From the NCBI RefSeq assembly GCF_000687555.1, contig NZ_JHWJ01000008.1, positions 124,001 to 188,000 on the forward strand: 64,000 nt of DNA, written 5' to 3'. The notes beneath the pieces were generated by a model. That model was not told the DNA's origin, ran no database searches, and saw only the letters and a program-made list of their open reading frames with translations. Below, piece after piece: positions 1-64,000 of this stretch. A program made the position numbers and the translations under genes. Position 1 is the stretch's first letter; every line of letters begins with the position of its first letter. The DNA is from [Clostridium] aerotolerans DSM 5434. Lineage in GTDB: Bacteria > Bacillota > Clostridia > Lachnospirales > Lachnospiraceae.

Positions 1-857
1 ACCTGCTTTGCCAGGTTCTTGCTCTTTCCATAACGCAGCTCTTCATATGCGTTTTCCGCTGCCCTGGGGCTTGTAAAAATGCCGAACACCGTAGGGCCAC
101 TTCCGCTCATCAATGCGTTTACAGCTCCAAGCTCCTTTATTTTTTCCTTAATCTGCGCGATGACAGGATATTCCTTAATGGTAACCGTTTCAAGAATATT
201 TCCAAGGCGCTGGGACACCTGATGGATGTTATGATTCTCGATGGCCTCTATAATCCCGTCAATGTCCGGATGGTCCGAAGCTTCAAGCTTTTCCAGATTA
301 AGATTATCGTAAACAAATTTGGTGGACACCCCTACCGCAGGCTTTGCAATTAACACCTGACATTGGGGCATATCCGGAAGAGGAGTAAGAATCTCACCGA
401 TTCCTTCCGATAAAGCGGTTCCCCGAAGCACACAGTAAGGAACATCTGCACCGATTTTTACGCCCCGCTCCATAAGCTCTTCCCTGGTAAGTCCAAGCTG
501 GAACATCTTATTCACTCCAAATAATACGGCAGCCGCGTCGCTGCTGCCCCCTGCCATTCCAGCGGAAACCGGTATGAATTTCTTTAAATTGATCCGAATC
601 CCGTGGGTAACATGAAATTCGTCCATTAAAAGCTTTGCCGCTTTGTATACCAGATTGTTCTCATTGACTGGTAAGTAAAACAGGTTGGTAACGATTTCAA
701 TGCCTGGTGTTTCTTTTAAGTAAATATCGATCTTATCATAAAGGCCCACGGTCTGCATGATCATTCGTACATCGTGGTATCCGTCTTCCCTTCTCCGCAA
801 AACATCAAGCCCCAGATTAATTTTTCCATATGCTTTTAATCCCAGATGTCTTATCAT
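1..857 (-). CDS. ispE: 4-diphosphocytidyl-2-C-methyl-D-erythritol kinase (partial, C-terminus off window)
   Basis: GHMP-family kinase that phosphorylates CDP-methylerythritol in the MEP isoprenoid pathway, in the cytoplasm. The translation opens MIRHLGLKAYGKINLGLDVL, typical of IspE, and carries the glycine-rich ATP loop AGMAGGSSDAAA around 500-540. The frame is still open at base 1 after about 285 codons. Known IspE proteins are close to 290 residues, so only a few residues and the stop are missing. The ATG at 857 is preceded by GAGAGGG. A good sigma-A-type promoter lies upstream on the same strand. The family assignment is firm; only the end is unseen. Confidence 0.95.
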   Translation of the reverse strand, partial: MIRHLGLKAYGKINLGLDVLRRREDGYHDVRMIMQTVGLYDKIDIYLKETPGIEIVTNLFYLPVNENNLVYKAAKLLMDEFHVTHGIRINLKKFIPVSAGMAGGSSDAAAVLFGVNKMFQLGLTREELMERGVKIGADVPYCVLRGTALSEGIGEILTPLPDMPQCQVLIAKPAVGVSTKFVYDNLNLEKLEASDHPDIDGIIEAIENHNIHQVSQRLGNILETVTIKEYPVIAQIKEKIKELGAVNALMSGSGPTVFGIFTSPRAAENAYEELRYGKSKNLAKQ

Positions 858-919
858 AGGCAAACAGCCCTCTCTTTTGTTTCAAATTGTTTTTTTATAT
901 TATTTTGTATACAGTATTT

Positions 920-948
920 AGTATATACCCAAATGAAGAAAAGTACAA
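920..948 (-). promoter_or_regulatory. Predicted sigma-A promoter of ispE
   Basis: Read on the minus strand, the -35 TTGTAC (948-943) is followed after exactly 17 bases by the -10 TATACT (925-920). This sits about 65 bases upstream of the ispE start. The rest of 858-1159 holds only this promoter and the terminator of the next gene. An open frame on the plus strand here lacks a ribosome-binding site and resembles nothing known. Confidence 0.6.
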
Positions 949-1107
949 GCGTTATTCTTTTAACGTATCATATGATGTTTACACGGTAAAAATTCTCAGT
1001 TATAAAGGGGCTGATTCGTTCTGTTTTGGCATTTTCACTATAATGAAAGTCTTTCGTAACCGTTTCTTGTATATCCTGCCCCGTACCATTTTTTCAAGTA
1101 ATAAATA

Positions 1108-1140
1108 TAAAAAAGACTCCAGCAGATATTCTGCGGAGTC
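1108..1140 (-). terminator. Rho-independent terminator of the alarmone synthetase gene
   Basis: The stem GACTCC/GGAGTC, extended by GCAGA/TCTGC around one bulged base, spans 1115-1140. On the minus strand it is followed by a T run at 1114-1108. It lies 20 bases past the stop at 1160, so it fits transcription end for that gene. Confidence 0.8.
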
Positions 1141-1159
1141 CCTTTCAGTGCTGATTCAA

Positions 1160-1738
1160 TTATAAAAATTCTTCCATTGCCTCTTCCATACGCATTAATG
1201 AAGCGGCATAATTTTGAAATGCTCTAGCTGCCTCGGCTTCCTTATTTCCTTTGTAGCAGATCCTGTGTTCCATACTGGCCCATAGATCCATGGACATGGT
1301 ACGAAGCTGGATTTCCACCGGATAATATTCCATTCCATCCGTATGATAGACCGGTACACCGAACACTATGTGATAGCTTCTATAGCCGTTGGCCTTTGGT
1401 TTCCCAATATAGTCGCTCTCTTTTATAATTACAATATCATTCTGTTTTTTTAACAGGTTCACGACTCCATAAATATCTCTTACAAAGAAACAGATCACAC
1501 GAAGACCTGCAATGTCTGTCAGATAGTTTCTGGCCGAATCGATACTGATTTCATGTCCATTGATTTTAAGTTTATTCTCAATGCTTTCCTTTTGCTTAAT
1601 TCTGTGCTGGATGTGATGAATGGGATAATTCTGGTACTTCCTTCTGTAATCCTGATTCAGTACATCCACTCTGACCCTTAGGTTCTTAAGGGCATCCTCG
1701 TAAGGCTGGACAAAGCATAGGTACTCTTCCTCGGTCAT
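1160..1738 (-). CDS. Small alarmone synthetase (RelA/SpoT-domain GTP pyrophosphokinase)
   Basis: Single-domain (p)ppGpp synthetase of 192 residues. It would transfer pyrophosphate from ATP to GTP or GDP to make the stringent-response alarmone. Visible synthetase landmarks are the basic RIKQKESIENKL segment near 46-57, DIAGLRVIC near 75-83, KPKANGYRSYH near 113-123, VEIQLRT near 141-147 and MDLWASMEH near 150-158. There is no HD hydrolase, TGS or ACT domain, so it belongs with the RelP/RelQ-type small synthetases. It is slightly shorter than the roughly 210 residues usual there. GGGAGGTGG precedes the ATG, and a clear terminator follows. The exact subfamily is not resolved. Confidence 0.9.
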   Translation of the reverse strand: MTEEEYLCFVQPYEDALKNLRVRVDVLNQDYRRKYQNYPIHHIQHRIKQKESIENKLKINGHEISIDSARNYLTDIAGLRVICFFVRDIYGVVNLLKKQNDIVIIKESDYIGKPKANGYRSYHIVFGVPVYHTDGMEYYPVEIQLRTMSMDLWASMEHRICYKGNKEAEAARAFQNYAASLMRMEEAMEEFL

Positions 1739-1818
1739 ATTCCACCTCCCTGGTAATTCCTTATCACGGAAATTAAGTATAACCTCTTTTTGTGTCTATA
1801 TGGTGTCCAAACTATGAA

Positions 1819-2565
1819 TTACATATCCTCGGAATCTTCTTTGGGATTTTCGTCACCCTTTCCCATTAAACTGCTGCTGATGGGTTCCTCATCATCCATA
1901 AAAAGCGGTCTCATCTCATCGGAATGCTCTTCTTTTTTAGGCATGTACTGCTCAAAAACAGGAGACAGAATGTATGAATTTATAAATGCGAGAAGCGGAA
2001 ATCCAAACAGCATGAAAATCATGAGGACCGGAGGTATCACAAAGATAAATCCCGTGGCAATCAAGGCTGCGTTGATTACAATCATACCGATGGTACGGAA
2101 TAAATGACGTAATGACATAAAGAACGCATTAAAAAAGGTTTTCTTTACGGTATTATAAAATCTGGACTGCAATGGAAAAATGTACATGAATACGGCTGCG
2201 TATACAATGGTCATAGCCAGGAATACGGTCAGCATTACTGTTTTTAAGGTTCCGGAACCAGTGTATAATCTGGCAAAGAAATACAGATCCACTCCAAGAA
2301 TGGCACCAATGGCCAGAAGCACCAGCCAGATTGCTGTTGCCTGCTTGAAGTTTTCCTTAAATGATTTGAAAAAGGATTTAATGGTGTAACCGTCATCATC
2401 TCTTGCAAGCTTCAGTGTCACATAATATACAGCCGTGGTGGAAGCTCCAATGGTGAAAATCGGTATACTGAATATAAGCCATAAAATATTTAAGAGTATC
2501 AAATCTCCGAATTTGCCAATAAAGCGCCACACCGGATTATCATAATTAAAAAAACCTGATAGCAT
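1819..2565 (-). CDS. YesL-type DUF624 integral membrane protein
   Basis: A 248-residue polytopic membrane protein. The opening with FFNYDNPVWRF, followed by hydrophobic segments near 20-42, 78-98, 107-130, 155-180 and 185-205, matches the YesL/DUF624 family. In Firmicutes these genes often sit beside carbohydrate ABC transporters, but no such transporter is seen here. The C-terminal 40 residues are strongly acidic and probably cytoplasmic (PKKEEHSDEM onward). The function is unknown. The start is supported by GAAGGGG about eight bases upstream and by a good promoter. It may be transcribed with the alarmone synthetase 80 bases downstream. Confidence 0.8.
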   Translation of the reverse strand: MLSGFFNYDNPVWRFIGKFGDLILLNILWLIFSIPIFTIGASTTAVYYVTLKLARDDDGYTIKSFFKSFKENFKQATAIWLVLLAIGAILGVDLYFFARLYTGSGTLKTVMLTVFLAMTIVYAAVFMYIFPLQSRFYNTVKKTFFNAFFMSLRHLFRTIGMIVINAALIATGFIFVIPPVLMIFMLFGFPLLAFINSYILSPVFEQYMPKKEEHSDEMRPLFMDDEEPISSSLMGKGDENPKEDSEDM

Positions 2566-2600
2566 ATGTCATTCCCCTTCTCTCTCTAGCGTCAAAAGTC

Positions 2601-2629
2601 ATTATAGCGGATTTACCAATAAAAATCAA
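2601..2629 (-). promoter_or_regulatory. Predicted sigma-A promoter of the DUF624 gene
   Basis: On the minus strand, the -35 TTGATT (2629-2624), a 17-base spacer and a perfect -10 TATAAT (2606-2601) lie about 35 bases upstream of the start codon. A separate TATAAT on the plus strand at 2692-2697 probably serves the divergent gene at 2738, but its -35 is weak. Confidence 0.6.
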
Positions 2630-2737
2630 ACATTCTTAATTATTTCATGGAAAATTTAGAATTATTTTTTAAAAATTCTCTGGTAATATGATATAATCAA
2701 TAAAGAATTTGGAATATGATAGAAAAAGGAGCACATC

Positions 2738-3439
2738 ATGACCCCCTACGAAGACAAGACCATTAAGGACACCATGCGTGAGGAACGAAGAAAGCTTAAG
2801 GATATGAACGGCAAGGACAAGCTCTGGTATATCTGGGAGTATTATAAGATCCCGATCATCAGCGTGGTGGTGGCCCTATTCCTTATCTTTTCCATTGGCT
2901 CTGCGGTTTATAACAACCGGTTTGAAACAGCCCTAAACTGTGTAATCTTAAACAGCCAGCTCACAAGCCAGACCACCTCTCCCGACGACTATTTTGATAA
3001 AGACTTTCGTCAATACATCAATCTGCCGGAGGATACGAAAATCGAAGTCAATTACTCTATGTCTCTTTCCTTTGACGAGTCAGCCATGAGCGATTTTACC
3101 TATGCGGAGCTGGCAAAGCTCTCTGCCATGATTACCAGCAAGGAGCTGGACGTCATGATTGCAAGGAAGGATTCCATTGACCACTTTGGTAAGATGGAAG
3201 GCTATATGGATTTAAAAAAGCTTCTCTCCCCGCAGGAGTATGAGAAGGTAAAGGATAAGCTTTATTTCGTAACCGTTGAAGAAACCGGAGAGAAGATGGC
3301 TGTGGGCATTGAGATCGACAAAGAGGATTTTGAGAAAAAGACCGGCCTTCTCGTTGATGGACCCATTCTCTCTGTTATGGTAAATTCCACTCATACAGAC
3401 ACAGCCCTTGGCCTGATTCGCTACATGTTCGGGCTGTAA
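2738..3439 (+). CDS. Membrane-anchored protein of unknown function
   Basis: A 233-residue protein that I do not recognise. A charged cytoplasmic N-terminus of about 38 residues (EDKTIKDTMREERRK) precedes one transmembrane helix near 39-58. The rest, about 175 residues, should face outside. The outer part has no cysteine pairs or catalytic motif that I can identify, though the ELDVMIARKDSIDHFGKM stretch recalls binding-protein-like folds; that is only an impression. The ATG has a good ribosome-binding site (AAAAAGGAG). Its 3' end overlaps the convergent acetyltransferase gene by 65 bases. It is divergent from the DUF624 gene, so shared regulation is possible. Confidence 0.75.
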   Translation: MTPYEDKTIKDTMREERRKLKDMNGKDKLWYIWEYYKIPIISVVVALFLIFSIGSAVYNNRFETALNCVILNSQLTSQTTSPDDYFDKDFRQYINLPEDTKIEVNYSMSLSFDESAMSDFTYAELAKLSAMITSKELDVMIARKDSIDHFGKMEGYMDLKKLLSPQEYEKVKDKLYFVTVEETGEKMAVGIEIDKEDFEKKTGLLVDGPILSVMVNSTHTDTALGLIRYMFGL

Positions 3440-4124
3440 GGGTAAAGCCCAAAGACTTTATAAGCCTTAAAGAGGGCAGATTATTTTCCTGAATCCTTGC
3501 ATAGATTCTGGGAGATATCTCTTCACCGGCATAGGTGATGATCGCCTTGCACGCTTCTAAGCCATATCCCTTTCTACGAAAGGAAGTAAAGATGTGATAT
3601 CCCAGCTCCACCGGGGTATCATTTTCTTTTATAAAGGGTAACAATTCTTCCAGACCGGAAAGCTCCATAGGGAAGATTCCAGCCTTTCCCACCAGCCGTC
3701 CTGTCTCATTCTCTGTGAGAGCCCATACGCCGTATTCATAAAAGCCGTACTGGCATCTGATATAGTCCTTTAAAGAATCAGGATGACAAAAGATTTCCCC
3801 GTTCTTTCCTCCATCGGCTTCATGAGGAATCTCTACGCTGTCTTCTTCTATGAATTCCCTTATGGTCAGCCTGTCTGTCCTTCTAATCTGCAAGGGAAGT
3901 CCGTATCTTCTTCTTACCACCTTTTCCAGAAATTCATCGTCTATGTCATCTACCGATTCCACCAGATAGGAAGCAGGGGAGAGAGACTGCCCCTCCTTTT
4001 TTCTGTCCCATAAGCCAATAACAGCCCTGCCTTCTGCATAAGCAGAACACAGGGCTTTGGAATCGTCAGACACGGTAATCTTATATTCAGTTCCTTCTAT
4101 CATAAGTTCCCGTTCCAGAGTCAT
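3375..4124 (-). CDS. GNAT-family N-acetyltransferase
   Basis: A predicted acetyl-CoA-dependent acetyltransferase with unknown acceptor. The C-terminal half (about residues 90-249) carries the GNAT fold, including ELGYHIFTSFRRKGYGLEA, where RRKGYG is the acetyl-CoA pyrophosphate loop, and the NLPSLRLIKSLGF ending. The first 80 residues form an extra domain with no assignment. I placed the start at the ATG at 4124, four bases after the cyclophilin stop, which suggests translational coupling. A TTG at 4163 would add 13 residues inside the cyclophilin gene and has no better ribosome site. The 3' end overlaps the convergent gene at 2738-3439. Confidence 0.8.
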   Translation of the reverse strand: MTLERELMIEGTEYKITVSDDSKALCSAYAEGRAVIGLWDRKKEGQSLSPASYLVESVDDIDDEFLEKVVRRRYGLPLQIRRTDRLTIREFIEEDSVEIPHEADGGKNGEIFCHPDSLKDYIRCQYGFYEYGVWALTENETGRLVGKAGIFPMELSGLEELLPFIKENDTPVELGYHIFTSFRRKGYGLEACKAIITYAGEEISPRIYARIQENNLPSLRLIKSLGFTLTARTCSESGQGLCLYEWNLP

Positions 4125-4128
4125 GGCC

Positions 4129-4647
4129 TTATACGGTTTCTGGTTCTGGATATTCTTCGCCAAAGGTTTCTGCTGTCATGGACTTAATCTTCTGCTCGCT
4201 CATAGGACGGTCGTTATAATCTGTTTTCACGTCAGCAATCTTGTCCACAATATCCATACCCTCAATCACCTTACCAAATCCAGCGTAAGCACCATCTAAA
4301 TGAGGAGCTGGCTTGTGCATAATAAAGAACTGGGAGCCTGCAGAATCAGGATGCATGGCTCTTGCCATGGAAAGCACGCCTTCTGAATGCTTAAATGCAT
4401 TGGCAACGCCATTCTGGCTGAATTCACCCTTAATGGAGTAGCCAGGACCACCGGTTCCTGTTCCCTGAGGACAGCCGCCCTGAATCATAAAACCATTGAT
4501 GACTCTGTGAAAAATCAGGCCGTCATAAAATCCTTTTTTTACCAGACTTAAAAAGTTATTCACTGTGTTAGGTGCGATCTCCGGATAGAGCTCTGCTTTG
4601 ATTATATCTCCATTTTCCATTGTAATTGTAATCACAGGATTTTTCAT
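4129..4647 (-). CDS. ppiB: Cyclophilin-type peptidyl-prolyl cis-trans isomerase
   Basis: A 172-residue single-domain cyclophilin that catalyses proline isomerisation during protein folding. With no signal peptide it should be cytoplasmic. Characteristic segments are IFHRVINGFMIQGG, where Arg and Phe form the active site, then GVLSMARAMHPDSAGSQFFI and AGFGKVIEGMDIVDKIA. AAAGGAAG precedes the ATG. It is the first gene of a likely two-gene unit with the acetyltransferase. Confidence 0.93.
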   Translation of the reverse strand: MKNPVITITMENGDIIKAELYPEIAPNTVNNFLSLVKKGFYDGLIFHRVINGFMIQGGCPQGTGTGGPGYSIKGEFSQNGVANAFKHSEGVLSMARAMHPDSAGSQFFIMHKPAPHLDGAYAGFGKVIEGMDIVDKIADVKTDYNDRPMSEQKIKSMTAETFGEEYPEPETV

Positions 4648-4791
4648 ATTTTACTTCCTTTCCCGCCCTTAGGCTTACATATGTCTGTATTTTATCAAAT
4701 CCTTTTGTTTTTGTCCAGTTGTTCATATTTTGTTTAAATTTCATTCAAAAACCTTTTACACAAACATCATGGTTTCTTCATGTTTCCTGGA

Positions 4792-4939
4792 TATAATGAC
4801 AGTGTAAAGAAAATTGCTAAGAAGATTTTTTTCATAATACGGGCTGGTAGCGAGATACCAGCCCTCCTCCCTTTTTTAGATATATTTTTGCCGAATGCAT
4901 TGCATGGTTTAGCTTCCTCTAAACCATGCAATGTTTTTT
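4792..4939 (+). ncRNA. Candidate small RNA with two consecutive terminator hairpins
   Basis: The 324 bases between ppiB and the hydrolase gene contain no convincing protein gene but do contain an apparent plus-strand transcription unit. A TATAAT at 4792-4797 could be a -10 element; the -35 is poor. It is followed by a hairpin at 4841-4864 (GGGCTGGTA/TACCAGCCC) with T6 at 4872-4877. A perfect 15-bp stem at 4898-4912/4919-4933 is followed directly by T6 at 4934-4939. Both T runs lie on the plus-strand side, although both neighbouring genes read on the minus strand, so they do not terminate those genes well. The transcript would be about 75 or 140 nt. No homolog is recognised. Confidence 0.4.
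4898..4939 (+). terminator. Strong plus-strand terminator
   Basis: A perfect 15-bp inverted repeat with a six-base loop runs straight into TTTTTT. The T run is on the plus strand only. There is no plus-strand protein gene upstream for more than 1.4 kb, which is the main argument for a small RNA here. Confidence 0.7.
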
Positions 4940-4971
4940 ATTGTAATTATAATATTTTGCTAAAGTCTATA

Positions 4972-5937
4972 TTATATTCCGCCCAGATTCATAAGGGCAG
5001 GAAGGGTGGATGCATGTTCAAACAGCCCTGCGGTTCCCACCTGAAGATTGTCATAGGTCTTAAAAAAATATTCACAGGTGGCGGTGTTTATAAAGGCCGT
5101 ATACTTGGTGTAATCATAGTGGCCCCGGCTGCTTATAACTGCTCCTTTTGGTATGGTGACACTCTCCATGACGTGAAAACAGGAAATAACCGCTTCGTTC
5201 CGGTTTTCCGGCATGGGAAGAAAGGATTTTAAATAGGCTGTGCGGGCGAACCGGGCTGGAGAGGTATAGCCGCCTGGAAGCACCTGGGTTCCTCCCGCCT
5301 GTCCGAAGGGGGTCAGCCGGGTATCTCCCCAATAGACCTCTTCTGTCTGGGCAGGACTTGCTTCCATGTAATTTCTTAAATTTGTCATATGCCAGCTAAA
5401 ATCCGGGCTGTTTGCTAAAACCCCTATGGTATTTCTATAAACCTCAAGGCCATTCGATGTGATTTCTATTACGATGGAGCTTCCGCTTCGGTCTACCGCG
5501 ATCCAGTGAAGAGGTGCTACCGTCTTTGTTACCGGGTCCATGGCACCAGTAATCCGCACCTGTTTCAGCTGTCTTTTCAGATCTTCCACATTGGCGCATT
5601 TCCCGAGTGCATAGTGGAGAAAATCAAAAGAAGCCACGGTTTCCTCTCTGCCGGTCTGTAAGACCCCATCATAATCCGCATAGCCGGCAAAGTAAAGAGC
5701 CCCCATGGCAAGCCCCATTTCATTGACACCATCAAAAAATCCCAGCAAACCTTCAAGCTCCTGACCGATGCCTATGAAGCGGTACCGGTCGCGAAATTTT
5801 CCTCCTGTCAGTATGTTGTTCCATTCATACCCCGATGGAATGATGTAAAGATGAGGATCGATATCGTAAGAGAAATCCATATTTCTTCCAAAAAATGTTT
5901 CCCCCTGCTTTGATTGCAGGCAAAATGCAGTACACAC
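4972..5937 (-). CDS. Choloylglycine hydrolase / penicillin V acylase family Ntn-hydrolase
   Basis: A 321-residue N-terminal-nucleophile amidase. The start is a GTG directly followed by the Cys codon, so removal of Met exposes Cys2 as nucleophile. Other family catalytic positions are present: Arg18 and Asp21 in FGRNMD, Asn176 in LANSPDF and Arg229 in SPARF. Residue 82 is Tyr in ALYFAGYADY. Bile salt hydrolases usually have Asn there and penicillin V acylases Tyr, which hints at a non-bile-salt acyl amide substrate. There is no signal peptide, so it is cytoplasmic. The gene lies 37 bases downstream of the amino-acid symporter and may be cotranscribed with it. Confidence 0.88.
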   Translation of the reverse strand: MCTAFCLQSKQGETFFGRNMDFSYDIDPHLYIIPSGYEWNNILTGGKFRDRYRFIGIGQELEGLLGFFDGVNEMGLAMGALYFAGYADYDGVLQTGREETVASFDFLHYALGKCANVEDLKRQLKQVRITGAMDPVTKTVAPLHWIAVDRSGSSIVIEITSNGLEVYRNTIGVLANSPDFSWHMTNLRNYMEASPAQTEEVYWGDTRLTPFGQAGGTQVLPGGYTSPARFARTAYLKSFLPMPENRNEAVISCFHVMESVTIPKGAVISSRGHYDYTKYTAFINTATCEYFFKTYDNLQVGTAGLFEHASTLPALMNLGGI

Positions 5938-5974
5938 GGAAAACTACCCCCTTTTTCAATGTTTTTATGTATTG

Positions 5975-7321
5975 TTATTTGGGAACCTTGACTTCCTTCA
6001 TGAGAACAATCAGTGCAATGATATTGGGAAGCGCCATAAGCCCGTTCCAAATATCGGAGAATTCCCATACGGTCTCAAGCTTTGCCAGACAGCCAAGGAA
6101 AACGGCGCCCAGATAGAGCATGGTGTAAATTTTACCTCTTAATATTCGCTGAAGAATGTAAAGCTTCTTTCTCTTTTTCAGGCTTTCTGCCAGATAACCC
6201 GCGGCCTGACGTCCCAGATAGTACCAGGCGATGATGGTGGCAAAAGCAAAGACCAGCATGGCACCGGATACCACATACTGTCCCAATGGTCCAAGTCTTC
6301 TGGAAAAGCTGTAGGCCGTGAGGGCAGCTCCGTCATATCCAGACCCAGCCGCATCTCCATCTGTCATGCAAAGAATGACAAAGGCAGTCATGGTACAGAT
6401 TAAAATGGTATCAAAAAACACTTCAAACATGGCCCACATGCCCTGCTGTTCCGGTGTGGTATCTTCCGCAGCCCCATGAAGCACTGCCATGCTCCCAAGC
6501 CCCGCTTCATTGGAAAAAACGCCTCTGGATATGCCATATTGCAGGCTTCTGCTGATTCCATAGCCTGCGGTTCCTGAAAAAATAGAGATCGGCTGAAACG
6601 CATCTTTAAAAATACACTGAAAAATATATGGAATTTTATCAAAACAGGACATAATAACCACCATGGAAAACAGCATATAGATTCCAGCGGAAATAGGAAT
6701 AAGACGCTCTGAAACAAATGCAATTCGGCTGATTCCTCCAAGAATGACTAAAAAGACCATTGCGGTCAGAAAAATCCCCATAGAAACAGAAGGAATGCCA
6801 AAGGAATATTCCATAGTCTCTGCAATGGAATTAGACTGTACCATGCTTCCCATTCCAAGAGATACCATGATACAAAGAAAGCTGTAGATCATTCCAAGAT
6901 AAGGCTTTTTTAAGCCACGCTCTAAATAGACCATGGGACCGCAGACCCAGGCGCCCTTATGATCCCGGTACCGGTAGCGAATCCCCAGCATGGTCTCCGC
7001 ATAGCCTGTCATCATACCAATGGCTGCAGATACCCACATCCAGAATATGGCGCCAGGTCCTCCGGCGGTAAGAGCCGTTGCAACTCCAACAATATTGCCC
7101 GTACCAATGGTAGCTGCCAGAGCGGTACAGGCGGTCTGGAACTTGGTAACCCCTTTTTTCTCATCCTCTTCCTCTCGTATGCTTCCAATGGTCTGCATCC
7201 ACCAAAAGGGTAGTTTCCTGATTTGAAAAAATCCGGTTTTTATGGTATATGCAATTCCAATGCCAAGAAAGAGAAGGAGAAGCCATGGCCCCCATACCAG
7301 TTCATGTATGCGATGTATCAT
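5975..7321 (-). CDS. Alanine/glycine:cation symporter (AGCS family)
   Basis: A 448-residue transporter with about 11 membrane segments that imports alanine or glycine with sodium or protons. The family motif region is seen in ALAATIGTGNIVGVATAL, and the GGPGAIFWMW segment follows. FSNEAGLGSMAVLHGAA is another typical AGCS stretch. The ATG at 7321 is preceded by AGGAGA. It is the first gene of a probable pair with the Ntn-hydrolase, which may couple release of an amino acid from an acyl amide to its uptake; that link is inference. Confidence 0.92.
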   Translation of the reverse strand: MIHRIHELVWGPWLLLLFLGIGIAYTIKTGFFQIRKLPFWWMQTIGSIREEEDEKKGVTKFQTACTALAATIGTGNIVGVATALTAGGPGAIFWMWVSAAIGMMTGYAETMLGIRYRYRDHKGAWVCGPMVYLERGLKKPYLGMIYSFLCIMVSLGMGSMVQSNSIAETMEYSFGIPSVSMGIFLTAMVFLVILGGISRIAFVSERLIPISAGIYMLFSMVVIMSCFDKIPYIFQCIFKDAFQPISIFSGTAGYGISRSLQYGISRGVFSNEAGLGSMAVLHGAAEDTTPEQQGMWAMFEVFFDTILICTMTAFVILCMTDGDAAGSGYDGAALTAYSFSRRLGPLGQYVVSGAMLVFAFATIIAWYYLGRQAAGYLAESLKKRKKLYILQRILRGKIYTMLYLGAVFLGCLAKLETVWEFSDIWNGLMALPNIIALIVLMKEVKVPK

Positions 7322-7395
7322 AGGATCATCTCCTGAATGCTTTCCTTAACACATATTCTTTGAAACTGCATAGTATGAAAATTTCCATTGATTTT

Positions 7396-7425
7396 CATAC
7401 AAAATAAAACAACGTATGGTATAAT
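7396..7425 (+). promoter_or_regulatory. Predicted extended -10 promoter
   Basis: TATAAT at 7420-7425 is preceded by TGG, giving an extended -10 TGGTATAAT. A weak -35 (CATACA, 7396-7401) sits 18 bases upstream. It lies about 45 bases before the phospholipase C-like gene. Confidence 0.5.
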
Positions 7426-7470
7426 CAAGTTATGCGTCATTGTACTTAAAAAATATGCGAGGTGAACAAT

Positions 7471-8454
7471 ATGCCCGGTTTTACGACCCATTATCTGCTG
7501 GGAGTTAAGGTTTTCAGTGATATGCCTAACAATCCTTTAAAGCGTATCATTTCCAAATACCGCTGGCTTTATCAGCTTGGTCTCCAGGGTCCGGATATGT
7601 TTTTTTACAATATTCCCATTCTGCGACACAGGGACTACCGAAACGTCGGCTCCTACATGCACGAAAACCATGTCCATGATTTTTTTGTCACCTGTTTGAG
7701 CCACCTCTCTCAGATAGAATCCAGACAGCAGAGAGAACAGGCCATTGCCTATATGAGCGGTTTTTTCTGCCATTACATCGGAGACTCCATCTGCCACCCC
7801 TACGTCTATGGCAGAATTGAATATGAGGTAAAAAACTCCACTAATTACCATCACGGCCTTCATGCCATGCTGGAAAATGATATTGATGCTCTTTTACTCA
7901 TGAAATATAAGAAGAAAAAGCCCTCTCAGTTTAATCAGGCCGCGACCATCTGCTTAAACGGTCAGGAGATGCAGTTTATTTCTAAATTTCTGTCAGGGTG
8001 CATCAACGAAACATATTATCCTTTAAATTACCGAAACAACTTTCAGGTGACTCCCCGCATGGTCTCCAGATCCATACTTGCCATGCGCCTTGGCTGCCGG
8101 ACACTTGCAGATCCCAGCAGCCGGAAGAAAAACAGCATAGAATTTGTGGAGTCTCTATTTTTAAGCAACCCGATTGCATCGAAAAAGCTGGTGACCGATG
8201 CTCCGCCGGACCCTGTGGTCACTATGAATTTAAATCATGAGACCTGGTGCAATCCTTGGAACCGGAGGCTGGCTTCCAAGGCTTCCTTCCCCGAATTATT
8301 CCATCAGACCATGATCAAATGCAAGGATGTATTCTACCTTCTTAACGAAGAGCTGAGTTCTCCTGTTCCATTAAAGAATTTAGACCATAACCGGCTTTTA
8401 AAAGAGCTTGGGAATTATTCTTATCACAGCGGTCTTGCCGTAGATCAGGAATAG
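7471..8454 (+). CDS. Zinc-dependent phospholipase C-like protein
   Basis: A 327-residue protein of the clostridial zinc-dependent phospholipase C-like family. The N-terminus PGFTTHYLLG, the HENHVHDFF segment, and the histidine-rich AYMSGFFCHYIGDSICHPYV and NYHHGLHAMLENDID stretches supply the His/Asp/Glu metal ligands typical of the fold. It has no signal peptide, unlike the secreted alpha-toxin, so a cytoplasmic role is likely and the substrate is unknown. I start it at the ATG at 7471, because AGGTGA five bases upstream is a good ribosome site and would otherwise overlap a GTG start at 7462. A bidirectional terminator follows. Confidence 0.8.
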   Translation: MPGFTTHYLLGVKVFSDMPNNPLKRIISKYRWLYQLGLQGPDMFFYNIPILRHRDYRNVGSYMHENHVHDFFVTCLSHLSQIESRQQREQAIAYMSGFFCHYIGDSICHPYVYGRIEYEVKNSTNYHHGLHAMLENDIDALLLMKYKKKKPSQFNQAATICLNGQEMQFISKFLSGCINETYYPLNYRNNFQVTPRMVSRSILAMRLGCRTLADPSSRKKNSIEFVESLFLSNPIASKKLVTDAPPDPVVTMNLNHETWCNPWNRRLASKASFPELFHQTMIKCKDVFYLLNEELSSPVPLKNLDHNRLLKELGNYSYHSGLAVDQE

Positions 8455-8480
8455 CCGGCAAATAGAAGCACACAACAAAA

Positions 8481-8525
8481 AATGGATTAGAAATTGATTT
8501 TTATCAATCTCTAATCCATTTTTAT
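8481..8525. terminator. Bidirectional terminator between convergent genes
   Basis: An inverted repeat of about ten base pairs plus inner extensions (AATGGATTAG at 8481-8490, CTAATCCATT at 8511-8520) is flanked by A-rich and T-rich ends. It can end both the phospholipase C-like gene and the convergent lipoprotein gene. Confidence 0.75.
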
Positions 8526-8541
8526 TGTCTTATTTATGTAG

Positions 8542-9168
8542 TTACTTGGATGGGGCTGCCTGAGTTGTTTCGTCGGTCACGGTTGTCTCGTTTCCTTCTT
8601 CTGTCTCTTCTGCGTCTGTATCTTCCTCTTCATCAGCGGCCGTTGTCTCCATGATCTGAGCACCTTCTTTTGGTACGATGGTCTGGTCGGAGCCCTTTGG
8701 AATCTGCATGTCCACCAGCCAGTACTGCTTTTCTTTCATGGTGTAATCAGGCATAACAATCAGGTTTAGATCATACTCTTTGAAAAATCCGCCGAAAGAT
8801 TTATCACTTGATCTTTCATAGGAAAAATCCTGGGTTGCCACTTCATCATTTAAAAATTTAACAGCAGCATTGGCAAACTCAACTGCCTGCTCCGGAGTGG
8901 TTCCGTGTTTTACCATTAAAGTCATGTCAATGGTCTTTTTCTCTTTGTCCAGGCTGTAATTTACACTGAGGGCCATGGGATACTGCTCATTGTCTACAAA
9001 TTCGTCATCAATATCGGTGTTAATCTGGGTCCAATCCAGTTCAATGCCTTTTTGTGTTTCAAAAACCGGCTCTGCCGGACCTCCCGATGCAAGAATATTA
9101 CTCTTTGTACATCCGGTTAGTAACATGGCTGACATTGCACATATCATGATTGCTTTGTTCTTCATCAT
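8542..9168 (-). CDS. Predicted lipoprotein of unknown function
   Basis: About 208 residues. The first 20 residues form a lipoprotein signal ending in the lipobox LLTGC, so the mature protein should be lipidated and held on the outer face of the membrane. A globular region of about 140 residues follows, then an acidic Glu/Thr-rich tail (EEEDTDAEETEEG) of low complexity. No enzymatic motif is seen. AGGAGG sits five bases before the ATG at 9168, which decides the start. The gene is separated from licD by a hairpin and appears monocistronic. Confidence 0.8.
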   Translation of the reverse strand: MMKNKAIMICAMSAMLLTGCTKSNILASGGPAEPVFETQKGIELDWTQINTDIDDEFVDNEQYPMALSVNYSLDKEKKTIDMTLMVKHGTTPEQAVEFANAAVKFLNDEVATQDFSYERSSDKSFGGFFKEYDLNLIVMPDYTMKEKQYWLVDMQIPKGSDQTIVPKEGAQIMETTAADEEEDTDAEETEEGNETTVTDETTQAAPSK

Positions 9169-9272
9169 AATTTCCTCCTTCTTGAACAAATTACATTATA
9201 GCGGATACGCTTATTTTTTTGTAGTAGTTTTGGAAAAAAGTCAGAAAATCTTCACAATTGCATCCAAATTTT

Positions 9273-9314
9273 ACTGGCATGGATTCCTTCATTTTCCTAG
9301 AAATCCATGCCAGT
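9273..9314 (-). terminator. Hairpin terminator after licD
   Basis: A perfect 13-bp inverted repeat (ACTGGCATGGATT at 9273-9285 with its complement at 9302-9314) lies 21 bases past the licD stop. The following minus-strand bases are A/T-rich without a strict T run, so termination efficiency is uncertain. Confidence 0.6.
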
Positions 9315-9334
9315 CCATATTAATTGCTATTTAT

Positions 9335-10171
9335 TTAAAAAATCTGTATTTCCGTACTGGAATGGGTAGGGTGCCGCATCTCCTCCGGAGGAAGCTTCTT
9401 ATAATCTCCGTAAATCCAGGTGAGAACCTCATGAAAGCCTTTCGGTGCCATAAGCTTCGTATCCTCAAATTCCAAGTCCACCGTTTCCTCACACCATTCT
9501 TTTTGAAGGGTCACATAGAGGTAATCCGGCTGATAATTGCTGTAATAACGAAGTCTGCTGGTTCCCTTCCGGTCTTTGACTGCTGTCATAAGCTGGAGCT
9601 TTCTGAGTACCTTCATGGGGATCATTTTCCCTATAAGGGCTAAAATTCCAACGCATATCTTGTTGGTCAGGCTGTATTTGGAATAATCCAGCCGGTAACG
9701 ATGGCCCATAGCCAGTCCGTAGATGACCGTATGAAGAAGCAGGGTCCATGTGGACGCAGCCTTTTTCTCCGGCAGCTCGTCAATGATGAACAGATCCACC
9801 CAAAGATGATTTAGCTTTCCCTCATAGTACTCCATCTCTTTGGTGTCCTCATGGGTCTTGCTGTTCTTATAAAGGATTCTTGGGGTGAAGTCGTAAAATA
9901 CCTTGCCTCCCCGTAAATCCCCCGGCTCTAAAAGCTCCATGTGTTCCGGCAGCTCTCTGCGGGCTACCTTTAAGAATGCCTCGTAATTGGTTCGGGTAAA
10001 TGCCACATCTGCATCATCATCCCAGGGAATAAAGCCTTTGTGCCTTACTGCCCCCAGTAACGTCCCTGCATCTAAGAGATACTTGATCCGGTATTTCCGG
10101 CAGATGCGGTCAATCTCCTTTAATATGGAAAGATTGGCCTGATGGACCTTTGATAAATCGTATTCTTCCAT
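9335..10171 (-). CDS. licD: LicD-family phosphotransferase
   Basis: A 278-residue cytosolic enzyme of the LicD nucleotidyltransferase-like family. Characterised members attach phosphocholine or related phospho-groups to surface teichoic acid or glycan. The signature is DAGTLLGAVRHKGFIPWDDD (residues about 37-56), whose aspartates bind metal. It is the last gene of the glycan operon, 19 bases after rfbH, so it likely decorates the same surface polymer. The actual transferred group cannot be told from sequence. GGAGG precedes the ATG. Confidence 0.87.
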   Translation of the reverse strand: MEEYDLSKVHQANLSILKEIDRICRKYRIKYLLDAGTLLGAVRHKGFIPWDDDADVAFTRTNYEAFLKVARRELPEHMELLEPGDLRGGKVFYDFTPRILYKNSKTHEDTKEMEYYEGKLNHLWVDLFIIDELPEKKAASTWTLLLHTVIYGLAMGHRYRLDYSKYSLTNKICVGILALIGKMIPMKVLRKLQLMTAVKDRKGTSRLRYYSNYQPDYLYVTLQKEWCEETVDLEFEDTKLMAPKGFHEVLTWIYGDYKKLPPEEMRHPTHSSTEIQIF

Positions 10172-10190
10172 ACTACCTCCATGTTTAAGC

Positions 10191-11531
10191 TTACTGCCTT
10201 ACTGCTTCTTTGATGACCTTTGCCATGTAATCAATCATCTCATCGGTCATACCAGGATATACGCCTACCCAGAAGGTATCAGCCATGATACGGTCTGTAT
10301 TGGTAAGCTCTCCCACGATGCGGAAGCCTTCGTTAGCCTCTCTCATCTGGTCAAAGCATGGGTGTTTTGTTAAGTTTCCTGCAAACAGCATTCTTGTCTG
10401 AACTCCCTTTGATTCAATGTACTGAACCACTTTGTTCCGGTCTACCCCTTCTTTACAGGTGATTAAAAAGCCGAACCAGCTTGGTTTTGAATTCGGGCAG
10501 GCTTCTGGAAGAATGAGCTTATCAGAAACCTCCTTCACGCCTTCATACAGGCGGTCAAAATTATGGCGTCTGCGTTCCACAAAGGATGGGAATTTATCCA
10601 GCTGGGCACAGCCGATGGCTGCCTGCATATCCGTAGTCTTTAAGTTATAGCCAAAATGGGAATATACGTATTTGTGGTCATATCCGACTGGAAGCTGACC
10701 GTACTGGCGGTCAAACCGGTGTCCGCATAAATTGTCTGTACCAGACGGGCAGACACAGTCACGTCCCCAGTCGCGGAAGGAACGGATGATCTTGTTTAAC
10801 AGGGAGTTGCTGGTATAAACAGCTCCGCCCTCTCCCATGGTCATGTGATGAGGAGGATAAAAGCTGGAGGTTCCGATATCTCCAATGGTTCCGGAAAAAC
10901 GCTCTTCTCCGTCAATGGTATACTTGGTACCAAGAGCGTCACAGTTGTCCTCTACCAGCCATAAGTTATATTTATCGCAGAATGCCTTTACCGCGGAAAG
11001 ATCATATGGATTTCCCAGGGTATGGGCAATCATGACAGCCTTTGTCTTCTCAGAGCGTGCAGCCTCCAGCATGGTAACATCAATGTTATACTGCGGAATG
11101 GTCACATCCACAAACACGGGAACTGCTCCGTACTGAATGGCAGGATTCACTGTGGTGGGGAAGCCTGCTGCCACGGTGATGATCTCATCTCCCCGTTTGA
11201 TCTGGCGCTCTTTTAAGAGAGGTGAGGTCAGGGTCATAAATGCCAGTAGGTTGGCAGAAGAACCGGAATTTACAAGGGAGCAGAAGCGGACACCTAAGTA
11301 CTTTGCAAACTTCTTCTCAAATTCATCGGTATAATGGCCTGAGGTGAGCCAGAACTCTAAGGAGCTGTTCACCAGATTTACCATCTCTTTATGGTCATAA
11401 ACACGGGAAGCATAGGAGATTCTGTCTCCCTCTTCAAATGGTTTTTTCTGATTATGAAAGGTATCGCAATATTCTTTTACAAGCTCTAAGATTTCTTCTC
11501 TGGCCTGATTTTCTGTTTTGTTTTCAAACAT
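10191..11531 (-). CDS. rfbH: CDP-4-keto-6-deoxy-D-glucose 3-dehydrase (E1)
   Basis: A 446-residue DegT/DnrJ/EryC1-fold enzyme that removes the C3 hydroxyl of CDP-4-keto-6-deoxyglucose on the way to 3,6-dideoxyhexoses. Two features mark the RfbH/E1 branch rather than an aminotransferase. The usual PLP lysine is replaced by histidine in SFYPPHHMTMGEGG, so pyridoxamine phosphate is not Schiff-base linked. The iron-sulfur cysteine pattern C-X1-C-X7-C is present in RDCVCPSGTDNLCGHRF, with a further Cys in EDNCDALG. AGGAGG precedes the ATG, 21 bases after rfbG. No reductase partner (E3) lies in the operon. Confidence 0.93.
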   Translation of the reverse strand: MFENKTENQAREEILELVKEYCDTFHNQKKPFEEGDRISYASRVYDHKEMVNLVNSSLEFWLTSGHYTDEFEKKFAKYLGVRFCSLVNSGSSANLLAFMTLTSPLLKERQIKRGDEIITVAAGFPTTVNPAIQYGAVPVFVDVTIPQYNIDVTMLEAARSEKTKAVMIAHTLGNPYDLSAVKAFCDKYNLWLVEDNCDALGTKYTIDGEERFSGTIGDIGTSSFYPPHHMTMGEGGAVYTSNSLLNKIIRSFRDWGRDCVCPSGTDNLCGHRFDRQYGQLPVGYDHKYVYSHFGYNLKTTDMQAAIGCAQLDKFPSFVERRRHNFDRLYEGVKEVSDKLILPEACPNSKPSWFGFLITCKEGVDRNKVVQYIESKGVQTRMLFAGNLTKHPCFDQMREANEGFRIVGELTNTDRIMADTFWVGVYPGMTDEMIDYMAKVIKEAVRQ

Positions 11532-11552
11532 AATGTTTCCTCCTTTTGTTCT

Positions 11553-12629
11553 TTATGCAAAGAATTCTTCAATCTGGCGGTCCATGACCTCCAGCATGTC
11601 GGCTCCATCCAGATATTCTTTTGCCCACTGGACGGTCTTTTCCACCGCTTCTTTTACTCCGTATCTTGGGGTCCAGCCAAAGACGCTTTTTACTCTGGAA
11701 CAATCCAGCTTTAAAAAGTTGGCTTCATGAGGGCCACCTTCAAAACGGTTTACCCAGGAGAGTCCATCTCCCCATGCCTGACAGAATAAATCGGTCAGAT
11801 CACCGGTGGTCACACAATCCTTATCATCAGGTCCTACGTTATAGTATCCCTGATATGTGATATCTTCATACTGCTTCATGGCTATGGTCATATAAATGGC
11901 TAACGGTTCCAGCACATGCTGATATGGCCTTGTGGAATGAGGATTTCTTAAGATGATCTCCTGCTTTTTGGAAGCCGCCCGGATACAGTCCGGGATGATG
12001 CGGTCATTGGCGAAGTCTCCACCGCCGATGACATTGCCTGCACGGGACGTGGATATGGCTGTTTGTCCCTGGGCAAAGAAGGACTTTGCATAGCTGTGGG
12101 TTACCAGTTCTGAGCAGGACTTACTGTTGGAATAGGGATCGTAGCCGTCTAAGGGGTCATTTTCCCTGTATCCATACTCCCACTCTTTATTTTCATACAC
12201 CTTATCGGTGGTTATATTCAAAAAGGATTTAACCGAAGGGGTCAGGCGCACACATTCTAATATATGAACCGTACCCATAACATTGGTTTCGTAAGTATAA
12301 ACTGGCTCTTTGTAGGAATCCCGTACAATGGGCTGGGCGGCCAGATGAAACACGATCTCCGGCTTTGTTTCTTCAAATACCTTCTTAAGATGGTCCAGAT
12401 CCCGGATATCACCGATTACGGAATTCATCTCATAGGAAAGCCCTGCGATGTCAAAAAGACTGGGATCTGTGGGAGGCTCTAAGGAGTATCCGGTTACCAC
12501 TGCCCCTGCCTTAAGGAGCATACGGCTGAGCCAGGAGCCCTTAAACCCGGTGTGACCGGTGATGAGAACCTTTTTCCCACCATAGAATTCAGAGAATTCC
12601 TTCCATTTTAAACTTGTCCAATCTTTCAT
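11553..12629 (-). CDS. rfbG: CDP-glucose 4,6-dehydratase
   Basis: A 358-residue short-chain dehydrogenase-type enzyme that turns CDP-glucose into CDP-4-keto-6-deoxyglucose using bound NAD. The Rossmann motif GHTGFKGSWL is near 26-35. The catalytic segment YDPYSNSKSCSE gives the Tyr-X3-Lys pair near 161-172. The length and the FKGSWL variant are typical of RfbG. The ATG follows the rfbF stop by one base, and GGGAG lies inside the end of rfbF, so translation is tightly coupled. Confidence 0.95.
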   Translation of the reverse strand: MKDWTSLKWKEFSEFYGGKKVLITGHTGFKGSWLSRMLLKAGAVVTGYSLEPPTDPSLFDIAGLSYEMNSVIGDIRDLDHLKKVFEETKPEIVFHLAAQPIVRDSYKEPVYTYETNVMGTVHILECVRLTPSVKSFLNITTDKVYENKEWEYGYRENDPLDGYDPYSNSKSCSELVTHSYAKSFFAQGQTAISTSRAGNVIGGGDFANDRIIPDCIRAASKKQEIILRNPHSTRPYQHVLEPLAIYMTIAMKQYEDITYQGYYNVGPDDKDCVTTGDLTDLFCQAWGDGLSWVNRFEGGPHEANFLKLDCSRVKSVFGWTPRYGVKEAVEKTVQWAKEYLDGADMLEVMDRQIEEFFA

Positions 12630-12630
12630 A

Positions 12631-13407
12631 TTAGTTCTCCCATATCTTCCAGGGTGCCTGGCCGGACTGCCATAAGTCTTCCAGCTTCTTCATCTCCCGC
12701 TGCGTGTCCATGCACTGCCAGAAGCCGGTATGATGAAAGCTCATTAACTGGCCTTCTTTTGCAAGCTTCTGTAATGGTTCCTGCTCTAAGACTGTCGTAT
12801 CATCTTTCAGATAAGAAAATACTTCTGGATTTAAGACCATAAAGCCTCCGTTGATTAAGCTGGCATCTGTTTCCGCCTTTTCCCGGAAGGAGTGGACCAT
12901 ATTATCTTCATTAATATCCAGCACGCCTTTTAGCTGTGCAATGTTAACGGTTGTCATGGTAGCTGTCTTTCCATGGCTCTTGTGGAAGTCAAGAAGGGCA
13001 TCTAAATCCACATCACACACCCCGTCTCCATACGTGAGCATAAATGGCTCATCGCCGATGTAGGGCTGTATACGCTTGATTCTTCCTCCTGTCATGGTAT
13101 TTAAACCGGTATCCACCAGAGTAACCTTCCATGGCTCAGAATAATTATTATGTACCTCCATGCTGTTATTGGCAAGATCAAAGGTCACATCTGAGGTATG
13201 AAGGAAATAATCTGCAAAAAACTCTTTTACCACATACTGCTTATATCCAAGGCAGATGACAAAATCATGAAACCCGAACTGGGAATAATACTTCATAATA
13301 TGCCACAAAATCGGTCTCTCCCCAATCTCGATCATTGGCTTTGGCTTTAAATGGCTCTGCTCACTGATCCTGGTTCCAAGACCACCTGCTAATAAAACTA
13401 CTTTCAT
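12631..13407 (-). CDS. rfbF: Glucose-1-phosphate cytidylyltransferase
   Basis: A 258-residue nucleotidyltransferase making CDP-glucose from CTP and glucose-1-phosphate. It begins with the pyrophosphorylase signature LAGGLGTRISEQSHLKPKPM, where the Gly-rich loop and Lys residues bind the nucleotide. It supplies the substrate of the adjacent RfbG. AGGAGG precedes the ATG. The gene order rfbF-rfbG-rfbH matches the start of CDP-dideoxyhexose clusters in enteric bacteria. Confidence 0.95.
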   Translation of the reverse strand: MKVVLLAGGLGTRISEQSHLKPKPMIEIGERPILWHIMKYYSQFGFHDFVICLGYKQYVVKEFFADYFLHTSDVTFDLANNSMEVHNNYSEPWKVTLVDTGLNTMTGGRIKRIQPYIGDEPFMLTYGDGVCDVDLDALLDFHKSHGKTATMTTVNIAQLKGVLDINEDNMVHSFREKAETDASLINGGFMVLNPEVFSYLKDDTTVLEQEPLQKLAKEGQLMSFHHTGFWQCMDTQREMKKLEDLWQSGQAPWKIWEN

Positions 13408-13423
13408 GTTCTGATCCTCCTAT

Positions 13424-14206
13424 CTATTCGTACTCCTTATAGGCCTTCCGGTAAAAATGCATGAGCAATTTTACAACCGGCTCCGGCCATATTTTTCTAA
13501 ACATCTCTGCTTCTTCCCTGGCACGGCTGTTATCGGCAATGCATGCCTTTGTGGTCGCCTCCTGGTGAACCCGGTAAAACATCAAAGGCCGTTCCACACA
13601 GACAAAGCGTCCTGGCATTCCTGACAGCTTATATAAGGTATCCCAGTCCAGAGCGAACCGGTAGGGAGACGTAAACAACGGCTCTCCCAGTCTTTCCTTA
13701 TGATAGGCGCATACCGGACAGCAAATGGAATTTCCAAAGATCAGGGCGCTTCTTTTCACTGCGGACAAATGACTGAAGCCTTTCAGCCGAAGAGGAAGAC
13801 GGAGGATTCGTTTGATAAATTCTACCGCTTCAAACGTTGCCAGCTTGTTATCCTTAACCACAGCGTAGCCGCTGGTAAACAGGGTCATATCCGGGTACTT
13901 CTCTGCATATGCGGTCAATGTTTTTACATAGTCCTTGTGGTAACAGTCATCCTGATGGGCAATGGTGACAAAACGGGAATCCGCCTTATGATAAGCGAAA
14001 TTCCAATCGTCTCTAATGTTGCTTTCCCCATAACGAATGAACATGGGTATGCCGTACTTCTCGCACAGCTCTTTAATAAAGGAGCTGGGGGTAGAAGTAC
14101 AAAGCAAAATATCTGATTTTACGGTCTGGGCCTGTAAGGAACGTATGCAGGCTTCCAGATACGGGGAATCCTTATAGGCGCAGATTGCAAATGAATGTGG
14201 TGTCAT
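13424..14206 (-). CDS. Glycosyltransferase family 2
   Basis: A 260-residue GT-A-type glycosyltransferase, first gene of the glycan operon. The N-terminus FAICAYKDSPYLEACIRSLQ is the usual nucleotide-sugar binding start. HQDDCYHKDY near 100-110 supplies the metal-binding DXD-like motif. There is no membrane segment, so it should act on the inner face of the membrane on a lipid-linked acceptor. The donor is unknown; the product of the following sugar-nucleotide genes is a natural candidate but unproven. AGAGG lies before the ATG. An extended -10 (TGGTATAAT, minus strand, 14253-14245) is about 40 bases upstream. Confidence 0.85.
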   Translation of the reverse strand: MTPHSFAICAYKDSPYLEACIRSLQAQTVKSDILLCTSTPSSFIKELCEKYGIPMFIRYGESNIRDDWNFAYHKADSRFVTIAHQDDCYHKDYVKTLTAYAEKYPDMTLFTSGYAVVKDNKLATFEAVEFIKRILRLPLRLKGFSHLSAVKRSALIFGNSICCPVCAYHKERLGEPLFTSPYRFALDWDTLYKLSGMPGRFVCVERPLMFYRVHQEATTKACIADNSRAREEAEMFRKIWPEPVVKLLMHFYRKAYKEYE

Positions 14207-14244
14207 ATTTTACCTCTGATAATGCTTGTCTTAGTCTGGGTATG

Positions 14245-14253
14245 ATTATACCA
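14245..14253 (-). promoter_or_regulatory. Extended -10 of the glycan operon promoter
   Basis: On the minus strand TGGTATAAT lies about 40 bases upstream of the glycosyltransferase gene. The -35 is poor, so recognition would rely on the extended -10. Confidence 0.45.
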
Positions 14254-14298
14254 TAAAAGATGTAAAACATTCCACCATATTCATTATTTTGAAAGAAA

Positions 14299-14343
14299 TT
14301 GCCCCTGCAGGCCAGCTTAAACTTTGCCGGTCCGTGGGGGCAA
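14299..14343 (-). terminator. Hairpin terminator after the M42 peptidase gene
   Basis: TTGCCCC (14299-14305) pairs with GGGGCAA (14337-14343), with further pairing inside. On the minus strand it is followed by TTTCTTTC. It lies about 20 bases past the peptidase stop. Confidence 0.6.
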
Positions 14344-14363
14344 CTGTGTTTCCTTCTTCTTTC

Positions 14364-15389
14364 TTACCGTTCGATATATGCTTCAATCAGCTTTAAGGTC
14401 TGTTCCATACCGTCTACATGGGTCCGTTCGGTTCCGTGAGAAGCATGGACGCCCTGTCCGATTAATGCACCACGAATATCATTTCCGCCCCGGATGGCAG
14501 CCCCTACATCAGAGCCGTAATGAGGGAAGATGTCCACTGCAAAATCAATCTTATGCTCTTTCGCCAGAGATATCAGGCAGCTGGTCATCTCATAATCATA
14601 AGGTCCTGAAGAATCCTGAGCACAGATGGATACCTTATGCTCACTTCCGGTTAGATCATCTCCCAGGGCTCCCATATCCACGGCAATAAATTCTTCAATA
14701 TCCTGAGGAATAAAACTTGCCCCAAAGCCAACCTCTTCATAATTGCTGATGACAAGCTTTAAGGTTCTCTTAGGTAATTTACCTGACTGGGAAATATCTT
14801 TTAAAACTCCTAAAAGCACGGCCACAGAAGCCTTGTCATCTAAGTGACGTGACTTGATATAGCCGCTTTCCGTATGGACGAACATAGGGTCAAAGCTGAT
14901 GTAGTCACCAGTGGAAATATCAAGCTTTTTCACATCCTCCCCGCTGTATACCAGTTCATCTAAGCGGACTTCCATATTTTTCGGCTTCCGCTCCAGAGTC
15001 TTGGCATTGTCATAGGTGTGGAGAGATGGCTCCTTTGTGAGTATGGTTCCTGTGTAAGTCTTACCAGTTCTTGTATGAACCTTACAGTACATGCCCTCAA
15101 TGCTTTCCATCATAAATCCGCCTACCAAAACAATGTTAAGCCTTCCTTCCGGTGTAATGGAACGCACCATAGCGCCTAAGGTATCTACATGGGCGGAAAG
15201 TCCTAATACTTCCTTTGACTGTCCCGGAACCTCAATAATCAGACCGCCTTTGCGGTTATAGGTGGAAGCGTAGCCAAAACTAAGGGCTTCCTCCTCCACA
15301 GCTTTCATCACTTCTTTTGTATAGCCGCTGGGGCTTGGAATGTTTACGATTTTCTCCAGGATATTTGTTACGTATGTCATAGTTTCCAT
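14364..15389 (-). CDS. M42-family metallo-aminopeptidase (glutamyl aminopeptidase/deblocking type)
   Basis: A 341-residue cytoplasmic peptidase expected to form large dodecameric shells and trim peptides from the N-terminus. The metal ligands are visible in order: LSAHVDTLG, RHLDDKASVA, SNYEEVGFGA with the catalytic Glu pair, AVDMGALGDD, and SHGTERTH near the end. Start at METM, with AGAAGG about nine bases upstream. It stands alone between the lysozyme and the glycan operon. Confidence 0.9.
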   Translation of the reverse strand: METMTYVTNILEKIVNIPSPSGYTKEVMKAVEEEALSFGYASTYNRKGGLIIEVPGQSKEVLGLSAHVDTLGAMVRSITPEGRLNIVLVGGFMMESIEGMYCKVHTRTGKTYTGTILTKEPSLHTYDNAKTLERKPKNMEVRLDELVYSGEDVKKLDISTGDYISFDPMFVHTESGYIKSRHLDDKASVAVLLGVLKDISQSGKLPKRTLKLVISNYEEVGFGASFIPQDIEEFIAVDMGALGDDLTGSEHKVSICAQDSSGPYDYEMTSCLISLAKEHKIDFAVDIFPHYGSDVGAAIRGGNDIRGALIGQGVHASHGTERTHVDGMEQTLKLIEAYIER

Positions 15390-15546
15390 TAGATATGGCC
15401 TTCTTTCTTTTGATTTAATTTCTTTCGTACGGCTCTTTCTGTCTATATTACCAGATTTTCTTTCCTATGGCTAGAGAATTGAAGCATCCATGGTTTACAA
15501 ATCAATCAAATACTTATTTCTACCAGATGAGAGATACAAAACTATC

Positions 15547-15566
15547 TTTCAAATGATTTCAAATGA
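15547..15566. repeat. Tandem 10-bp repeat
   Basis: TTTCAAATGA occurs twice head to tail at 15547-15556 and 15557-15566, one helical turn apart, in the 278-base divergent region between the M42 peptidase and lysozyme genes. It might be a regulator site, but nothing else supports that. Confidence 0.5.
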
Positions 15567-15667
15567 TTCTTGATGAAAAGGGTTAGGGATAGACCTTTTT
15601 CACCATTATCCCATTCCTTTGAACTCACGATCAAAAACACATTCTAAAGGAAAAGGAGATCATAATT

Positions 15668-16435
15668 ATGGCAGATTATAATAATGCAAATTACACATAT
15701 GCTCAGGTCCTTGCAGGCAATGGCTATTACATGAAGGATGATAAGCTCCGTTACAGTGCAGGTGTAAAGACAATGCAGCAGAAATTAAATGCGGCAGGCT
15801 ACAACTGCGGAACTCCTGACGGAAAATTCGGCAGCAACACCGATACTGCTGTAAGAAGCTTTCAGAAAGCTAAAGGTCTTACGGTGGATGGAAAGGCTGG
15901 TAAAGCAACTCTTAACGCTCTTGACGGAACAAACTCCGGTGGCGGGACTATCTATTGCAGTAACAGTTATTTGAACACCAAGCAAATGACGGTAAACGCT
16001 CAGTATATCCTGGATTATCTGCGAAATAAGGGTTGGACCAAAAATGCTATCTGCGGTATGCTTGGTAACATGCAGACGGAAAGTACCATCAACCCAGGTA
16101 TTTGGCAGAGTCTAAAGGAAAACAACACCAGCGGCGGCTTTGGTCTGGTACAATGGACACCGGCAACAAAGTACATAAACTGGGCCAATAGCAATGGCCT
16201 GACGGTTGCCAATATGGATAGTGAATTAAAGCGCATTCTTTACGAAGTAAGCAATGGAGGGCAGTTCTATGCTACAACCACGTACAATATGACATTCTCA
16301 CAATTCACCCGTTCCACACAAACCGCATATTACCTGGCGTGTGCCTTTTTACACAACTACGAAAGACCACAGAATGCTTCCCAGGATGAAACACGTGGAA
16401 ACCAGGCAACTTATTGGTATAATACATTATCATAA
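15668..16435 (+). CDS. Peptidoglycan-binding domain plus phage-tail-type lysozyme
   Basis: A 255-residue cell-wall hydrolase. Residues about 26-86 are a peptidoglycan-binding type 1 domain ([20 protein letters not shown], then [20 protein letters not shown]). Residues about 103-255 match the phage tail lysozyme family, with [17 protein letters not shown] holding the likely catalytic Glu138 and [13 protein letters not shown] after it. There is no signal peptide, as in phage endolysins, and no holin or other phage gene nearby. AAAGGAGAT precedes the ATG. It may be a domesticated lysin or an exported bacterial enzyme using another route. Confidence 0.85.
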
Positions 16436-16456
16436 AAATAGCGTAATGCACTCTCA

Positions 16457-16504
16457 ATAAAAGACGGGGGAAACTGTTTCTGTTCAGTTTCCCCCGTCTT
16501 TTAT
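16457..16504. terminator. Strong bidirectional terminator
   Basis: A roughly 17-bp GC-rich stem (AAAGACGGGGGAAACTG with its complement) has an eight-base loop and is flanked by A and T runs. It separates the convergent lysozyme and lipoprotein genes and can stop both. Confidence 0.85.
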
Positions 16505-16512
16505 AGGTTCTG

Positions 16513-17361
16513 TTATTTATTTTCCCAAAGGTTCTGTTTCAGCAGATAGAACTGCTGTATATCACTGTATTTAAGCTGTGCTTCAAAATGATCGCTTCCA
16601 GTTGCATGAACAGCAGGCAAACTTAACACAATGCCGTCAGGCTTTAGGAAGAATTTAACATTCCCCTCGATACTAAAGGGGTCTACCGTCTGATATTCCG
16701 GTGATTGAAGCTTCAGCATTTCTGGAAAACTGGCTTTATCATAGGAAGTAATGGGGCTCTCAGGAAACATGGCTTTCTCAAAAAATACTGCCTGAAAATC
16801 AGCATTGGTCGTATACAAATCTTTAAGATTCAGTTCTTTCATGGAATGCAGATCTACATTCATTGTAATTAAATTGCTGGTGCTATATGCTGCATCGTCA
16901 ATGGAACTTGGCCCCCAGAAAATAATACTTACCACCTTATTATTGTTAAGTGTAACTTCGGATTGATAATCAATGTTTAATCTGGCATCACTTGAAAAAA
17001 GAGATGTATCTATCTGAGCCAGGCTTTGTACTTTATCATAGACCATGGCATTTAAGGCATCATTGTTCGTGAATTGAGGATATTGAATTTCAACTGAACT
17101 ATTCTTATTTGGCGCTTCTGTATAAACAAGCATTGTAATACTATCATCTTTTGCTTTCGATTCCTCCGTATTACTGATAGACAATGTCTCTTTTGTACTA
17201 GTTTCCGTTTCCAATTCCTGTTTTTGCTTCTGTTCCTGCGTTTGTTCCTGCTTCTGCTCTACGGTTACCGTATATGATTCACCATCTGCTTTTTTCCCAC
17301 AGCCCCCAATAAGGATACAGGAAAAAAATACAAAGCCTAGTAAACCCATTTTCTTTTTCAT
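16513..17361 (-). CDS. Predicted lipoprotein with a DUF3298/RsiV-like C-terminal region
   Basis: About 282 residues. The signal MKKKMGLLGFVFFSCILIGG is followed directly by the lipobox cysteine, so the protein should be a membrane-anchored lipoprotein. A low-complexity Gln/Glu/Thr linker (EQKQEQTQEQKQKQELETE) of about 50 residues precedes a globular domain. That domain (FTNDALNAMV-like start, then SNLITMNVDLHSMKELNLKDLY) resembles the DUF3298 domain found in RsiV-type anti-sigma factors and lipoproteins. The match is by eye and moderate. GGAGG before the ATG at 17361 fixes the start; an upstream frame extension has no ribosome site. Confidence 0.75.
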   Translation of the reverse strand: MKKKMGLLGFVFFSCILIGGCGKKADGESYTVTVEQKQEQTQEQKQKQELETETSTKETLSISNTEESKAKDDSITMLVYTEAPNKNSSVEIQYPQFTNNDALNAMVYDKVQSLAQIDTSLFSSDARLNIDYQSEVTLNNNKVVSIIFWGPSSIDDAAYSTSNLITMNVDLHSMKELNLKDLYTTNADFQAVFFEKAMFPESPITSYDKASFPEMLKLQSPEYQTVDPFSIEGNVKFFLKPDGIVLSLPAVHATGSDHFEAQLKYSDIQQFYLLKQNLWENK

Positions 17362-17535
17362 TGAAGTACCTCCACTTAATTTAATCCATTTATGTATGAT
17401 CTCTCTATCATAATAATTACTTTCATATCTTATCATATAATGTAATAAATGCGGTATTACTTGTAAGTTTTCCCTTCCTGAATCGACTCTATTTTACATG
17501 GTATGAATCCCACCAGATAGAGCTTTGCACATAAA

Positions 17536-17580
17536 AAATGCGTTTTGAACAGGCCATAACAGCCGTTCAAAACGCATTTT
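17536..17580. terminator. Bidirectional terminator downstream of glutamine synthetase
   Basis: A 15-bp near-perfect stem (AAATGCGTTTTGAAC paired with GTTCAAAACGCATTT) is flanked by A and T runs. It lies 16 bases past the glutamine synthetase stop. Confidence 0.85.
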
Positions 17581-17596
17581 ATATATATTTATTAGA

Positions 17597-19714
17597 TTAT
17601 ACTTCGAAAATAAGATCGCCGTAGCTTGGTAAGGGCCAAATATCTTTATCTACGATCATCTCAAGCTTATCAGCAGGTGCACGAAGAGCTGCCATAGCAG
17701 GAACTACCTCATCGTGGTATGCGGTTGCCTGCTCTTTGTTCTCTTTGATCGCTGAGCACTTATCTGTGATCTCTACCAGTGCGGATAAGGCTACCTTCAT
17801 ATCAGAAAGGTAAGCGCTCACTTCGATGAGAAGCTCTTCCTGTACGCTGGTGTCTGCATCAGGACATGCTGTCTTTATTTTTCCTAAGGAATCTGCCAGT
17901 ATGGTAGTGTATTTTACAACGGCAGGAATGAGCTGCTTTCCAGCCATATCAATCATGGTTCTAGCTTCGATGTTGATAGCCTTGGTATATGCTTCATATT
18001 CAATCTCAACACGAGACTCTAATTCAGCCTTTGTAAATACCTTGAATTCCTCAAACATCTTAACAGCAGCGTCTGTAGCAAGAGCCGGAATTGCATCGAT
18101 CATGGACTTTAAGTTTGGAAGTCCTCTCTTTTCTGCTTCTTCTACCCAGGTATCTGAATAACCGTTACCATTGAAGATAATTCTTCTGTGAGAGGCTAAC
18201 TGTAGCTTGATTAAATCATGAACTGCGGTATCAAAGTCTTCTGCCTTCTCAAGAATGTCTGCTGCTTCTTTAAATGCCTCTGCGGTAATGGTATTTAACA
18301 CTACGTTTGGAGAGGAAATAGAATCGGAGGAACCAACCATACGGAACTCAAACTTATTGCCTGTAAATGCAAATGGTGAAGTTCTGTTACGGTCTGTTGC
18401 ATCCTTAGATAAATCTGGTAAGGTTCTAACACCTGTCTTTAAGGTGCCGCCTGCCTTGGAGCGGGTTGCCTCTCCAGTGCTACAAAGCTGGTCAACGACG
18501 TCTTCTAACTGCTCGCCGATGAATACGGAGATGATAGCTGGAGGTGCCTCATTGGCTCCCAGTCTGTGATCATTTCCTACATCTGCTGCAGACTCACGAA
18601 GGAGGTCAGCGTGTTTGTCAACTGCCTTTAAGATACAGGACAATACCAGTAAGAACTGAATGTTCTCATGTGGTGTCTCGCCTGGATTTAATAAGTTGAT
18701 ACCGTCATCTGAGGTTAAGGACCAGTTGTTGTGCTTACCGGAACCATTCACGCCTGCAAATGGCTTCTCATGAAGAAGACAATTAAGTCCGTGACGTCCT
18801 GCTACCTTCTTTAAGGTTTCCATAACCAGCTGGTTATGATCTACGGCAACATTTGCCTGTTCAAAGATTGGTGCCAGCTCGTGCTGTGCAGGAGCTACCT
18901 CATTATGCTGTGTCTTTGCCGGTACGCCTAACTTCCAAAGCTCTTCATTCACTTCCTTCATGAAAGCAGCAATTCTTTCGCGAATGGCTCCGAAGTAATG
19001 ATCTTCCAGCTCCTGTCCTTTTGGAGGCATAGCACCGAATAAGGTACGGCCAGAGTAAATTAAATCTTTTCTCTGTAAATATTTATCGTGATCCACCAGG
19101 AAGTACTCCTGCTCCGGTCCAACGGAAGGGGTAACTCTCTTGGCTGTAGTATTTCCAAATAATCTTAAGATTCTTAAAGCCTGCTCATCAACAGCCTCCA
19201 TGGATCTTAAAAGAGGAGTCTTTTTATCAAGTGCTTCTCCTGTATAGGAACAGAAAGCAGTAGGTACGCAAAGGGTAACACCAATTGCATCTTCTCTTAA
19301 GAATGCAGGTGAAGTACAATCCCAGGCAGTATAGCCTCTGGCTTCGAAGGTTGCTCTAAGTCCTCCAGATGGGAATGAGGATGCATCCGGCTCTCCTTTT
19401 ACCAGTTCTTTTCCGGAGAATTCCATAATGACCTTTCCTTCGGAAGTCGGTGCAGAGATAAAGGAATCATGCTTTTCTGCAGTAATACCGGTAAGCGGCT
19501 GGAACCAATGGGTGTAGTGAGTGGCACCTCTCTCAATTGCCCAGTCCTTCATTGCATGTGCAACTACATCAGCAATGGAAGGATCTAACTCTGCGCCATC
19601 CTCAATCGTTTTCTTTAACTTCTTAAAAACGGACTTTGGTAAACGCTCTCTCATAACGGTTTCGTTAAATACATTCTTGCCAAACTTTTCGGCTACGTTC
19701 ACAACTTCACTCAT
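17597..19714 (-). CDS. glnN: Glutamine synthetase type III
   Basis: A 705-residue enzyme making glutamine from glutamate, ammonia and ATP. The length and the N-terminal region with [15 protein letters not shown] and EKHDSF identify the GSIII class found in Bacteroidetes and Clostridia, in contrast to the roughly 450-residue type [11 protein letters not shown] and [20 protein letters not shown] hold the glutamate and ATP binding residues. AGAGGATGGAG precedes the ATG. A 7-bp inverted repeat, ACTTAAT-AAA-ATTAAGT at 19744-19760, sits about 30 bases upstream and could be an operator. Confidence 0.95.
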
Positions 19715-19743
19715 AAATTCTCCATCCTCTCATATGAATTACC

Positions 19744-19760
19744 ACTTAATAAAATTAAGT
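19744..19760. promoter_or_regulatory. Inverted repeat upstream of glutamine synthetase
   Basis: ACTTAAT and ATTAAGT are perfect inverted repeats with a three-base spacer, 30 to 46 bases before the glutamine synthetase start codon. The position suits a transcription regulator. It does not match the GlnR consensus TGTNAN7TNACA. Confidence 0.35.
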
Positions 19761-19801
19761 CAGTTCGCCCTTTTTTAGTCTCCTCAATAACTGAATATGC
19801 A

Positions 19802-19843
19802 TAAAAAACAGAAAAGGCGCCCTCCCTTTGCAAGGAGAACGCC
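19802..19843 (-). terminator. Terminator of the aldolase gene
   Basis: On the minus strand a GGCG-rich stem (19843-19816), partly held by G-T pairs, is followed by TTTTCTGTTTTTT. It lies 76 bases past the aldolase stop. Confidence 0.7.
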
Positions 19844-19918
19844 ATCGTTCTTAATTAAAATAAATCATTTTCCTAAAAAAATCAAGTACTTTTTCAATTA
19901 TTTTTGAATTAAAAACAA

Positions 19919-20782
19919 TTATGCTTTTCCAACAGAACCAAATAATTCCATCTTCTCTTTTACAGTACCCTTAATTGCCTCTACACCTGGAGCAAGAAGT
20001 TTTCTTGGGTCAAAGCCCTTGCCTTCTAAATCCTTACCTGCTTCGATGTACTTACGGGTTGCCTCAGCAAAGGTAAGCTGGCACTCTGTATTAACGTTGA
20101 TCTTTGCAACGCCAAGGCTGATGGCTTTCTTGATCTGATCTTCCGGAATGCCTGTACCACCGTGAAGAACTAAAGGCATATCGCCTACTTTGTCTTTAAT
20201 TGCTGCTAAAGTATCAAAGCTTAAACCAGCCCAGTTTGCCGGATATTTTCCGTGAATATTTCCGATTCCTGCTGCCAGCATAGTCACGCCTAAATCAGCT
20301 ACCTGCTTGCACTCGTCTGGATCTGCACACTCACCCATACCAACAACGCCGTCTTCTTCTCCGCCAATAGAACCAACCTCAGCCTCGATAGACATTCCCT
20401 TTTCTGCACAAACCTTTACAAGCTCAGTTGTCTTTTCAACATTCTCAGCAATTGGGTAGTGGGAACCATCGAACATGATGGAAGAAAAACCTGCTTCGAT
20501 ACATTTATAACATCCTTCATAGGAGCCGTGATCTAAATGAAGTGCTACCGGAACTGTAATCTTCATCTCTTCGATCATCGCTTTTACCATAGAAGCTACT
20601 GTTTTATAACCAGTCATATATTTTCCAGCACCTTCGGAAACACCGAGGATAACTGGGGATTTTAACTCCTCTGCTGTCTGCAGAACTGCCTTTGTCCACT
20701 CAAGGTTGTTGATGTTGAACTGTCCGACTGCATACTTTCCGTCTCTTGCCTTTTCAAGCATCTCTTTCGCTGAAACTAACAT
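19919..20782 (-). CDS. fba: Class II fructose-1,6-bisphosphate aldolase
   Basis: A 287-residue zinc enzyme of glycolysis and gluconeogenesis, splitting fructose-1,6-bisphosphate into two triose phosphates. HLDHGSYEGCYK contains the catalytic Asp and a zinc His. IHGKYP and VLHGGTGIPEDQI supply further zinc His ligands and phosphate-binding glycines. GGAGGTTCGAGAT precedes the ATG at 20782; an ATG 15 bases earlier overlaps this ribosome site and is less likely. Promoter and terminator both fit a single-gene unit. Confidence 0.95.
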   Translation of the reverse strand: MLVSAKEMLEKARDGKYAVGQFNINNLEWTKAVLQTAEELKSPVILGVSEGAGKYMTGYKTVASMVKAMIEEMKITVPVALHLDHGSYEGCYKCIEAGFSSIMFDGSHYPIAENVEKTTELVKVCAEKGMSIEAEVGSIGGEEDGVVGMGECADPDECKQVADLGVTMLAAGIGNIHGKYPANWAGLSFDTLAAIKDKVGDMPLVLHGGTGIPEDQIKKAISLGVAKINVNTECQLTFAEATRKYIEAGKDLEGKGFDPRKLLAPGVEAIKGTVKEKMELFGSVGKA

Positions 20783-20820
20783 ATCTCGAACCTCCATCTA
20801 TTTTTAGTTTTTATTTATTC

Positions 20821-20849
20821 ATTATATACCATTTTGTCCTATTTGGAAA
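20821..20849 (-). promoter_or_regulatory. Predicted promoter of fba
   Basis: On the minus strand TTTCCA (20849-20844), a 17-base spacer and TATAAT (20826-20821) lie 39 bases before the aldolase start. Confidence 0.5.
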
Positions 20850-20893
20850 GTTTATTTTAAAAAAGATTGTTTTTTTTATAACAAAGTTACATT

Positions 20894-20922
20894 TTGCTTT
20901 CATACGGTCATTGCTTTATAAT
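20894..20922 (+). promoter_or_regulatory. Predicted promoter of the MATE gene
   Basis: TTGCTT (20894-20899), a 17-base spacer and TATAAT (20917-20922) lie 35 bases before the MATE start codon. It is back to back with the fba promoter. Confidence 0.65.
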
Positions 20923-20956
20923 GGTATTAGAATAAATACAACATGGGAGAAATGTT

Positions 20957-22312
20957 ATGAATCAGAAGACAGAAGAAGATAGGAACCTGTTTACCAGAAA
21001 ACAACTGAGAAAGCTGATTTTCCCCCTGGTCATCGAGCAGTTTTTGGCCGTTGCCATGGGTATGACGGATACCCTTATGGTGGCAGTCATCGGAGAAGCT
21101 GCCGTATCAGGCGTATCCATTGTTGACACCATTAACATTCTTTTGATCGGTCTCTTTGGTGCCATGGCAGCCGGCGGATCAGTTGTCGCAGCCCAGTACA
21201 TTGGACGAAAGGATGAAAAGAACGTTGCAAAAGCTGCCGGACAGCTTTTTCTGGCCGTGGGAGGACTTTCTCTCATCCTTATGGCAATCGCCCTGATATT
21301 CAACGAGCCGCTTTTGCGCCTTGTCTATGGAAACATCAGTCAGGATGTTATGGATAATGCAAAGGTCTATTTTTTCCTGTCCGCCTTGTCTTACCCGTTC
21401 CTTGCCTTTTATAACAGTTCAGCCGCGCTTTTCCGCTCCGTAGGCAATTCCGGAGTATCCATGCGGGTATCTCTCATTGCCAATGTAATGAATATCGTGG
21501 GTAACTTTATCTTTATCTTTGGACTCCATATGGGTGTGGCAGGATCCGGAATCTCCACCCTGATTTCAAGAATTTTCTGTGCTGTTATCATGCTGGTTCT
21601 GTTAAAAAGGCATGCAGGATTAAGCGTTGACTTCACCCTTAAGGTGGATAAGGGAATGCTTCGAAGAATTCTTAATATCGGTGTACCAAATGGTGTGGAA
21701 AACAGTATCTTCCAGCTTGGAAAACTGCTTTTATCAAGCCTGATCTCCAGCTTTGGTACCGTTGCCATCGCCGCCAATGCAGTAGCAAGTACTATCTGCG
21801 GTCTGGAGACCATTCCCGCGACTGCCATCGGCATTGCCATGGTCACTGTGGTCGGACAGTGCGTGGGAGCCAGAGAGCTGGATCAGGCAAAGAAATATAT
21901 GGGCAGACTGTTAAAAATCGCTTATCTCTGTCTCATCGTATTAAATCTCTCGATTATTCCATTTTTAAACGGAATAACGGCGCTGTTCCAGCTTTCCCCG
22001 GAAACCAGCGCCTTAGCGGTAAAACTTATGCTCTATCACAGCATCTGCTGCATGTTGATTCATCCACTGGCCTTTTGCCTCACAAACGGCCTGCGTGCCG
22101 CTGGAGACGTCCGCTTTACCATGGTGGTATCCATCTGCTCCATGTGGATCTGCCGTATCGTTCTTGCTTATTTCCTAAGCCTTCACCTTGGGCTTGGACT
22201 CATGGGCATCTGGATCGCCATGACCATCGACTGGCTGGTCCGCGCCATCTTCTTCTCCAGCCGTGTGCTGGGAGGAAAATGGAAGCGGTTCGCCCTTCGT
22301 TCTCTGAATTAA
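20957..22312 (+). CDS. MATE-family efflux transporter
   Basis: A 451-residue inner-membrane protein with 12 predicted helices in two similar halves. It would export drugs or metabolites by sodium or proton antiport. The start of the membrane part (IFPLVIEQFLAVAMGMTDTL) and the GVPNGVENSIFQLGKLL segment at the beginning of the second half are typical. GGGAG lies before the ATG. Its stop shares four bases with the stop of the convergent threonine synthase gene. The substrate is unknown. Confidence 0.92.
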   Translation: MNQKTEEDRNLFTRKQLRKLIFPLVIEQFLAVAMGMTDTLMVAVIGEAAVSGVSIVDTINILLIGLFGAMAAGGSVVAAQYIGRKDEKNVAKAAGQLFLAVGGLSLILMAIALIFNEPLLRLVYGNISQDVMDNAKVYFFLSALSYPFLAFYNSSAALFRSVGNSGVSMRVSLIANVMNIVGNFIFIFGLHMGVAGSGISTLISRIFCAVIMLVLLKRHAGLSVDFTLKVDKGMLRRILNIGVPNGVENSIFQLGKLLLSSLISSFGTVAIAANAVASTICGLETIPATAIGIAMVTVVGQCVGARELDQAKKYMGRLLKIAYLCLIVLNLSIIPFLNGITALFQLSPETSALAVKLMLYHSICCMLIHPLAFCLTNGLRAAGDVRFTMVVSICSMWICRIVLAYFLSLHLGLGLMGIWIAMTIDWLVRAIFFSSRVLGGKWKRFALRSLN

Positions 22313-23793
22313 TTTAAAAATCCTAAAACAGCTTCTTTCATCTGATCCGCATCGCAAACCGTGGTATGACGTACCTCGGCGGTGCGGATTTCTTCTACTG
22401 CCTGAGGAATCGCTATCCCGGATACTTGGGAGAGGTGGTCAATAATCTCAAACTCATCCTTTGTTTCCTGATCTCCTTCTATTGCTTCCAATACACTTCT
22501 TGAAAACTTATATGGACTGGCAGTTGAGACGATAACAGTTTTTGTATCATCCTTTGCCTCTTCTTTATAACTATTGTATACCGTCGAGGCGACTCCAGTA
22601 TGGGTATCGATTAAGTAGCCGGTATCTTCAAACAGCTTTTTAATAGCAGCTTTATTTTCAGCTTCTGACGCAAAGCCTCCTACAAAGCCCTTCATCACAT
22701 CTCTCATCTCACTTGTTACAGAATAACTGCCGCTTTCCCCCAGAGCCTTCATAAGGTCTGCATTGGCTGTAGCGTCACAGCCTGCACTTAAGTAAATGAG
22801 TCTCTCTAAATTGCTGGAAATCAAGATATCCATGGAGGGAGAGGTGGTCAGTATAAAATCCCGGTTTCTGTCATAAGTTCCTGTCTGGAAAAAATCAAAG
22901 AGAACTTTATTTTCATTGGACGCACAGATTAAGGTCTTAATGGGTGTTCCCATGACCTTTGCAAAATAAGCCGCCAGAATGTTTCCGAAGTTACCGGTTG
23001 GCACGGTTACATTGATTTCTTCCCCTTCTTTAATCTCTTCATTTAAAAGAAGCTTTGCATAGGCATAGACATAGTAAACGATCTGGGGAACCAGTCTTCC
23101 GATGTTAATGGAATTGGCAGAGGAAAGCTGATATCCTTTTTCTTCCAGAAGCTTTGCAAACTCTTTGTCATTAAAGATATTCTTTACTCCTGTCTGGGCA
23201 TCGTCAAAGTTTCCGTGAATGGCAGCCACATGGGTATTCTCCCCTTTTTGTGTCACCATCTGCAGTTCCTGTACCGGACTTACTCCATCCTTTGGATAGA
23301 ACACAATAATCTCAGTTCCTTCCACATCGGCAAAGCCTGCCATGGCCGCCTTCCCTGTATCGCCGGAGGTAGCGGTAAGAATTACGATTTTGTTTTTTAC
23401 CTCATTTTTTTTCGCAGCGGTAGTCATCAGATGGGGCAGGATAGAAAGTGCCATATCCTTAAATGCAATGGTACTTCCATGATATAATTCCAGATAATAA
23501 GCACCATCTGCTTTGGATAGAGGTGCAATCTCTTCCGTATCAAATTTGCTGTCATAAGCCTGATTGATGCAGCTTTTTAATTCGGCTTCGGTAAAATCCG
23601 TAAGGAACAGCTTCATTACTTCATAGGCTGTTTCCTGGTATGTCATGAGGGAAAGCTCCTTCATGGATCTGTCAAGCTTCGGAATAAAGCTTGGCATAAA
23701 TAAGCCGCCGTCTGCTGCCAGCCCTTTTAAAATTGCCTGGGAAGCCGTTACACCAGCCTCGCCGCCCCGGGTACTTTGATAGGATAATTCCAT
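22309..23793 (-). CDS. thrC: Threonine synthase
   Basis: A 494-residue PLP enzyme converting O-phosphohomoserine to threonine. The N-terminus SYQSTRGGEAGVTASQAIL is diagnostic, and HGSTIAFKDMAL holds the PLP lysine (Lys112). TATSGDTGKAAMAGF is the phosphate-binding region. The size puts it in the longer E. coli-like class. The ATG at 23793 has AGGAAAGGA upstream; a longer frame reaching 24105 is non-coding leader. Promoter TTGCGC-17-TACAAT lies just upstream, and twin palindromes lie further out. No terminator separates it from the convergent MATE gene. Confidence 0.95.
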   Translation of the reverse strand: MELSYQSTRGGEAGVTASQAILKGLAADGGLFMPSFIPKLDRSMKELSLMTYQETAYEVMKLFLTDFTEAELKSCINQAYDSKFDTEEIAPLSKADGAYYLELYHGSTIAFKDMALSILPHLMTTAAKKNEVKNKIVILTATSGDTGKAAMAGFADVEGTEIIVFYPKDGVSPVQELQMVTQKGENTHVAAIHGNFDDAQTGVKNIFNDKEFAKLLEEKGYQLSSANSINIGRLVPQIVYYVYAYAKLLLNEEIKEGEEINVTVPTGNFGNILAAYFAKVMGTPIKTLICASNENKVLFDFFQTGTYDRNRDFILTTSPSMDILISSNLERLIYLSAGCDATANADLMKALGESGSYSVTSEMRDVMKGFVGGFASEAENKAAIKKLFEDTGYLIDTHTGVASTVYNSYKEEAKDDTKTVIVSTASPYKFSRSVLEAIEGDQETKDEFEIIDHLSQVSGIAIPQAVEEIRTAEVRHTTVCDADQMKEAVLGFLN

Positions 23794-23851
23794 AGTATCT
23801 GATTCCTTTCCTGCTTTGTCATAATTTAGAGTGGATAAAAACCTTGCCAGC

Positions 23852-23880
23852 ATTGTAGCACACTTTATGAAATGGCGCAA
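23852..23880 (-). promoter_or_regulatory. Predicted thrC promoter
   Basis: On the minus strand TTGCGC (23880-23875) and TACAAT (23857-23852) have a 17-base spacer. Transcription would begin about 50 bases before the start codon. Confidence 0.6.
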
Positions 23881-23899
23881 GCAAAAAGTATTCTTTATG

Positions 23900-23934
23900 C
23901 GGACATATGTATTTGTTGCAAAGACATATGTCCG
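23900..23934. promoter_or_regulatory. Paired palindromes in the thrC/sfsA divergent region
   Basis: A perfect 11-bp inverted repeat, CGGACATATGT (23900-23910) and ACATATGTCCG (23924-23934), has a 13-base spacer. Each arm contains the 8-bp palindrome ACATATGT, and the two palindrome centres are exactly 21 bp apart, two helical turns. The element lies 20 bases upstream of the thrC -35 and just upstream of a weak sfsA promoter (TTTCCA-17-TAAGAT, 23938-23966). This geometry suits a dimer-of-dimers regulator. The regulator is unknown. Confidence 0.5.
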
Positions 23935-24001
23935 AGCTTTCCATTTGCCCCTTTCTATGGTAAGATACTCCCATGGATACAGAAAGGATGAACTTATTTT
24001 T

Positions 24002-24772
24002 ATGAAATATGAACATATGCAGAAGGGTATTTTCCTTAGCCGTCCCAACCGTTTTATTGCCAATGTTTTAATATCTAATAAGAACGGACAGGAAGAAACT
24101 GTCATCTGCCATGTAAAAAATACAGGACGCTGCAGGGAGCTGTTGATTCCTGGAGTGACCGTGTTAGTCCAGTTTCACCCGGAAGCTGCCCTCCTTGGAA
24201 GAAAAACTCAGTATTCCTTAATTGGAGTATGGAAGGAGCGGGAAGACGGTCCACTTCTTATTAATATGGATTCCCAGGCACCAAACCAGGCAGCTTATGA
24301 ATGGCTTTTGTCTGGAAATGCTTCTCTTCCTTATGGTAAAGAAAATATTGAGACAGCCAAATTGGTTGAAGGGTTACAAAATGTAAAACGGGAGGTCACA
24401 TACGGACAGTCCCGGTTTGATCTTGCTTTTCAATCTGCTAATCCTGAGTTCTCCGCATTTATGGAGGTAAAAGGGGTGACTTTAGAGGAAGATGGCCTTG
24501 CCATGTTTCCCGACGCACCGACTCTTAGAGGTGTAAAACATGTGGAGGAGCTGGTAAAGGCACGTAAAGCAGGTTATGAAGCTTATATTCTTTTTGTCAT
24601 ACAGATGAAAGAAATGACAGGCTTTGAACCAAACAGAAAGACTCACCCGGAATTTGCCAAGGCTTTACTGGAGGCAAAACGGGGAGGTGTTCATATACTT
24701 GCTTACGACTGCATTGTAACAGATACCTCTATGACACTGGATAAACCGGTTCCTGTTTTATTAGATGAATAA
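24002..24772 (+). CDS. sfsA: SfsA family protein (sugar fermentation stimulation protein; DNA-binding/nuclease-like)
   Basis: A 256-residue SfsA protein. Conserved stretches are LSRPNRFIANVLI near the N-terminus, CHVKNTGRCRELLIPG, YGQSRFDLAF, FMEVKGVTLEEDGLAMFPDAPTLRG (shown here as consecutive parts EVKGVTLE and FPDAPTLRG) and a C-terminal acidic end. Family members bind DNA and are annotated as DNA/RNA nucleases; the ExK and Asp residues fit a PD-(D/E)XK-like core. I use the ATG at 24002 with AAAGGATG about 11 bases upstream. The N-terminus extends further only into the divergent promoter region. Confidence 0.88.
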   Translation: MKYEHMQKGIFLSRPNRFIANVLISNKNGQEETVICHVKNTGRCRELLIPGVTVLVQFHPEAALLGRKTQYSLIGVWKEREDGPLLINMDSQAPNQAAYEWLLSGNASLPYGKENIETAKLVEGLQNVKREVTYGQSRFDLAFQSANPEFSAFMEVKGVTLEEDGLAMFPDAPTLRGVKHVEELVKARKAGYEAYILFVIQMKEMTGFEPNRKTHPEFAKALLEAKRGGVHILAYDCIVTDTSMTLDKPVPVLLDE

Positions 24773-24775
24773 ACA

Positions 24776-24815
24776 AAAAGTCTGGCTAAGGATCACTCCT
24801 TCTCCAGACTTTTTT
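24776..24815. terminator. Bidirectional terminator
   Basis: AAAAGTCTGG (24776-24785) pairs with CCAGACTTTT (24804-24813) and runs into further Ts. It ends sfsA and probably also the convergent TPM-domain operon. Confidence 0.8.
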
Positions 24816-24826
24816 ATGGTACGTTT

Positions 24827-25711
24827 TTAAAACTTACGGCCCCCGCCTCCCATGGTCCGCCCGGAGGAGGAATGAGTGGTGCTTCTTCCAGAAAAACCAC
24901 CGCCGGAGCTGCCACCTGAGTTTCCTCCGTTATTTCTTGGTATGATAACATGGGTCACCGTCTTATTAATGAGATTATCGGTCTGCTGGGAATAGCGGAA
25001 CTGGCTGGCGCCTCGGTAAGCCTTTAAATAATTCCCTGACCGATTTCTCTCCTTTTTCATGGAATACTGCCCAGACACCGTAAGACAGGCAGTTGCCCCG
25101 GCAAAAAGTGCAATTCCCAAAGCTGCTGCCGCTTCATACCAGCGGATGCTTCTGTAAATACTGATTTCTCCCGTTTCCTTGTCATAATTATACTGACCTC
25201 CAGGAATTCCCGCCCGGTAATACTTCATAACTCCATCTAAAAAGGCCTGGGCACTGGAAGCATATTCCCCCTGACTGGCACTCTCATAAGAGCTGTCTAA
25301 AATGGCATTCCAGCGCTGATCCGTTAAAAAACGGTTCATCTTACCCACTGGGAGAATGTACATTTCCCGGTTATCCATATCTATTAAAAACAGAACACCT
25401 CTGTAATCAGAGCCAACACCGTAAGATCCATTGATATAATAATCCTCGGCATACTGCTTTGCTGACTTACCATTCGTATCACTTGCGGTCACGATTAAAA
25501 CATCCATGTTCATTTCTTTTTTCATGGATGTGATCTGGGACTGAAAGCTATCGATTTCTTCTCTGGTAAAAAGCCCTGCATCATCAAAGACCCGCGTTTC
25601 ATCCCCAAGGGAATTAATGGCCATAAAGCATGAGGAAAATAAGAGAAAAACTACAATAAAAAGGGCTGTTGGCATCCCTTTTCTCATCCACTTCCATGTT
25701 ACATTCATCAT
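24827..25711 (-). CDS. TPM-domain membrane protein (YdjH-like)
   Basis: A 294-residue protein with an N-terminal signal or anchor (about 12-32), a TPM domain (about 40-165; TRVFDDAGLFTREEIDSF, then MDVLIVTASDTNGKSA and LFLIDMDNREMYI), a second membrane helix near 190-212 and a Gly/Ser-rich tail ending GGGGRKF. The TPM domain should face outside. In Bacillus subtilis the TPM protein YdjH works with YdjG to bring the SPFH protein YdjI to the membrane; the same three types are consecutive here. Its ATG overlaps the stop of the zinc-ribbon gene (ATGA), so translation is coupled. Confidence 0.82.
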   Translation of the reverse strand: MMNVTWKWMRKGMPTALFIVVFLLFSSCFMAINSLGDETRVFDDAGLFTREEIDSFQSQITSMKKEMNMDVLIVTASDTNGKSAKQYAEDYYINGSYGVGSDYRGVLFLIDMDNREMYILPVGKMNRFLTDQRWNAILDSSYESASQGEYASSAQAFLDGVMKYYRAGIPGGQYNYDKETGEISIYRSIRWYEAAAALGIALFAGATACLTVSGQYSMKKERNRSGNYLKAYRGASQFRYSQQTDNLINKTVTHVIIPRNNGGNSGGSSGGGFSGRSTTHSSSGRTMGGGGRKF

Positions 25712-26772
25712 ATGAAATACCCCACGATCAGCATAGCAGCAAGCACCGGAATGAAGATCTCTAAAAACAGAAGGAGAAGCTTTCCTTTATCCACCGGCAG
25801 CTTTCCACAGACCTTTCCGGTCTGCCCGTTTATGGTAAAATAATACATTGCATTCTTTGCCCGGTCAAAATAAGTAAGAGCCCATACGGGAAGGAGCGCG
25901 TATTGCCATTGCTCCTCTGTGAAATCAAAGGATTCATCCTGCACCCTCAAAGTATCATAGGAAGTTATGCTGTTTTTTAAGGAGTCTCTGGCAAAGGACC
26001 GTACCTCATCTTTCACTTCACTGGAAAAATCAGTCTCTCCCATATCTCTTCGCTCTGCAACAAAGCCTGATAAGTACCCCATGGTAAATGGCTTCATGAC
26101 ATCGGTATCAAAAGGAAACACTCCTTCTGTCAGCTCTTTGCTGGCCTTTTTTAATGCATTTCGGGGTACGTATTTTATGGGCATAAGCCCCTCTCTTTTT
26201 ACTTCATAGGTCTGTGTTTCCGTATACCTGTAATTTCCGCTGACCCAGATGCGCAGGCGGTCTGCCCTGGCTGTTAACCGTCCATTGACCCGGCAGCTGT
26301 AAAGAAGATAAGGGAAATATACGCCGGAGATCTTTTCGATCTGATCTTCACTGTAAAATGCCTTTGGCGTAAATCTCTTTTTCTTCATCCAGCTTCGAAA
26401 CATCTCCACTGCCTTTTCCTTTTCAATAGAAAAAGGAATGACATAATCCGGATGGTATTCACCGGAAAGACGGCCGGTCAGAATGACCGGATTGTGACAA
26501 TAGTAGCAGAAGGTTGCTGCGGTAGTCTCATCGGTCACTACCTCCGCTCCGCAGCTGGGGCAGGAATAAAGGACCGGCTCTCCCGGGTTTTCTCCGGCTC
26601 GTTCTGCCTGGTTCTCCTCTTCCTTTGCCGCTTCCTTTGCCTTTTCTTCTTCCTTTGCTTCCTGCTCCGTAAATTCTGAAAGGCAATATTCACAGGCATA
26701 CGTTTGAAGCTTGGGATTAAATTTTAAGGGGCCGCCGCAGTTCGGGCAATGATAGGTTATGATACCGCTCAT
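25708..26772 (-). CDS. Double zinc-ribbon membrane protein (YdjG-like)
   Basis: About 354 residues. Two treble-clef zinc ribbons are visible: CPNCGGPLKF with CEYCLSEF, and CPSCGAEVV with CYYCHNPV, separated by a charged helical linker rich in Glu, Lys and Ala. A middle domain of unknown fold follows, and one membrane helix closes the C-terminus (LLLLFLEIFIPVLAAMLIVG). The ATG at 26772 overlaps the stop of the SPFH gene by four bases; a GTG at 26790 is the alternative. It is probably the membrane link between the SPFH protein and the TPM protein, by analogy to YdjG. Confidence 0.82.
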   Translation of the reverse strand: MSGIITYHCPNCGGPLKFNPKLQTYACEYCLSEFTEQEAKEEEKAKEAAKEEENQAERAGENPGEPVLYSCPSCGAEVVTDETTAATFCYYCHNPVILTGRLSGEYHPDYVIPFSIEKEKAVEMFRSWMKKKRFTPKAFYSEDQIEKISGVYFPYLLYSCRVNGRLTARADRLRIWVSGNYRYTETQTYEVKREGLMPIKYVPRNALKKASKELTEGVFPFDTDVMKPFTMGYLSGFVAERRDMGETDFSSEVKDEVRSFARDSLKNSITSYDTLRVQDESFDFTEEQWQYALLPVWALTYFDRAKNAMYYFTINGQTGKVCGKLPVDKGKLLLLFLEIFIPVLAAMLIVGYFI

Positions 26773-27959
26773 GGCTTTGGCTTGCCGCACTGGGAGCAGA
26801 AGTTTCCGGTATTGGACTCACCGCATTCGCACTTCCATGGTCCGGCTGGCTTTTTATTTCCGCACTGTGGGCAGAAATTTCCCGTATTAACGCTTCCGCA
26901 GCTACAGGTCCAGCCCGCTGCAGCCTGAGTGCCGGAAGGAGTATTATTTCCTGCCTGCTGTTCCTGATTGATCTTCATCTGCTGAAGGTTGGCGCTTGAT
27001 GCAGCACCCAGGATACCGCCTCCTACATTCATTCCCATGCCCATTCCAAGATAACCCGACATGGAGCCTGCGGAATTGCCTCCTGCTGCCTCCATACCTC
27101 TGGCAGCGGCTCCCTGGACGTATCCCTCTCTTACCGACGGATCACCAAGCATGGCTCCCTGGTTTCTCATATGAATTAAGTCCTTGGATTCCTCGTCATA
27201 GGTTATGCTTGCAATTCCCACGGACTGAATGGCCATTCCTCTCCTTGCCTTCCACTGTTCGTCAAGAACATCTGACATATACTGTCCAAGCTCTCTTCCC
27301 TTTGATGCTACGTAAGAGATTCGTATTCCATCTGCGGACATCTGATTGATGGAGGACTGTAATGCCTCTAAGAACTCAGAGAGATACTGGGTGTTGATAT
27401 CATCCACTTCCACACTGACAGCGTTTCTTGGTATGACTTCCGCAAAGAATAACAGAGGATCTGTTACCTTAAAGGAATACGTTCCATGAGCACGCAGGAA
27501 TAATTCTGCATTATAAAACTGGTCGAAATAATTAATGGGATTAGGGGTTCCAAACTTTACCCCTTTTATTTCCTGAAGATTGATAAAAAATACTTTTTGA
27601 GCCGTAGGCGTCTTTCCGCCATAACGGACACGGTCAAAGGATTCCTTTAGAGCTTCTTCAAACTGACCATTAAAAAGAGAGGGGAGGGAAGAATTTTTTA
27701 CAGTAAAATAGCCTGGTTCTCCGGTATAGTCAATCACCTTTCCACCGTCCACTAAAATCATGAACTGATTGGGGTAAACATGAATGACAGAACCATCTGA
27801 AACGGTGTTATCTGTTCCCCTTGTATTGGAGCCTTTTCTGATTTTTACTCCGGAAGAAAATACGGTCTGGTCTCCCATATCTCCTGCTTCTATGACTTCA
27901 AGCCATTGATCTGCCAGTGAACCGCCTAATGCGGTTGTCAGTGCCTTTACAATTCCCAT
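26769..27959 (-). CDS. SPFH-domain protein with C-terminal zinc ribbons (YdjI-like)
   Basis: A 396-residue cytoplasmic SPFH (stomatin/flotillin-like) protein. Residues about 25-290 form the SPFH region (HVYPNQFMILVDGGKVID, then AELFLRAHGTYSFKVTDP). A Gly/Met-rich linker with GYLGMGMGMNVGGG follows. The last 50 residues carry two short zinc ribbons, CSCGSVNTGNFCPQCG and CECGESNTGNFCSQCG. SPFH proteins build large scaffolds on membranes. It is first in the three-gene operon; GAGGAGG precedes the ATG, and a TATAAT lies on the minus strand at 27996-27991. No PspA-type gene is adjacent. Confidence 0.85.
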   Translation of the reverse strand: MGIVKALTTALGGSLADQWLEVIEAGDMGDQTVFSSGVKIRKGSNTRGTDNTVSDGSVIHVYPNQFMILVDGGKVIDYTGEPGYFTVKNSSLPSLFNGQFEEALKESFDRVRYGGKTPTAQKVFFINLQEIKGVKFGTPNPINYFDQFYNAELFLRAHGTYSFKVTDPLLFFAEVIPRNAVSVEVDDINTQYLSEFLEALQSSINQMSADGIRISYVASKGRELGQYMSDVLDEQWKARRGMAIQSVGIASITYDEESKDLIHMRNQGAMLGDPSVREGYVQGAAARGMEAAGGNSAGSMSGYLGMGMGMNVGGGILGAASSANLQQMKINQEQQAGNNTPSGTQAAAGWTCSCGSVNTGNFCPQCGNKKPAGPWKCECGESNTGNFCSQCGKPKP

Positions 27960-28019
27960 GTCTGTTCCTCCTCAACTGTTAGATTCCTCTATTATACTAT
28001 AGGATTGGTAAATACGCCA

Positions 28020-28844
28020 TCAGGCATTCCTCATCATAACAATTTCCTTGGCGTATCCTGATAAGTCATTGGGTGTTTCTAAGTAAAATGGAAGTTCTTT
28101 AAGAACCGGATGAGTCACAATCCGCTTTAAGGCCTCGGCTCCGATATAGCCTTCTCCTATTTTTGCATGGCGGTCCTTGTGGGCTCCTAATGGGTTCTGG
28201 CTGTCATTTAGGTGAATGGCCTTTAAACGGGAAAGACCGATGACTTCATCAAAATGGTGAAGCACACCATCAAGATCATTTACAATGTCATAGCCACCAT
28301 CCCACACATGGCAGGTGTCGAGACAGACTCCCATTTGCTGGTTTAACTCCACCCGGTCAAGAATTTCTCTTAATTCCTCAAATTCCCGGCCTACTTCACT
28401 TCCCTTACCTGCCATGGTCTCTAACAGGACCGTGGTGTGAAACTCCGGAGTAAGTATCCCATTGAGCATATCTGCAATAAACTGAATTCCTGTTTCAACG
28501 CCCTGTCCCACATGGCTTCCCGGATGAAAATTATAGGAATTCCCCGGAGTGTATTCCATTCGCATCAGATCATCCTTCATGGTATCCCTGGCGAGGGTAC
28601 GGAGATTCTCATCTGCGGAGCAGGCATTTAACGTATAAGGCGCATGAGCCAGAATCCGGCCAATGGCGTTTTCTTCTGCAAAGAGAAGAAAACGTTCCAC
28701 ATCGGCCGGATTCATGGCTTTGGCTTTGGTTCCTCTTGGATTTCTTGTAAAAAACTGAAACGTATTTGCATCAATGGCCTTGGCATCCTTACCCATGGCA
28801 AGGTAGCCTTTGGCCGATGATAAATGACATCCTATTGTTAACAT
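28020..28844 (-). CDS. nfo: Deoxyribonuclease IV (AP endonuclease)
   Basis: A 274-residue zinc-dependent endonuclease IV that cuts DNA 5' of abasic sites in base-excision repair. Metal-ligand segments are visible along the TIM barrel: [55 protein letters not shown] and LETPND. AGGAGG sits between the permease stop and the ATG, only 11 bases downstream, so it is probably cotranscribed with the ABC transporter operon although the functions are unrelated. Confidence 0.94.
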
Positions 28845-28855
28845 AAAACCTCCTG

Positions 28856-29770
28856 TTACTTGGTGTTTTTCATTCGTTTTCCGTTGGAAGGGCTGATAGC
28901 CTTCACCGCAATAAAAAGGAATATAGCTGCCAGGACAAGCTGGATGAAAATGCTTAAAACTACCCAGTGATCCATAATTCCATTTTGAGGGTGAGGACCG
29001 AACCAGTTGTTAAGACTCTTTAATACCTGATTATCTCCAGCCTGGGTGTTTATCATTACATAAAATGTTGCCACAGGATTTAATAAAAGAAGATACAGGA
29101 ATGAACCGGAATTTGCCTGGTCTGCAATGCCGCTGACCGAGGATGCATAGGTATTGACCACATTTAAGCGGGCAATGGATAAGGCAAATATATTGATGGC
29201 ATAGGTACCGGCCGCAATCATCACCAGCACTCCATAGCTTACTACTGTAGCAATGGTAGAACGCTTAAAAATAGAAGAAAAGCAGATTCCCATGCTTCCG
29301 CAAAGAAGAGCCACGGCAAGATAGCATAAAAGCAAAATAAATATATCAGAAGCGGTCACGCCTCCATATACAAATGAGACGGAAAGAAGGGGAAAGCTTG
29401 ACATGACCATTAAAAACATGGTTCCAAAGGAAGCCATTAATTTTCCCCAGATGATCTCCCATGGCTTCATGGTGGTGGTGAGAAGAAGATCCAGGGTCTG
29501 GCGTTCTCTCTCCCCGCTGACACTGGCCGCTGTAAGAGCCGGCATGATGAACATGAGCATGACGAATTCCACCACTGCTACGAAAACGTATATGTTAATA
29601 AAGGATGAATACTGAATCTCAGCTGTCATCTTCACCTGTTCCACCACGGAGTACATATTAAGAAGAACTACCAGGGCCAGTATGGAATTAAACAGCACAA
29701 GAATGAGGGCCAGACGGAAGCTTCTGGAGCTGACCGTTATTTCCCGTTTATAGACCGGGTTCGTTTTCAT
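28856..29770 (-). CDS. ABC transporter permease (ABC-2 / GldF type)
   Basis: A 304-residue permease with about six membrane helices. The cytoplasmic segment [21 protein letters not shown] (here [11 protein letters not shown] followed by [14 protein letters not shown]) is typical of ABC-2 permeases of the NatB/GldF kind. I start it at the ATG at 29770 ([11 protein letters not shown]), preceded by AAGGCGGTG; this overlaps the end of the ATPase gene by 23 bases. It forms the membrane part of the transporter with the next two genes. The substrate is unknown. Confidence 0.85.
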
Positions 29771-30713
29771 GTACAAGCACCGCCTTTTCTTTATCATGAT
29801 CGGTTATCTGCATGAACAGGGTCTCTAAGCTCCCCTGCTCTCTGTAAAACCCGCGGATCAGAACCTCCGCATCCACAAGCTGTTGTAGGAGAAGGGCCTC
29901 ATCCTGTTCATCGCCAATGAAATTCACCCGGATATCCTGATCCTTCACGGCTATGGTCTGAACGCAGGGCTGGCTCTTTAAGATGGAAAGAGCCCTTTCT
30001 TTATTGCCAAGAACTGCGATGATTAAGGGATTGGTGGCATTGACCCTGTGAAGGATCTCTTCCATGCTTCCTCCCAGTACCATCTTCCCCTGGTCAATGA
30101 TTCCGATGTCCGTACAAAGCTCTGATAGCTCCGACAGCACGTGGGAGCTTATGAATATGGTCTTTCCCTGATCCTTTAACTCTTTTAAAATCTCCTTGAA
30201 TTCAAATCGGGTCCTTGGGTCCAGACCGGAAGCAGGCTCGTCAAGAACCAGAAGAAGGGGATCATGGATTAAAGCCCTTGCCAGGCACAGACGCTGCTTC
30301 ATACCTCTTGATAAGCTGTCTACATAAAAGTTTACCTTGTCTTCCAAGCCCACCTGCTCTAAAAGGGTCATATACCGGTTTCTGGCTTTAAGCCCATCAA
30401 GTCCATAGCAGGAAGCAAAAAACTCCATGTATTCGTTGACCCTTAAATTGTCATACACGCCGAAAAAATCAGGCACATAACCAATGCTTAGCTTTAAATC
30501 ATTTAACCCTCTGGTCACATCGGTACCACGGATGAGGACCTGGCCGCAGTCTGCCGATAAGAGTCCAGTCATGATCTTAATGGTGGTTGTTTTCCCCGCA
30601 CCGTTTGGCCCCACAAATCCATAAAGGGAACCTTCGGGAATCGTTAGGTCCAAACCATTTAAGGCATGGAACTTACCGAATTTTTTCCATAAATTTTTGA
30701 TTTCTAACATCAT
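29748..30713 (-). CDS. ABC transporter ATP-binding protein
   Basis: A 321-residue ATPase. Walker A is GPNGAGKTT near 35-43, the signature is LSRGMKQRL near 137-145, and Walker B is LLVLDEPASGLDP near 155-167, followed by a switch His in ISSHVLSEL. The roughly 90-residue C-terminal extension is like that of GldA/NatA-type exporters. Its ATG overlaps the stop of the 823-residue partner gene in ATGA, and its own 3' end overlaps the permease, so all three are translationally coupled. Confidence 0.92.
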   Translation of the reverse strand: MMLEIKNLWKKFGKFHALNGLDLTIPEGSLYGFVGPNGAGKTTTIKIMTGLLSADCGQVLIRGTDVTRGLNDLKLSIGYVPDFFGVYDNLRVNEYMEFFASCYGLDGLKARNRYMTLLEQVGLEDKVNFYVDSLSRGMKQRLCLARALIHDPLLLVLDEPASGLDPRTRFEFKEILKELKDQGKTIFISSHVLSELSELCTDIGIIDQGKMVLGGSMEEILHRVNATNPLIIAVLGNKERALSILKSQPCVQTIAVKDQDIRVNFIGDEQDEALLLQQLVDAEVLIRGFYREQGSLETLFMQITDHDKEKAVLVHENEPGL

Positions 30714-33181
30714 TTATCCCTTCCTGTAACCGTGAGCATTGGCAGTGTTATATACCAGTTCTTTCCTTCCGCATCGTCGCTTACATATTTAACGGTAAGG
30801 GTATTGCCCGGTGATAAATAGGGGGTCAGCTCCCCAGCTGTATAGACCAGCTTTCCGGCAGTCATGACATCGTAATTCCCTGTGTCGTGATTGTAAAAAT
30901 AAATATCCCCCTTAAACAGGTTGATGTAGGAAGCGTTATCATTGTTTGTAAAGTCCGCGGAAGGATTTTCAAAGGACAATTTGTCAATCTCAAGGTCATT
31001 TCCCAGGAAATACTCCAGGGCTACCGGATCGACCGCATAGGTTGCGTTGGAATCAGAGTAATACTGCCCGCTGATTACTTTTGGCGGTTTTATCAGTGCC
31101 GAATGAGAGACGACTCCATACTTCCTCGTGTTTACATCCAGAGTGGAGGTGAACATGGACATTCCAAAGGTCTCATAGTTTCCTTTGGTAAGGAACTGGC
31201 TGTCGGTCTGATTGCTGCTGAAGGCTACAATTCTGGCTTCCTGATTATAGGCCGTGGAATATTTATCCAGATAAAAGCTTAAAATATTGGTTCTTGATAA
31301 AGCCAGCATATAATCTGGATTGTCAATATCTGCCTTTGGATACTGATAGCTGCCTGTTACTCTGGCTGATACGTTAAAGGCGTTATTAATGGGATAATTA
31401 ATGACCGGAGCACCATCTAATTTAACGGTCTCCCCAGGCTTTAATTCCTCTAGCAGAATCATCTTACCGTACATAAGAACTCCCACCTTCTCTACGGGGA
31501 AGGGGTATTCATTGGTCACAGTTCCGTAGACCTTTCCGTCTGACAGCGTAATATCACCAAGAAGTCCTCTATGATCCGTATTGGGAGCCCTCTTTTGCAG
31601 GGAGAAATATTTGGGTGTAAATGCTGCTGCGTTCTGAACGGAAACCTTTGTGTCGCCATTTCCGTATCCCACTCTTACTTTATAATCTTCATCTCCAAGG
31701 AACTTGGGGACAGGAGACATGTCATAGTTGTTGCTCCTTGTAATCGGCAAAATCCTATAAGAAGGGTCCAGTGAAATGGTATAAGCATTGTTATAAGGAG
31801 TCCTCATATTAATATAGGTATATTCATCCACATAATCCTTGGTGGAATCCAAAATAGTGGCATAGGTAAAGAAGGTATCCTTAAATCGGGTCTTAATTCC
31901 CGTCAAGTATATGACTGAGGTAAAGATAAAGGAAACCACCACTACTGCGGTCCTGTAATATCCTCTTCTCTCCTTCTTTTTCAAATAGAGATAAAGCACG
32001 GGTCCCACCAGGATAATATAGCCCAGGATTAATACGATATAAAGAGCAAGCTTTGGAAGCTTATCTACATTGCCTGTATTGAGCATGTTTTGAACGGACC
32101 AGAACTGGCCGGAATTTCCGCTATATAGATATGAGGATAAGTTGTTTAACCTGGTATCTCCCAAAATGGTGGTAAAAAGCTTATCCACATAGGAGCGGTG
32201 GGTCTCACAAAATGCGGAAATGTCTGCAAAATCATAGGCAGCCACTCCAACGGTACCTTTTCCCTTGGATACGGAGCTAAGGACGGAAAACTGGTCATTG
32301 GAAAAAACCCCTGTACCTCCCTTTAAGGAAACATCAGCGCACACAAGATTTAAAAAGGAGTCACCAGGTCCATTGGTGGAATATTCCACCCCCATATCCA
32401 CAGACCGTTCCGCCGGAGGTGCATATTGCTTCTCCAAAAGGTCCGATTGGAACGCAAAAAGCGTATCATCTGCTCTGGCTCCAGTGCCAAGAAGAAGGGT
32501 GCCGCCTTCCTTAACCCACGCCCAAATCGCTGACATCTGCTCTTTGGAAAGCTGTTTGGTATCGTAATCGGTGATAACAAGGACATCAAGAACATCCAGT
32601 CCGATTACATGATCCGGCATCTTTTCCGTCTTCATGTTAAAGGTCTTGATACGGACAGAGCTGTAATTGACTCCCACTCCCTCCATATAGGAAAGCTTTT
32701 CTGCATTATCCGATAAAATGCCTACAAAGAGTTCTGCTGTTTCCGGAGTGATATTGGTTTTTAATCGTTTTCGAATCAGCTCATTTCCACTTTGATCTAA
32801 AAGCTTCACATAGAGGGTGTCTGCCCTCCCCGCGGGAATATCCAGGGATTGATCAAGGATTTCCATCCCTTTTAAGCTTACCGGATAATCATACTGGTAA
32901 ATATCAAAATCCGATTCCATGGCCTCCACCCGAAGGGTGCCGGAAAATGGGGTGTCCTGGTCGCTTTTTACTGTTACATTCACGGGTACAAAACGTCCGC
33001 TTTTTGCATTTCCATCATATCCATAGGAAACATCCATGGAGATTTCCGATTCAGAAACCGCATTAAATTCATTTTCCTGAGAATTGGCATCTGTGGCTAC
33101 CATGCCGAAAGCAGGCAGCTTCATGCTGCCTGCTATGGTAAGCGCTATGGCAAAAATCAGGGATATCTTCTTGAAATTCAT
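30710..33181 (-). CDS. Large extracytoplasmic membrane partner protein of the ABC transporter
   Basis: An 823-residue protein with a signal peptide (about 1-30) and an extracytoplasmic beta-rich N-domain. A region near 195-340 (LDVLDVLVITDYDTKQLSKE, EGGTLLLGTGARADD) resembles the glutamine-amidotransferase-like domain seen in GldG or DUF4350 proteins. Two close membrane helices follow near 378-400 and 411-429 with a Lys/Arg-rich loop, then about 390 further outer residues. It sits between the sensor kinase (six bases) and the ATPase (four-base overlap). By position it may be an accessory or sensing subunit. Functional detail is inference. Confidence 0.72.
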   Translation of the reverse strand: MNFKKISLIFAIALTIAGSMKLPAFGMVATDANSQENEFNAVSESEISMDVSYGYDGNAKSGRFVPVNVTVKSDQDTPFSGTLRVEAMESDFDIYQYDYPVSLKGMEILDQSLDIPAGRADTLYVKLLDQSGNELIRKRLKTNITPETAELFVGILSDNAEKLSYMEGVGVNYSSVRIKTFNMKTEKMPDHVIGLDVLDVLVITDYDTKQLSKEQMSAIWAWVKEGGTLLLGTGARADDTLFAFQSDLLEKQYAPPAERSVDMGVEYSTNGPGDSFLNLVCADVSLKGGTGVFSNDQFSVLSSVSKGKGTVGVAAYDFADISAFCETHRSYVDKLFTTILGDTRLNNLSSYLYSGNSGQFWSVQNMLNTGNVDKLPKLALYIVLILGYIILVGPVLYLYLKKKERRGYYRTAVVVVSFIFTSVIYLTGIKTRFKDTFFTYATILDSTKDYVDEYTYINMRTPYNNAYTISLDPSYRILPITRSNNYDMSPVPKFLGDEDYKVRVGYGNGDTKVSVQNAAAFTPKYFSLQKRAPNTDHRGLLGDITLSDGKVYGTVTNEYPFPVEKVGVLMYGKMILLEELKPGETVKLDGAPVINYPINNAFNVSARVTGSYQYPKADIDNPDYMLALSRTNILSFYLDKYSTAYNQEARIVAFSSNQTDSQFLTKGNYETFGMSMFTSTLDVNTRKYGVVSHSALIKPPKVISGQYYSDSNATYAVDPVALEYFLGNDLEIDKLSFENPSADFTNNDNASYINLFKGDIYFYNHDTGNYDVMTAGKLVYTAGELTPYLSPGNTLTVKYVSDDAEGKNWYITLPMLTVTGRDK

Positions 33182-33187
33182 CCTGTA

Positions 33188-34324
33188 TCATCCTATCTTT
33201 CCAAAGTTCTCTTTGTTCACATCAAAATCAACCTTAAGCTTAACCGAAAATACAGTGCCGGACAAATCACTGGTTACGTCAATGGATCCGCCGTGCATAT
33301 CTACAATGTTCTTTGCAATGGCAAGGCCAAGACCTGTTCCTCCTGTATCTGTGGAGCGGGACTGCTCCACCCGGTAGAATTTATTAAAGATCAGAGGCAG
33401 TTCGTCTGCTGGAATCACATAACCGTAATTGACCACAGAGACTGTCACCTGCTCTTCGTTGCCATTCACTTTTACCAGAATCCGTTTCCCATCGGCTCCG
33501 TATTTGATGGCGTTGTTGATAAGATTGTCAAACAGGCGCGCCAAAAGATTTCCATCCGCTGCGATTACCATAGCGGGGACATTGCTTTGAAGCTCGTAGG
33601 ATAAGTTCTTATCCACAAAGCTGGGATAAAACTCCTCTAAAAGCTGGCTTAAAAGCTTTATCACATCCACTCTTGATACGTGCATGGACATCTTTCCGTA
33701 ATTTAGTTTTGTAAATCCGAATAAATCTTCAATCAGCTTTTCCAGCCGTTTTGTCTTTACGTATGCGATTCCTATGTACTTTTTCTGAACCTCAGGATCA
33801 AGCTTCGTATCACCGGATAAAAGCTCTAAGTAACCGTTGATGGAAGTAAGAGGAGTCCTTAAATCATGAGCGATGTTGGTAATCAGCTCATTCTTCGTCC
33901 GTTCTGCCTCTCTTTCCTTATCCATCAGCTCTTTTAAATCGCCCACCATCTTATTTAAGCTGGCTGCCATTATGGAAAATTCATCATCCCCTTCGATATC
34001 TACCGTAATGTTTAGATCTCCTTCGGAAATGCTGTGCATGGCGCTAGATATCTTGGCAATATATCGCATGGATTTTTCCTGTAATAAAAGAAAGGTGACC
34101 GTAAAAATACCGATTCCAAAAACAACATAAATAAGAATCACTACGGCATCAAAGGTGGTAAGAAGCTCCACAAAGGCATTGTCCCTGTCTGTATTACGCA
34201 TATACGAAGCGATGAGGGAAATATTGGTTACAAGAAAAAGTTCTATCAGGATCGTGACCACAGCACTGTAAAAAATGTTGGCTACGACCCTGGCATGAAA
34301 ACGGCGATTGATATCACTTTTCAA
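33188..34324 (-). CDS. Sensor histidine kinase
   Basis: A 378-residue membrane kinase. Two helices near 15-41 and 58-82 flank a very short outer loop of about 15 residues, then a HAMP domain (about 83-135). The phosphoacceptor is His153 in NIAHDLRTPLTS, and the ATPase core has the N box DNLINNAIKYG and G box GGTGLGLAIAK. The short loop suggests sensing within the membrane or through the neighbouring ABC complex, as in bacitracin-type systems. The gene overlaps the response regulator gene by 11 bases. Confidence 0.93.
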   Translation of the reverse strand: MKSDINRRFHARVVANIFYSAVVTILIELFLVTNISLIASYMRNTDRDNAFVELLTTFDAVVILIYVVFGIGIFTVTFLLLQEKSMRYIAKISSAMHSISEGDLNITVDIEGDDEFSIMAASLNKMVGDLKELMDKEREAERTKNELITNIAHDLRTPLTSINGYLELLSGDTKLDPEVQKKYIGIAYVKTKRLEKLIEDLFGFTKLNYGKMSMHVSRVDVIKLLSQLLEEFYPSFVDKNLSYELQSNVPAMVIAADGNLLARLFDNLINNAIKYGADGKRILVKVNGNEEQVTVSVVNYGYVIPADELPLIFNKFYRVEQSRSTDTGGTGLGLAIAKNIVDMHGGSIDVTSDLSGTVFSVKLKVDFDVNKENFGKIG

Positions 34325-35021
34325 TTTTGTATCCTACCCCCCAAACAGTGGTGATGATCTTATTCTGTCTGGTGTCTTCCTTCATCTTGCCGCGCAGACG
34401 TCTGATATGTACCATTACGGTGTTGTTGGCTTCATAAACCTTTTCGTTCCAGACCTTTTCAAATATCTCATCGGTACTGAACACCCGGCCCGGATTGGAA
34501 GCCAGCAAATATAGAATGTCAAATTCTATGGGAGTCAGTTTAATCTCTTCTCCGTAAACGGTTACCTTATGATTATCCTTATTAATGGTCAGCCCGCGAA
34601 TGGCAATTTCATTCTTGGCTGCTTCATTTACCGAGCTGTTTGGGTTTAACTGGGTATAGCGGCGAAGCTGTGATTTTACACGTGCCGTAAGCTCCAGCGG
34701 ATTAAACGGCTTTGTTACGTAATCATCTGCCCCGGTACCAAGGCCAAGTATCTTATCTAAATCAGTGGATTTTGCACTTAGCATGATAATGGGGATATTA
34801 TTTGTCTCTCGTATCTTCCTGCACATGGAAAGTCCATCCATTCCAGGCATCATGATGTCTAAAAGAACCAGATGAATCTGATGCTTTTCCAGTATCTCAA
34901 GGCCCTCCTCTGCGTGGTTTGCCTTATATACTTTATATCCATCACTAACCAGATAGATTTCAACCAGATCTGCAATCTCCTTCTCATCATCCACAACCAG
35001 TATGCTTATTGTCTCGGACAT
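34314..35021 (-). CDS. OmpR/PhoB-family response regulator
   Basis: A 235-residue regulator. The receiver domain has the acidic pair Asp11/Asp12, phosphorylated Asp55 in LLDIMMPGMDG, Ser82 and Lys104 in VTKPFNP. The C-terminal winged helix (about 135-235) shows the family ending VMVHIRRLRGKMKED and TVWGVGYKIEK. It is VanR-like overall. GGGAGG precedes the ATG. It opens the operon RR, kinase, large membrane protein, ATPase, permease, nfo, and probably controls that operon. Confidence 0.94.
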   Translation of the reverse strand: MSETISILVVDDEKEIADLVEIYLVSDGYKVYKANHAEEGLEILEKHQIHLVLLDIMMPGMDGLSMCRKIRETNNIPIIMLSAKSTDLDKILGLGTGADDYVTKPFNPLELTARVKSQLRRYTQLNPNSSVNEAAKNEIAIRGLTINKDNHKVTVYGEEIKLTPIEFDILYLLASNPGRVFSTDEIFEKVWNEKVYEANNTVMVHIRRLRGKMKEDTRQNKIITTVWGVGYKIEK

Positions 35022-35169
35022 GAAAAAATACCTCCCTTGTCGTTATGTAAGCGGCTCTTCTTTTTACACAGAAAAGCCTGCATCCATTCTACCACAAGAA
35101 AGGTATCTTTGCCTTACTATTTTCTTACAAAAATCCTATAAAACGGTAATTGACACCTGAATTTTCCAG

Positions 35170-37311
35170 TTAGCTCTGGCCCTCATTGGGGATAAATACC
35201 CGGCTTGCCTGAGGGTTTAATTTCTTAAGCTCAGCCTTGACTAAAAGCTTTGCCTCCTCACAGAAATCCTCCTGGCTGTTTCTCTGGACCCGGCCTCTCC
35301 GGTCCGGTTTTTCATAGGTTCCATCGGGTAACAGAATGTGGGATTTTACATTATCCTCTAATTGTATCAAAAGGACCTTGATAATCCTTTCTTTTAAATC
35401 CTCATCTTCTACCGGGAACATGATTTCCACTCGTTTATCTAAGTTTCTTGGCATCCAGTCTGCACTTCCCAGGTAAAGCTCCGGGCTTCCATCATTATCA
35501 AAATAGAAGATTCTGGCGTGCTCCAGGAAATTTCCGATTATGGAGCGTACCGTAATATTTTCACTTAATCCGGGGACGCCTGCTCTTAAACTGCAGATTC
35601 CTCTTACAATGAGCTGAACCTTCACTCCGGCACAGGAAGCCTCATAAAGAGCGGCGATAATATCCTTATCACAAAGAGAATTCATCTTTGCGATGATATG
35701 GGCCTGTTTTCCTGCTTTTGCATTCTTTGTTTCCCGGCGGATCATCTTTAAAAACCTGGCTCTCAGCCAGATAGGGGCGACCACCAGTTTATTCCACTGC
35801 AAGGGCTCAGAATAACCGGACAGCATATTAAAGACTGCCGTGGCATCCTCTCCAATCTGAGGATTGCAGGTCATTAACCCAAAATCCGTATAAAGCTTTG
35901 CTGTGGAATCATTATAGTTTCCCGTTCCCAGATGAACGTACCGTCTGATTCCATCTTCTTCTCTTCGAACTACCAGGGTAATCTTTGAATGGGTCTTTAA
36001 GCCTACCAGCCCGTAAATCACGTGACAGCCTGCTTTTTCAAGTTTCTTTGCCCAGTTAATATTATTTTCCTCATCGAAACGAGCTTTTAATTCCACCAGT
36101 ACAGAAACCTGCTTCCGATTATCAGCGGCCTCTTCCAAAGCAGCTACAATGGGAGAATTTCCGCTGACCCGGTAAAGCGTCTGTTTGATAGCCAGAACTT
36201 CAGGGTCTTTTGCCGCTGCCTTTACAAAATTTACGACAGGGTCAAAGGTCTCATATGGATGATGAAGCAAAATATCTCCCTTTCTGATATTGGTAAAGAT
36301 ATCATCCTCATTCATTAATTCCGGCACCTGCTGGGGGACATAGGGAACTGCCTTTAAGTGTTCGAATCCTTTCACTCCATACAGCTTCATTAAAAAGGTA
36401 AGATCCAAAGGGCCACTGATTAAAAAGATGTCACTGGAGCTGATGGTAAGCTCCCTTTTTAATATTTTCAAGAGACCTTTATCGATTTTTTCTTCCACCT
36501 CAAGGCGGATGGCCTCGCCCCACTGTCTTTTTTTCAACTGCTTTTGAATCTCTTCTAAAAGGTCCACAGCTTCTTCTTCATCAATGGTCAGATCCGCATT
36601 TCTCATGACCCGGAAAGGACTGGCTGTGACTACGTTGTAATTTAAGAACAGGCTTCCCATATTCCGCTCGATAATTTGTTCCAGCAGGATTACCTTTTGC
36701 TCTTCCCCTTCTTTTTTCGGGAACTTAACAATCCTTGGAAGCACGCTTGGAACCTGGACCATGGCAAATTCCAGTTCTTCTTCCCCGCTCTTTTTCTTAA
36801 GAAGCGCTGCAATGTTTAAGGACTTATTCCGAATCAGGGGAAATGGTCTGGAGGAATCCACTGCCATTGGGGTGAGAACCGGATAAACATCACGTTCAAA
36901 ATAGTTGTCTGCAAAATTTCCTTCTTCTTCATTTAGATCTTCATGATTTACAATGACTTGAATTCCATTTTGCTTTAAAGCTGGAAGTAAGGAGCGGTTA
37001 TAGGTGGAATATTGGAGAGCTACCAGCTCATGAGTCTTCTCACTGATTTTTTCCAGCTGCTCTCCTGGTTTTAAGCCTGCAATATCAGGCTTTGTATATT
37101 TGGCATGGACCATGTCTTTTAAGGAAGCCACACGGACCATGTAGAACTCATCTAAATTGGAGGCTGTGATGCCTAAAAATTTAATTCTTTCAAGCAAAGG
37201 AAGGCTCTTATCTCTCGCCTCACCAAGAACCCGGTAATTAAACTCGATCCAGCTCAGCTCCCGGTTAACATAATTATTCGGATTGTTAAATATTTCATTG
37301 ATGTCTGCCAT
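35170..37311 (-). CDS. ppk1: Polyphosphate kinase 1
   Basis: A 713-residue enzyme reversibly polymerising the gamma-phosphate of ATP into polyphosphate. The N-terminus NRELSWIEFNYRVL and the core SNLDEFYMVR are typical. The two essential histidines of the PLD-like core are His441 in LKTHSKITLV, the likely phosphorylated residue, and His460 in YVHLGTGNYND; their 19-residue spacing matches E. coli PPK (435/454). Its start overlaps the stop of the ppx gene by one base (TGATG), so synthesis and breakdown enzymes are made from one mRNA. Confidence 0.95.
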   Translation of the reverse strand: MADINEIFNNPNNYVNRELSWIEFNYRVLGEARDKSLPLLERIKFLGITASNLDEFYMVRVASLKDMVHAKYTKPDIAGLKPGEQLEKISEKTHELVALQYSTYNRSLLPALKQNGIQVIVNHEDLNEEEGNFADNYFERDVYPVLTPMAVDSSRPFPLIRNKSLNIAALLKKKSGEEELEFAMVQVPSVLPRIVKFPKKEGEEQKVILLEQIIERNMGSLFLNYNVVTASPFRVMRNADLTIDEEEAVDLLEEIQKQLKKRQWGEAIRLEVEEKIDKGLLKILKRELTISSSDIFLISGPLDLTFLMKLYGVKGFEHLKAVPYVPQQVPELMNEDDIFTNIRKGDILLHHPYETFDPVVNFVKAAAKDPEVLAIKQTLYRVSGNSPIVAALEEAADNRKQVSVLVELKARFDEENNINWAKKLEKAGCHVIYGLVGLKTHSKITLVVRREEDGIRRYVHLGTGNYNDSTAKLYTDFGLMTCNPQIGEDATAVFNMLSGYSEPLQWNKLVVAPIWLRARFLKMIRRETKNAKAGKQAHIIAKMNSLCDKDIIAALYEASCAGVKVQLIVRGICSLRAGVPGLSENITVRSIIGNFLEHARIFYFDNDGSPELYLGSADWMPRNLDKRVEIMFPVEDEDLKERIIKVLLIQLEDNVKSHILLPDGTYEKPDRRGRVQRNSQEDFCEEAKLLVKAELKKLNPQASRVFIPNEGQS

Positions 37312-38879
37312 CAGGTCAACCTCCTCTTCTGCTTTAAGACTGGCCTTATTCCAAAAATCTCTTCAAAGAATTCCGCCTTCTGGCTAAAGGAAACAGATTC
37401 CAGGGTAATATCTCCCTCATAGGAAGTGGTCACCAAAAGCTGCCCGTTTTTCACATTCATACGGCTGTCTGACAGCTTTTGTTTATGGCTTCGATCCATG
37501 GAATTGGCAAGCCTTAAGATGGCGGTCAGCTTTGCCATGAGAATGGTAATATCCTCTTTGGATAGTTCCCCTTTTGTATTTCGAAACAGCTCTTCATTTA
37601 AATGCATCCGGCTGTAATCAAATTCCACTCCGTTATACCGGACCACATTGGCTATGATTTCCCGTTCCATATGGGACAATCCAATAATCTCTGTGGACAT
37701 AATAATATTATAGGCAGATTCGCTGGGTTTTTTCATGGAAATAAATTTTCCGCAGGCGTGTAAAATAGCTGCAATCTGTAAAAGAAGCCGTTCTCTTTTT
37801 CCCATGCCGTGATATTTTTTCATGCTGTCGAAAAGATCCACCACATATTTTTCCATAATAGAGGTATGTGGGCCATGGCATTTGTACCGCTTTGCCATAT
37901 TTCTGGAGGCGGCTAAAATGTCCTCGGAAAAATCGTGATGAAATTTCACTGCCTTCGTTTCCTCGGCATATTCGGCTGCTATGCTGTCACAAAGACGTAT
38001 TCCCGGAATCCAGAACATATCTGCTCCCGTGATTTCTAACACGCATTTAAAGATAATGGCGGCAGGAACTAAAAGGGCGGCATATTCTGCATTGACTCCG
38101 AACCGTTCCTGAATCCCTTCCACTGACATCTTTAACAGCTTTTCGTAAAATTCCCCATACTCCTCCGCGGTAATCCGTTCCACTGCCTTGCCGCCATTGC
38201 TGCCTCTGGAAAGATAGAGTATGCTCTCCCCGATCCCAATCAGACTTTTTATCTGCCGGTCCTTTAAATAAACCTTTCGGAAGGTATAAAGCTCATTATC
38301 CACCATCTCTTCAATGAGGGTGTTCTGCATTTTGGCACTGACCTGTACGTCAGCCATCATTTCCCGAATCCGCAGTACTCCAAGCATCAGGTTCTGAGTG
38401 GAAACAAGGGCATCCTTATCAAAGAGAGATACCTGCATGCTGCCAAAGCCCACATCAACAATGGCAGTTCCTTTTTCTATGATTTTGCTGAACTCCGCAT
38501 CTTTTGATGCGATGGCTTTATAGCTGATGAAACGCTGCTCAGAATTGCTTATGATCTGTACCTCTATTCCGGTCCTGACACGGACCTGATCCAGTACGAT
38601 CTGGCTGTTTTTAGCCTCCCGTAAGGCACTTGTGGCATAAGCACGATACCCAATGACCTTATACGACTGCATGATTCCGGCAAAGTCCCTGATTACGCTG
38701 CACATCTCTTCCACCAGCTCATAGCTGATTTTACCATTGTTGTAGGTATCCCTGCCAAGGGCGATAACATGGCGAACATGATCGATCTTATTGATTCCAT
38801 TTTTGACAGATATCTCATAGATGCCCAGCTCCAGTTCAAACGATCCCACATCGATGGCAGCAAATATCTTGATTGCCAT
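37311..38879 (-). CDS. ppx: Exopolyphosphatase (Ppx/GppA family) with C-terminal HD domain
   Basis: A 522-residue protein of the Ppx/GppA phosphatase family, which cleaves terminal phosphate from polyphosphate or hydrolyses pppGpp. The ASKHA-fold start AIDVGSFELELGIYE and TAIVDVGFGSMQVSLFD are the two phosphate loops, and GYRAYATSALREAKN lies between. Residues about 310-480 form an HD-type helical domain (LHACGKFI, GLSHMEREIIANVVRY). The first gene of the ppx-ppk1 pair. A GGAGGACA site precedes the ATG, and a small hairpin (CGCCC/GGGCG, 38890-38911) lies just upstream. Confidence 0.9.
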   Translation of the reverse strand: MAIKIFAAIDVGSFELELGIYEISVKNGINKIDHVRHVIALGRDTYNNGKISYELVEEMCSVIRDFAGIMQSYKVIGYRAYATSALREAKNSQIVLDQVRVRTGIEVQIISNSEQRFISYKAIASKDAEFSKIIEKGTAIVDVGFGSMQVSLFDKDALVSTQNLMLGVLRIREMMADVQVSAKMQNTLIEEMVDNELYTFRKVYLKDRQIKSLIGIGESILYLSRGSNGGKAVERITAEEYGEFYEKLLKMSVEGIQERFGVNAEYAALLVPAAIIFKCVLEITGADMFWIPGIRLCDSIAAEYAEETKAVKFHHDFSEDILAASRNMAKRYKCHGPHTSIMEKYVVDLFDSMKKYHGMGKRERLLLQIAAILHACGKFISMKKPSESAYNIIMSTEIIGLSHMEREIIANVVRYNGVEFDYSRMHLNEELFRNTKGELSKEDITILMAKLTAILRLANSMDRSHKQKLSDSRMNVKNGQLLVTTSYEGDITLESVSFSQKAEFFEEIFGIRPVLKQKRRLT

Positions 38880-38978
38880 ACTTGTCCTCCTTACCGCCCA
38901 TGTAGCGGGCGTTTATACCTATTTTACTCTATCCCAATGATTATTGTGTTAAATCCAGGTAAAATCTTACAACTTTCT

Positions 38979-40268
38979 TCAAATTTCTTCCCTTTTTCCT
39001 AATATATGAGTGATGAACTGACTGGCCGTTCTTCCAGATAGACCTCCATGCTGAAGTTCCCATATATTTGCCTTGGCATAAAGCTCTTCCGGCTGTATCC
39101 CCAGATCATAACGGTCTGCCAGCTCCTTTACGATATTTAGAAATTCTGCTTTGTCCGGAGAGCCATAATAGATGGTAACGCCAAAGCGGGCAACCAAAGA
39201 AAGCTTTTCCTGGACGGTGTCATTGTTATGTAATTCATCATCCAGTTGTCTCTTATCGCTGAACTTCTCCCGTATCAGATGGCGGCGGTTGGAGGTGGCA
39301 TAAATCAACACATTGCCCGGCCTGATTCCAAGTCCTCCTTCGATGATCGCTTTTAGATACTTATATTCCAGCTCCGTATCCTCAAAGGATAAATCGTCCA
39401 TATAGATGATGAACTTGTAATTCCGGTCCTTTAACTGCTCCTGAAGCTTTGAAAGCATCTGAAACTGGTGTTTGTAGACTTCTATAATTCGGAGGCCTCT
39501 GTCATAATATTCATTTAAAATGGCTTTGATGCTTGAGGACTTGCCTGTACCGCTGTCCCCAAATAAAAGTACATTGTTTGCCGCCTTCCCATCTAAAAAA
39601 GCTTCTGTATTTTCCACAAGCTTCTGCTTCTGGCGCTCATATCCAATGATGTGAGAGAGGCGTACCGGTTCTATATTGGTGATGGGAAGGATTTTAAGCT
39701 CCGCTCCCTCGTCTTCGATTCGAAATGCCTTATTTAAGGCAAACTTTCCCACTCCGAACCCGCGGTAGAAGTCAGTAACTGCTTCTTTAAATTCCTGCAC
39801 ATCTAAAGTGCTTGAAAGTACAGCAGCAAGTGACAGAATCTGATCCCTGGTCTCACTGTCATAAACTCCATTCCCTTCATCTGGAGCCTCATAGCTTTTT
39901 AAGGCTGACCAGATACTTAAGCCGGAACTCCCATCTAAAAGGCTTAAATCATACTGAAACAGCTCCCGGAAGATGGAAAAATCATGGACTGCCAGTTCAT
40001 TTAATGTGCCTTTTATAGGCCCGGTGATTTCACAGGCAGTGCTGTATGGGTTTTCATGGTTTACCAGGCATAATGTTAAAAAGCAATGCCAAAGATTCCC
40101 ATGAAACCCATAAACAGACGCTATCTGGGTCAGCCGTCCGGCGCAGGCATAGGAATCCGGCATTGCTTTTTGAGACTCCTCTCCTGAATGGGAAATGAGT
40201 GCTGCAATCTGGTCAAAAAGTTCTCTAAATTCGAAATTGCGGTAAAGGATCAGTTCCTGGGATTTCAT
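38979..40268 (-). CDS. DUF815-family AAA-type ATPase
   Basis: A 429-residue cytoplasmic ATPase. The C-terminal half holds Walker A GDSGTGKSS near 240-248, Walker B FIIYMDDLSFE near 295-305, and the sensor segment VLIYATSNRRHL, all standard for DUF815. The N-terminal 190 residues are helical and specific to clostridial members. The cellular role of DUF815 is not established. GAGGAGG before the ATG at 40268 decides the start. It follows pheA by about 60 bases. Confidence 0.88.
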   Translation of the reverse strand: MKSQELILYRNFEFRELFDQIAALISHSGEESQKAMPDSYACAGRLTQIASVYGFHGNLWHCFLTLCLVNHENPYSTACEITGPIKGTLNELAVHDFSIFRELFQYDLSLLDGSSGLSIWSALKSYEAPDEGNGVYDSETRDQILSLAAVLSSTLDVQEFKEAVTDFYRGFGVGKFALNKAFRIEDEGAELKILPITNIEPVRLSHIIGYERQKQKLVENTEAFLDGKAANNVLLFGDSGTGKSSSIKAILNEYYDRGLRIIEVYKHQFQMLSKLQEQLKDRNYKFIIYMDDLSFEDTELEYKYLKAIIEGGLGIRPGNVLIYATSNRRHLIREKFSDKRQLDDELHNNDTVQEKLSLVARFGVTIYYGSPDKAEFLNIVKELADRYDLGIQPEELYAKANIWELQHGGLSGRTASQFITHILGKREEI

Positions 40269-40328
40269 AAATTTCCTCCTCATGTAAAGTTTAAGTCCGG
40301 TCTGAATCAGACCGAACTTTAAATGTAC

Positions 40329-41465
40329 TTAATAATTTCCTAAAATTCTTACATTGCGTCCTTCCTCACAAATGCCCTTTAAAGCATTCTGAATGGATGC
40401 ATGGCTTAAATTCCCTTCAATATCTACAAAGAACCGATACTCCCAGTTTCTGCCCGGGACTGGTCTGGATTCAATCATGAACATATTGACTCCGTTATAG
40501 ATAAAGTTACTTAAAATATTATAGAGGGAACCGCTTTTATGTGGAAGCTCAAAGCTTAAGCTTATCTTTCCTGCCTCCTCCTGGTATACCGCTTCCCTGG
40601 AAAGAATGATAAACCGGGTGGTATTATTTTTGTTGGTGTTTATCTGAGGTCTTAATACCTTAAGCCCATAAAGCTCTCCAGCGGTCTCACTGGCTACGGC
40701 TGCCTGGGTAAGGTCTCCTTCTTCAATGACTTTCTTTGCCGCCACTGCTGTATTTTCAACGCTGATCTGTTTCCAGCTACGGTTAGAATTAAGAAATTCC
40801 TGGCACTGCATCAATGCCTGAGGGTGAGAAAATACGGTCCTGATATCCTTTTCCTCCGCTCCAGGCAACCCTAAAAGCGCATGATTTACGGTTAAAAAGG
40901 TTTCAGCCACAATGTAGTTTTCGTATTTCATTAACAGATCATAATTATCCGTGACAGCACCTGCAGAGGAATTCTCAATGGGAAGTACGGCATAATCAGC
41001 ATTCCCAAGCTCCACTTCTTTCATGGCGTCATCCCATGTGGATACATGATACAGGCTGGCCCCATTTCCAAAATAATTTAAGGCAGCTCCATGGCTGTAA
41101 GCACCTTCCACTCCCTGATATACCACTCTTACTCCGTTTAGCTTTAAATTCTTTACTGGCCGAAAGGAATGATTGGCCTTAAGCCCGTTTTCAGCCATTT
41201 GCTTATACTGATAATTCCGGCTGATGGTCATCATCTGGGTGAAAAGCTCTCTGACTGCCTGCTTTAAGAACTCCCCTTCCACCATTCCGGTCACTGAGTC
41301 TATCTTCTGCTGTTCCCGCTCTCCGTCATAGACCGGCTTTCCAGTGCCGATCTTAAATTCTGCCACTTCCCTGCACAGCTCCATGCGTTTCTCAAAAAGG
41401 GCTACCATCTCCTGGTCAATTCCGTCAAGCTGTTTTCTGATTTCCTGCAAGTCTAAATTCTTCAT
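40329..41465 (-). CDS. pheA: Bifunctional chorismate mutase / prephenate dehydratase
   Basis: A 378-residue enzyme making phenylpyruvate from chorismate for phenylalanine synthesis. Residues about 1-85 are an AroQ-type mutase (IRKQLDGIDQEMVALFEKRM). The dehydratase region about 110-285 starts at VVYQGVEGAYSHGAA and ends with NTTRFIILS, which holds the catalytic Thr. The ACT domain about 298-378 (SLSFELPHKSGSLYNILSNF, ESRPVPGRNWEY) should give phenylalanine feedback control. AAAGGG precedes the ATG. Confidence 0.95.
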   Translation of the reverse strand: MKNLDLQEIRKQLDGIDQEMVALFEKRMELCREVAEFKIGTGKPVYDGEREQQKIDSVTGMVEGEFLKQAVRELFTQMMTISRNYQYKQMAENGLKANHSFRPVKNLKLNGVRVVYQGVEGAYSHGAALNYFGNGASLYHVSTWDDAMKEVELGNADYAVLPIENSSAGAVTDNYDLLMKYENYIVAETFLTVNHALLGLPGAEEKDIRTVFSHPQALMQCQEFLNSNRSWKQISVENTAVAAKKVIEEGDLTQAAVASETAGELYGLKVLRPQINTNKNNTTRFIILSREAVYQEEAGKISLSFELPHKSGSLYNILSNFIYNGVNMFMIESRPVPGRNWEYRFFVDIEGNLSHASIQNALKGICEEGRNVRILGNY

Positions 41466-41481
41466 AGGTCTTATTTTCCCT

Positions 41482-42249
41482 TTATCCGTTGTATGATGAT
41501 TCCTGGCTGCTCACTTGTCCCAACTGTTCCTTAATCATATCCTTAATCCGCTTTTCGGCATAGGCTCCCGGAAACTTACGAAGCTCAGGCTCCAGCTCCT
41601 TTAAATAGAAAGGCTCGCCAAATGTAATGGTCACCTTAGACGGCCGGATAAAAGGAAGGTGCTGTTCAAAGACCTCCGCAGTTCCGGTCATTGCTACGGG
41701 GATCACTGGACAGCCGCTTTTCTCAGCTATTTTAAGACTTCCTTCCTTAAAGGACAGAAGTTCCGTGGGATCTTCATTTTTGTTTCTGGTTCCTTCGGGA
41801 AAGATCCATACCGATACACCATGTTTCACTTGTTCGATTCCTGTAAGAATGGTTTTTAAGCCTTCTTTCAAATTCTTCCGGTCAAGAAATAAACAGTTCA
41901 CATATTTCATCCAGGTTGAGAGGAGTGGTATTTTTTCCATCTCCTTTTTGGCTACGAAACCCATAAGGCCCGGAACCGTTACATAGCCCACCAGAATATC
42001 AAAATAGCTTCTGTGATTTCCCACATAGAGAACGGCACGGTCCGTTGGAATATTTTCTTTTCCATTAACAGTAACCTTCACACCTGCCATAAAGAGAAGT
42101 GCTTTAAAAACTCCCCGCACCACTGCGATACTCTGCTCATCTCTTAAGCGGGGATTCTTCTTTCCTGTCATCCATTCAAAAAGGATTACCGGAATACTGA
42201 AAATCAAAAATAATATGACTGTTGCTGCTACTAAAATAAAACGTATCAT
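41482..42249 (-). CDS. plsC: 1-acyl-sn-glycerol-3-phosphate acyltransferase
   Basis: A 255-residue membrane enzyme that adds the second acyl chain to make phosphatidic acid. An N-terminal hydrophobic helix (about 3-22) anchors it. The catalytic H-X4-D box is NHRSYFD, and the glycerophosphate-binding motif is FPEGTR. GGAGGACGAGATCT sits directly before the ATG at 42249; an ATG 21 bases earlier overlaps that site. It lies 16 bases upstream of pheA and near cardiolipin synthase, so phospholipid genes are clustered. Confidence 0.93.
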   Translation of the reverse strand: MIRFILVAATVILFLIFSIPVILFEWMTGKKNPRLRDEQSIAVVRGVFKALLFMAGVKVTVNGKENIPTDRAVLYVGNHRSYFDILVGYVTVPGLMGFVAKKEMEKIPLLSTWMKYVNCLFLDRKNLKEGLKTILTGIEQVKHGVSVWIFPEGTRNKNEDPTELLSFKEGSLKIAEKSGCPVIPVAMTGTAEVFEQHLPFIRPSKVTITFGEPFYLKELEPELRKFPGAYAEKRIKDMIKEQLGQVSSQESSYNG

Positions 42250-42303
42250 AGATCTCGTCCTCCATTTCATCTATTATATAAAATGGTGACTTTAATTACA
42301 ATA

Positions 42304-42774
42304 CTACCTCCATCTCTTTTTTGTGATTTGTTCAAACAACAGTCCTGTGAAAAACCAAAGAGGTGCAAAATCCAGACGGATCAGCCCGTCAATGTTAGTG
42401 CTCCGCCCCGTATAATCCCAAGGACAGATTCCTGTGCTCCTTAAGAATGTCCCTGCGATATATTCGGCTAAAAAAATAAGAACCATATAAAGGAATCCAT
42501 GCCGGATCGCCAGATCTGCAGGCCTTGCAGAAAGTCTCTGCCCCGGGCTCACCCACTGGTCAATGATACCTCCAATTGGCCCAAGGAGTGCTCCTAAGCC
42601 GTAAATTGGAAACATTAACAGAGAAGTCTGTCCCATGAGCCGCCAGTCATGGCGTAATAAAGATTCCGTCGAGGTAAAAATAACCTCCAGGCACCAGCCT
42701 GTCATTCCGCATTTGCAGAAGTTAATGGGTAATTGTTTGATATCGATTTTTGTTAGTGTCTTCATAATCTTCAT
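42304..42774 (-). CDS. CmpB-like putative ABC transporter membrane protein
   Basis: A 156-residue membrane protein with about four helices. The C-terminal stretch GICPWDYTGRSTNIDGLIR-type (GICPWDYTGRS, then LDFAPLWFFTGLLFE) is typical of the family called putative ABC-transporter type IV (CmpB). No ATPase is encoded next to it. The first Met at 42774 has no strong ribosome site; an ATG at 42765 is possible. It sits between cardiolipin synthase and plsC. The function is unknown. Confidence 0.75.
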   Translation of the reverse strand: MKIMKTLTKIDIKQLPINFCKCGMTGWCLEVIFTSTESLLRHDWRLMGQTSLLMFPIYGLGALLGPIGGIIDQWVSPGQRLSARPADLAIRHGFLYMVLIFLAEYIAGTFLRSTGICPWDYTGRSTNIDGLIRLDFAPLWFFTGLLFEQITKKRWR

Positions 42775-42818
42775 TATGCGCCGGTTCTTTTAAAATTATG
42801 TTCGGCGAAAAATGAATT

Positions 42819-44330
42819 CTATAAAAGAGGAGACAAAAGTCTGCTGCCCTGTTCCTTAATCCGGATAACGATACTTCTTTCTCCATAACTCTCTCTTGTG
42901 ATTTCCTTGCACACCTTAAGATCTTCTATAAACAGTGCCTCCAGCTCCTTCGTTGTCTCTTCATCATAAATGACTGCATTGACTTCAAAATTAAGCTCAA
43001 AGCTTCTGATATCCATATTAGCCGTCCCAAAGGAGCTGACCTTTCCATCGGTCATCACCCCTTTTGCATGAAGGAAGCCATTTTCATACGTATAGCATTT
43101 GGCTCCTGCCGAAAGGAGGTCCCCTACATAGGAATAAGAAGCCCAGTAAACAAATGGATGGTCTGGTTTGCAGGGTATCATAAGTCTTACATCAACCCCG
43201 GATCTGGCTGCAATGATCAAAGCAGAAAGTACCGCATCATCGGGAACAAAGTAGGGAGTCTGAATATAAATATGATCCTTTGCCTTTGAAAACAGCCGGA
43301 TGTAATTATCCCGAATCTGTCTGTTTCCTGCATCAGGGCCGCTGGCTATGATTTGAATTCCAAGCTTCTTCTTTTCCCGGCTTAGATCAACCACACCAAG
43401 GCATTCTAAGCAGTTACCGTCATCACTTTCACAAAAATACCTCATGTGCTTAAACAGATTTTCCCCTGCTGCATAATTCCAGTCCAGGGCAAACCGAATC
43501 TGAAGGCTTAAAACAGAACCGCCGCTTAGCTTTAAATGAGTATCCCGCCAATAGCCGAATTTAGAATCCTTGGAAATATATTCCCGCCCGATGTTAAAGC
43601 CTCCCACATAGCCAACTCTGTTATCTATAATTACGATTTTCCTGTGATTTCTATAGTTGACCCGAAGCTGCAGACGACCCAAAATGGGAGGGAAAAAGAT
43701 TCCCACTTTAACGCCATTATCCTTAAGGACTTTCCATTTGGATTTTCCCATAAAACGGCCGCCCATTCCGTCGCATAGGATTCGAACCTCAACCCCTGCC
43801 TTTGCCCGCTCAATGAGAATAGGAATGATGGAATCAAACACCTCATCATCCTTTATGATATAATATTGCAGGTGAATAAATTGGGTAGCCTGGGAAAGCT
43901 CCATTCTTAAATCACTGAATTTTTCTTCTCCGTCTGTAAATATGGTGACCTCATTGTCCACGGTAAGAACGGAACCAGAGGTTTCTAAGTTATAATACAC
44001 CAAATCCGAATAATCACGGGATAAGGAGGTTACCAGACTCATATCATTGTTTCTTAAAAATTCTTCCTGATTCTTTATGGAATACCGCATTCGATCCTCT
44101 ATCTCTTTTACACGGAACATCTTATTCTTTCGCATATCCTGCCCCAAAAGAAGATAAAAAAGAATCCCAAATACGGGAATAAAATAAAGGGCAAGAAGCC
44201 ACGTCCAGACGGCCTTTGGGTCTCTGCGCTGAAAAAAGACAATAATGATGGAAAGAACCAGATTAATATAGATTAAATGCGTCATCATCCACTTCCACAC
44301 TTCCACTGCCTGCATTCCTATGGTCTGCAT
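42819..44330 (-). CDS. cls: Cardiolipin synthase
   Basis: A 503-residue phospholipase D-superfamily enzyme that condenses phosphatidylglycerol into cardiolipin. Two N-terminal helices (about 13-32 and 41-63) precede two HKD active-site motifs: NHRKIVIIDNRVGYVGG near 225-241, and LHAKGVMTDGKVSSFGTANMD near 430-450 (motif HAKGVMTD). The linker between the helices contains the family sequence QRRDPKAVWTWLLAL. AGGAGG precedes the ATG. Confidence 0.94.
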   Translation of the reverse strand: MQTIGMQAVEVWKWMMTHLIYINLVLSIIIVFFQRRDPKAVWTWLLALYFIPVFGILFYLLLGQDMRKNKMFRVKEIEDRMRYSIKNQEEFLRNNDMSLVTSLSRDYSDLVYYNLETSGSVLTVDNEVTIFTDGEEKFSDLRMELSQATQFIHLQYYIIKDDEVFDSIIPILIERAKAGVEVRILCDGMGGRFMGKSKWKVLKDNGVKVGIFFPPILGRLQLRVNYRNHRKIVIIDNRVGYVGGFNIGREYISKDSKFGYWRDTHLKLSGGSVLSLQIRFALDWNYAAGENLFKHMRYFCESDDGNCLECLGVVDLSREKKKLGIQIIASGPDAGNRQIRDNYIRLFSKAKDHIYIQTPYFVPDDAVLSALIIAARSGVDVRLMIPCKPDHPFVYWASYSYVGDLLSAGAKCYTYENGFLHAKGVMTDGKVSSFGTANMDIRSFELNFEVNAVIYDEETTKELEALFIEDLKVCKEITRESYGERSIVIRIKEQGSRLLSPLL

Positions 44331-44361
44331 GAAAATCCCTCCTGTCTAAATGGTTTTTTCC

Positions 44362-44390
44362 AAAAAGGGCCACCGCATCAGCGACGACCC
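44362..44390 (-). terminator. Terminator of the DUF4250 gene
   Basis: On the minus strand GGGTCGTCGC (44390-44381) pairs with GCGGTGGCCC (44376-44367), including some G-T pairs, around a four-base loop. A T run at 44366-44362 follows. It is placed just before the cls ribosome site. Confidence 0.7.
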
Positions 44391-44421
44391 AAAGCCATTC
44401 CCTTTCGGGAAATATCCCAGT

Positions 44422-44601
44422 TTATATAAATTGATTTTTCTCTCTATTATAATGATAATCTATGGAATTTAAAGTATGGATAATATCCTCTTCCTTAATT
44501 CCAAGACTCTGACAGCAATCCTTTAGCGAGGGATAAAAGTCTCTTAACTGAGTGTTCATATAGCTTAATAAGATAACCGGGTCCTTTGGTATATTAGTCA
44601 T
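44422..44601 (-). CDS. DUF4250 small protein
   Basis: A 59-residue protein, easily missed because of its length. It begins MTNIPKDPVILLSYMNTQLR and ends DYHYNREKNQFI, matching the start and end pattern of DUF4250 proteins common in Clostridia, which are helical and of unknown function. GCAGGAG lies nine bases before the ATG, and a terminator follows the stop. It is divergent from the asparaginase gene. Confidence 0.8.
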   Translation of the reverse strand: MTNIPKDPVILLSYMNTQLRDFYPSLKDCCQSLGIKEEDIIHTLNSIDYHYNREKNQFI

Positions 44602-44729
44602 GAATTTTCTCCTGCCTCTTAATTATATATGATTTTAGCATAGTTATCCTTACTTTTCAATAAATGGCCTGTACGAATGGAAAAAGAAGTGCTACAATCT
44701 TGTTCAGAATCTTGCAGGAGGTAATCTCA

Positions 44730-45734
44730 ATGAAAAAAATACTAATGCTGGGCACAGGTGGGACCATAGCCTGTAAGCGTGGCGATTCCGGACTAAAACC
44801 CCTTTTAACTTCCAATGAGCTGCTCTCATACGTTCCGGATGCCAAAGAATTCTGCCAGGCCGACAGCCTGCAAATTTTAAATATCGACAGTACCAATATG
44901 CAGCCCAAACACTGGCTCATTATCTCGAAAGCCATTGAAACCCATTACGAGGACTACGACGGCTTTGTCATCTGCCACGGCACTGACACCATGGCTTATA
45001 CCGCGGCTGCTTTGTCTTATATGATTCAGAATTCTCATAAGCCCATTGTGATTACCGGTGCGCAAAAACCCATAGATATGGAAAATACAGATGCCCGCAC
45101 CAACCTTTTCGACAGCCTCCGTTTTGCAAGCGATGACAGAGCCCATGGGGTGACCATCGTTTTTGACGGCAAAGCCATAGCCGGGACCAGAGGTAAAAAG
45201 GTGAGAACCAAAAGCTATAACGCTTTCTCAAGCATCAATTTTCCGTATATTGCGACCATTCAGGATGGCCATGTTATATTTTACCTTGATGACAAAAAAA
45301 CATACTCCGGCAAGCTCCATTTTTTTCATGATTTGAATCCAAATGTGGCTCTTATGAAGCTGATCCCTTCCATGGGCGCCCATGTCCTTGATTATATGGC
45401 GGAACATTATGATGCCGTTATCATTGAATCCTTTGGTGTCGGCGGTCTTCCCTCCTATGATTCCGGTGATTTTTATAATGCCATTGAAAAATGGATCTCT
45501 CTTGGGAAAACAGTGGTCATGACCACCCAGGTGACCAATGAAGGCAGCAATATGTCCGTATACGAGGTGGGACATTCCATAAAGAAGGAATTCGGGCTTT
45601 TAGAAGCTTATGATATGACTCTGGAAGCAACGGTTACTAAGCTTATGTGGATTCTTGGCCAGACGGAGGACCAGAAGAAGATTCGTGAAATGTTCTACCA
45701 GACGGTTAACAGGGATATTCTTTGGAAGTCTTAA
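44730..45734 (+). CDS. ansA: Type I L-asparaginase
   Basis: A 334-residue amidohydrolase converting asparagine to aspartate and ammonia. The first catalytic threonine is in LGTGGTIACK, and the second in CHGTDTMAYTAAAL, with further family sequence ITGAQKPIDMENTDARTN. There is no signal peptide, so it is the cytoplasmic low-affinity type. AGGAGG sits before the ATG at 44730, which sets the start. Confidence 0.93.
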   Translation: MKKILMLGTGGTIACKRGDSGLKPLLTSNELLSYVPDAKEFCQADSLQILNIDSTNMQPKHWLIISKAIETHYEDYDGFVICHGTDTMAYTAAALSYMIQNSHKPIVITGAQKPIDMENTDARTNLFDSLRFASDDRAHGVTIVFDGKAIAGTRGKKVRTKSYNAFSSINFPYIATIQDGHVIFYLDDKKTYSGKLHFFHDLNPNVALMKLIPSMGAHVLDYMAEHYDAVIIESFGVGGLPSYDSGDFYNAIEKWISLGKTVVMTTQVTNEGSNMSVYEVGHSIKKEFGLLEAYDMTLEATVTKLMWILGQTEDQKKIREMFYQTVNRDILWKS

Positions 45735-45919
45735 GCGGTTGAGAGAAAATGAGGTTTTCTTTTAATGAGATGGCTGTTATTTAATATATCTATAAATATG
45801 ATTTATAATAGATTGCAGGCTGCTGCGTAGTGCACCGAACATTGCAATTGCATGTGTCTCTACATTCGCATGTGCATAGCAAGCATATAGTATGACATAA
45901 AGGGGCTGACCATAGAATT

Positions 45920-46045
45920 TGTGTGTATGTGTTTGTGTTTGTGCATGTTTTTGTGCATGTCCATGTTTTTGTGCATGTCCATGTGTTTGTGCATGTGTTT
46001 ATGCATATACATATGCGGGACACATGCGTGCGCACGTCTTCCCAT
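45920..46045. repeat. TG/GCATG-rich repeat tract
   Basis: The 409 bases between ansA and clpB hold no supported gene. From about 45920 the plus strand consists of TGTG, TTTGTGCATG and GCATGTCCATG units. The 18-bp unit TTTTTGTGCATGTCCATG occurs twice in perfect tandem at 45948-45965 and 45966-45983, flanked by diverged copies. The tract is close to alternating purine-pyrimidine. Open frames on both strands here encode only Cys/Val- or His/Met/Lys-repeat strings without ribosome sites. The first part (45735-45915) shows nothing notable. Confidence 0.75.
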
Positions 46046-46074
46046 GTTTTCATATGAATGACATAGATATAAAA

Positions 46075-46122
46075 TTACCCCTATACAGGACTTTTATAAT
46101 GATTGGTCCTATATAGGGGTAA
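46075..46122. terminator. Terminator downstream of clpB
   Basis: TTACCCCTATACAGGAC and GTCCTATATAGGGGTAA form a 17-bp stem with one mismatch around a 14-base loop, flanked by A/T-rich bases. It is 22 bases past the clpB stop. Confidence 0.7.
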
Positions 46123-46143
46123 AATTTTATGGGAGAAGTTTGA

Positions 46144-48732
46144 CTATTCCAAGTAGGCTATTAGCTTGCTGCCATCCTCAGAGGCGTCAACTACGATGAG
46201 ATCACCTGCTTTTATCTCGTCACCAAGAATTATTTTAGCTGCCAGTGTCTCCACGTGCTTTTGGAGATACCGTTTTAATGGACGGGCACCGTATGCTGGA
46301 TCATATCCCTGATCGACTACGATATTTTTTGCAGGATCTGTAAGTTCAATTTTTAGTTCACGATCCTGTAACCGTTTATTTAAATCCATCATGAGCAGAT
46401 CAATGATTCCGGTAATATTTTCCTTGCTCAAAGGCTTAAATAGAATGATCTCATCCAGACGGTTTAAGAACTCGGGACGGAAATGACCTCTTAGCTCATT
46501 CATTACCATTGCTTCTGCATTTCCCATGATTTCTCCATTTTCATCAATTCCGGAAAGCAGGTACTGGGATCCGATATTGGAAGTCATGATGATAATGGTG
46601 TTCTTAAAGTCCACAGTCTTTCCTGTAGAATCTGTAATCCGGCCATCGTCTAATACCTGTAAAAGCACATTGAATACATCAGGATGAGCCTTTTCCACCT
46701 CATCAAACAATACCACAGAATACGGTTTTCTGCGCACAGCTTCCGTCAGCTGGCCTCCCTCATCATAGCCTACATATCCAGGAGGAGCTCCAATTAAACG
46801 GGATACGGAGTGCTTTTCCATATATTCGCTCATATCAATTCTGACGATGTTATTTTCATCATCAAATAAGCTCTCAGCCAATGCCTTTGCAAGCTCTGTC
46901 TTACCAACTCCCGTGGGTCCTAAAAACAGGAAAGAACCAATGGGCTTAGTGGGATCTTTTATTCCAGCCTTGGAACGGATGATTGCCTCCGTCACTTTAA
47001 TCACGGCCTCTTCCTGGCCGATGACACGTTTATGAAGCTCATTATCCAGATGAAGCGTCTTGTTTCTCTCACTTTCCGTCAACCTGGATACTGGAATCCC
47101 AGTCCATTTGGATACGATTCTTGAAATCTCTTCTTCCGTCACATTTTCATGAACAAGACTGAGGTCCTGATTTTTTACCCGTTCCTCTTCCTCTTCCAAA
47201 GCTTTTTGAAGCTGTGGGAGCTTTCCATACTGAAGCTCTGCAGCCCGATTTAGATCATATTTTTGCTGGGCATCCTGAATCTCCCGGTTTAAGCTCTCTA
47301 TCTCTTCTCTTAAAGAGGACAAACGATCTACGGAAGCCTTTTCATTTTCCCACTGGGCCTTCTGAGATGCAAATTCATCATGAAGCTCGGCAAGTTCTTT
47401 CTGAAGCTCCGATAAACGGTCCTGGCTTAAGCGGTCGGTTTCTTTTTTCAGAGCTGCCTCCTCGATTTCCATCTGCATGATTCTTCTGGATAACTGATCA
47501 AGCTCTGCAGGCATGGAATCAAGCTCTGTCTTAATCATGGCACAGGCTTCATCCACCAGGTCAATGGCCTTATCCGGTAAAAACCGCTCACTGATATACC
47601 GGTCGGACAAGGTAGCAGCTGAAACAAGGGCTGAGTCTGTGATCTTTACCCCATGGTAGACCTCATACCTTTCTTTTAACCCTCTTAAGATAGAAATGGT
47701 ATCCTCGACCGTAGGCTCATCTACTGTGACCGGCTGGAACCGCCGCTCCAGAGCCGGATCCTTTTCAACGTACTGACGGTATTCATCAAGGGTCGTAGCA
47801 CCTATACAATGCAGCTCTCCTCTTGCCAGCATTGGCTTTAACATATTTCCTGCATCCATAGAGCCTTCTGTTTTACCGGCTCCCACAATGGTGTGAAGCT
47901 CATCAATAAAGAGAACAATCTGTCCATCGCTCTTTTTCACTTCGTCAAGTACAGCCTTTAGACGCTCCTCAAATTCACCTCTGTATTTAGCACCTGCAAG
48001 CAAAGCACCCATATCCAGTGCAAACAGTTTTTTATCCTTTAAGCCTTCCGGCACATCACCCCGGACAATTCTCTGGGCAAGCCCCTCTACCACTGCAGTC
48101 TTACCAACTCCAGGCTCACCAATAAGAACTGGATTATTTTTTGTCTTTCTTGATAAAATACGGACTACATTTCGAATCTCGCTGTCCCTGCCTATGACAG
48201 GATCCAGCTTCTGGTCCCTGGCTCGCTCTACCATGTCATAGCCATATTTATTTAGGGTATCATAGGTAGATTCCGGATTATCACTCACTACCCGCTGGTT
48301 TCCCCTGACAGTGGAAAGTGCCTGTAAAAAGCTTTCCCTTGTAATTCCGTAGCTTCTTAACAGCTCTTTCACAGCCCTTGATGGTTGCTTTAAAATGGCA
48401 AGGAATAAATGTTCTACAGAGACATATTCATCTCCCATTCCCTTTGCCTCATCCTCGGCACTGATTAAAACCTTATTTAAGTCATTGCTGATATAGAGCT
48501 GACCTCCGCTTACTTTAGGAAGCTTTTGAATCGCTTGAACCGTCTCATTTAAAAACTGTTCTTTTTGTATGTTCATTTTCGTAATAAGCTTTAAGATCAG
48601 GCTGTCTTCAATGGTAAGTAAGCTGTAGAGCAAATGCTCCTGCTCGATTTGCTGGTTTCCATATTCGTAGGCAAGCTTCTCGCAGCTTTGCACGGCTTCC
48701 ATGGATTTTTGTGTAAATTTATTAATGTTCAT
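46144..48732 (-). CDS. clpB: ATP-dependent disaggregase ClpB
   Basis: An 862-residue Hsp100 chaperone that, with DnaK, pulls apart protein aggregates. Order: N-domain (about 1-145, [12 protein letters not shown] start), AAA1 with Walker A GEPGVGKT, a coiled-coil middle domain (about 400-525, rich in Glu, Leu and Arg), and AAA2 with Walker A GPTGVGKT and Walker [13 protein letters not shown]. The middle domain distinguishes it from ClpC. AGGAGG before the ATG at 48732 sets the start. A near-consensus promoter is upstream; no CIRCE or CtsR heptad repeat is seen. Confidence 0.96.
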
Positions 48733-48789
48733 AATAGCTTCCTCCTCTTTCCCGACATAAATAGAAGCATTGTTTTTTGTTCTATATGT

Positions 48790-48818
48790 AATATAACAAA
48801 CCATTTTTAAGGTGTCAA
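48790..48818 (-). promoter_or_regulatory. Near-consensus clpB promoter
   Basis: On the minus strand TTGACA (48818-48813), a 17-base spacer and TATATT (48795-48790) lie about 58 bases before the start. Just upstream a CCGTAA/TTACGG inverted pair (48828-48833 and 48859-48864) could be an operator. Confidence 0.7.
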
Positions 48819-48879
48819 GATATTTTCCGTAAAATTCGAAAGGATTTCAGTCGAAAACCTTACGGTTCACTAACCTGCA

Positions 48880-48908
48880 TTGTATTTTATACTATCATCA
48901 CTTATAAT
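48880..48908 (+). promoter_or_regulatory. Predicted promoter of the cell-wall-binding protein gene
   Basis: TTGTAT (48880-48885), a 17-base spacer and TATAAT (48903-48908) lie about 49 bases before the start codon. Confidence 0.6.
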
Positions 48909-48956
48909 CGTAAATAATAATTCAATTATTACGAAAGTCAGGAGGTTACTGTCCTT

Positions 48957-49493
48957 ATGAAAACAATTCAACGCCAGCTTATTATGCGCTCCATTGTGGC
49001 AATGACCGCCCTATTTTTATTTCTCCTTGCAGGCTCCAGCCATACCTTGAGCTTCGCCCATACAAAGGATGAATCCGTTTATATCTCCGGCCAGTGGGTC
49101 CAGGACGAAGTGGGCTGGCGCTTTGTCAATTTTTGGAATTCTTCTTCCCCAGCAGGTACATGGGCAGAATATCAAGGATATTCCTATTATTTTATGGACA
49201 ATGGATACATGGTGACCGGATGGAAATATTTAAACAGCCACTGGTATTTCTTTAGCAAAGAAAAAGGCAAACAGGAAGGTTCTATGGTAATCGGCTGGGT
49301 ATACGATCCTGATTATAACGGTTGGTTTTATACTAACGAGTATGGTATCCTGTCTACCGGCTGGCATAGAATCAACGGATCCTGGTACTATTTTAACCAG
49401 AACCAGGACGGAGTACTCGGACTTATGGCTACAAACCGAATGGTGGAAGGATCTTACGTGGATGCCAATGGCCGTATGAATGAGGTTCGTTGA
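48957..49493 (+). CDS. Small secreted cell-wall-binding repeat protein
   Basis: A 178-residue protein with a signal peptide (about 1-35: basic start, then IVAMTALFLFLLAGSS). The mature part is almost only aromatic-rich choline/cell-wall-binding repeats: YYFMDNGYMVTGWKYLNSHW, WYFFSKEKGKQEGSMVIGW, GWFYTNEYGILSTGW and SWYYFNQNQDGVLG. No catalytic domain is attached, so it would simply coat or bridge the surface. Such repeats often bind choline on teichoic acid, and a LicD gene is in the same window; the link is speculative. AGGAGG precedes the ATG. Confidence 0.85.
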   Translation: MKTIQRQLIMRSIVAMTALFLFLLAGSSHTLSFAHTKDESVYISGQWVQDEVGWRFVNFWNSSSPAGTWAEYQGYSYYFMDNGYMVTGWKYLNSHWYFFSKEKGKQEGSMVIGWVYDPDYNGWFYTNEYGILSTGWHRINGSWYYFNQNQDGVLGLMATNRMVEGSYVDANGRMNEVR

Positions 49494-49555
49494 TAGGTTA
49501 TAGCGCGATTTATAACTATAGTCAAATTGGGTTGATTTCTGGTTCAATAATAAAA

Positions 49556-49645
49556 AAGGCTGCTGAAAGTAAGTATTTATACTGGAGCTTGCAGGGGATA
49601 TCTGCAATTAAGCTCTGGTATTCATCTTACTTCAGCAGTCTTTTT
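49556..49645. terminator. Large bidirectional terminator
   Basis: GCTGCTGAAAGTAAG (from 49559) pairs with CTTACTTCAGCAGTC (49626-49640), followed by T5. A second stem (GGAGCTTGCAG with CTGCAATTAAGCTCT) nests inside. It separates the convergent cell-wall-binding and oxidoreductase genes. Confidence 0.75.
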
Positions 49646-49646
49646 G

Positions 49647-50624
49647 TTATTCAAATGGGTAACGTAATCCCCACTGATTTCTAAGCTCATCCATGATCTT
49701 CATAATATCAAGGGTCGTCTTATGAGGCATTTGCGGACATTCTGTCCAGCCATTTTTTATAGCCTCCGCACTGGCCGTAATCTGATATTCATAACCTGAA
49801 ATCTGCTCAGGTCTTTCATGAGTCTCAATCACTTTTCGATCCTTATCATAAACCTTGATGGACTCAAAATTATTGATATTCTCAATCACCATGTATCCTT
49901 TTGTTCCATAAATAATACCCTGGCGGTCTGAAAGAACCTGCAAAGAGCTGTTTAAAATGGCCATTTTCCCGTCGGGATAACAAAGTGTAATGCTGTTTTG
50001 TGCATCCACTCCGGTTTCAGTCTTTATTACACTGGACTTTATATCTGTAACCTCATCACCAAATATGAGAGAAGCAAAATTTATAGTATAGACGCCTACA
50101 TCAAGAAGCGCACCTCCGGCAAGCTCAGGCTTTATCAAGCGGGGTTTATCAGAAACCAGATAGCAGAGATTGGCCGTAAGTGTCATAGGCTCCCCAATAA
50201 CACCAGAATTTAGGACCTCTTTAATAGTCTTAGCCATTGGCATGTATCGCACCCACATGGCTTCTGTGATCAGAAGCTTCTTATCTTCTGCCATAGTAAT
50301 CATTTCTTTCGCCTGCGCCACGTTGGCTGCAAATGACTTTTCACAAAGAACATGCTTCCCATTTTCCAGACATAGCTTTGCATGATTGCAATGTTCTGAG
50401 TGAGGTGTTGCAATATAGACCAGCTCAATTTCCGGGTCTTTTACCATCTCCTCATAAGTACCATAAGCCTTTTTAATGTAAAAACGTTCTGCAAATTCCT
50501 GGGCTTTTTCCAAACTTCTGGAAGCAATGCCAACAAGCTCAACTTCAGGCATTTTTACCATCGTATCAGCTAATATAGAGGCAATTCTCCCTGCTCCTAT
50601 AATTCCAATTTTTATTGTGTCCAT
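49647..50624 (-). CDS. Gfo/Idh/MocA-family oxidoreductase
   Basis: A 325-residue NAD(P)-dependent dehydrogenase acting on a sugar, cyclitol or related substrate. The Rossmann motif GIIGAGRIASILADTM is near 7-22 and LVYIATPHSEHC near 69-80. The usual EKP catalytic motif appears as CEKSFAAN, with Ser in place of Pro, an unusual but not unknown variation. The substrate cannot be assigned. AAGGAGGTC precedes the ATG. It lies 36 bases downstream of the sortase gene and may be read through from it. Confidence 0.88.
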   Translation of the reverse strand: MDTIKIGIIGAGRIASILADTMVKMPEVELVGIASRSLEKAQEFAERFYIKKAYGTYEEMVKDPEIELVYIATPHSEHCNHAKLCLENGKHVLCEKSFAANVAQAKEMITMAEDKKLLITEAMWVRYMPMAKTIKEVLNSGVIGEPMTLTANLCYLVSDKPRLIKPELAGGALLDVGVYTINFASLIFGDEVTDIKSSVIKTETGVDAQNSITLCYPDGKMAILNSSLQVLSDRQGIIYGTKGYMVIENINNFESIKVYDKDRKVIETHERPEQISGYEYQITASAEAIKNGWTECPQMPHKTTLDIMKIMDELRNQWGLRYPFE

Positions 50625-50660
50625 AGCTTTGACCTCCTTGTATTTTTAACTATACAATTG

Positions 50661-51410
50661 CTAATCATTAGTATAGCATATCAAAGCAGCCTGTACAATC
50701 ATTCGTTCCATTGATCCATAGCAGGTTGATAAGGTGATTAAGCCATCGTTGGAGGTTGGCAAATAGGACGTCTCATACATGGAGCTACTTTTCATCTTAT
50801 GGATAAATTCTGTTTTTTCCGATGGTAGTAAAAATTCTGATTCATAGCATGTAAGATCAGTTTCATTTCTGATTTGGATAGAATAGATAACTGCCTTATA
50901 CCATTTGTCCTTGTAATGTAGTTGGATTATACTGTGAGATTTATAAAATTCCGGCTTCATATATCGCTTTAAGTCTGCAAACATAGTTCCGTCCTTCATA
51001 TTATGGCCGAATATTACCGTATTCCCTTCTCCTGGTTCAGGCGCGTCCTCTTGAACAAATAAGCAGCCACTTGGGTTTTTAGTTCGCATAAAGGTGTGAT
51101 TTAAGTAGTAACCTGGCTGTTGGCTTCTTGTTACCGGATAATCAATGGCCGTCCCCGGTATGGATAACCACATGAGGTAATCTGGATTGATTTCAATGGG
51201 CGATTTATAACTGGATTCTGTATTAATGGTTGGATTTTGATTGTCAGATTGAGGGCTCCAAATGGTTTGGCTCAGATTTGAGTATTCTTTATTGGAGGAC
51301 ATATATAGATTTGCTTGATTTGTTAGTTTTATTGCAGAGATAAGAAATGCAGAAAACCAGAATGCTAATAGGCATATTTTGAGCGGTCTGAGATTTTTTA
51401 CTAAATTCAA
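50661..51410 (-). CDS. srtB: Class B sortase
   Basis: A transpeptidase that cleaves a C-terminal sorting signal and joins surface proteins to the wall or each other. With the TTG start at 51410 it has 249 residues: a membrane helix near 10-30, His136 in VIFGHNMKDG, Cys230 in the TLSTC motif and Arg236. The extra helical N-part and the spacing point to class B. The TTG has no ribosome site. An in-frame ATA at 51485, six bases after AGGAG (51496-51492), would add 25 basic residues typical of a cytoplasmic tail, so the true start may be there. It lies downstream of the giant surface protein, its likely substrate. Confidence 0.88.
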   Translation of the reverse strand: MNLVKNLRPLKICLLAFWFSAFLISAIKLTNQANLYMSSNKEYSNLSQTIWSPQSDNQNPTINTESSYKSPIEINPDYLMWLSIPGTAIDYPVTRSQQPGYYLNHTFMRTKNPSGCLFVQEDAPEPGEGNTVIFGHNMKDGTMFADLKRYMKPEFYKSHSIIQLHYKDKWYKAVIYSIQIRNETDLTCYESEFLLPSEKTEFIHKMKSSSMYETSYLPTSNDGLITLSTCYGSMERMIVQAALICYTND

Positions 51411-51593
51411 TAGCTTGTTATTTGAAAGTTGGATTTTATGGTTTATTTTATATTGGTTTTTCTTGTGTTCTTTTGAGCTCTCTATTTGTCACTCCTTTTG
51501 ACTCTTTCTTTGAGTCATTTATTATTTTCTTTTTTGCTTTTAGCTTTCCTTAACCTCCTTAATCTACTTACTCTATTTTTTCTCTTTATTCTC

Positions 51594-51905
51594 TTATTCC
51601 TTACTCTTTTTGATTTCTTTTTTGATTCTTTTTTTGACTCTTTGATTCTCCCTTTGATCCTCTTTTTGATTTTCTTTTTGATTTTCTCTTTGATTTTCTT
51701 CTTGATTTTCTTCTTGAATTTCTTCGTGACATTCTTCTTGTATTTCTTCGTGACATTCTTCTTGTATTTCTTCGTGAATTTCTTCTTGTATTTCCTTTTG
51801 AATTTCTATTTGAATTTCTGTTTTATTTCTGTATAATGTCCTCTTAAAACTTATTTTCAGGCTTCTTTGGATTCTATATTTGTTCCAAGAATTAATTGAA
51901 ATTAC
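51594..51905 (-). repeat. Purine-rich 12-bp-period repeat tract (Glu/Gln-rich open frame without start)
   Basis: Between the sortase and the giant gene, the minus strand is nearly all A and G. A 12-bp unit of the form GAAGAAATACAA recurs about 14 times; a 24-bp unit (GAAGAAATACAA followed by GAAGAATGTCAC) is tandemly duplicated around 51720-51780. The frame is open for 103 codons and reads EEIQEECHEEIQEENQEEN-like, but has no ATG, GTG or TTG start. It is in the same frame as the sortase, with several stops in between (51596 to 51491). It may be a decayed coding segment or a non-coding repeat. The mirrored plus-strand frame is only Phe/Leu. Confidence 0.6.
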
Positions 51906-51956
51906 TTATCTTTAATTTTTTTATTCCTTTTAATTTTTTTAATAGTTTTCTGTTTC

Positions 51957-51976
51957 ATGCTCCCCGAAGGGAGCAT
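51957..51976 (-). terminator. UUCG-capped hairpin after the giant gene
   Basis: On the minus strand ATGCTCCC-TTCG-GGGAGCAT forms a perfect 8-bp stem with a UUCG tetraloop, 24 bases past the stop of the giant gene. No T run follows on that strand, so it may act as an mRNA stabiliser or partial terminator rather than a strict stop. Confidence 0.6.
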
Positions 51977-51999
51977 TGTTTATTTACTTGTAGTTCTTA

Positions 52000-54900
52000 T
52001 CACATTTTCTGTTTGGTCTTTTTTTGTTTTTTCTGTTTTCCTATTTTCAATATAATAATTGTACCTGTCAGACTGATGAATATCCCCATGGTCCAAATGA
52101 GAAATGAAAAATGATCCCCCGTTTTCTCCCCATTTATCTTTCCTTTTTTACCATAAATCAGTTCCAACCAGGAAGGATTTAAGGGGACTTTTTGATAAAA
52201 GGCAGTAACTTTACCAACTTTTAAAGGCTCGTTGGGTGGATCTGTCTGGGGTGGAGGTGGTAAAGGTATTGGATCTCCTCCCGTTTTCCCCGGAGTCTTT
52301 AAATCTGTCATGTATACATCAGCAACTATAGCCGCTCTTGGTACAACAAATTCAACTGGTTCAGAAAATTGATATCCCTCAGGAGGTTCTACTTCTTTGA
52401 GTATGTATTTTTCTCCTGCTTCCAGCTGCCCTTCTATTATTGTTTCTGTTGGTGCTGTTGTGAAATCAGGTATTACAACTTCCCCTTTCATATTTAATAT
52501 TCGAAGAACAGCGCCTTTAAGCTGCCTTCCACTGGAATCTACCTTATGTATTTTAATTTTTGTTGTATCATTGACCATTTTTACTGATGTAATTTCATTT
52601 TGCCTCTCTACAGTAAACAAGACAGATTCTGCATATGCATATCCTTTTTGAGGCTTATCTTCACATAGAAAATATGATTCTCCTGCTGCCAGCTTTCCAA
52701 ATATATGATGAGGTTCTTGAATAGATACCCACCTCTCTATGATTGCACCATTTTGATCTCTTATGCTCATGAGATTACCGGGGAGCTCATTTTGATCTGT
52801 GATTGATTTTTTAGATAGTATTACTTGAGTCTCATCATTAACCATTAAAACCTCGTCGAATGTTCCGTCCATGCTCACAGTAAAGTGAACATCCTCTCCA
52901 TAAGAATAACCCTTTGCAGGTTTTACCTCATGAATCCAGTATTGATGACCAGCTAATAATTGACCTTTTATTACTTTCATTTCTTCCGTTGTTGTAAAAA
53001 TCAGCTCCTCACCTATTTTATAAGCATCAGAATCTCTAATGGCTTTTGCTGGCGATTTATCTTCATTTAATATCTGAAGAATATTGCCTGGTAAGAGAGA
53101 CTCGGCTTCCGATGGAGTTCCAGTTGTATGCGCTCTTGCTGTTTTCTTTATGAAAATTGTTGTCTTTTTATCCTTCATTGTTACCGTAAGCTTCGTTGCC
53201 TCCCTGGGAACCATAAACTCCATTTTCTCACTATAAGCATATCCAGCAGGGGGGTCCTCTTCTATTAATTCATAGGATTGTCCGGCAATGAGCTGCCCTT
53301 TTATTAGGATTTGCTTCTCTTCAAATGTGAGGGACTTTATGAGTTTTCCGGTATCTTTCTCCAAGAGGGAAAAGCGTCCGCCAGCTAATATCTTTCCTGT
53401 ATCTTCATCTATTTTTTGAATGTACACTTCAGTCTGTTTATCTTCCATAACAATGGTTTCTGAAATACCAGCATTATCAGCTGTAAAAAGAATATCATTT
53501 TCATAGGAGTAACCATCCGGAGCTATATCCTCACGGACAATGTACGGCTGACCTGGGCTGATTAAATGAGAGGGGATTTCCACTAATTTTGCTTCTGTCA
53601 TTGTAAATTCATACAAGACCTTATTGCTAATCGCATCAATGAGGCTATAGTGTCCGCCTATTATCATATGTCCAGTCTCTCTGTCTACTTTAAGAAAATT
53701 TAATTTCACCGGACGATCTTCCATATCCAGATTATCAACCATCCCCAGATTATTTATGGAGAATCTATATACTCCACTTGTAATACTATTTTTATCGCTG
53801 TATACAGTATTCTCCGTCAGACAATAGTTACCTCCTGATGTTAGAATTTCACGAATTGTATTATCATCTCTGTTATTTATAAAGACAGCGCTCTGTAACG
53901 TCTTTTGTATCTCTCCAGTTCTGATCCCTCCTTTCAGTTCGTAATCATCTGTTGGTTCCTGATTAATTTCGTATCTGGTTCCATATGGGAGTCCGGTAAA
54001 TGTTATATATCCATCTCCTGAAAGAGTAATGGTTCCTTCTCCCTTGATTCGTCCCGCTAAGGAGCCATTAAATGCCTGATAACCAGTCAAAATTGTTCCA
54101 TTCTGGTCTGTAAGCTTTACGTGGTATGTAAATGTATCAGATTGATTCTCAGCGTGCCCTGTACTACCGGGTATTCCGGTACCTGTTAGCTTATTTATGA
54201 TGGTGATTGATCCATCTGGAACAATCGGATTTGACAGGACGGTACGTTTTGATACGGCATTTACTCTTGTTTCAAACCATGCTTTTGCTTGTGATCCTGT
54301 CTCACCGTTTACAACTACAACCACGTCCACGGTTCCGCTTTCATGGGCAGCAACATCGGTAAGATTCCAGGTTACGTTTCCGTTTTGCTCTGTTCCATAG
54401 TCCGTGGATCTTAAATATTCCAGTCCATCTGTTAGAACTGCTTTGATGCGGATATCAGCCGGTTTGTTATAGGTGTTTGTATATGTGATAGAATACTTTA
54501 TAACGTTTCCTGCCTTGACAGCTCCATGATCCGCTCCAATGCTGCTTGTTACCTTGGCAATTGGAACTTCTTTGATCACCGGATTTAAAATCGTGTAATC
54601 GTGATTATCATTATTCACTGCCCAGCTTGCCAGGACATTCCCATTCCCATCCTTTAATTCCTGTCTGGTTCCCAGATACGTCCGGGAAGGAAGGGTATAA
54701 CTCCCATCTCCATTGAAGTAAATTCGCCTGGTTTCCTTAAAGGATTTTTCTGACCTTCCATCGGAATATTTGGTATACTCTGTGATTTCATACAAATGGC
54801 CTTCCGTAATGCCATCCATTGCTGTTACTTTTTGATTTTCTCCGGTTCCGATTAAGGCTGGCAATTCATAACCAGTGTCAAGGTCCTTGATAACGGTATA

Positions 54901-57900
54901 TACCTTTACGGGCACCCGGCCAGTTACAGTAAGCGCTTCAATGGCTCCGTTATCGCTGGCCAGTTTTAATACATTAAAATCATTGGATACATTTTTGATT
55001 CCCGTTCCAGCTTTATTTACCGTAAAAATTACTGGTTTCGATAGCGCATATCCAGCTGGAGCTTTCAACTCCTCCATGATGTAGAGCTGGTTTGCTTTTA
55101 GTTTTTTCGTTAAGGTAAAACCATTCTCTCCGGAAACAACCGTTGCAATGGCCCCTCCGTTCTTTTGATATTCTCCATCAACCACGGCTGCCTCATAAAC
55201 AGCAATCTCTGCGCCCTTTACGGCTATACCGGTATTAAAGTCCGTTTTTTTGAAATGAATTTCTGTGGGGTTGTTTCGTACTTCATAGTTGTACTTCACT
55301 TCTGTGCCACTCTCTGTTCCATCAAATTGGAACTTTTTCACTCCTGTGGTGATCTGATAAAAATCAGGAGGAGAAATTTCTTCCACCGTGTAAGTGTAGG
55401 CTTTTACGGTGCCATCTGTCTGAACCTTTCCCACCGAAAGATTTCTTAAAATGGCGCTTCCTTTGGTGCCGGTTGTCATATACCAGACAGTTCCTGTATC
55501 CTGGTTTGTTACTTTAAACCTGGCATTTTCTAAGCCCTCTGTGGAGTCTGAAGCCTTTTTATTGATTTCCAATGCTCCAATGGTGGGGTGATTGGTGAAA
55601 CGATAAACCGGTATCTTTTCTGCTCCCACTTCGATTTTTATTGGATCTGCTTTCTGCATATAGGACGGTGGAGTGATCTCTACAATGTAGTAGGTTCCGT
55701 ATGCGACCTTACTGATTCGGTGGGGTTTTAGATTTCCCACTTGGAACCCTTCTATAATTTTGTCATTAAACTGATCTTCTTTGGTATAGAGTCCATCTGA
55801 TCCGGAGATCCAGGTCTCTACAAAGTGGTTTTCATCCTTTACAAAGCTTCCGGCTTCATCGGCCCGATATAGGGCAAGTTTTGCTCCTTCGGCTGCATAC
55901 TGATTGGCCCCATCAGAAATAACCTTTAAAACATTAATGAACTTCTCTTCATTTTGTAAGCCTACTCGTTGTACGGCTCCTGTTTCCGTTAAGGTGATTG
56001 CTTTTGGATCAGCCGGTTCGAATCCGTCCGGGACCTTCTCTTCCACCAGAACATAGGCTCCTATTTTTTTCCCGTTTGTTTCTGCATTCAAAGGCAGATA
56101 ATCAAAACGGTGCATTCCCTCTAAGGTATCATAGGATTTTATGCCGTCATATTCCTTATAATTGAACTGGTATTCAAAGATCAAAGGCAGCTTTCCATCA
56201 GAATCCAAAGCGCCGTTTGTGACGTTTCGGTAAATGGTAATCCGGATTGTTGCCCCCGTGTCAGTTGTCCAGGTCTGAGTCATACTCTCTCCCTTTCCGG
56301 TCGAGGTGCTCCCGGTCAGTTCTGCACTCCGTATTCCGCTTTTGGTGTACCAGGTAAGGTAGGTAAGCTCTTCCCCCTTTTCCCGGTAAGCGGCTTCAAA
56401 ATCTGTTAGGAAACTGGATTCATTATCCGCTATCCCTAAGAAGCCTTTTATGCGGTCCCCAAACTTCGTACTCTTTTCTGTCAACTCTGTGTAATCGCTT
56501 AAATTGTCCGTGGTCCATTCCCCAACCTTTTTTGTTGGATCGTACTGAGGTTTTCCCCCTTCCATTAAAATAGTTCCATCTTGGTTTGTCTTTGCTTCAT
56601 AAAGGGCGAGCCCGGCAGCGTGATCATTTGGTAACAGTAACCGATTTCCTTTACTGTCTAAATAGTATTTATAAATTTCCAGTTTGGTGTGGTCATTGGT
56701 AACGTCAATGGTCTGAACGTCACCAGCTGGTTTTACGATAATCTCCATGGAAGTTCTGACATATCCGCTTGCTGCCTCAGTTTCTTCCAGGATATAGTCT
56801 CCTGCCGGGATACCCTCAAAATACTTGGCTTTCCCATCGGTGATCCAGTCGGCTACAATACGCACCGGTGCATTATCTTCCGTGTTTTCTACGGTCCACT
56901 CTGCCGGTTTATTTTCTGTTTTTACCAGATAATAACCTTTGGGATAGGTGTTGCTGTCTGTGGTGGAAACTCTTTTCGCTTTATAAAGCGACAGGTGCGC
57001 CCCCGTGATCTGCTGATAGCTGTAAGTGCCTTTGGGTTCCGTTATTACAAGATTCTCCTGGGGGGCTAACTCTTGGTCATAGTCACTGATCACCGGAATC
57101 CGGTACTGACCAGGCGCGTCCGTCTTTGTAATCTCCACTTTGATTTTTGGATCTTCCATGCTGGCGGTCTGTACCTCTTTACGTTCCGTTACGGTGATTC
57201 CCTGGGGGAAGCCTTTTTGATAGCCGGAAGGAGCTTTTACCTCTTCGATGATGTACTTCCCTGGTATCACACGTTTTAACATATCTGCCTGTCCAACGGA
57301 CTTTTCTGATTGGAACGGATCATTGGGATAGGTTTCTCCAGTGATCCAGGTATTTTCCATGACCCAGGCTTCGCCCTGGCGGTAGTAGAGCTTCGGATCG
57401 TCGGTGATATCCTCTTCTGAACCGATAGCATCTCTTTCGGCCTTATGATTGATCCGGTAAGCGCCCCGGTTAAAGGACTCTAAGAGATCATCGTATTTGT
57501 ATCTCACATAATCCCCGTCAATGTCATAAATTGGATCTCCCTTTTTGTAGGTCTCCTCTGATTTTTGGTAGTACTCTAGTAGGCCATGACCGTTGAATAC
57601 TGGATTCATGCTCTTTTGAAAGGTTTTACCCTGGTACGTTCCGGTGGTGTACTCCTGGTCGGTATCTGCATTCACGGAAGCAATCCGGAAGGTTCTTATC
57701 TTTTCTCTGGCTATGATAGCTCCGGTCTTATTCTTTGATAGCTTGACCGGCCATACCAGAAGCATGTCTCCCTCTTTGGTGGGATCTGCCCCGCTACTCC
57801 GGGTATAGGCCATACCGGTGGTAGGATTAACAAATGCATCCCGGTTCCCTTCCGAATCTAAGTGATAAAGTGTTGTTTCAGAAGGTAGTGTTAGGAGCTT

Positions 57901-60900
57901 GTCTGCCTTTGTATAGCGGACCTTGGTTAAATCCCCCCCAGTCAGCTCAAAGACTGGTTTTCCTGCCTTTAACACAAAGATGGATTCCCGGTTCTTTACC
58001 GATACCTTATTGCTGTTCCTGTCATAACCGTAGACTGCTCCATCAGTGCCTGTTTCTGTAACCGTAAGATCTGCCAGAGAATAAAAGAGAATGTCGGTAT
58101 CTTCCCGGTCAATGGTCTGAAACATCCAGGTACCTTCTCCGGTTCCTCCGGATAGGCTTCCTTCCAGATCCTGCTTGTTGATAAATTCTACGGTACTTCC
58201 TGCATATCCTTTTTTCACCTTTATGGACTGGACGTTATTATTGCGGTCTCTGGTCACTTCCACTCCATTATACCCGTAATCTTCGCTGTCTCCGTTTTCT
58301 TTGATCTCAATGGCATCGTAAAGCGCCATCTTTGCTCCGGCTGCGTAACGGTTCTTATGGTCAGCGGTGTCCAGTGGTCTGGAGACCAGGCCATATCCAG
58401 CAAACACACCACTGAAATAAACTGGCTCCACATCTTCTCCGGCTTCTTTTCTGGCCAGAAGTGCTTCTAACGTCCCTTTGAACCAGCCATATCCTAAGTA
58501 GGTCCCGTTCTTATAGCCAAACTCCAGGTTTTCTGCTCCATATCTCTGCTTTAATTCCAGTTCGGTTCCTTCCACTCTGGTTTCGGTCTGGTAGGTGATG
58601 GTCTTTGCAGAATCCTTGATTTTGGATACTTCTAAGCGGACCGGGGTATTTCCCACATAGACCCTTGCGGTATCCTCTTTCATGGCCCCATCTTCACCTT
58701 GATTCTCATAAATAGCTGCGGCCACTCTCTCATCCCGGTTTCTGTCCAGGTAATATGTGGTCTGATCGGAATAGATTTCAATGGCCACCGGCTTTGTTCT
58801 CACATAACCAGCGGGAGGTTTGATTTCGCAAAGGACATAAGTCCCTGCGCCAAGAGGCTGAGGGGTGACAAGGTATCCGGTGTTCTGATCTTGGTATTCT
58901 ATCTTTCCTTTATCCTCTTCCTTGGCCTGATGGCCGTCCCTGGTGGTGGTAAAGGCTTCGAACTGTCCAGTCCTTCTACCTTCCTGATCAGCGAGGATCA
59001 CTTGCTTTGCTTCCTCACAGATAGGGGTTCCTGCCGGGACAATTCCGGTCCATAGAGTCTGTCCCGTTTCATCCAGCAATCCAGAATTATTTATCTTATC
59101 TGCTCCCATGGCTTCTAAAAACTCCTTGGAGCCTTTAATTCTGGTTTCAGTCTCATAAAATTTCACCAGACCATCCGTGGTTTCTCCATCCTCTCTGGAA
59201 GCGGCATACAGGGCAAAGATGGCCCCATCATGTAAGATATTTTCTCCTGTTTCGGAATCCAGCTTTTCAATTCGTAACCGGCTTTTATAAAAGGTATTTG
59301 TGAATTTCCGATATCCATACCCTTTGTAGCTGGAGGTCCCATCCTGATTTTGAACGGCATCCGTTTGCTCATTGGCCGGTTCTGTCACGGACCAGGGAAC
59401 TAACATGGAAGCATACTTACCATCAAAGGCGGTCTGCATTCCCTCCATAGCCGTTACATGATCCTGATAGACTACTCCACTCTCTGATGGAAAAGCCACC
59501 TGGTCATAGATTTGTTTATCCTCTGAGATAGAGCCGTAACGGTAGATTTTTTCTACGCCATCAGTCTCATAGGTGGAGCCGTTTGGCGTTCTCTTTCCGG
59601 CATTTCCATCGTCAGCCAGGTAATGGCTGCTTGGACTGCCTCCGGCTTCCTTGGAGTGGACCATGGTGTTATAGTAATCTTTTCCCGGATCGTACTTTTC
59701 CTGCGTGATAGTAAAGTGTCCTTTCCCAGATGGGTCTCCAGGAGACGTACCGGAAATTGCCTGAAGGTCTAAACTATAAGGATAAATTTCATAATCTCCT
59801 AACCGGCTGTGCGCCCGGATCACATATTTACGCTTGTCCTCTCCATTTTCTCCTGGCCATTCCTCATTGAATCGAATGTGATATTTGGAAGAAAGTGCTG
59901 CCACGCTGTCAGAAGCATTATAGTTGTAATAGTGACTCATGGCTTCCGGTGTCTGATCTGATCCGGCTTTCCCTCCTTCGTATACCGCTGGAAGTTCGAT
60001 TTCCTTTGGAGCATCTGTCTTATAGTGCTTATTGAAAAGATCTCCTAAGTCTTTATTAAAAGGCTGCTGTTCCACGGCCACGTAGGTTCCGTAGGGGAGA
60101 TATTCTGACACTCCATAGCAATATCCGGCCTCGGTATCTTCCTGATCGGCGCTTAGGGTCGTAATATCTTTGTCTTTTCCTCCCTCTGCTTCACTGTCCC
60201 AATGAATGGAATAAATTTCATCAAGGTCGTAGCTGAAGAACGGTTTTAAATAATTCTCTGCTTTTTTAATGGCTTCAGACAAAGCCTTATCATAAAGTTC
60301 ATCCGGATATTTCTCCTGTCCGGAAGCTCCCTCTGTTTCTCCGGCCGGATTCTGTTTTATCAGCTTTGCTACTTCATCATCTAAATACCAGGTAATTGCA
60401 AACTGGCGGACATGATCGGAACGCTGGGAATTGCTTTCAGCTTCAGGAGAGGTGTTTATATTGTTCTTCATGTCTGGATTGTTATGGATGGCCGGGTATT
60501 CCTTTTGACCTCCGGCCGTTCCAAACAGTAATTGCTTGATCCAGGCAAAGGGTTTAAAGGAAGTGCTGCCATTGTCCGTCCGGTCCCATTTATCTTCATT
60601 GGCCACTTTGATTCCATCAAAAAACTTCTCATAGTTGTAACCTCTAATCTCCCGGTCGTTTCCGGCTTCATCCTTCACCTTCTGCAAGCCTTTTTCTAAG
60701 ATTGCTGTATATCCTGAATTTTGATCTGCATTGATATAATTGTTTGTGTAACTATAAAGTTCAAAATTGGCAATTACTGCCTGGTTGGAATTTTTTTTCA
60801 GAGGTTCAGTCTCATGGTCTACGTTAGTGTATAGCTTTTGTACCTTTTCTGGAAATGAATCCAGGTAAGCTTTGATATCCACGGTATTTCCGTTCCGGTC

Positions 60901-63900
60901 CTGCCAGAGAATGCTTCCATCCTCTGCCCGGTAGAGCCGTTCTAAGTTGGATTTTAAGTAGGCTTTGAACCGGAAGTTCTTCTTGTAGCTTGCGTTATCT
61001 TTGGTTCCACCTCCCTCTTTGGTAAACTTATCTTCTGCTCCAGCCTTTGCGTAGGTATTATCTTCATAGGTTCCATCCACCTGGACCGATATGTCCTTTG
61101 TGATCTTTGCTTTCTGCATGATAGGCCGTCCCAGTAGGGAAACAGGGGCTTGTCTGGTCCCACCATCAGAATCAATCCGGGTCCGATCATACCGGAGCGT
61201 CACTGATTCGATGTAACTTCCTGCACTGGCCATCTTGGGCGTAACAGAAATGTTACCATAGTACTCTGCATACTCCTGGGGCGTGGTATAGGTCCCTTCC
61301 ATCAGCTCCGTATTGTATTTGATCCGGTACTCTTTTGTTTCGGTTCCCTCACCTCCAGATGCTTCTATGGTATATCCCGTTCCGTCATATGTGGCAGTGA
61401 CGGGTGTATCAACGTCCTTTAACTCATAGCCTGGTGCTACCTGGATCTCTTCCTCTACCATGACTTTTTTAATACTTCCATCATTGTTACGGATAGGTTC
61501 GCCCTGGGCGTAGACCCAATAGGTCCGTTCCCGGCTTTCCTGTAAGGTGATCGTTGATAAATCTTCTGGAAAAACAGCCTCTTTCTTTGAAAGCTCCCCA
61601 GCTTTTACCTTGGCAAAGGTAAGAAAGCCGTTCCCATTTTCCTTATAGTCCTCCAGCTGATCCACGGTGTAGGAAAGATATACATATCCGGAAACTTCCG
61701 TCCCCTTGATCTTGTAAATGATTGGCTGTTTTACAAGGACTATTTTTCTGGCTTCATCGTATATCCCGGAAGAAATGGAGGTCCCCACCCGGTAGGAATA
61801 GCGGATCACGGCATTTCCATCTGTGATTTCCTCGATGCGTAAGCAGTTAAAAACAGATAGTCCAGCTTCCTCCATACCTTCATACAAACTTTTTGCCTGT
61901 TCCTCAAAGGTCTCACCCTCCACGGGAACTAACATCCAAGGGGCTCCCTCATCTGGTTCCTTAAAGGAAGCTTTCTTTAGTGCTGCATTGGCATCCTCTG
62001 TTAAGTCCTCGGTATTCTTTTTATCTTCAAGAGTAGGAATGGTATAGCGCAGAGCATTGTCCGGACGAACTGCGGTATAGTCATACTCCGGGTCCGATAC
62101 CAGACTTACCACCACGCTCTCTCCATTGGGAAGGATTATGGTATCTCCTGCCTTTGCAGCCACGCTCTGGCCGTTTATAATGACCTTGGCTCCAGCTTCT
62201 TCTGCCAGGGCTGTTTCTTCCCTGGATACATACTCCGTATGGGTCCCCTTGGGATCTTCCACGATCTGGCTTCTTGTTTCGTAAAAGGAGGCTCCTGCCG
62301 GGATTCCCTGGGCGTAGATCTGATACCCGTTTATGGTTCCACTGCTTTTTATGGTGAAGGTATTGCTTTTCTTTAAACGGTCTACCTCCAGGCTTCCTGC
62401 GGAAACAGTCCCCTCTGCCGATGGATTCCCTCCGGCTTCAAAGGCTTCCCGGTTCGTATGGGCTGCATCTTTTCCATACACGGAAAGTTCATAGCCTTCC
62501 GACCGGGTCAGCTCCTTGATATAATACTGGGTTCCGTCAGCTCCTACCAAAAGCGGCCGGCCGATCCAGGCATTTCCGTTCAGTGCCTCATTGTTTTCTA
62601 TGGGGTAGAAATGACTGCCCTCTCCGGTGCCGTCCCGTCCTTGGTTGGAGGAAAGCTTCTGGTAGCCGGATGCGGTCTCACCTCGGCTGTCTGTCATGGA
62701 AATGCTGCTCCCACCGGAGGTATGGCCCTCAAACCGTTCCAGGTCGGCCTCTTTACTCACCGCCTTTCCCATGGAGGTGTAGAGATTTGTCGGGGCAATA
62801 TCAGCAAAACCGCCAGGTCTCCTTTCAATGGCTCCCGTTTGATAATTATAGGTATGTCCCGGTGCCTGGATAATGGTCAAGAAACTGGCTTCCCCATTCC
62901 GGTCTGTGGTTGATACGGAAACCAGGTCATCCTTTTGAAATACCACTCCGGAATGCCCGTCTGGATGGGAAACATCGGTGGCTGCAAACAGCCCGTACAC
63001 TGCTCCCTCCATACTTCCATCTCCCTGGGTATCCCCGTAAGCGTTGTAATTCCCGGATTCCCCTTTCTTTAGATCCATGTCCTTTTTATTGATATGGATA
63101 TCACCCTCCACCCGGTGGTCGTAAACAATAAAGGTCCAGTCAATGATGTTTGAACTTGGGGGAGATATCCGGCTGGTCTCCGTTGACTCCGGAAGTGAGG
63201 ATAAGGAGGAGCTTCCTCCAGCCCCCTTTTTCTTACTGGTCAATTTCAATAGGGAATTTGTTTTGTCAGCTACCATTCGCAGACTTGATGTAATGCTTGC
63301 CTCAATCTGTTCCAAAAAGCCGGTAAAGGAGATCCCGCCATTAACGGCATCTGCCTGGGAAAGAGTGGCCTTTTTCTTTTTGACTGGTTGTGGAAGTTCC
63401 ATAGGAAGCGTTTCCGGAATGGTCTCTTTCAGATTTTCTGCTTGGGATTCCTGGGTCTCCTGTTCCGCTGTCTCTTCTGGTGCTTCTGCACTGGTCTCTG
63501 GCTGTGTTTCTACTTCTGTTGTTACTTCCGTGGTTTCAGATGTTGCTTCTTCCTCCTCTTCTGTTTCTGTTTGCTTCTGACTCTCTGCTTCCGTTTCTGG
63601 CTTTGTTTCTTCTACCGGTTGTTCCATTGTTTCATTCTCGGAAGGAACTTCTACTTCTGTCTCATGTTCCGCTTCTGCTTCTTGGTCAGATACAATAAAA
63701 TCCTTTTCATGGACCAGATCCACTTGCTCTACGGCACCAAAGCCCATGAGTAAGTCCTGTCTGGAGGTGAAATCATCTTGCTGAAGGAGGGACGTATCAA
63801 GGGAAATAGAATCTTCCTCCATGTCTGATCCGCCCTCTAAGTTGGCAGAACGCTTACCAGAAGAACGGTAATTCTTATACTCACTGGATGAAACGGTTCT

Positions 63901-64000
63901 CCACTCTATCGGGATATCATCGGGATGGCTGCCATGAAGGGCATAGCCTGGAGCTGGTGTGGTCTCCTTTGCCGAGTACTCGTAATCTAAGGAAATGAAG
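52000..64000 (-). CDS. Giant SpaA/Cna-B-type surface protein (partial, N-terminus off window)
   Basis: The frame is open from base 64000 to the stop at 52000, about 4,000 codons; the ATG at 63822 is internal, since coding-like sequence (AKETTPAPGYALHG) continues upstream. A Thr/Glu-rich linker is at about 63400-63700. Many prealbumin-like SpaA/Cna-B modules follow, e.g. RLRIEKLDSETGENILHDGA with CEIKPPAGYV. Further on are a DUF11-like domain (about 54230-54560), a DUF7601-like domain (about 53850-54220) and five tandem 90-residue modules (about 52310-53720) with paired Lys (IQKIDE, IHKVDS) and Glu (EEDPPAGY, KEVEPPEGY) suited to isopeptide bonds. The end has a Pro-rich stretch (PLPPPPQTDPP), the motif NGEKTGD, a membrane helix and a Lys-rich tail, i.e. 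a sortase signal. It is a likely adhesin or stalk. Confidence 0.85.
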   Translation of the reverse strand, partial: FISLDYEYSAKETTPAPGYALHGSHPDDIPIEWRTVSSSEYKNYRSSGKRSANLEGGSDMEEDSISLDTSLLQQDDFTSRQDLLMGFGAVEQVDLVHEKDFIVSDQEAEAEHETEVEVPSENETMEQPVEETKPETEAESQKQTETEEEEEATSETTEVTTEVETQPETSAEAPEETAEQETQESQAENLKETIPETLPMELPQPVKKKKATLSQADAVNGGISFTGFLEQIEASITSSLRMVADKTNSLLKLTSKKKGAGGSSSLSSLPESTETSRISPPSSNIIDWTFIVYDHRVEGDIHINKKDMDLKKGESGNYNAYGDTQGDGSMEGAVYGLFAATDVSHPDGHSGVVFQKDDLVSVSTTDRNGEASFLTIIQAPGHTYNYQTGAIERRPGGFADIAPTNLYTSMGKAVSKEADLERFEGHTSGGSSISMTDSRGETASGYQKLSSNQGRDGTGEGSHFYPIENNEALNGNAWIGRPLLVGADGTQYYIKELTRSEGYELSVYGKDAAHTNREAFEAGGNPSAEGTVSAGSLEVDRLKKSNTFTIKSSGTINGYQIYAQGIPAGASFYETRSQIVEDPKGTHTEYVSREETALAEEAGAKVIINGQSVAAKAGDTIILPNGESVVVSLVSDPEYDYTAVRPDNALRYTIPTLEDKKNTEDLTEDANAALKKASFKEPDEGAPWMLVPVEGETFEEQAKSLYEGMEEAGLSVFNCLRIEEITDGNAVIRYSYRVGTSISSGIYDEARKIVLVKQPIIYKIKGTEVSGYVYLSYTVDQLEDYKENGNGFLTFAKVKAGELSKKEAVFPEDLSTITLQESRERTYWVYAQGEPIRNNDGSIKKVMVEEEIQVAPGYELKDVDTPVTATYDGTGYTIEASGGEGTETKEYRIKYNTELMEGTYTTPQEYAEYYGNISVTPKMASAGSYIESVTLRYDRTRIDSDGGTRQAPVSLLGRPIMQKAKITKDISVQVDGTYEDNTYAKAGAEDKFTKEGGGTKDNASYKKNFRFKAYLKSNLERLYRAEDGSILWQDRNGNTVDIKAYLDSFPEKVQKLYTNVDHETEPLKKNSNQAVIANFELYSYTNNYINADQNSGYTAILEKGLQKVKDEAGNDREIRGYNYEKFFDGIKVANEDKWDRTDNGSTSFKPFAWIKQLLFGTAGGQKEYPAIHNNPDMKNNINTSPEAESNSQRSDHVRQFAITWYLDDEVAKLIKQNPAGETEGASGQEKYPDELYDKALSEAIKKAENYLKPFFSYDLDEIYSIHWDSEAEGGKDKDITTLSADQEDTEAGYCYGVSEYLPYGTYVAVEQQPFNKDLGDLFNKHYKTDAPKEIELPAVYEGGKAGSDQTPEAMSHYYNYNASDSVAALSSKYHIRFNEEWPGENGEDKRKYVIRAHSRLGDYEIYPYSLDLQAISGTSPGDPSGKGHFTITQEKYDPGKDYYNTMVHSKEAGGSPSSHYLADDGNAGKRTPNGSTYETDGVEKIYRYGSISEDKQIYDQVAFPSESGVVYQDHVTAMEGMQTAFDGKYASMLVPWSVTEPANEQTDAVQNQDGTSSYKGYGYRKFTNTFYKSRLRIEKLDSETGENILHDGAIFALYAASREDGETTDGLVKFYETETRIKGSKEFLEAMGADKINNSGLLDETGQTLWTGIVPAGTPICEEAKQVILADQEGRRTGQFEAFTTTRDGHQAKEEDKGKIEYQDQNTGYLVTPQPLGAGTYVLCEIKPPAGYVRTKPVAIEIYSDQTTYYLDRNRDERVAAAIYENQGEDGAMKEDTARVYVGNTPVRLEVSKIKDSAKTITYQTETRVEGTELELKQRYGAENLEFGYKNGTYLGYGWFKGTLEALLARKEAGEDVEPVYFSGVFAGYGLVSRPLDTADHKNRYAAGAKMALYDAIEIKENGDSEDYGYNGVEVTRDRNNNVQSIKVKKGYAGSTVEFINKQDLEGSLSGGTGEGTWMFQTIDREDTDILFYSLADLTVTETGTDGAVYGYDRNSNKVSVKNRESIFVLKAGKPVFELTGGDLTKVRYTKADKLLTLPSETTLYHLDSEGNRDAFVNPTTGMAYTRSSGADPTKEGDMLLVWPVKLSKNKTGAIIAREKIRTFRIASVNADTDQEYTTGTYQGKTFQKSMNPVFNGHGLLEYYQKSEETYKKGDPIYDIDGDYVRYKYDDLLESFNRGAYRINHKAERDAIGSEEDITDDPKLYYRQGEAWVMENTWITGETYPNDPFQSEKSVGQADMLKRVIPGKYIIEEVKAPSGYQKGFPQGITVTERKEVQTASMEDPKIKVEITKTDAPGQYRIPVISDYDQELAPQENLVITEPKGTYSYQQITGAHLSLYKAKRVSTTDSNTYPKGYYLVKTENKPAEWTVENTEDNAPVRIVADWITDGKAKYFEGIPAGDYILEETEAASGYVRTSMEIIVKPAGDVQTIDVTNDHTKLEIYKYYLDSKGNRLLLPNDHAAGLALYEAKTNQDGTILMEGGKPQYDPTKKVGEWTTDNLSDYTELTEKSTKFGDRIKGFLGIADNESSFLTDFEAAYREKGEELTYLTWYTKSGIRSAELTGSTSTGKGESMTQTWTTDTGATIRITIYRNVTNGALDSDGKLPLIFEYQFNYKEYDGIKSYDTLEGMHRFDYLPLNAETNGKKIGAYVLVEEKVPDGFEPADPKAITLTETGAVQRVGLQNEEKFINVLKVISDGANQYAAEGAKLALYRADEAGSFVKDENHFVETWISGSDGLYTKEDQFNDKIIEGFQVGNLKPHRISKVAYGTYYIVEITPPSYMQKADPIKIEVGAEKIPVYRFTNHPTIGALEINKKASDSTEGLENARFKVTNQDTGTVWYMTTGTKGSAILRNLSVGKVQTDGTVKAYTYTVEEISPPDFYQITTGVKKFQFDGTESGTEVKYNYEVRNNPTEIHFKKTDFNTGIAVKGAEIAVYEAAVVDGEYQKNGGAIATVVSGENGFTLTKKLKANQLYIMEELKAPAGYALSKPVIFTVNKAGTGIKNVSNDFNVLKLASDNGAIEALTVTGRVPVKVYTVIKDLDTGYELPALIGTGENQKVTAMDGITEGHLYEITEYTKYSDGRSEKSFKETRRIYFNGDGSYTLPSRTYLGTRQELKDGNGNVLASWAVNNDNHDYTILNPVIKEVPIAKVTSSIGADHGAVKAGNVIKYSITYTNTYNKPADIRIKAVLTDGLEYLRSTDYGTEQNGNVTWNLTDVAAHESGTVDVVVVVNGETGSQAKAWFETRVNAVSKRTVLSNPIVPDGSITIINKLTGTGIPGSTGHAENQSDTFTYHVKLTDQNGTILTGYQAFNGSLAGRIKGEGTITLSGDGYITFTGLPYGTRYEINQEPTDDYELKGGIRTGEIQKTLQSAVFINNRDDNTIREILTSGGNYCLTENTVYSDKNSITSGVYRFSINNLGMVDNLDMEDRPVKLNFLKVDRETGHMIIGGHYSLIDAISNKVLYEFTMTEAKLVEIPSHLISPGQPYIVREDIAPDGYSYENDILFTADNAGISETIVMEDKQTEVYIQKIDEDTGKILAGGRFSLLEKDTGKLIKSLTFEEKQILIKGQLIAGQSYELIEEDPPAGYAYSEKMEFMVPREATKLTVTMKDKKTTIFIKKTARAHTTGTPSEAESLLPGNILQILNEDKSPAKAIRDSDAYKIGEELIFTTTEEMKVIKGQLLAGHQYWIHEVKPAKGYSYGEDVHFTVSMDGTFDEVLMVNDETQVILSKKSITDQNELPGNLMSIRDQNGAIIERWVSIQEPHHIFGKLAAGESYFLCEDKPQKGYAYAESVLFTVERQNEITSVKMVNDTTKIKIHKVDSSGRQLKGAVLRILNMKGEVVIPDFTTAPTETIIEGQLEAGEKYILKEVEPPEGYQFSEPVEFVVPRAAIVADVYMTDLKTPGKTGGDPIPLPPPPQTDPPNEPLKVGKVTAFYQKVPLNPSWLELIYGKKGKINGEKTGDHFSFLIWTMGIFISLTGTIIILKIGKQKKQKKTKQKM

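What the first reader, a model, noticed from the sequence alone, without database searches (positions are those of the whole stretch)
52000..64000. Surface protein of at least 4,000 residues built from SpaA/Cna-B modules
The reading frame has no stop over 12 kb and runs off the window. Module after module shows the Lys near the first strand and the Glu in an E-x-x-P-x-G-Y turn that form spontaneous isopeptide bonds, which would give a very long, stretch-resistant fibre. Typical SpaA pilins are 400-1,000 residues. The function (adhesion, biofilm, mucus binding) is inference.
Basis: partly seen in the sequence, partly recalled or inferred. Interest (0 to 1): 0.75.

Follow-up and report, generated by a model that had tools for sequence, protein, structure and literature searches.

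The report
Giant cell-wall adhesin with exchangeable head
A relative of Clostridium carries a single ~520-kilodalton surface protein with a probable covalent-grip tip, a self-stapled stalk and an anchoring enzyme gene next door, and its relatives swap the head together with a small neighbouring gene while keeping the stalk, which makes it a good system for asking how giant bacterial adhesins change targets.

Summary
Confirmed and extended. The open frame (minus strand, 52000 to beyond 64000) is the 3' part of a complete gene of 4,678 codons with a leader peptide (by eye), no internal stop, and a C-terminal GEKTGD + membrane segment + basic tail. Of 17 candidate modules, 11 pass Pfam's SpaA cut-off, all in residues 2248-4585; the isopeptide triad is strongly conserved in about nine. 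Correction: Lys bonds to Asn/Asp; Glu is the catalyst. The N-terminal ~2,240 residues are not a module array but a head: a probable thioester-domain tip, then CnaB-like modules split by large insertions. The stalk occurs in 22 of 25 genomes of the genus (Lacrimispora, from named relatives). Two head types (about 40% identical) sit on one stalk (70-83%); each co-occurs, genome by genome, with its own small secreted protein gene. Head and stalk trees conflict (AU p 1.3e-6, 2.0e-9): heads are exchanged. A class-B-like sortase lies directly downstream in 7 of 8 scorable loci with an [E/A][K/R]TGD tail and in 0 of 12 with PxTG[D/E]. Best reading: a giant wall-anchored adhesin, closest in design to the Mobiluncus giant adhesin; a new variant of a known kind.

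The parts
52000..64000 (-). 3' part of the giant adhesin gene (residues ~680-4678 of 4678; the first ~2 kb lie beyond the window, G000:C8 to 190036)
59296..63999 (-). head, the part inside the window (residues 680-2247): acidic linker (~740-930, by eye), then CnaB-like modules M2 and M3 with large insertions; exchanged as a block between species
62257..63114 (-). M2 start: Lys984 and Glu1175 kept in all scored divergent rows; only 14.7 bits to SpaA; possibly a CnaB domain split by an insertion
59317..60999 (-). M3: Glu1989 turn; no Pfam match; Lys is either 1647 or 1691
58627..59295 (-). M4 SpaA module (36.3 bits), triad K2258/E2404/N2463; first module of the conserved stalk
57127..58650 (-). 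M5 SpaA module with large insertion (26.1 bits), K2472/E2932/D2962
56671..57153 (-). M6 SpaA module (39.9 bits), K2971/E3085/N3114
55921..56697 (-). M7 SpaA-like module, 19.4 bits, below the cut-off 23.1; K3123/E3332/N3362
55561..55953 (-). M8 SpaA module (26.2 bits), K3371/E3453/N3482
55246..55593 (-). M9 SpaA module (37.5 bits), K3493/E3553/N3588
54961..55275 (-). M10 SpaA module (52.1 bits), K3597/E3656/N3685 (acceptor kept in 0.57 of divergent rows)
54562..54984 (-). M11: no Pfam match; its Lys3691 is not conserved in divergent relatives (0.08), so probably no bond
54202..54585 (-). DUF11 domain (27.7 bits, cut-off 24.6)
53857..54219 (-). M12 = DUF7601 domain (64.8 bits); Lys3949 not conserved
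53422..53724 (-). M13 SpaA module (28.1 bits), K4116/E4169/D4199
53146..53442 (-). M14 SpaA module (42.7 bits), K4208/E4259/D4289
52813..53172 (-). M15 SpaA module (24.0 bits), K4298/E4370, acceptor ambiguous; too gapped to score in divergent rows
52546..52845 (-). M16 SpaA module (35.8 bits), K4409/E4459/N4489 (Glu and Asn about half kept in divergent rows)
52282..52575 (-). M17 SpaA module (50.4 bits), K4498/E4548/D4578 (Lys half kept in divergent rows)
52003..52131 (-). C-terminal sorting signal: GEKTGD (residues 4636-4641), hydrophobic segment, basic tail
50661..51410 (-). class-B-like sortase, 249 aa, TLSTC and GHN motifs, 589 bp downstream of the giant; proposed dedicated anchoring enzyme

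Best explanation
A giant fibrillar adhesin of Lacrimispora. Secreted by a signal peptide, it is anchored to the wall by the neighbouring class-B-like sortase at GEKTGD (inferred). The stalk (residues ~2250-4585) is a row of CnaB/SpaA modules, most of them stapled by spontaneous Lys-Asn/Asp isopeptide bonds catalysed by the Glu of the turn (inferred from conservation), plus DUF11 and DUF7601. It carries a ~2,240-residue head whose tip is a probable thioester domain (Cys122, Gln404) that would bond covalently to amines on a target, followed by CnaB-like modules whose insertions would bind or recognise it (inferred). Head plus the small secreted gene just upstream behave as one exchangeable specificity cassette; stalk and anchor stay (exchange and co-occurrence shown by sequence; specificity inferred).
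Confidence: 0.7

Rival explanations
1. A structural coat or matrix fibre: isopeptide-stapled spacer that builds surface layer or biofilm, without a reactive tip; head differences reflect drift and recombination, not target choice.
For: Near-constant length and high conservation over the stalk and in parts of the head; no target known; the thioester assignment rests on a model and motifs.
Against: Two head classes, found together in only 1 of 25 genomes, each with its own partner gene; TED-like tip; N-terminal Cys motif kept across head types.
Confidence: 0.2
2. A mating or aggregation factor that came in with a conjugative element, its head choosing the partner cell.
For: In one relative (L180, genome G119) the giant is followed by a ParA-like gene, a sortase and a gene like those of large conjugative elements (read by eye, from memory of such genes); a sortase 3.6 kb downstream in L107.
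Against: In the window's genus the locus keeps its neighbours (Clp-type ATPase, oxidoreductase, wall-binding proteins), also in Hungatella; 19 of the 22 genomes with the stalk have one locus.
Confidence: 0.08
3. Frameshift, misassembly or repeat artefact joining separate genes.
For: One genus member (G419) has a copy with several stops.
Against: Similar-length frames in many independent genomes including single-contig ones, alignable over the whole length at 36-50% identity in distant homologs, no long repeats.
Confidence: 0.01

Closest known systems
Mobiluncus mulieris/M. curtisii giant adhesins (PMC10619420; abstract and sections 3.1 and 3.5 read)
   Same: Single giant LPxTG protein (5,040 and 7,645-7,651 aa), >2,000-residue N-terminal region with a predicted thioester domain, then a long cross-linked stalk.
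   Different: Their stalk mixes ester-bond and Spy0128-like isopeptide Ig domains; ours is CnaB/SpaA, with no HxDxxDxxQ ester motif. No dedicated sortase or head exchange in the parts I read. Sequence relation not tested.
TIE adhesins and Cpa/SfbI thioester-tipped proteins of streptococci (PMC4450167; passages read)
   Same: Thioester tip on an isopeptide stalk; Cpa (Spy0125) also has a large domain inserted in its CnaB-like domain (PMC12617251, passage).
   Different: Far smaller (recalled); TQxxW motif of most TEDs absent here; class-B-like sortase and GEKTGD tail here.
SpaA/CnaB isopeptide proteins, database name 'SpaA isopeptide-forming pilin-related protein'
   Same: 11 modules pass PF17802; several homologs already carry this database name.
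   Different: Not a pilin by the tests here; ~4,680 aa; head and stalk have different histories.
AbpA-SrtB of oral streptococci (PMC4974636; start of abstract and passages read)
   Same: Adhesin and its own sortase B in one locus, with a non-standard sorting signal.
   Different: Helical coiled-coil adhesin, LPKTS-AVK tail distinct from signals with a hydrophobic domain; no isopeptide stalk mentioned in the passages.

Membership tests
SpaA/CnaB isopeptide-domain proteins | Pfam SpaA (PF17802) domains above the curated cut-off | tested here: met
   11 of 18 pieces cut from the protein; 7 pieces not
SpaA/CnaB isopeptide-domain proteins | Lys - Glu - Asn/Asp triad kept | tested here: met
   not met in M11 and M12, M1 lacks Lys in this protein, M15 not scorable, M16 and M17 about half
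SpaA/CnaB isopeptide-domain proteins | bond actually formed | not testable with these tools
   needs mass spectrometry or a structure
Thioester-domain (TED) / TIE adhesin | [YFL]C-hydrophobic-polar Cys motif | tested here: met
   YCVE at 122; 50 of 72 family ORFs
Thioester-domain (TED) / TIE adhesin | partner Gln in a weak hydrophobic-Q-polar-hydrophobic-hydrophobic motif | tested here: inconclusive
   SQTYF at 404, 38 of 38 close homologs; first position not hydrophobic, other Gln equally invariant, not alignable further out
Thioester-domain (TED) / TIE adhesin | TED fold | tested here: inconclusive
Thioester-domain (TED) / TIE adhesin | Pfam TED profile / TQxxW helix motif (usual, not universal) | tested here: not met
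   the motif is not fully conserved in known TEDs (passage)
Thioester-domain (TED) / TIE adhesin | ester-bond domains (the E of TIE) | tested here: not met
   no HxDxxDxxQ, so not filed as a full TIE protein
Sortase-polymerised pilin | pilin motif WxxxVxVYPK (recalled) | tested here: not met
Sortase-polymerised pilin | class C sortase alongside (recalled) | tested here: not met
   the one sortase next door is class-B-like
Class B sortase (window 50661-51410) | Pfam sortase domain with TLxTC catalytic motif | tested here: met
   59.6 bits, cut-off 26.6; TLSTC
Class B sortase (window 50661-51410) | NCBIfam TIGR03064 cut-off | tested here: not met
   138.6 of 153.75 bits; hence 'class-B-like'

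The most novel reading that the evidence does not exclude
A two-gene, exchangeable-tip adhesin system. A ~2,240-residue head and a small secreted partner are a specificity cassette that recombines as a unit onto a constant, self-stapled stalk with a private sortase; the partner acts on the tip (the type B partner looks transglutaminase-like, so it may cross-link or prime it). In relatives the same parts evolved into head-only genes without stalk or anchor, and into polyproteins in which adhesin, an internal sorting signal, an internal signal peptide and the sortase itself share one open frame.
Probability: 0.4. Interest if true: 0.8.

Novelty: new variant of a known kind. Interest (0 to 1): 0.62.

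Why it matters
It turns a database label into a defined, genus-wide adhesin with a natural experiment built in: two heads, two partners, one stalk. That makes directly testable what a giant adhesin's head recognises, what the co-inherited partner does, and whether a sortase and its sorting signal co-evolve as a private pair. The fused substrate-sortase relatives would be a way to study sortase action in cis.

Tried and rejected
Rejected: frameshift/assembly error; ester-bond domains and pilin motif; a known RNA family at the locus (0 matches above threshold in L021, L086, L088, L097); recent tandem duplication. An early regex for the Glu turn was wrong and was replaced. A first idea that the 2.6-kaa homologs were contig-end fragments was dropped: in L106, L109, L117, L120 and L128 they end at a stop with sequence beyond. 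The idea that head-only genes are silent cassettes converting the resident full-length gene was not supported: identity per 200-residue block is 27-66% (L. amygdalina) and 13-52% (C48_71) with no high tract; but pairs of head-only proteins such as P0051-P0073 are 15-61% identical over the first ~1,800 positions and 97-100% after. That the cut module is a natural split isopeptide 'catcher' has no evidence beyond the missing last strand. A profile search of both head parts in the PDB found nothing useful. Foldseek of the tip found no significant match. My first count of tails against sortases left out L126, L116 and L134; the recount with a fixed rule is.

Literature: searches listed no paper whose title or abstract start concerns this family, its head exchange, or natural substrate-sortase fusions; only the held open-licence library was searched, and term combinations were few.

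Full report
What is there. The window ends inside one gene on the minus strand. Its frame is open from 52000 to the window edge, and the genome contig (window = G000:C8:124001-188000) completes it: 4,678 codons, L021:1001-15037 minus, about 519 kDa. The second ATG, Met4, has AGAGG at better spacing and is the start shared with several homologs. A basic-hydrophobic leader ending ...VSYA precedes the mature protein (by eye). The only 19-residue windows with mean hydropathy above 1.6 lie at 4643-4665, after GEKTGD and before a Lys-rich tail.

Modules. I cut the protein at its motifs into 18 pieces. Eleven reach Pfam's SpaA cut-off (M4, M5, M6, M8, M9, M10, M13-M17), M7 falls short (19.4 of 23.1 bits), M1 and M2 are weak partial matches, M3 and M11 have none, one piece is DUF11 and one DUF7601. 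In an alignment of 38 close homologs (P0002 and P0006-P0042; P0021, P0041 and P0042 are incomplete) most triad residues are kept in 37-38 rows while neighbours vary; weaker ones include N3114 (32), K3949 (34) and N3588 (35). In 50 divergent rows, chosen as >= 60% coverage and < 62% identity over 2250-4580, triad sites at residues >= 2240 are kept far above other residues of the same kind: Lys 0.81 vs 0.21, Glu 0.89 vs 0.35, Asn/Asp 0.81 vs 0.39. I had picked the sites by eye from the window protein. Sites that fail: K3691 (0.08), K3949 (0.00), E4023 (0.33), N4055 (0.17); half kept: K4498 (0.50), E4459 (0.44), N4489 (0.50), N3685 (0.57), D4578 (0.68); M15's Lys and Glu could not be scored. So about nine stalk modules (M4-M10, M13, M14) have deeply conserved triads (M10's acceptor less so), and M15-M17 look complete or nearly so only in close relatives. 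PMC12617251 (passages) states that CnaB-like domains form Lys-Asn or Lys-Asp links catalysed by Glu, and that Spy0125 (Cpa) carries a large domain inserted in its CnaB-like domain, as M1, M2 and M5 appear to here.

Distribution. The stalk query is found in 22 of 25 genomes of the genus at 70-100% identity; not in G402, G409 and G411 (G411 keeps a head-B fragment at a contig end). Nineteen of the 22 have one locus; G399, G410 and G416 have more. G419's copy is broken. The search listed 75 homologs among 1,428 scored candidates, 47 of them >= 4,500 aa. A scan of named genomes found 280 relatives, best 80 kept, in records named Lacrimispora, Hungatella, Enterocloster, Clostridium and other Lachnospiraceae. 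The best-matching record is Clostridium sp. 12(A); the genus name Lacrimispora is inferred from such records.

Exchange of heads. Between the window protein and L094, identity is 19-66% per 200-residue block up to 2200 and 72-89% through 2201-3400. Among 14 rows (window protein and 13 loci), heads fall into two classes 39-42% alike, 64-93% within a class, while stalks (70-83% between the classes) do not follow the classes. Trees of head and stalk for 17 rows conflict; forcing head-B rows together on the stalk costs 244 log units (p 1.3e-6) and forcing the stalk clade on the head costs 1,563 (p 2.0e-9) (quick trees; the program warned of long branches meeting in the head tree, and I named the groups after seeing identities, which the test does not allow for).

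Partner gene. Directly upstream of head A lies a P0003-type secreted protein (9 of 9 fetched head-A loci with upstream sequence, and the window) and of head B a different one with a weak transglutaminase-core match (3 of 3 loci; 17.9 bits, cut-off 23). Separate searches of 25 genomes give head A at 13 loci in 12 genomes and full-length partner A in the same 12 (13 loci), head B at 12 loci in 12 genomes and partner B in the same 12; 23 of these 25 pairs lie on one contig, and in G398 and the B pair of G410 head and partner are on different contigs of fragmented assemblies. G410 has both types, G402 and G409 neither. Shorter, repeat-like matches to P0003 occur in many of the 25 genomes and were not counted. 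In most other clades my script found no small gene at this position, so the pairing is a feature of this genus and some others, not of the whole family.

Anchor. A class-B-like sortase follows the window's gene. Of 73 open frames, 14 had under 5 kb downstream or ran off the record, and 4 have the sortase fused. The other 55, by a fixed rule on the last 75 residues: [E/A][K/R]TGD tails have an adjacent sortase in 7 of 8 (yes L086, L088, L097, L100, L137, L148, L158; no L126), PxTG[D/E] tails in 0 of 12, no xTG[D/E] in 0 of 35. The sortase profile was built partly from such neighbours (L088, L148) and fused ends; the window sortase alone found the same seven. Relatedness was not corrected for. 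The gene order around the pair is conserved from Lacrimispora to Hungatella.

Relatives that extend the picture. In L122, L156, L157, L160 and L162 (5 of the 73 frames; also P0074 and G119:C5) the giant frame itself ends in a sortase domain with TLSTC (LCTC in L122) (Pfam Sortase 47 bits in L156). In L150-L152 and L155 the frame runs through a sorting-signal-like stretch and a second signal-peptide-like stretch into another domain (by eye). A different family of ~1,640 aa has thioester domain, SpaA, sorting signal and sortase in one chain: 119 of the 120 listed hits, of 6,419 at E <= 0.001, carry PF08341, PF17802 and PF04203, and the four with a name are called 'class B sortase'. Head-only proteins stop just before the last strand of M4.

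Verdict. I put the full statement at 0.70 (0.72 before the recount of tails found one exception); the stalk chemistry alone nearer 0.9, the thioester tip about 0.7, the private sortase about 0.65, exchange of heads above 0.95.

Noticed in passing
L023:4016-19549 + (G000:C17): A second giant in the same genome: 5,177 aa, many SpaA matches, LPKTGE anchor; its relation to the window's giant was not tested beyond that.
   Followed up: no
L025:6161-10519 - (G000:C11): 1,452-aa SpaA/DUF7601 protein with LPKTGE anchor.
   Followed up: no
L021:15110-15823 -: Small secreted gene (P0003) 72 bp upstream of the giant, co-occurring with head A; a hairpin with a T run lies between the two genes (seen by eye, not reported by the scan).
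   Followed up: partly
L021:16782-19901 - and L022: Large secreted protein with cell-wall-binding repeats, found upstream of the giant in most fetched genus loci and in Hungatella.
   Followed up: partly
L156, L157, L160, L162, L122 (3' ends of the giant frames): Giant SpaA frames that end in a class-B-like sortase, by eye with two membrane segments before it: substrate and sortase in one polypeptide.
   Followed up: partly
L150-L152, L155 (3' ends): Polyprotein-like frames: sorting signal, membrane segment, internal signal-peptide-like stretch, further domain (by eye).
   Followed up: no
L178:2252-7165 +, L179, L181: ~1,640-aa thioester-SpaA-sorting-signal-sortase fusions, common in the database and labelled 'class B sortase' where named.
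   Followed up: partly
L106, L109, L117, L120, L128, L135: Head-only genes ending before the last strand of M4, without stalk or anchor (L106 2,474 and L109 2,627 aa frames; L117, L120, L128 open at their 5' end, L135 interrupted). L. amygdalina src4, C48_71 and C65_88 also hold full-length giants; C. porci has head genes in a row with small secreted genes between.
   Followed up: partly
G419:C1:5575774-5579903: Broken copy of the giant with several in-frame stops.
   Followed up: no
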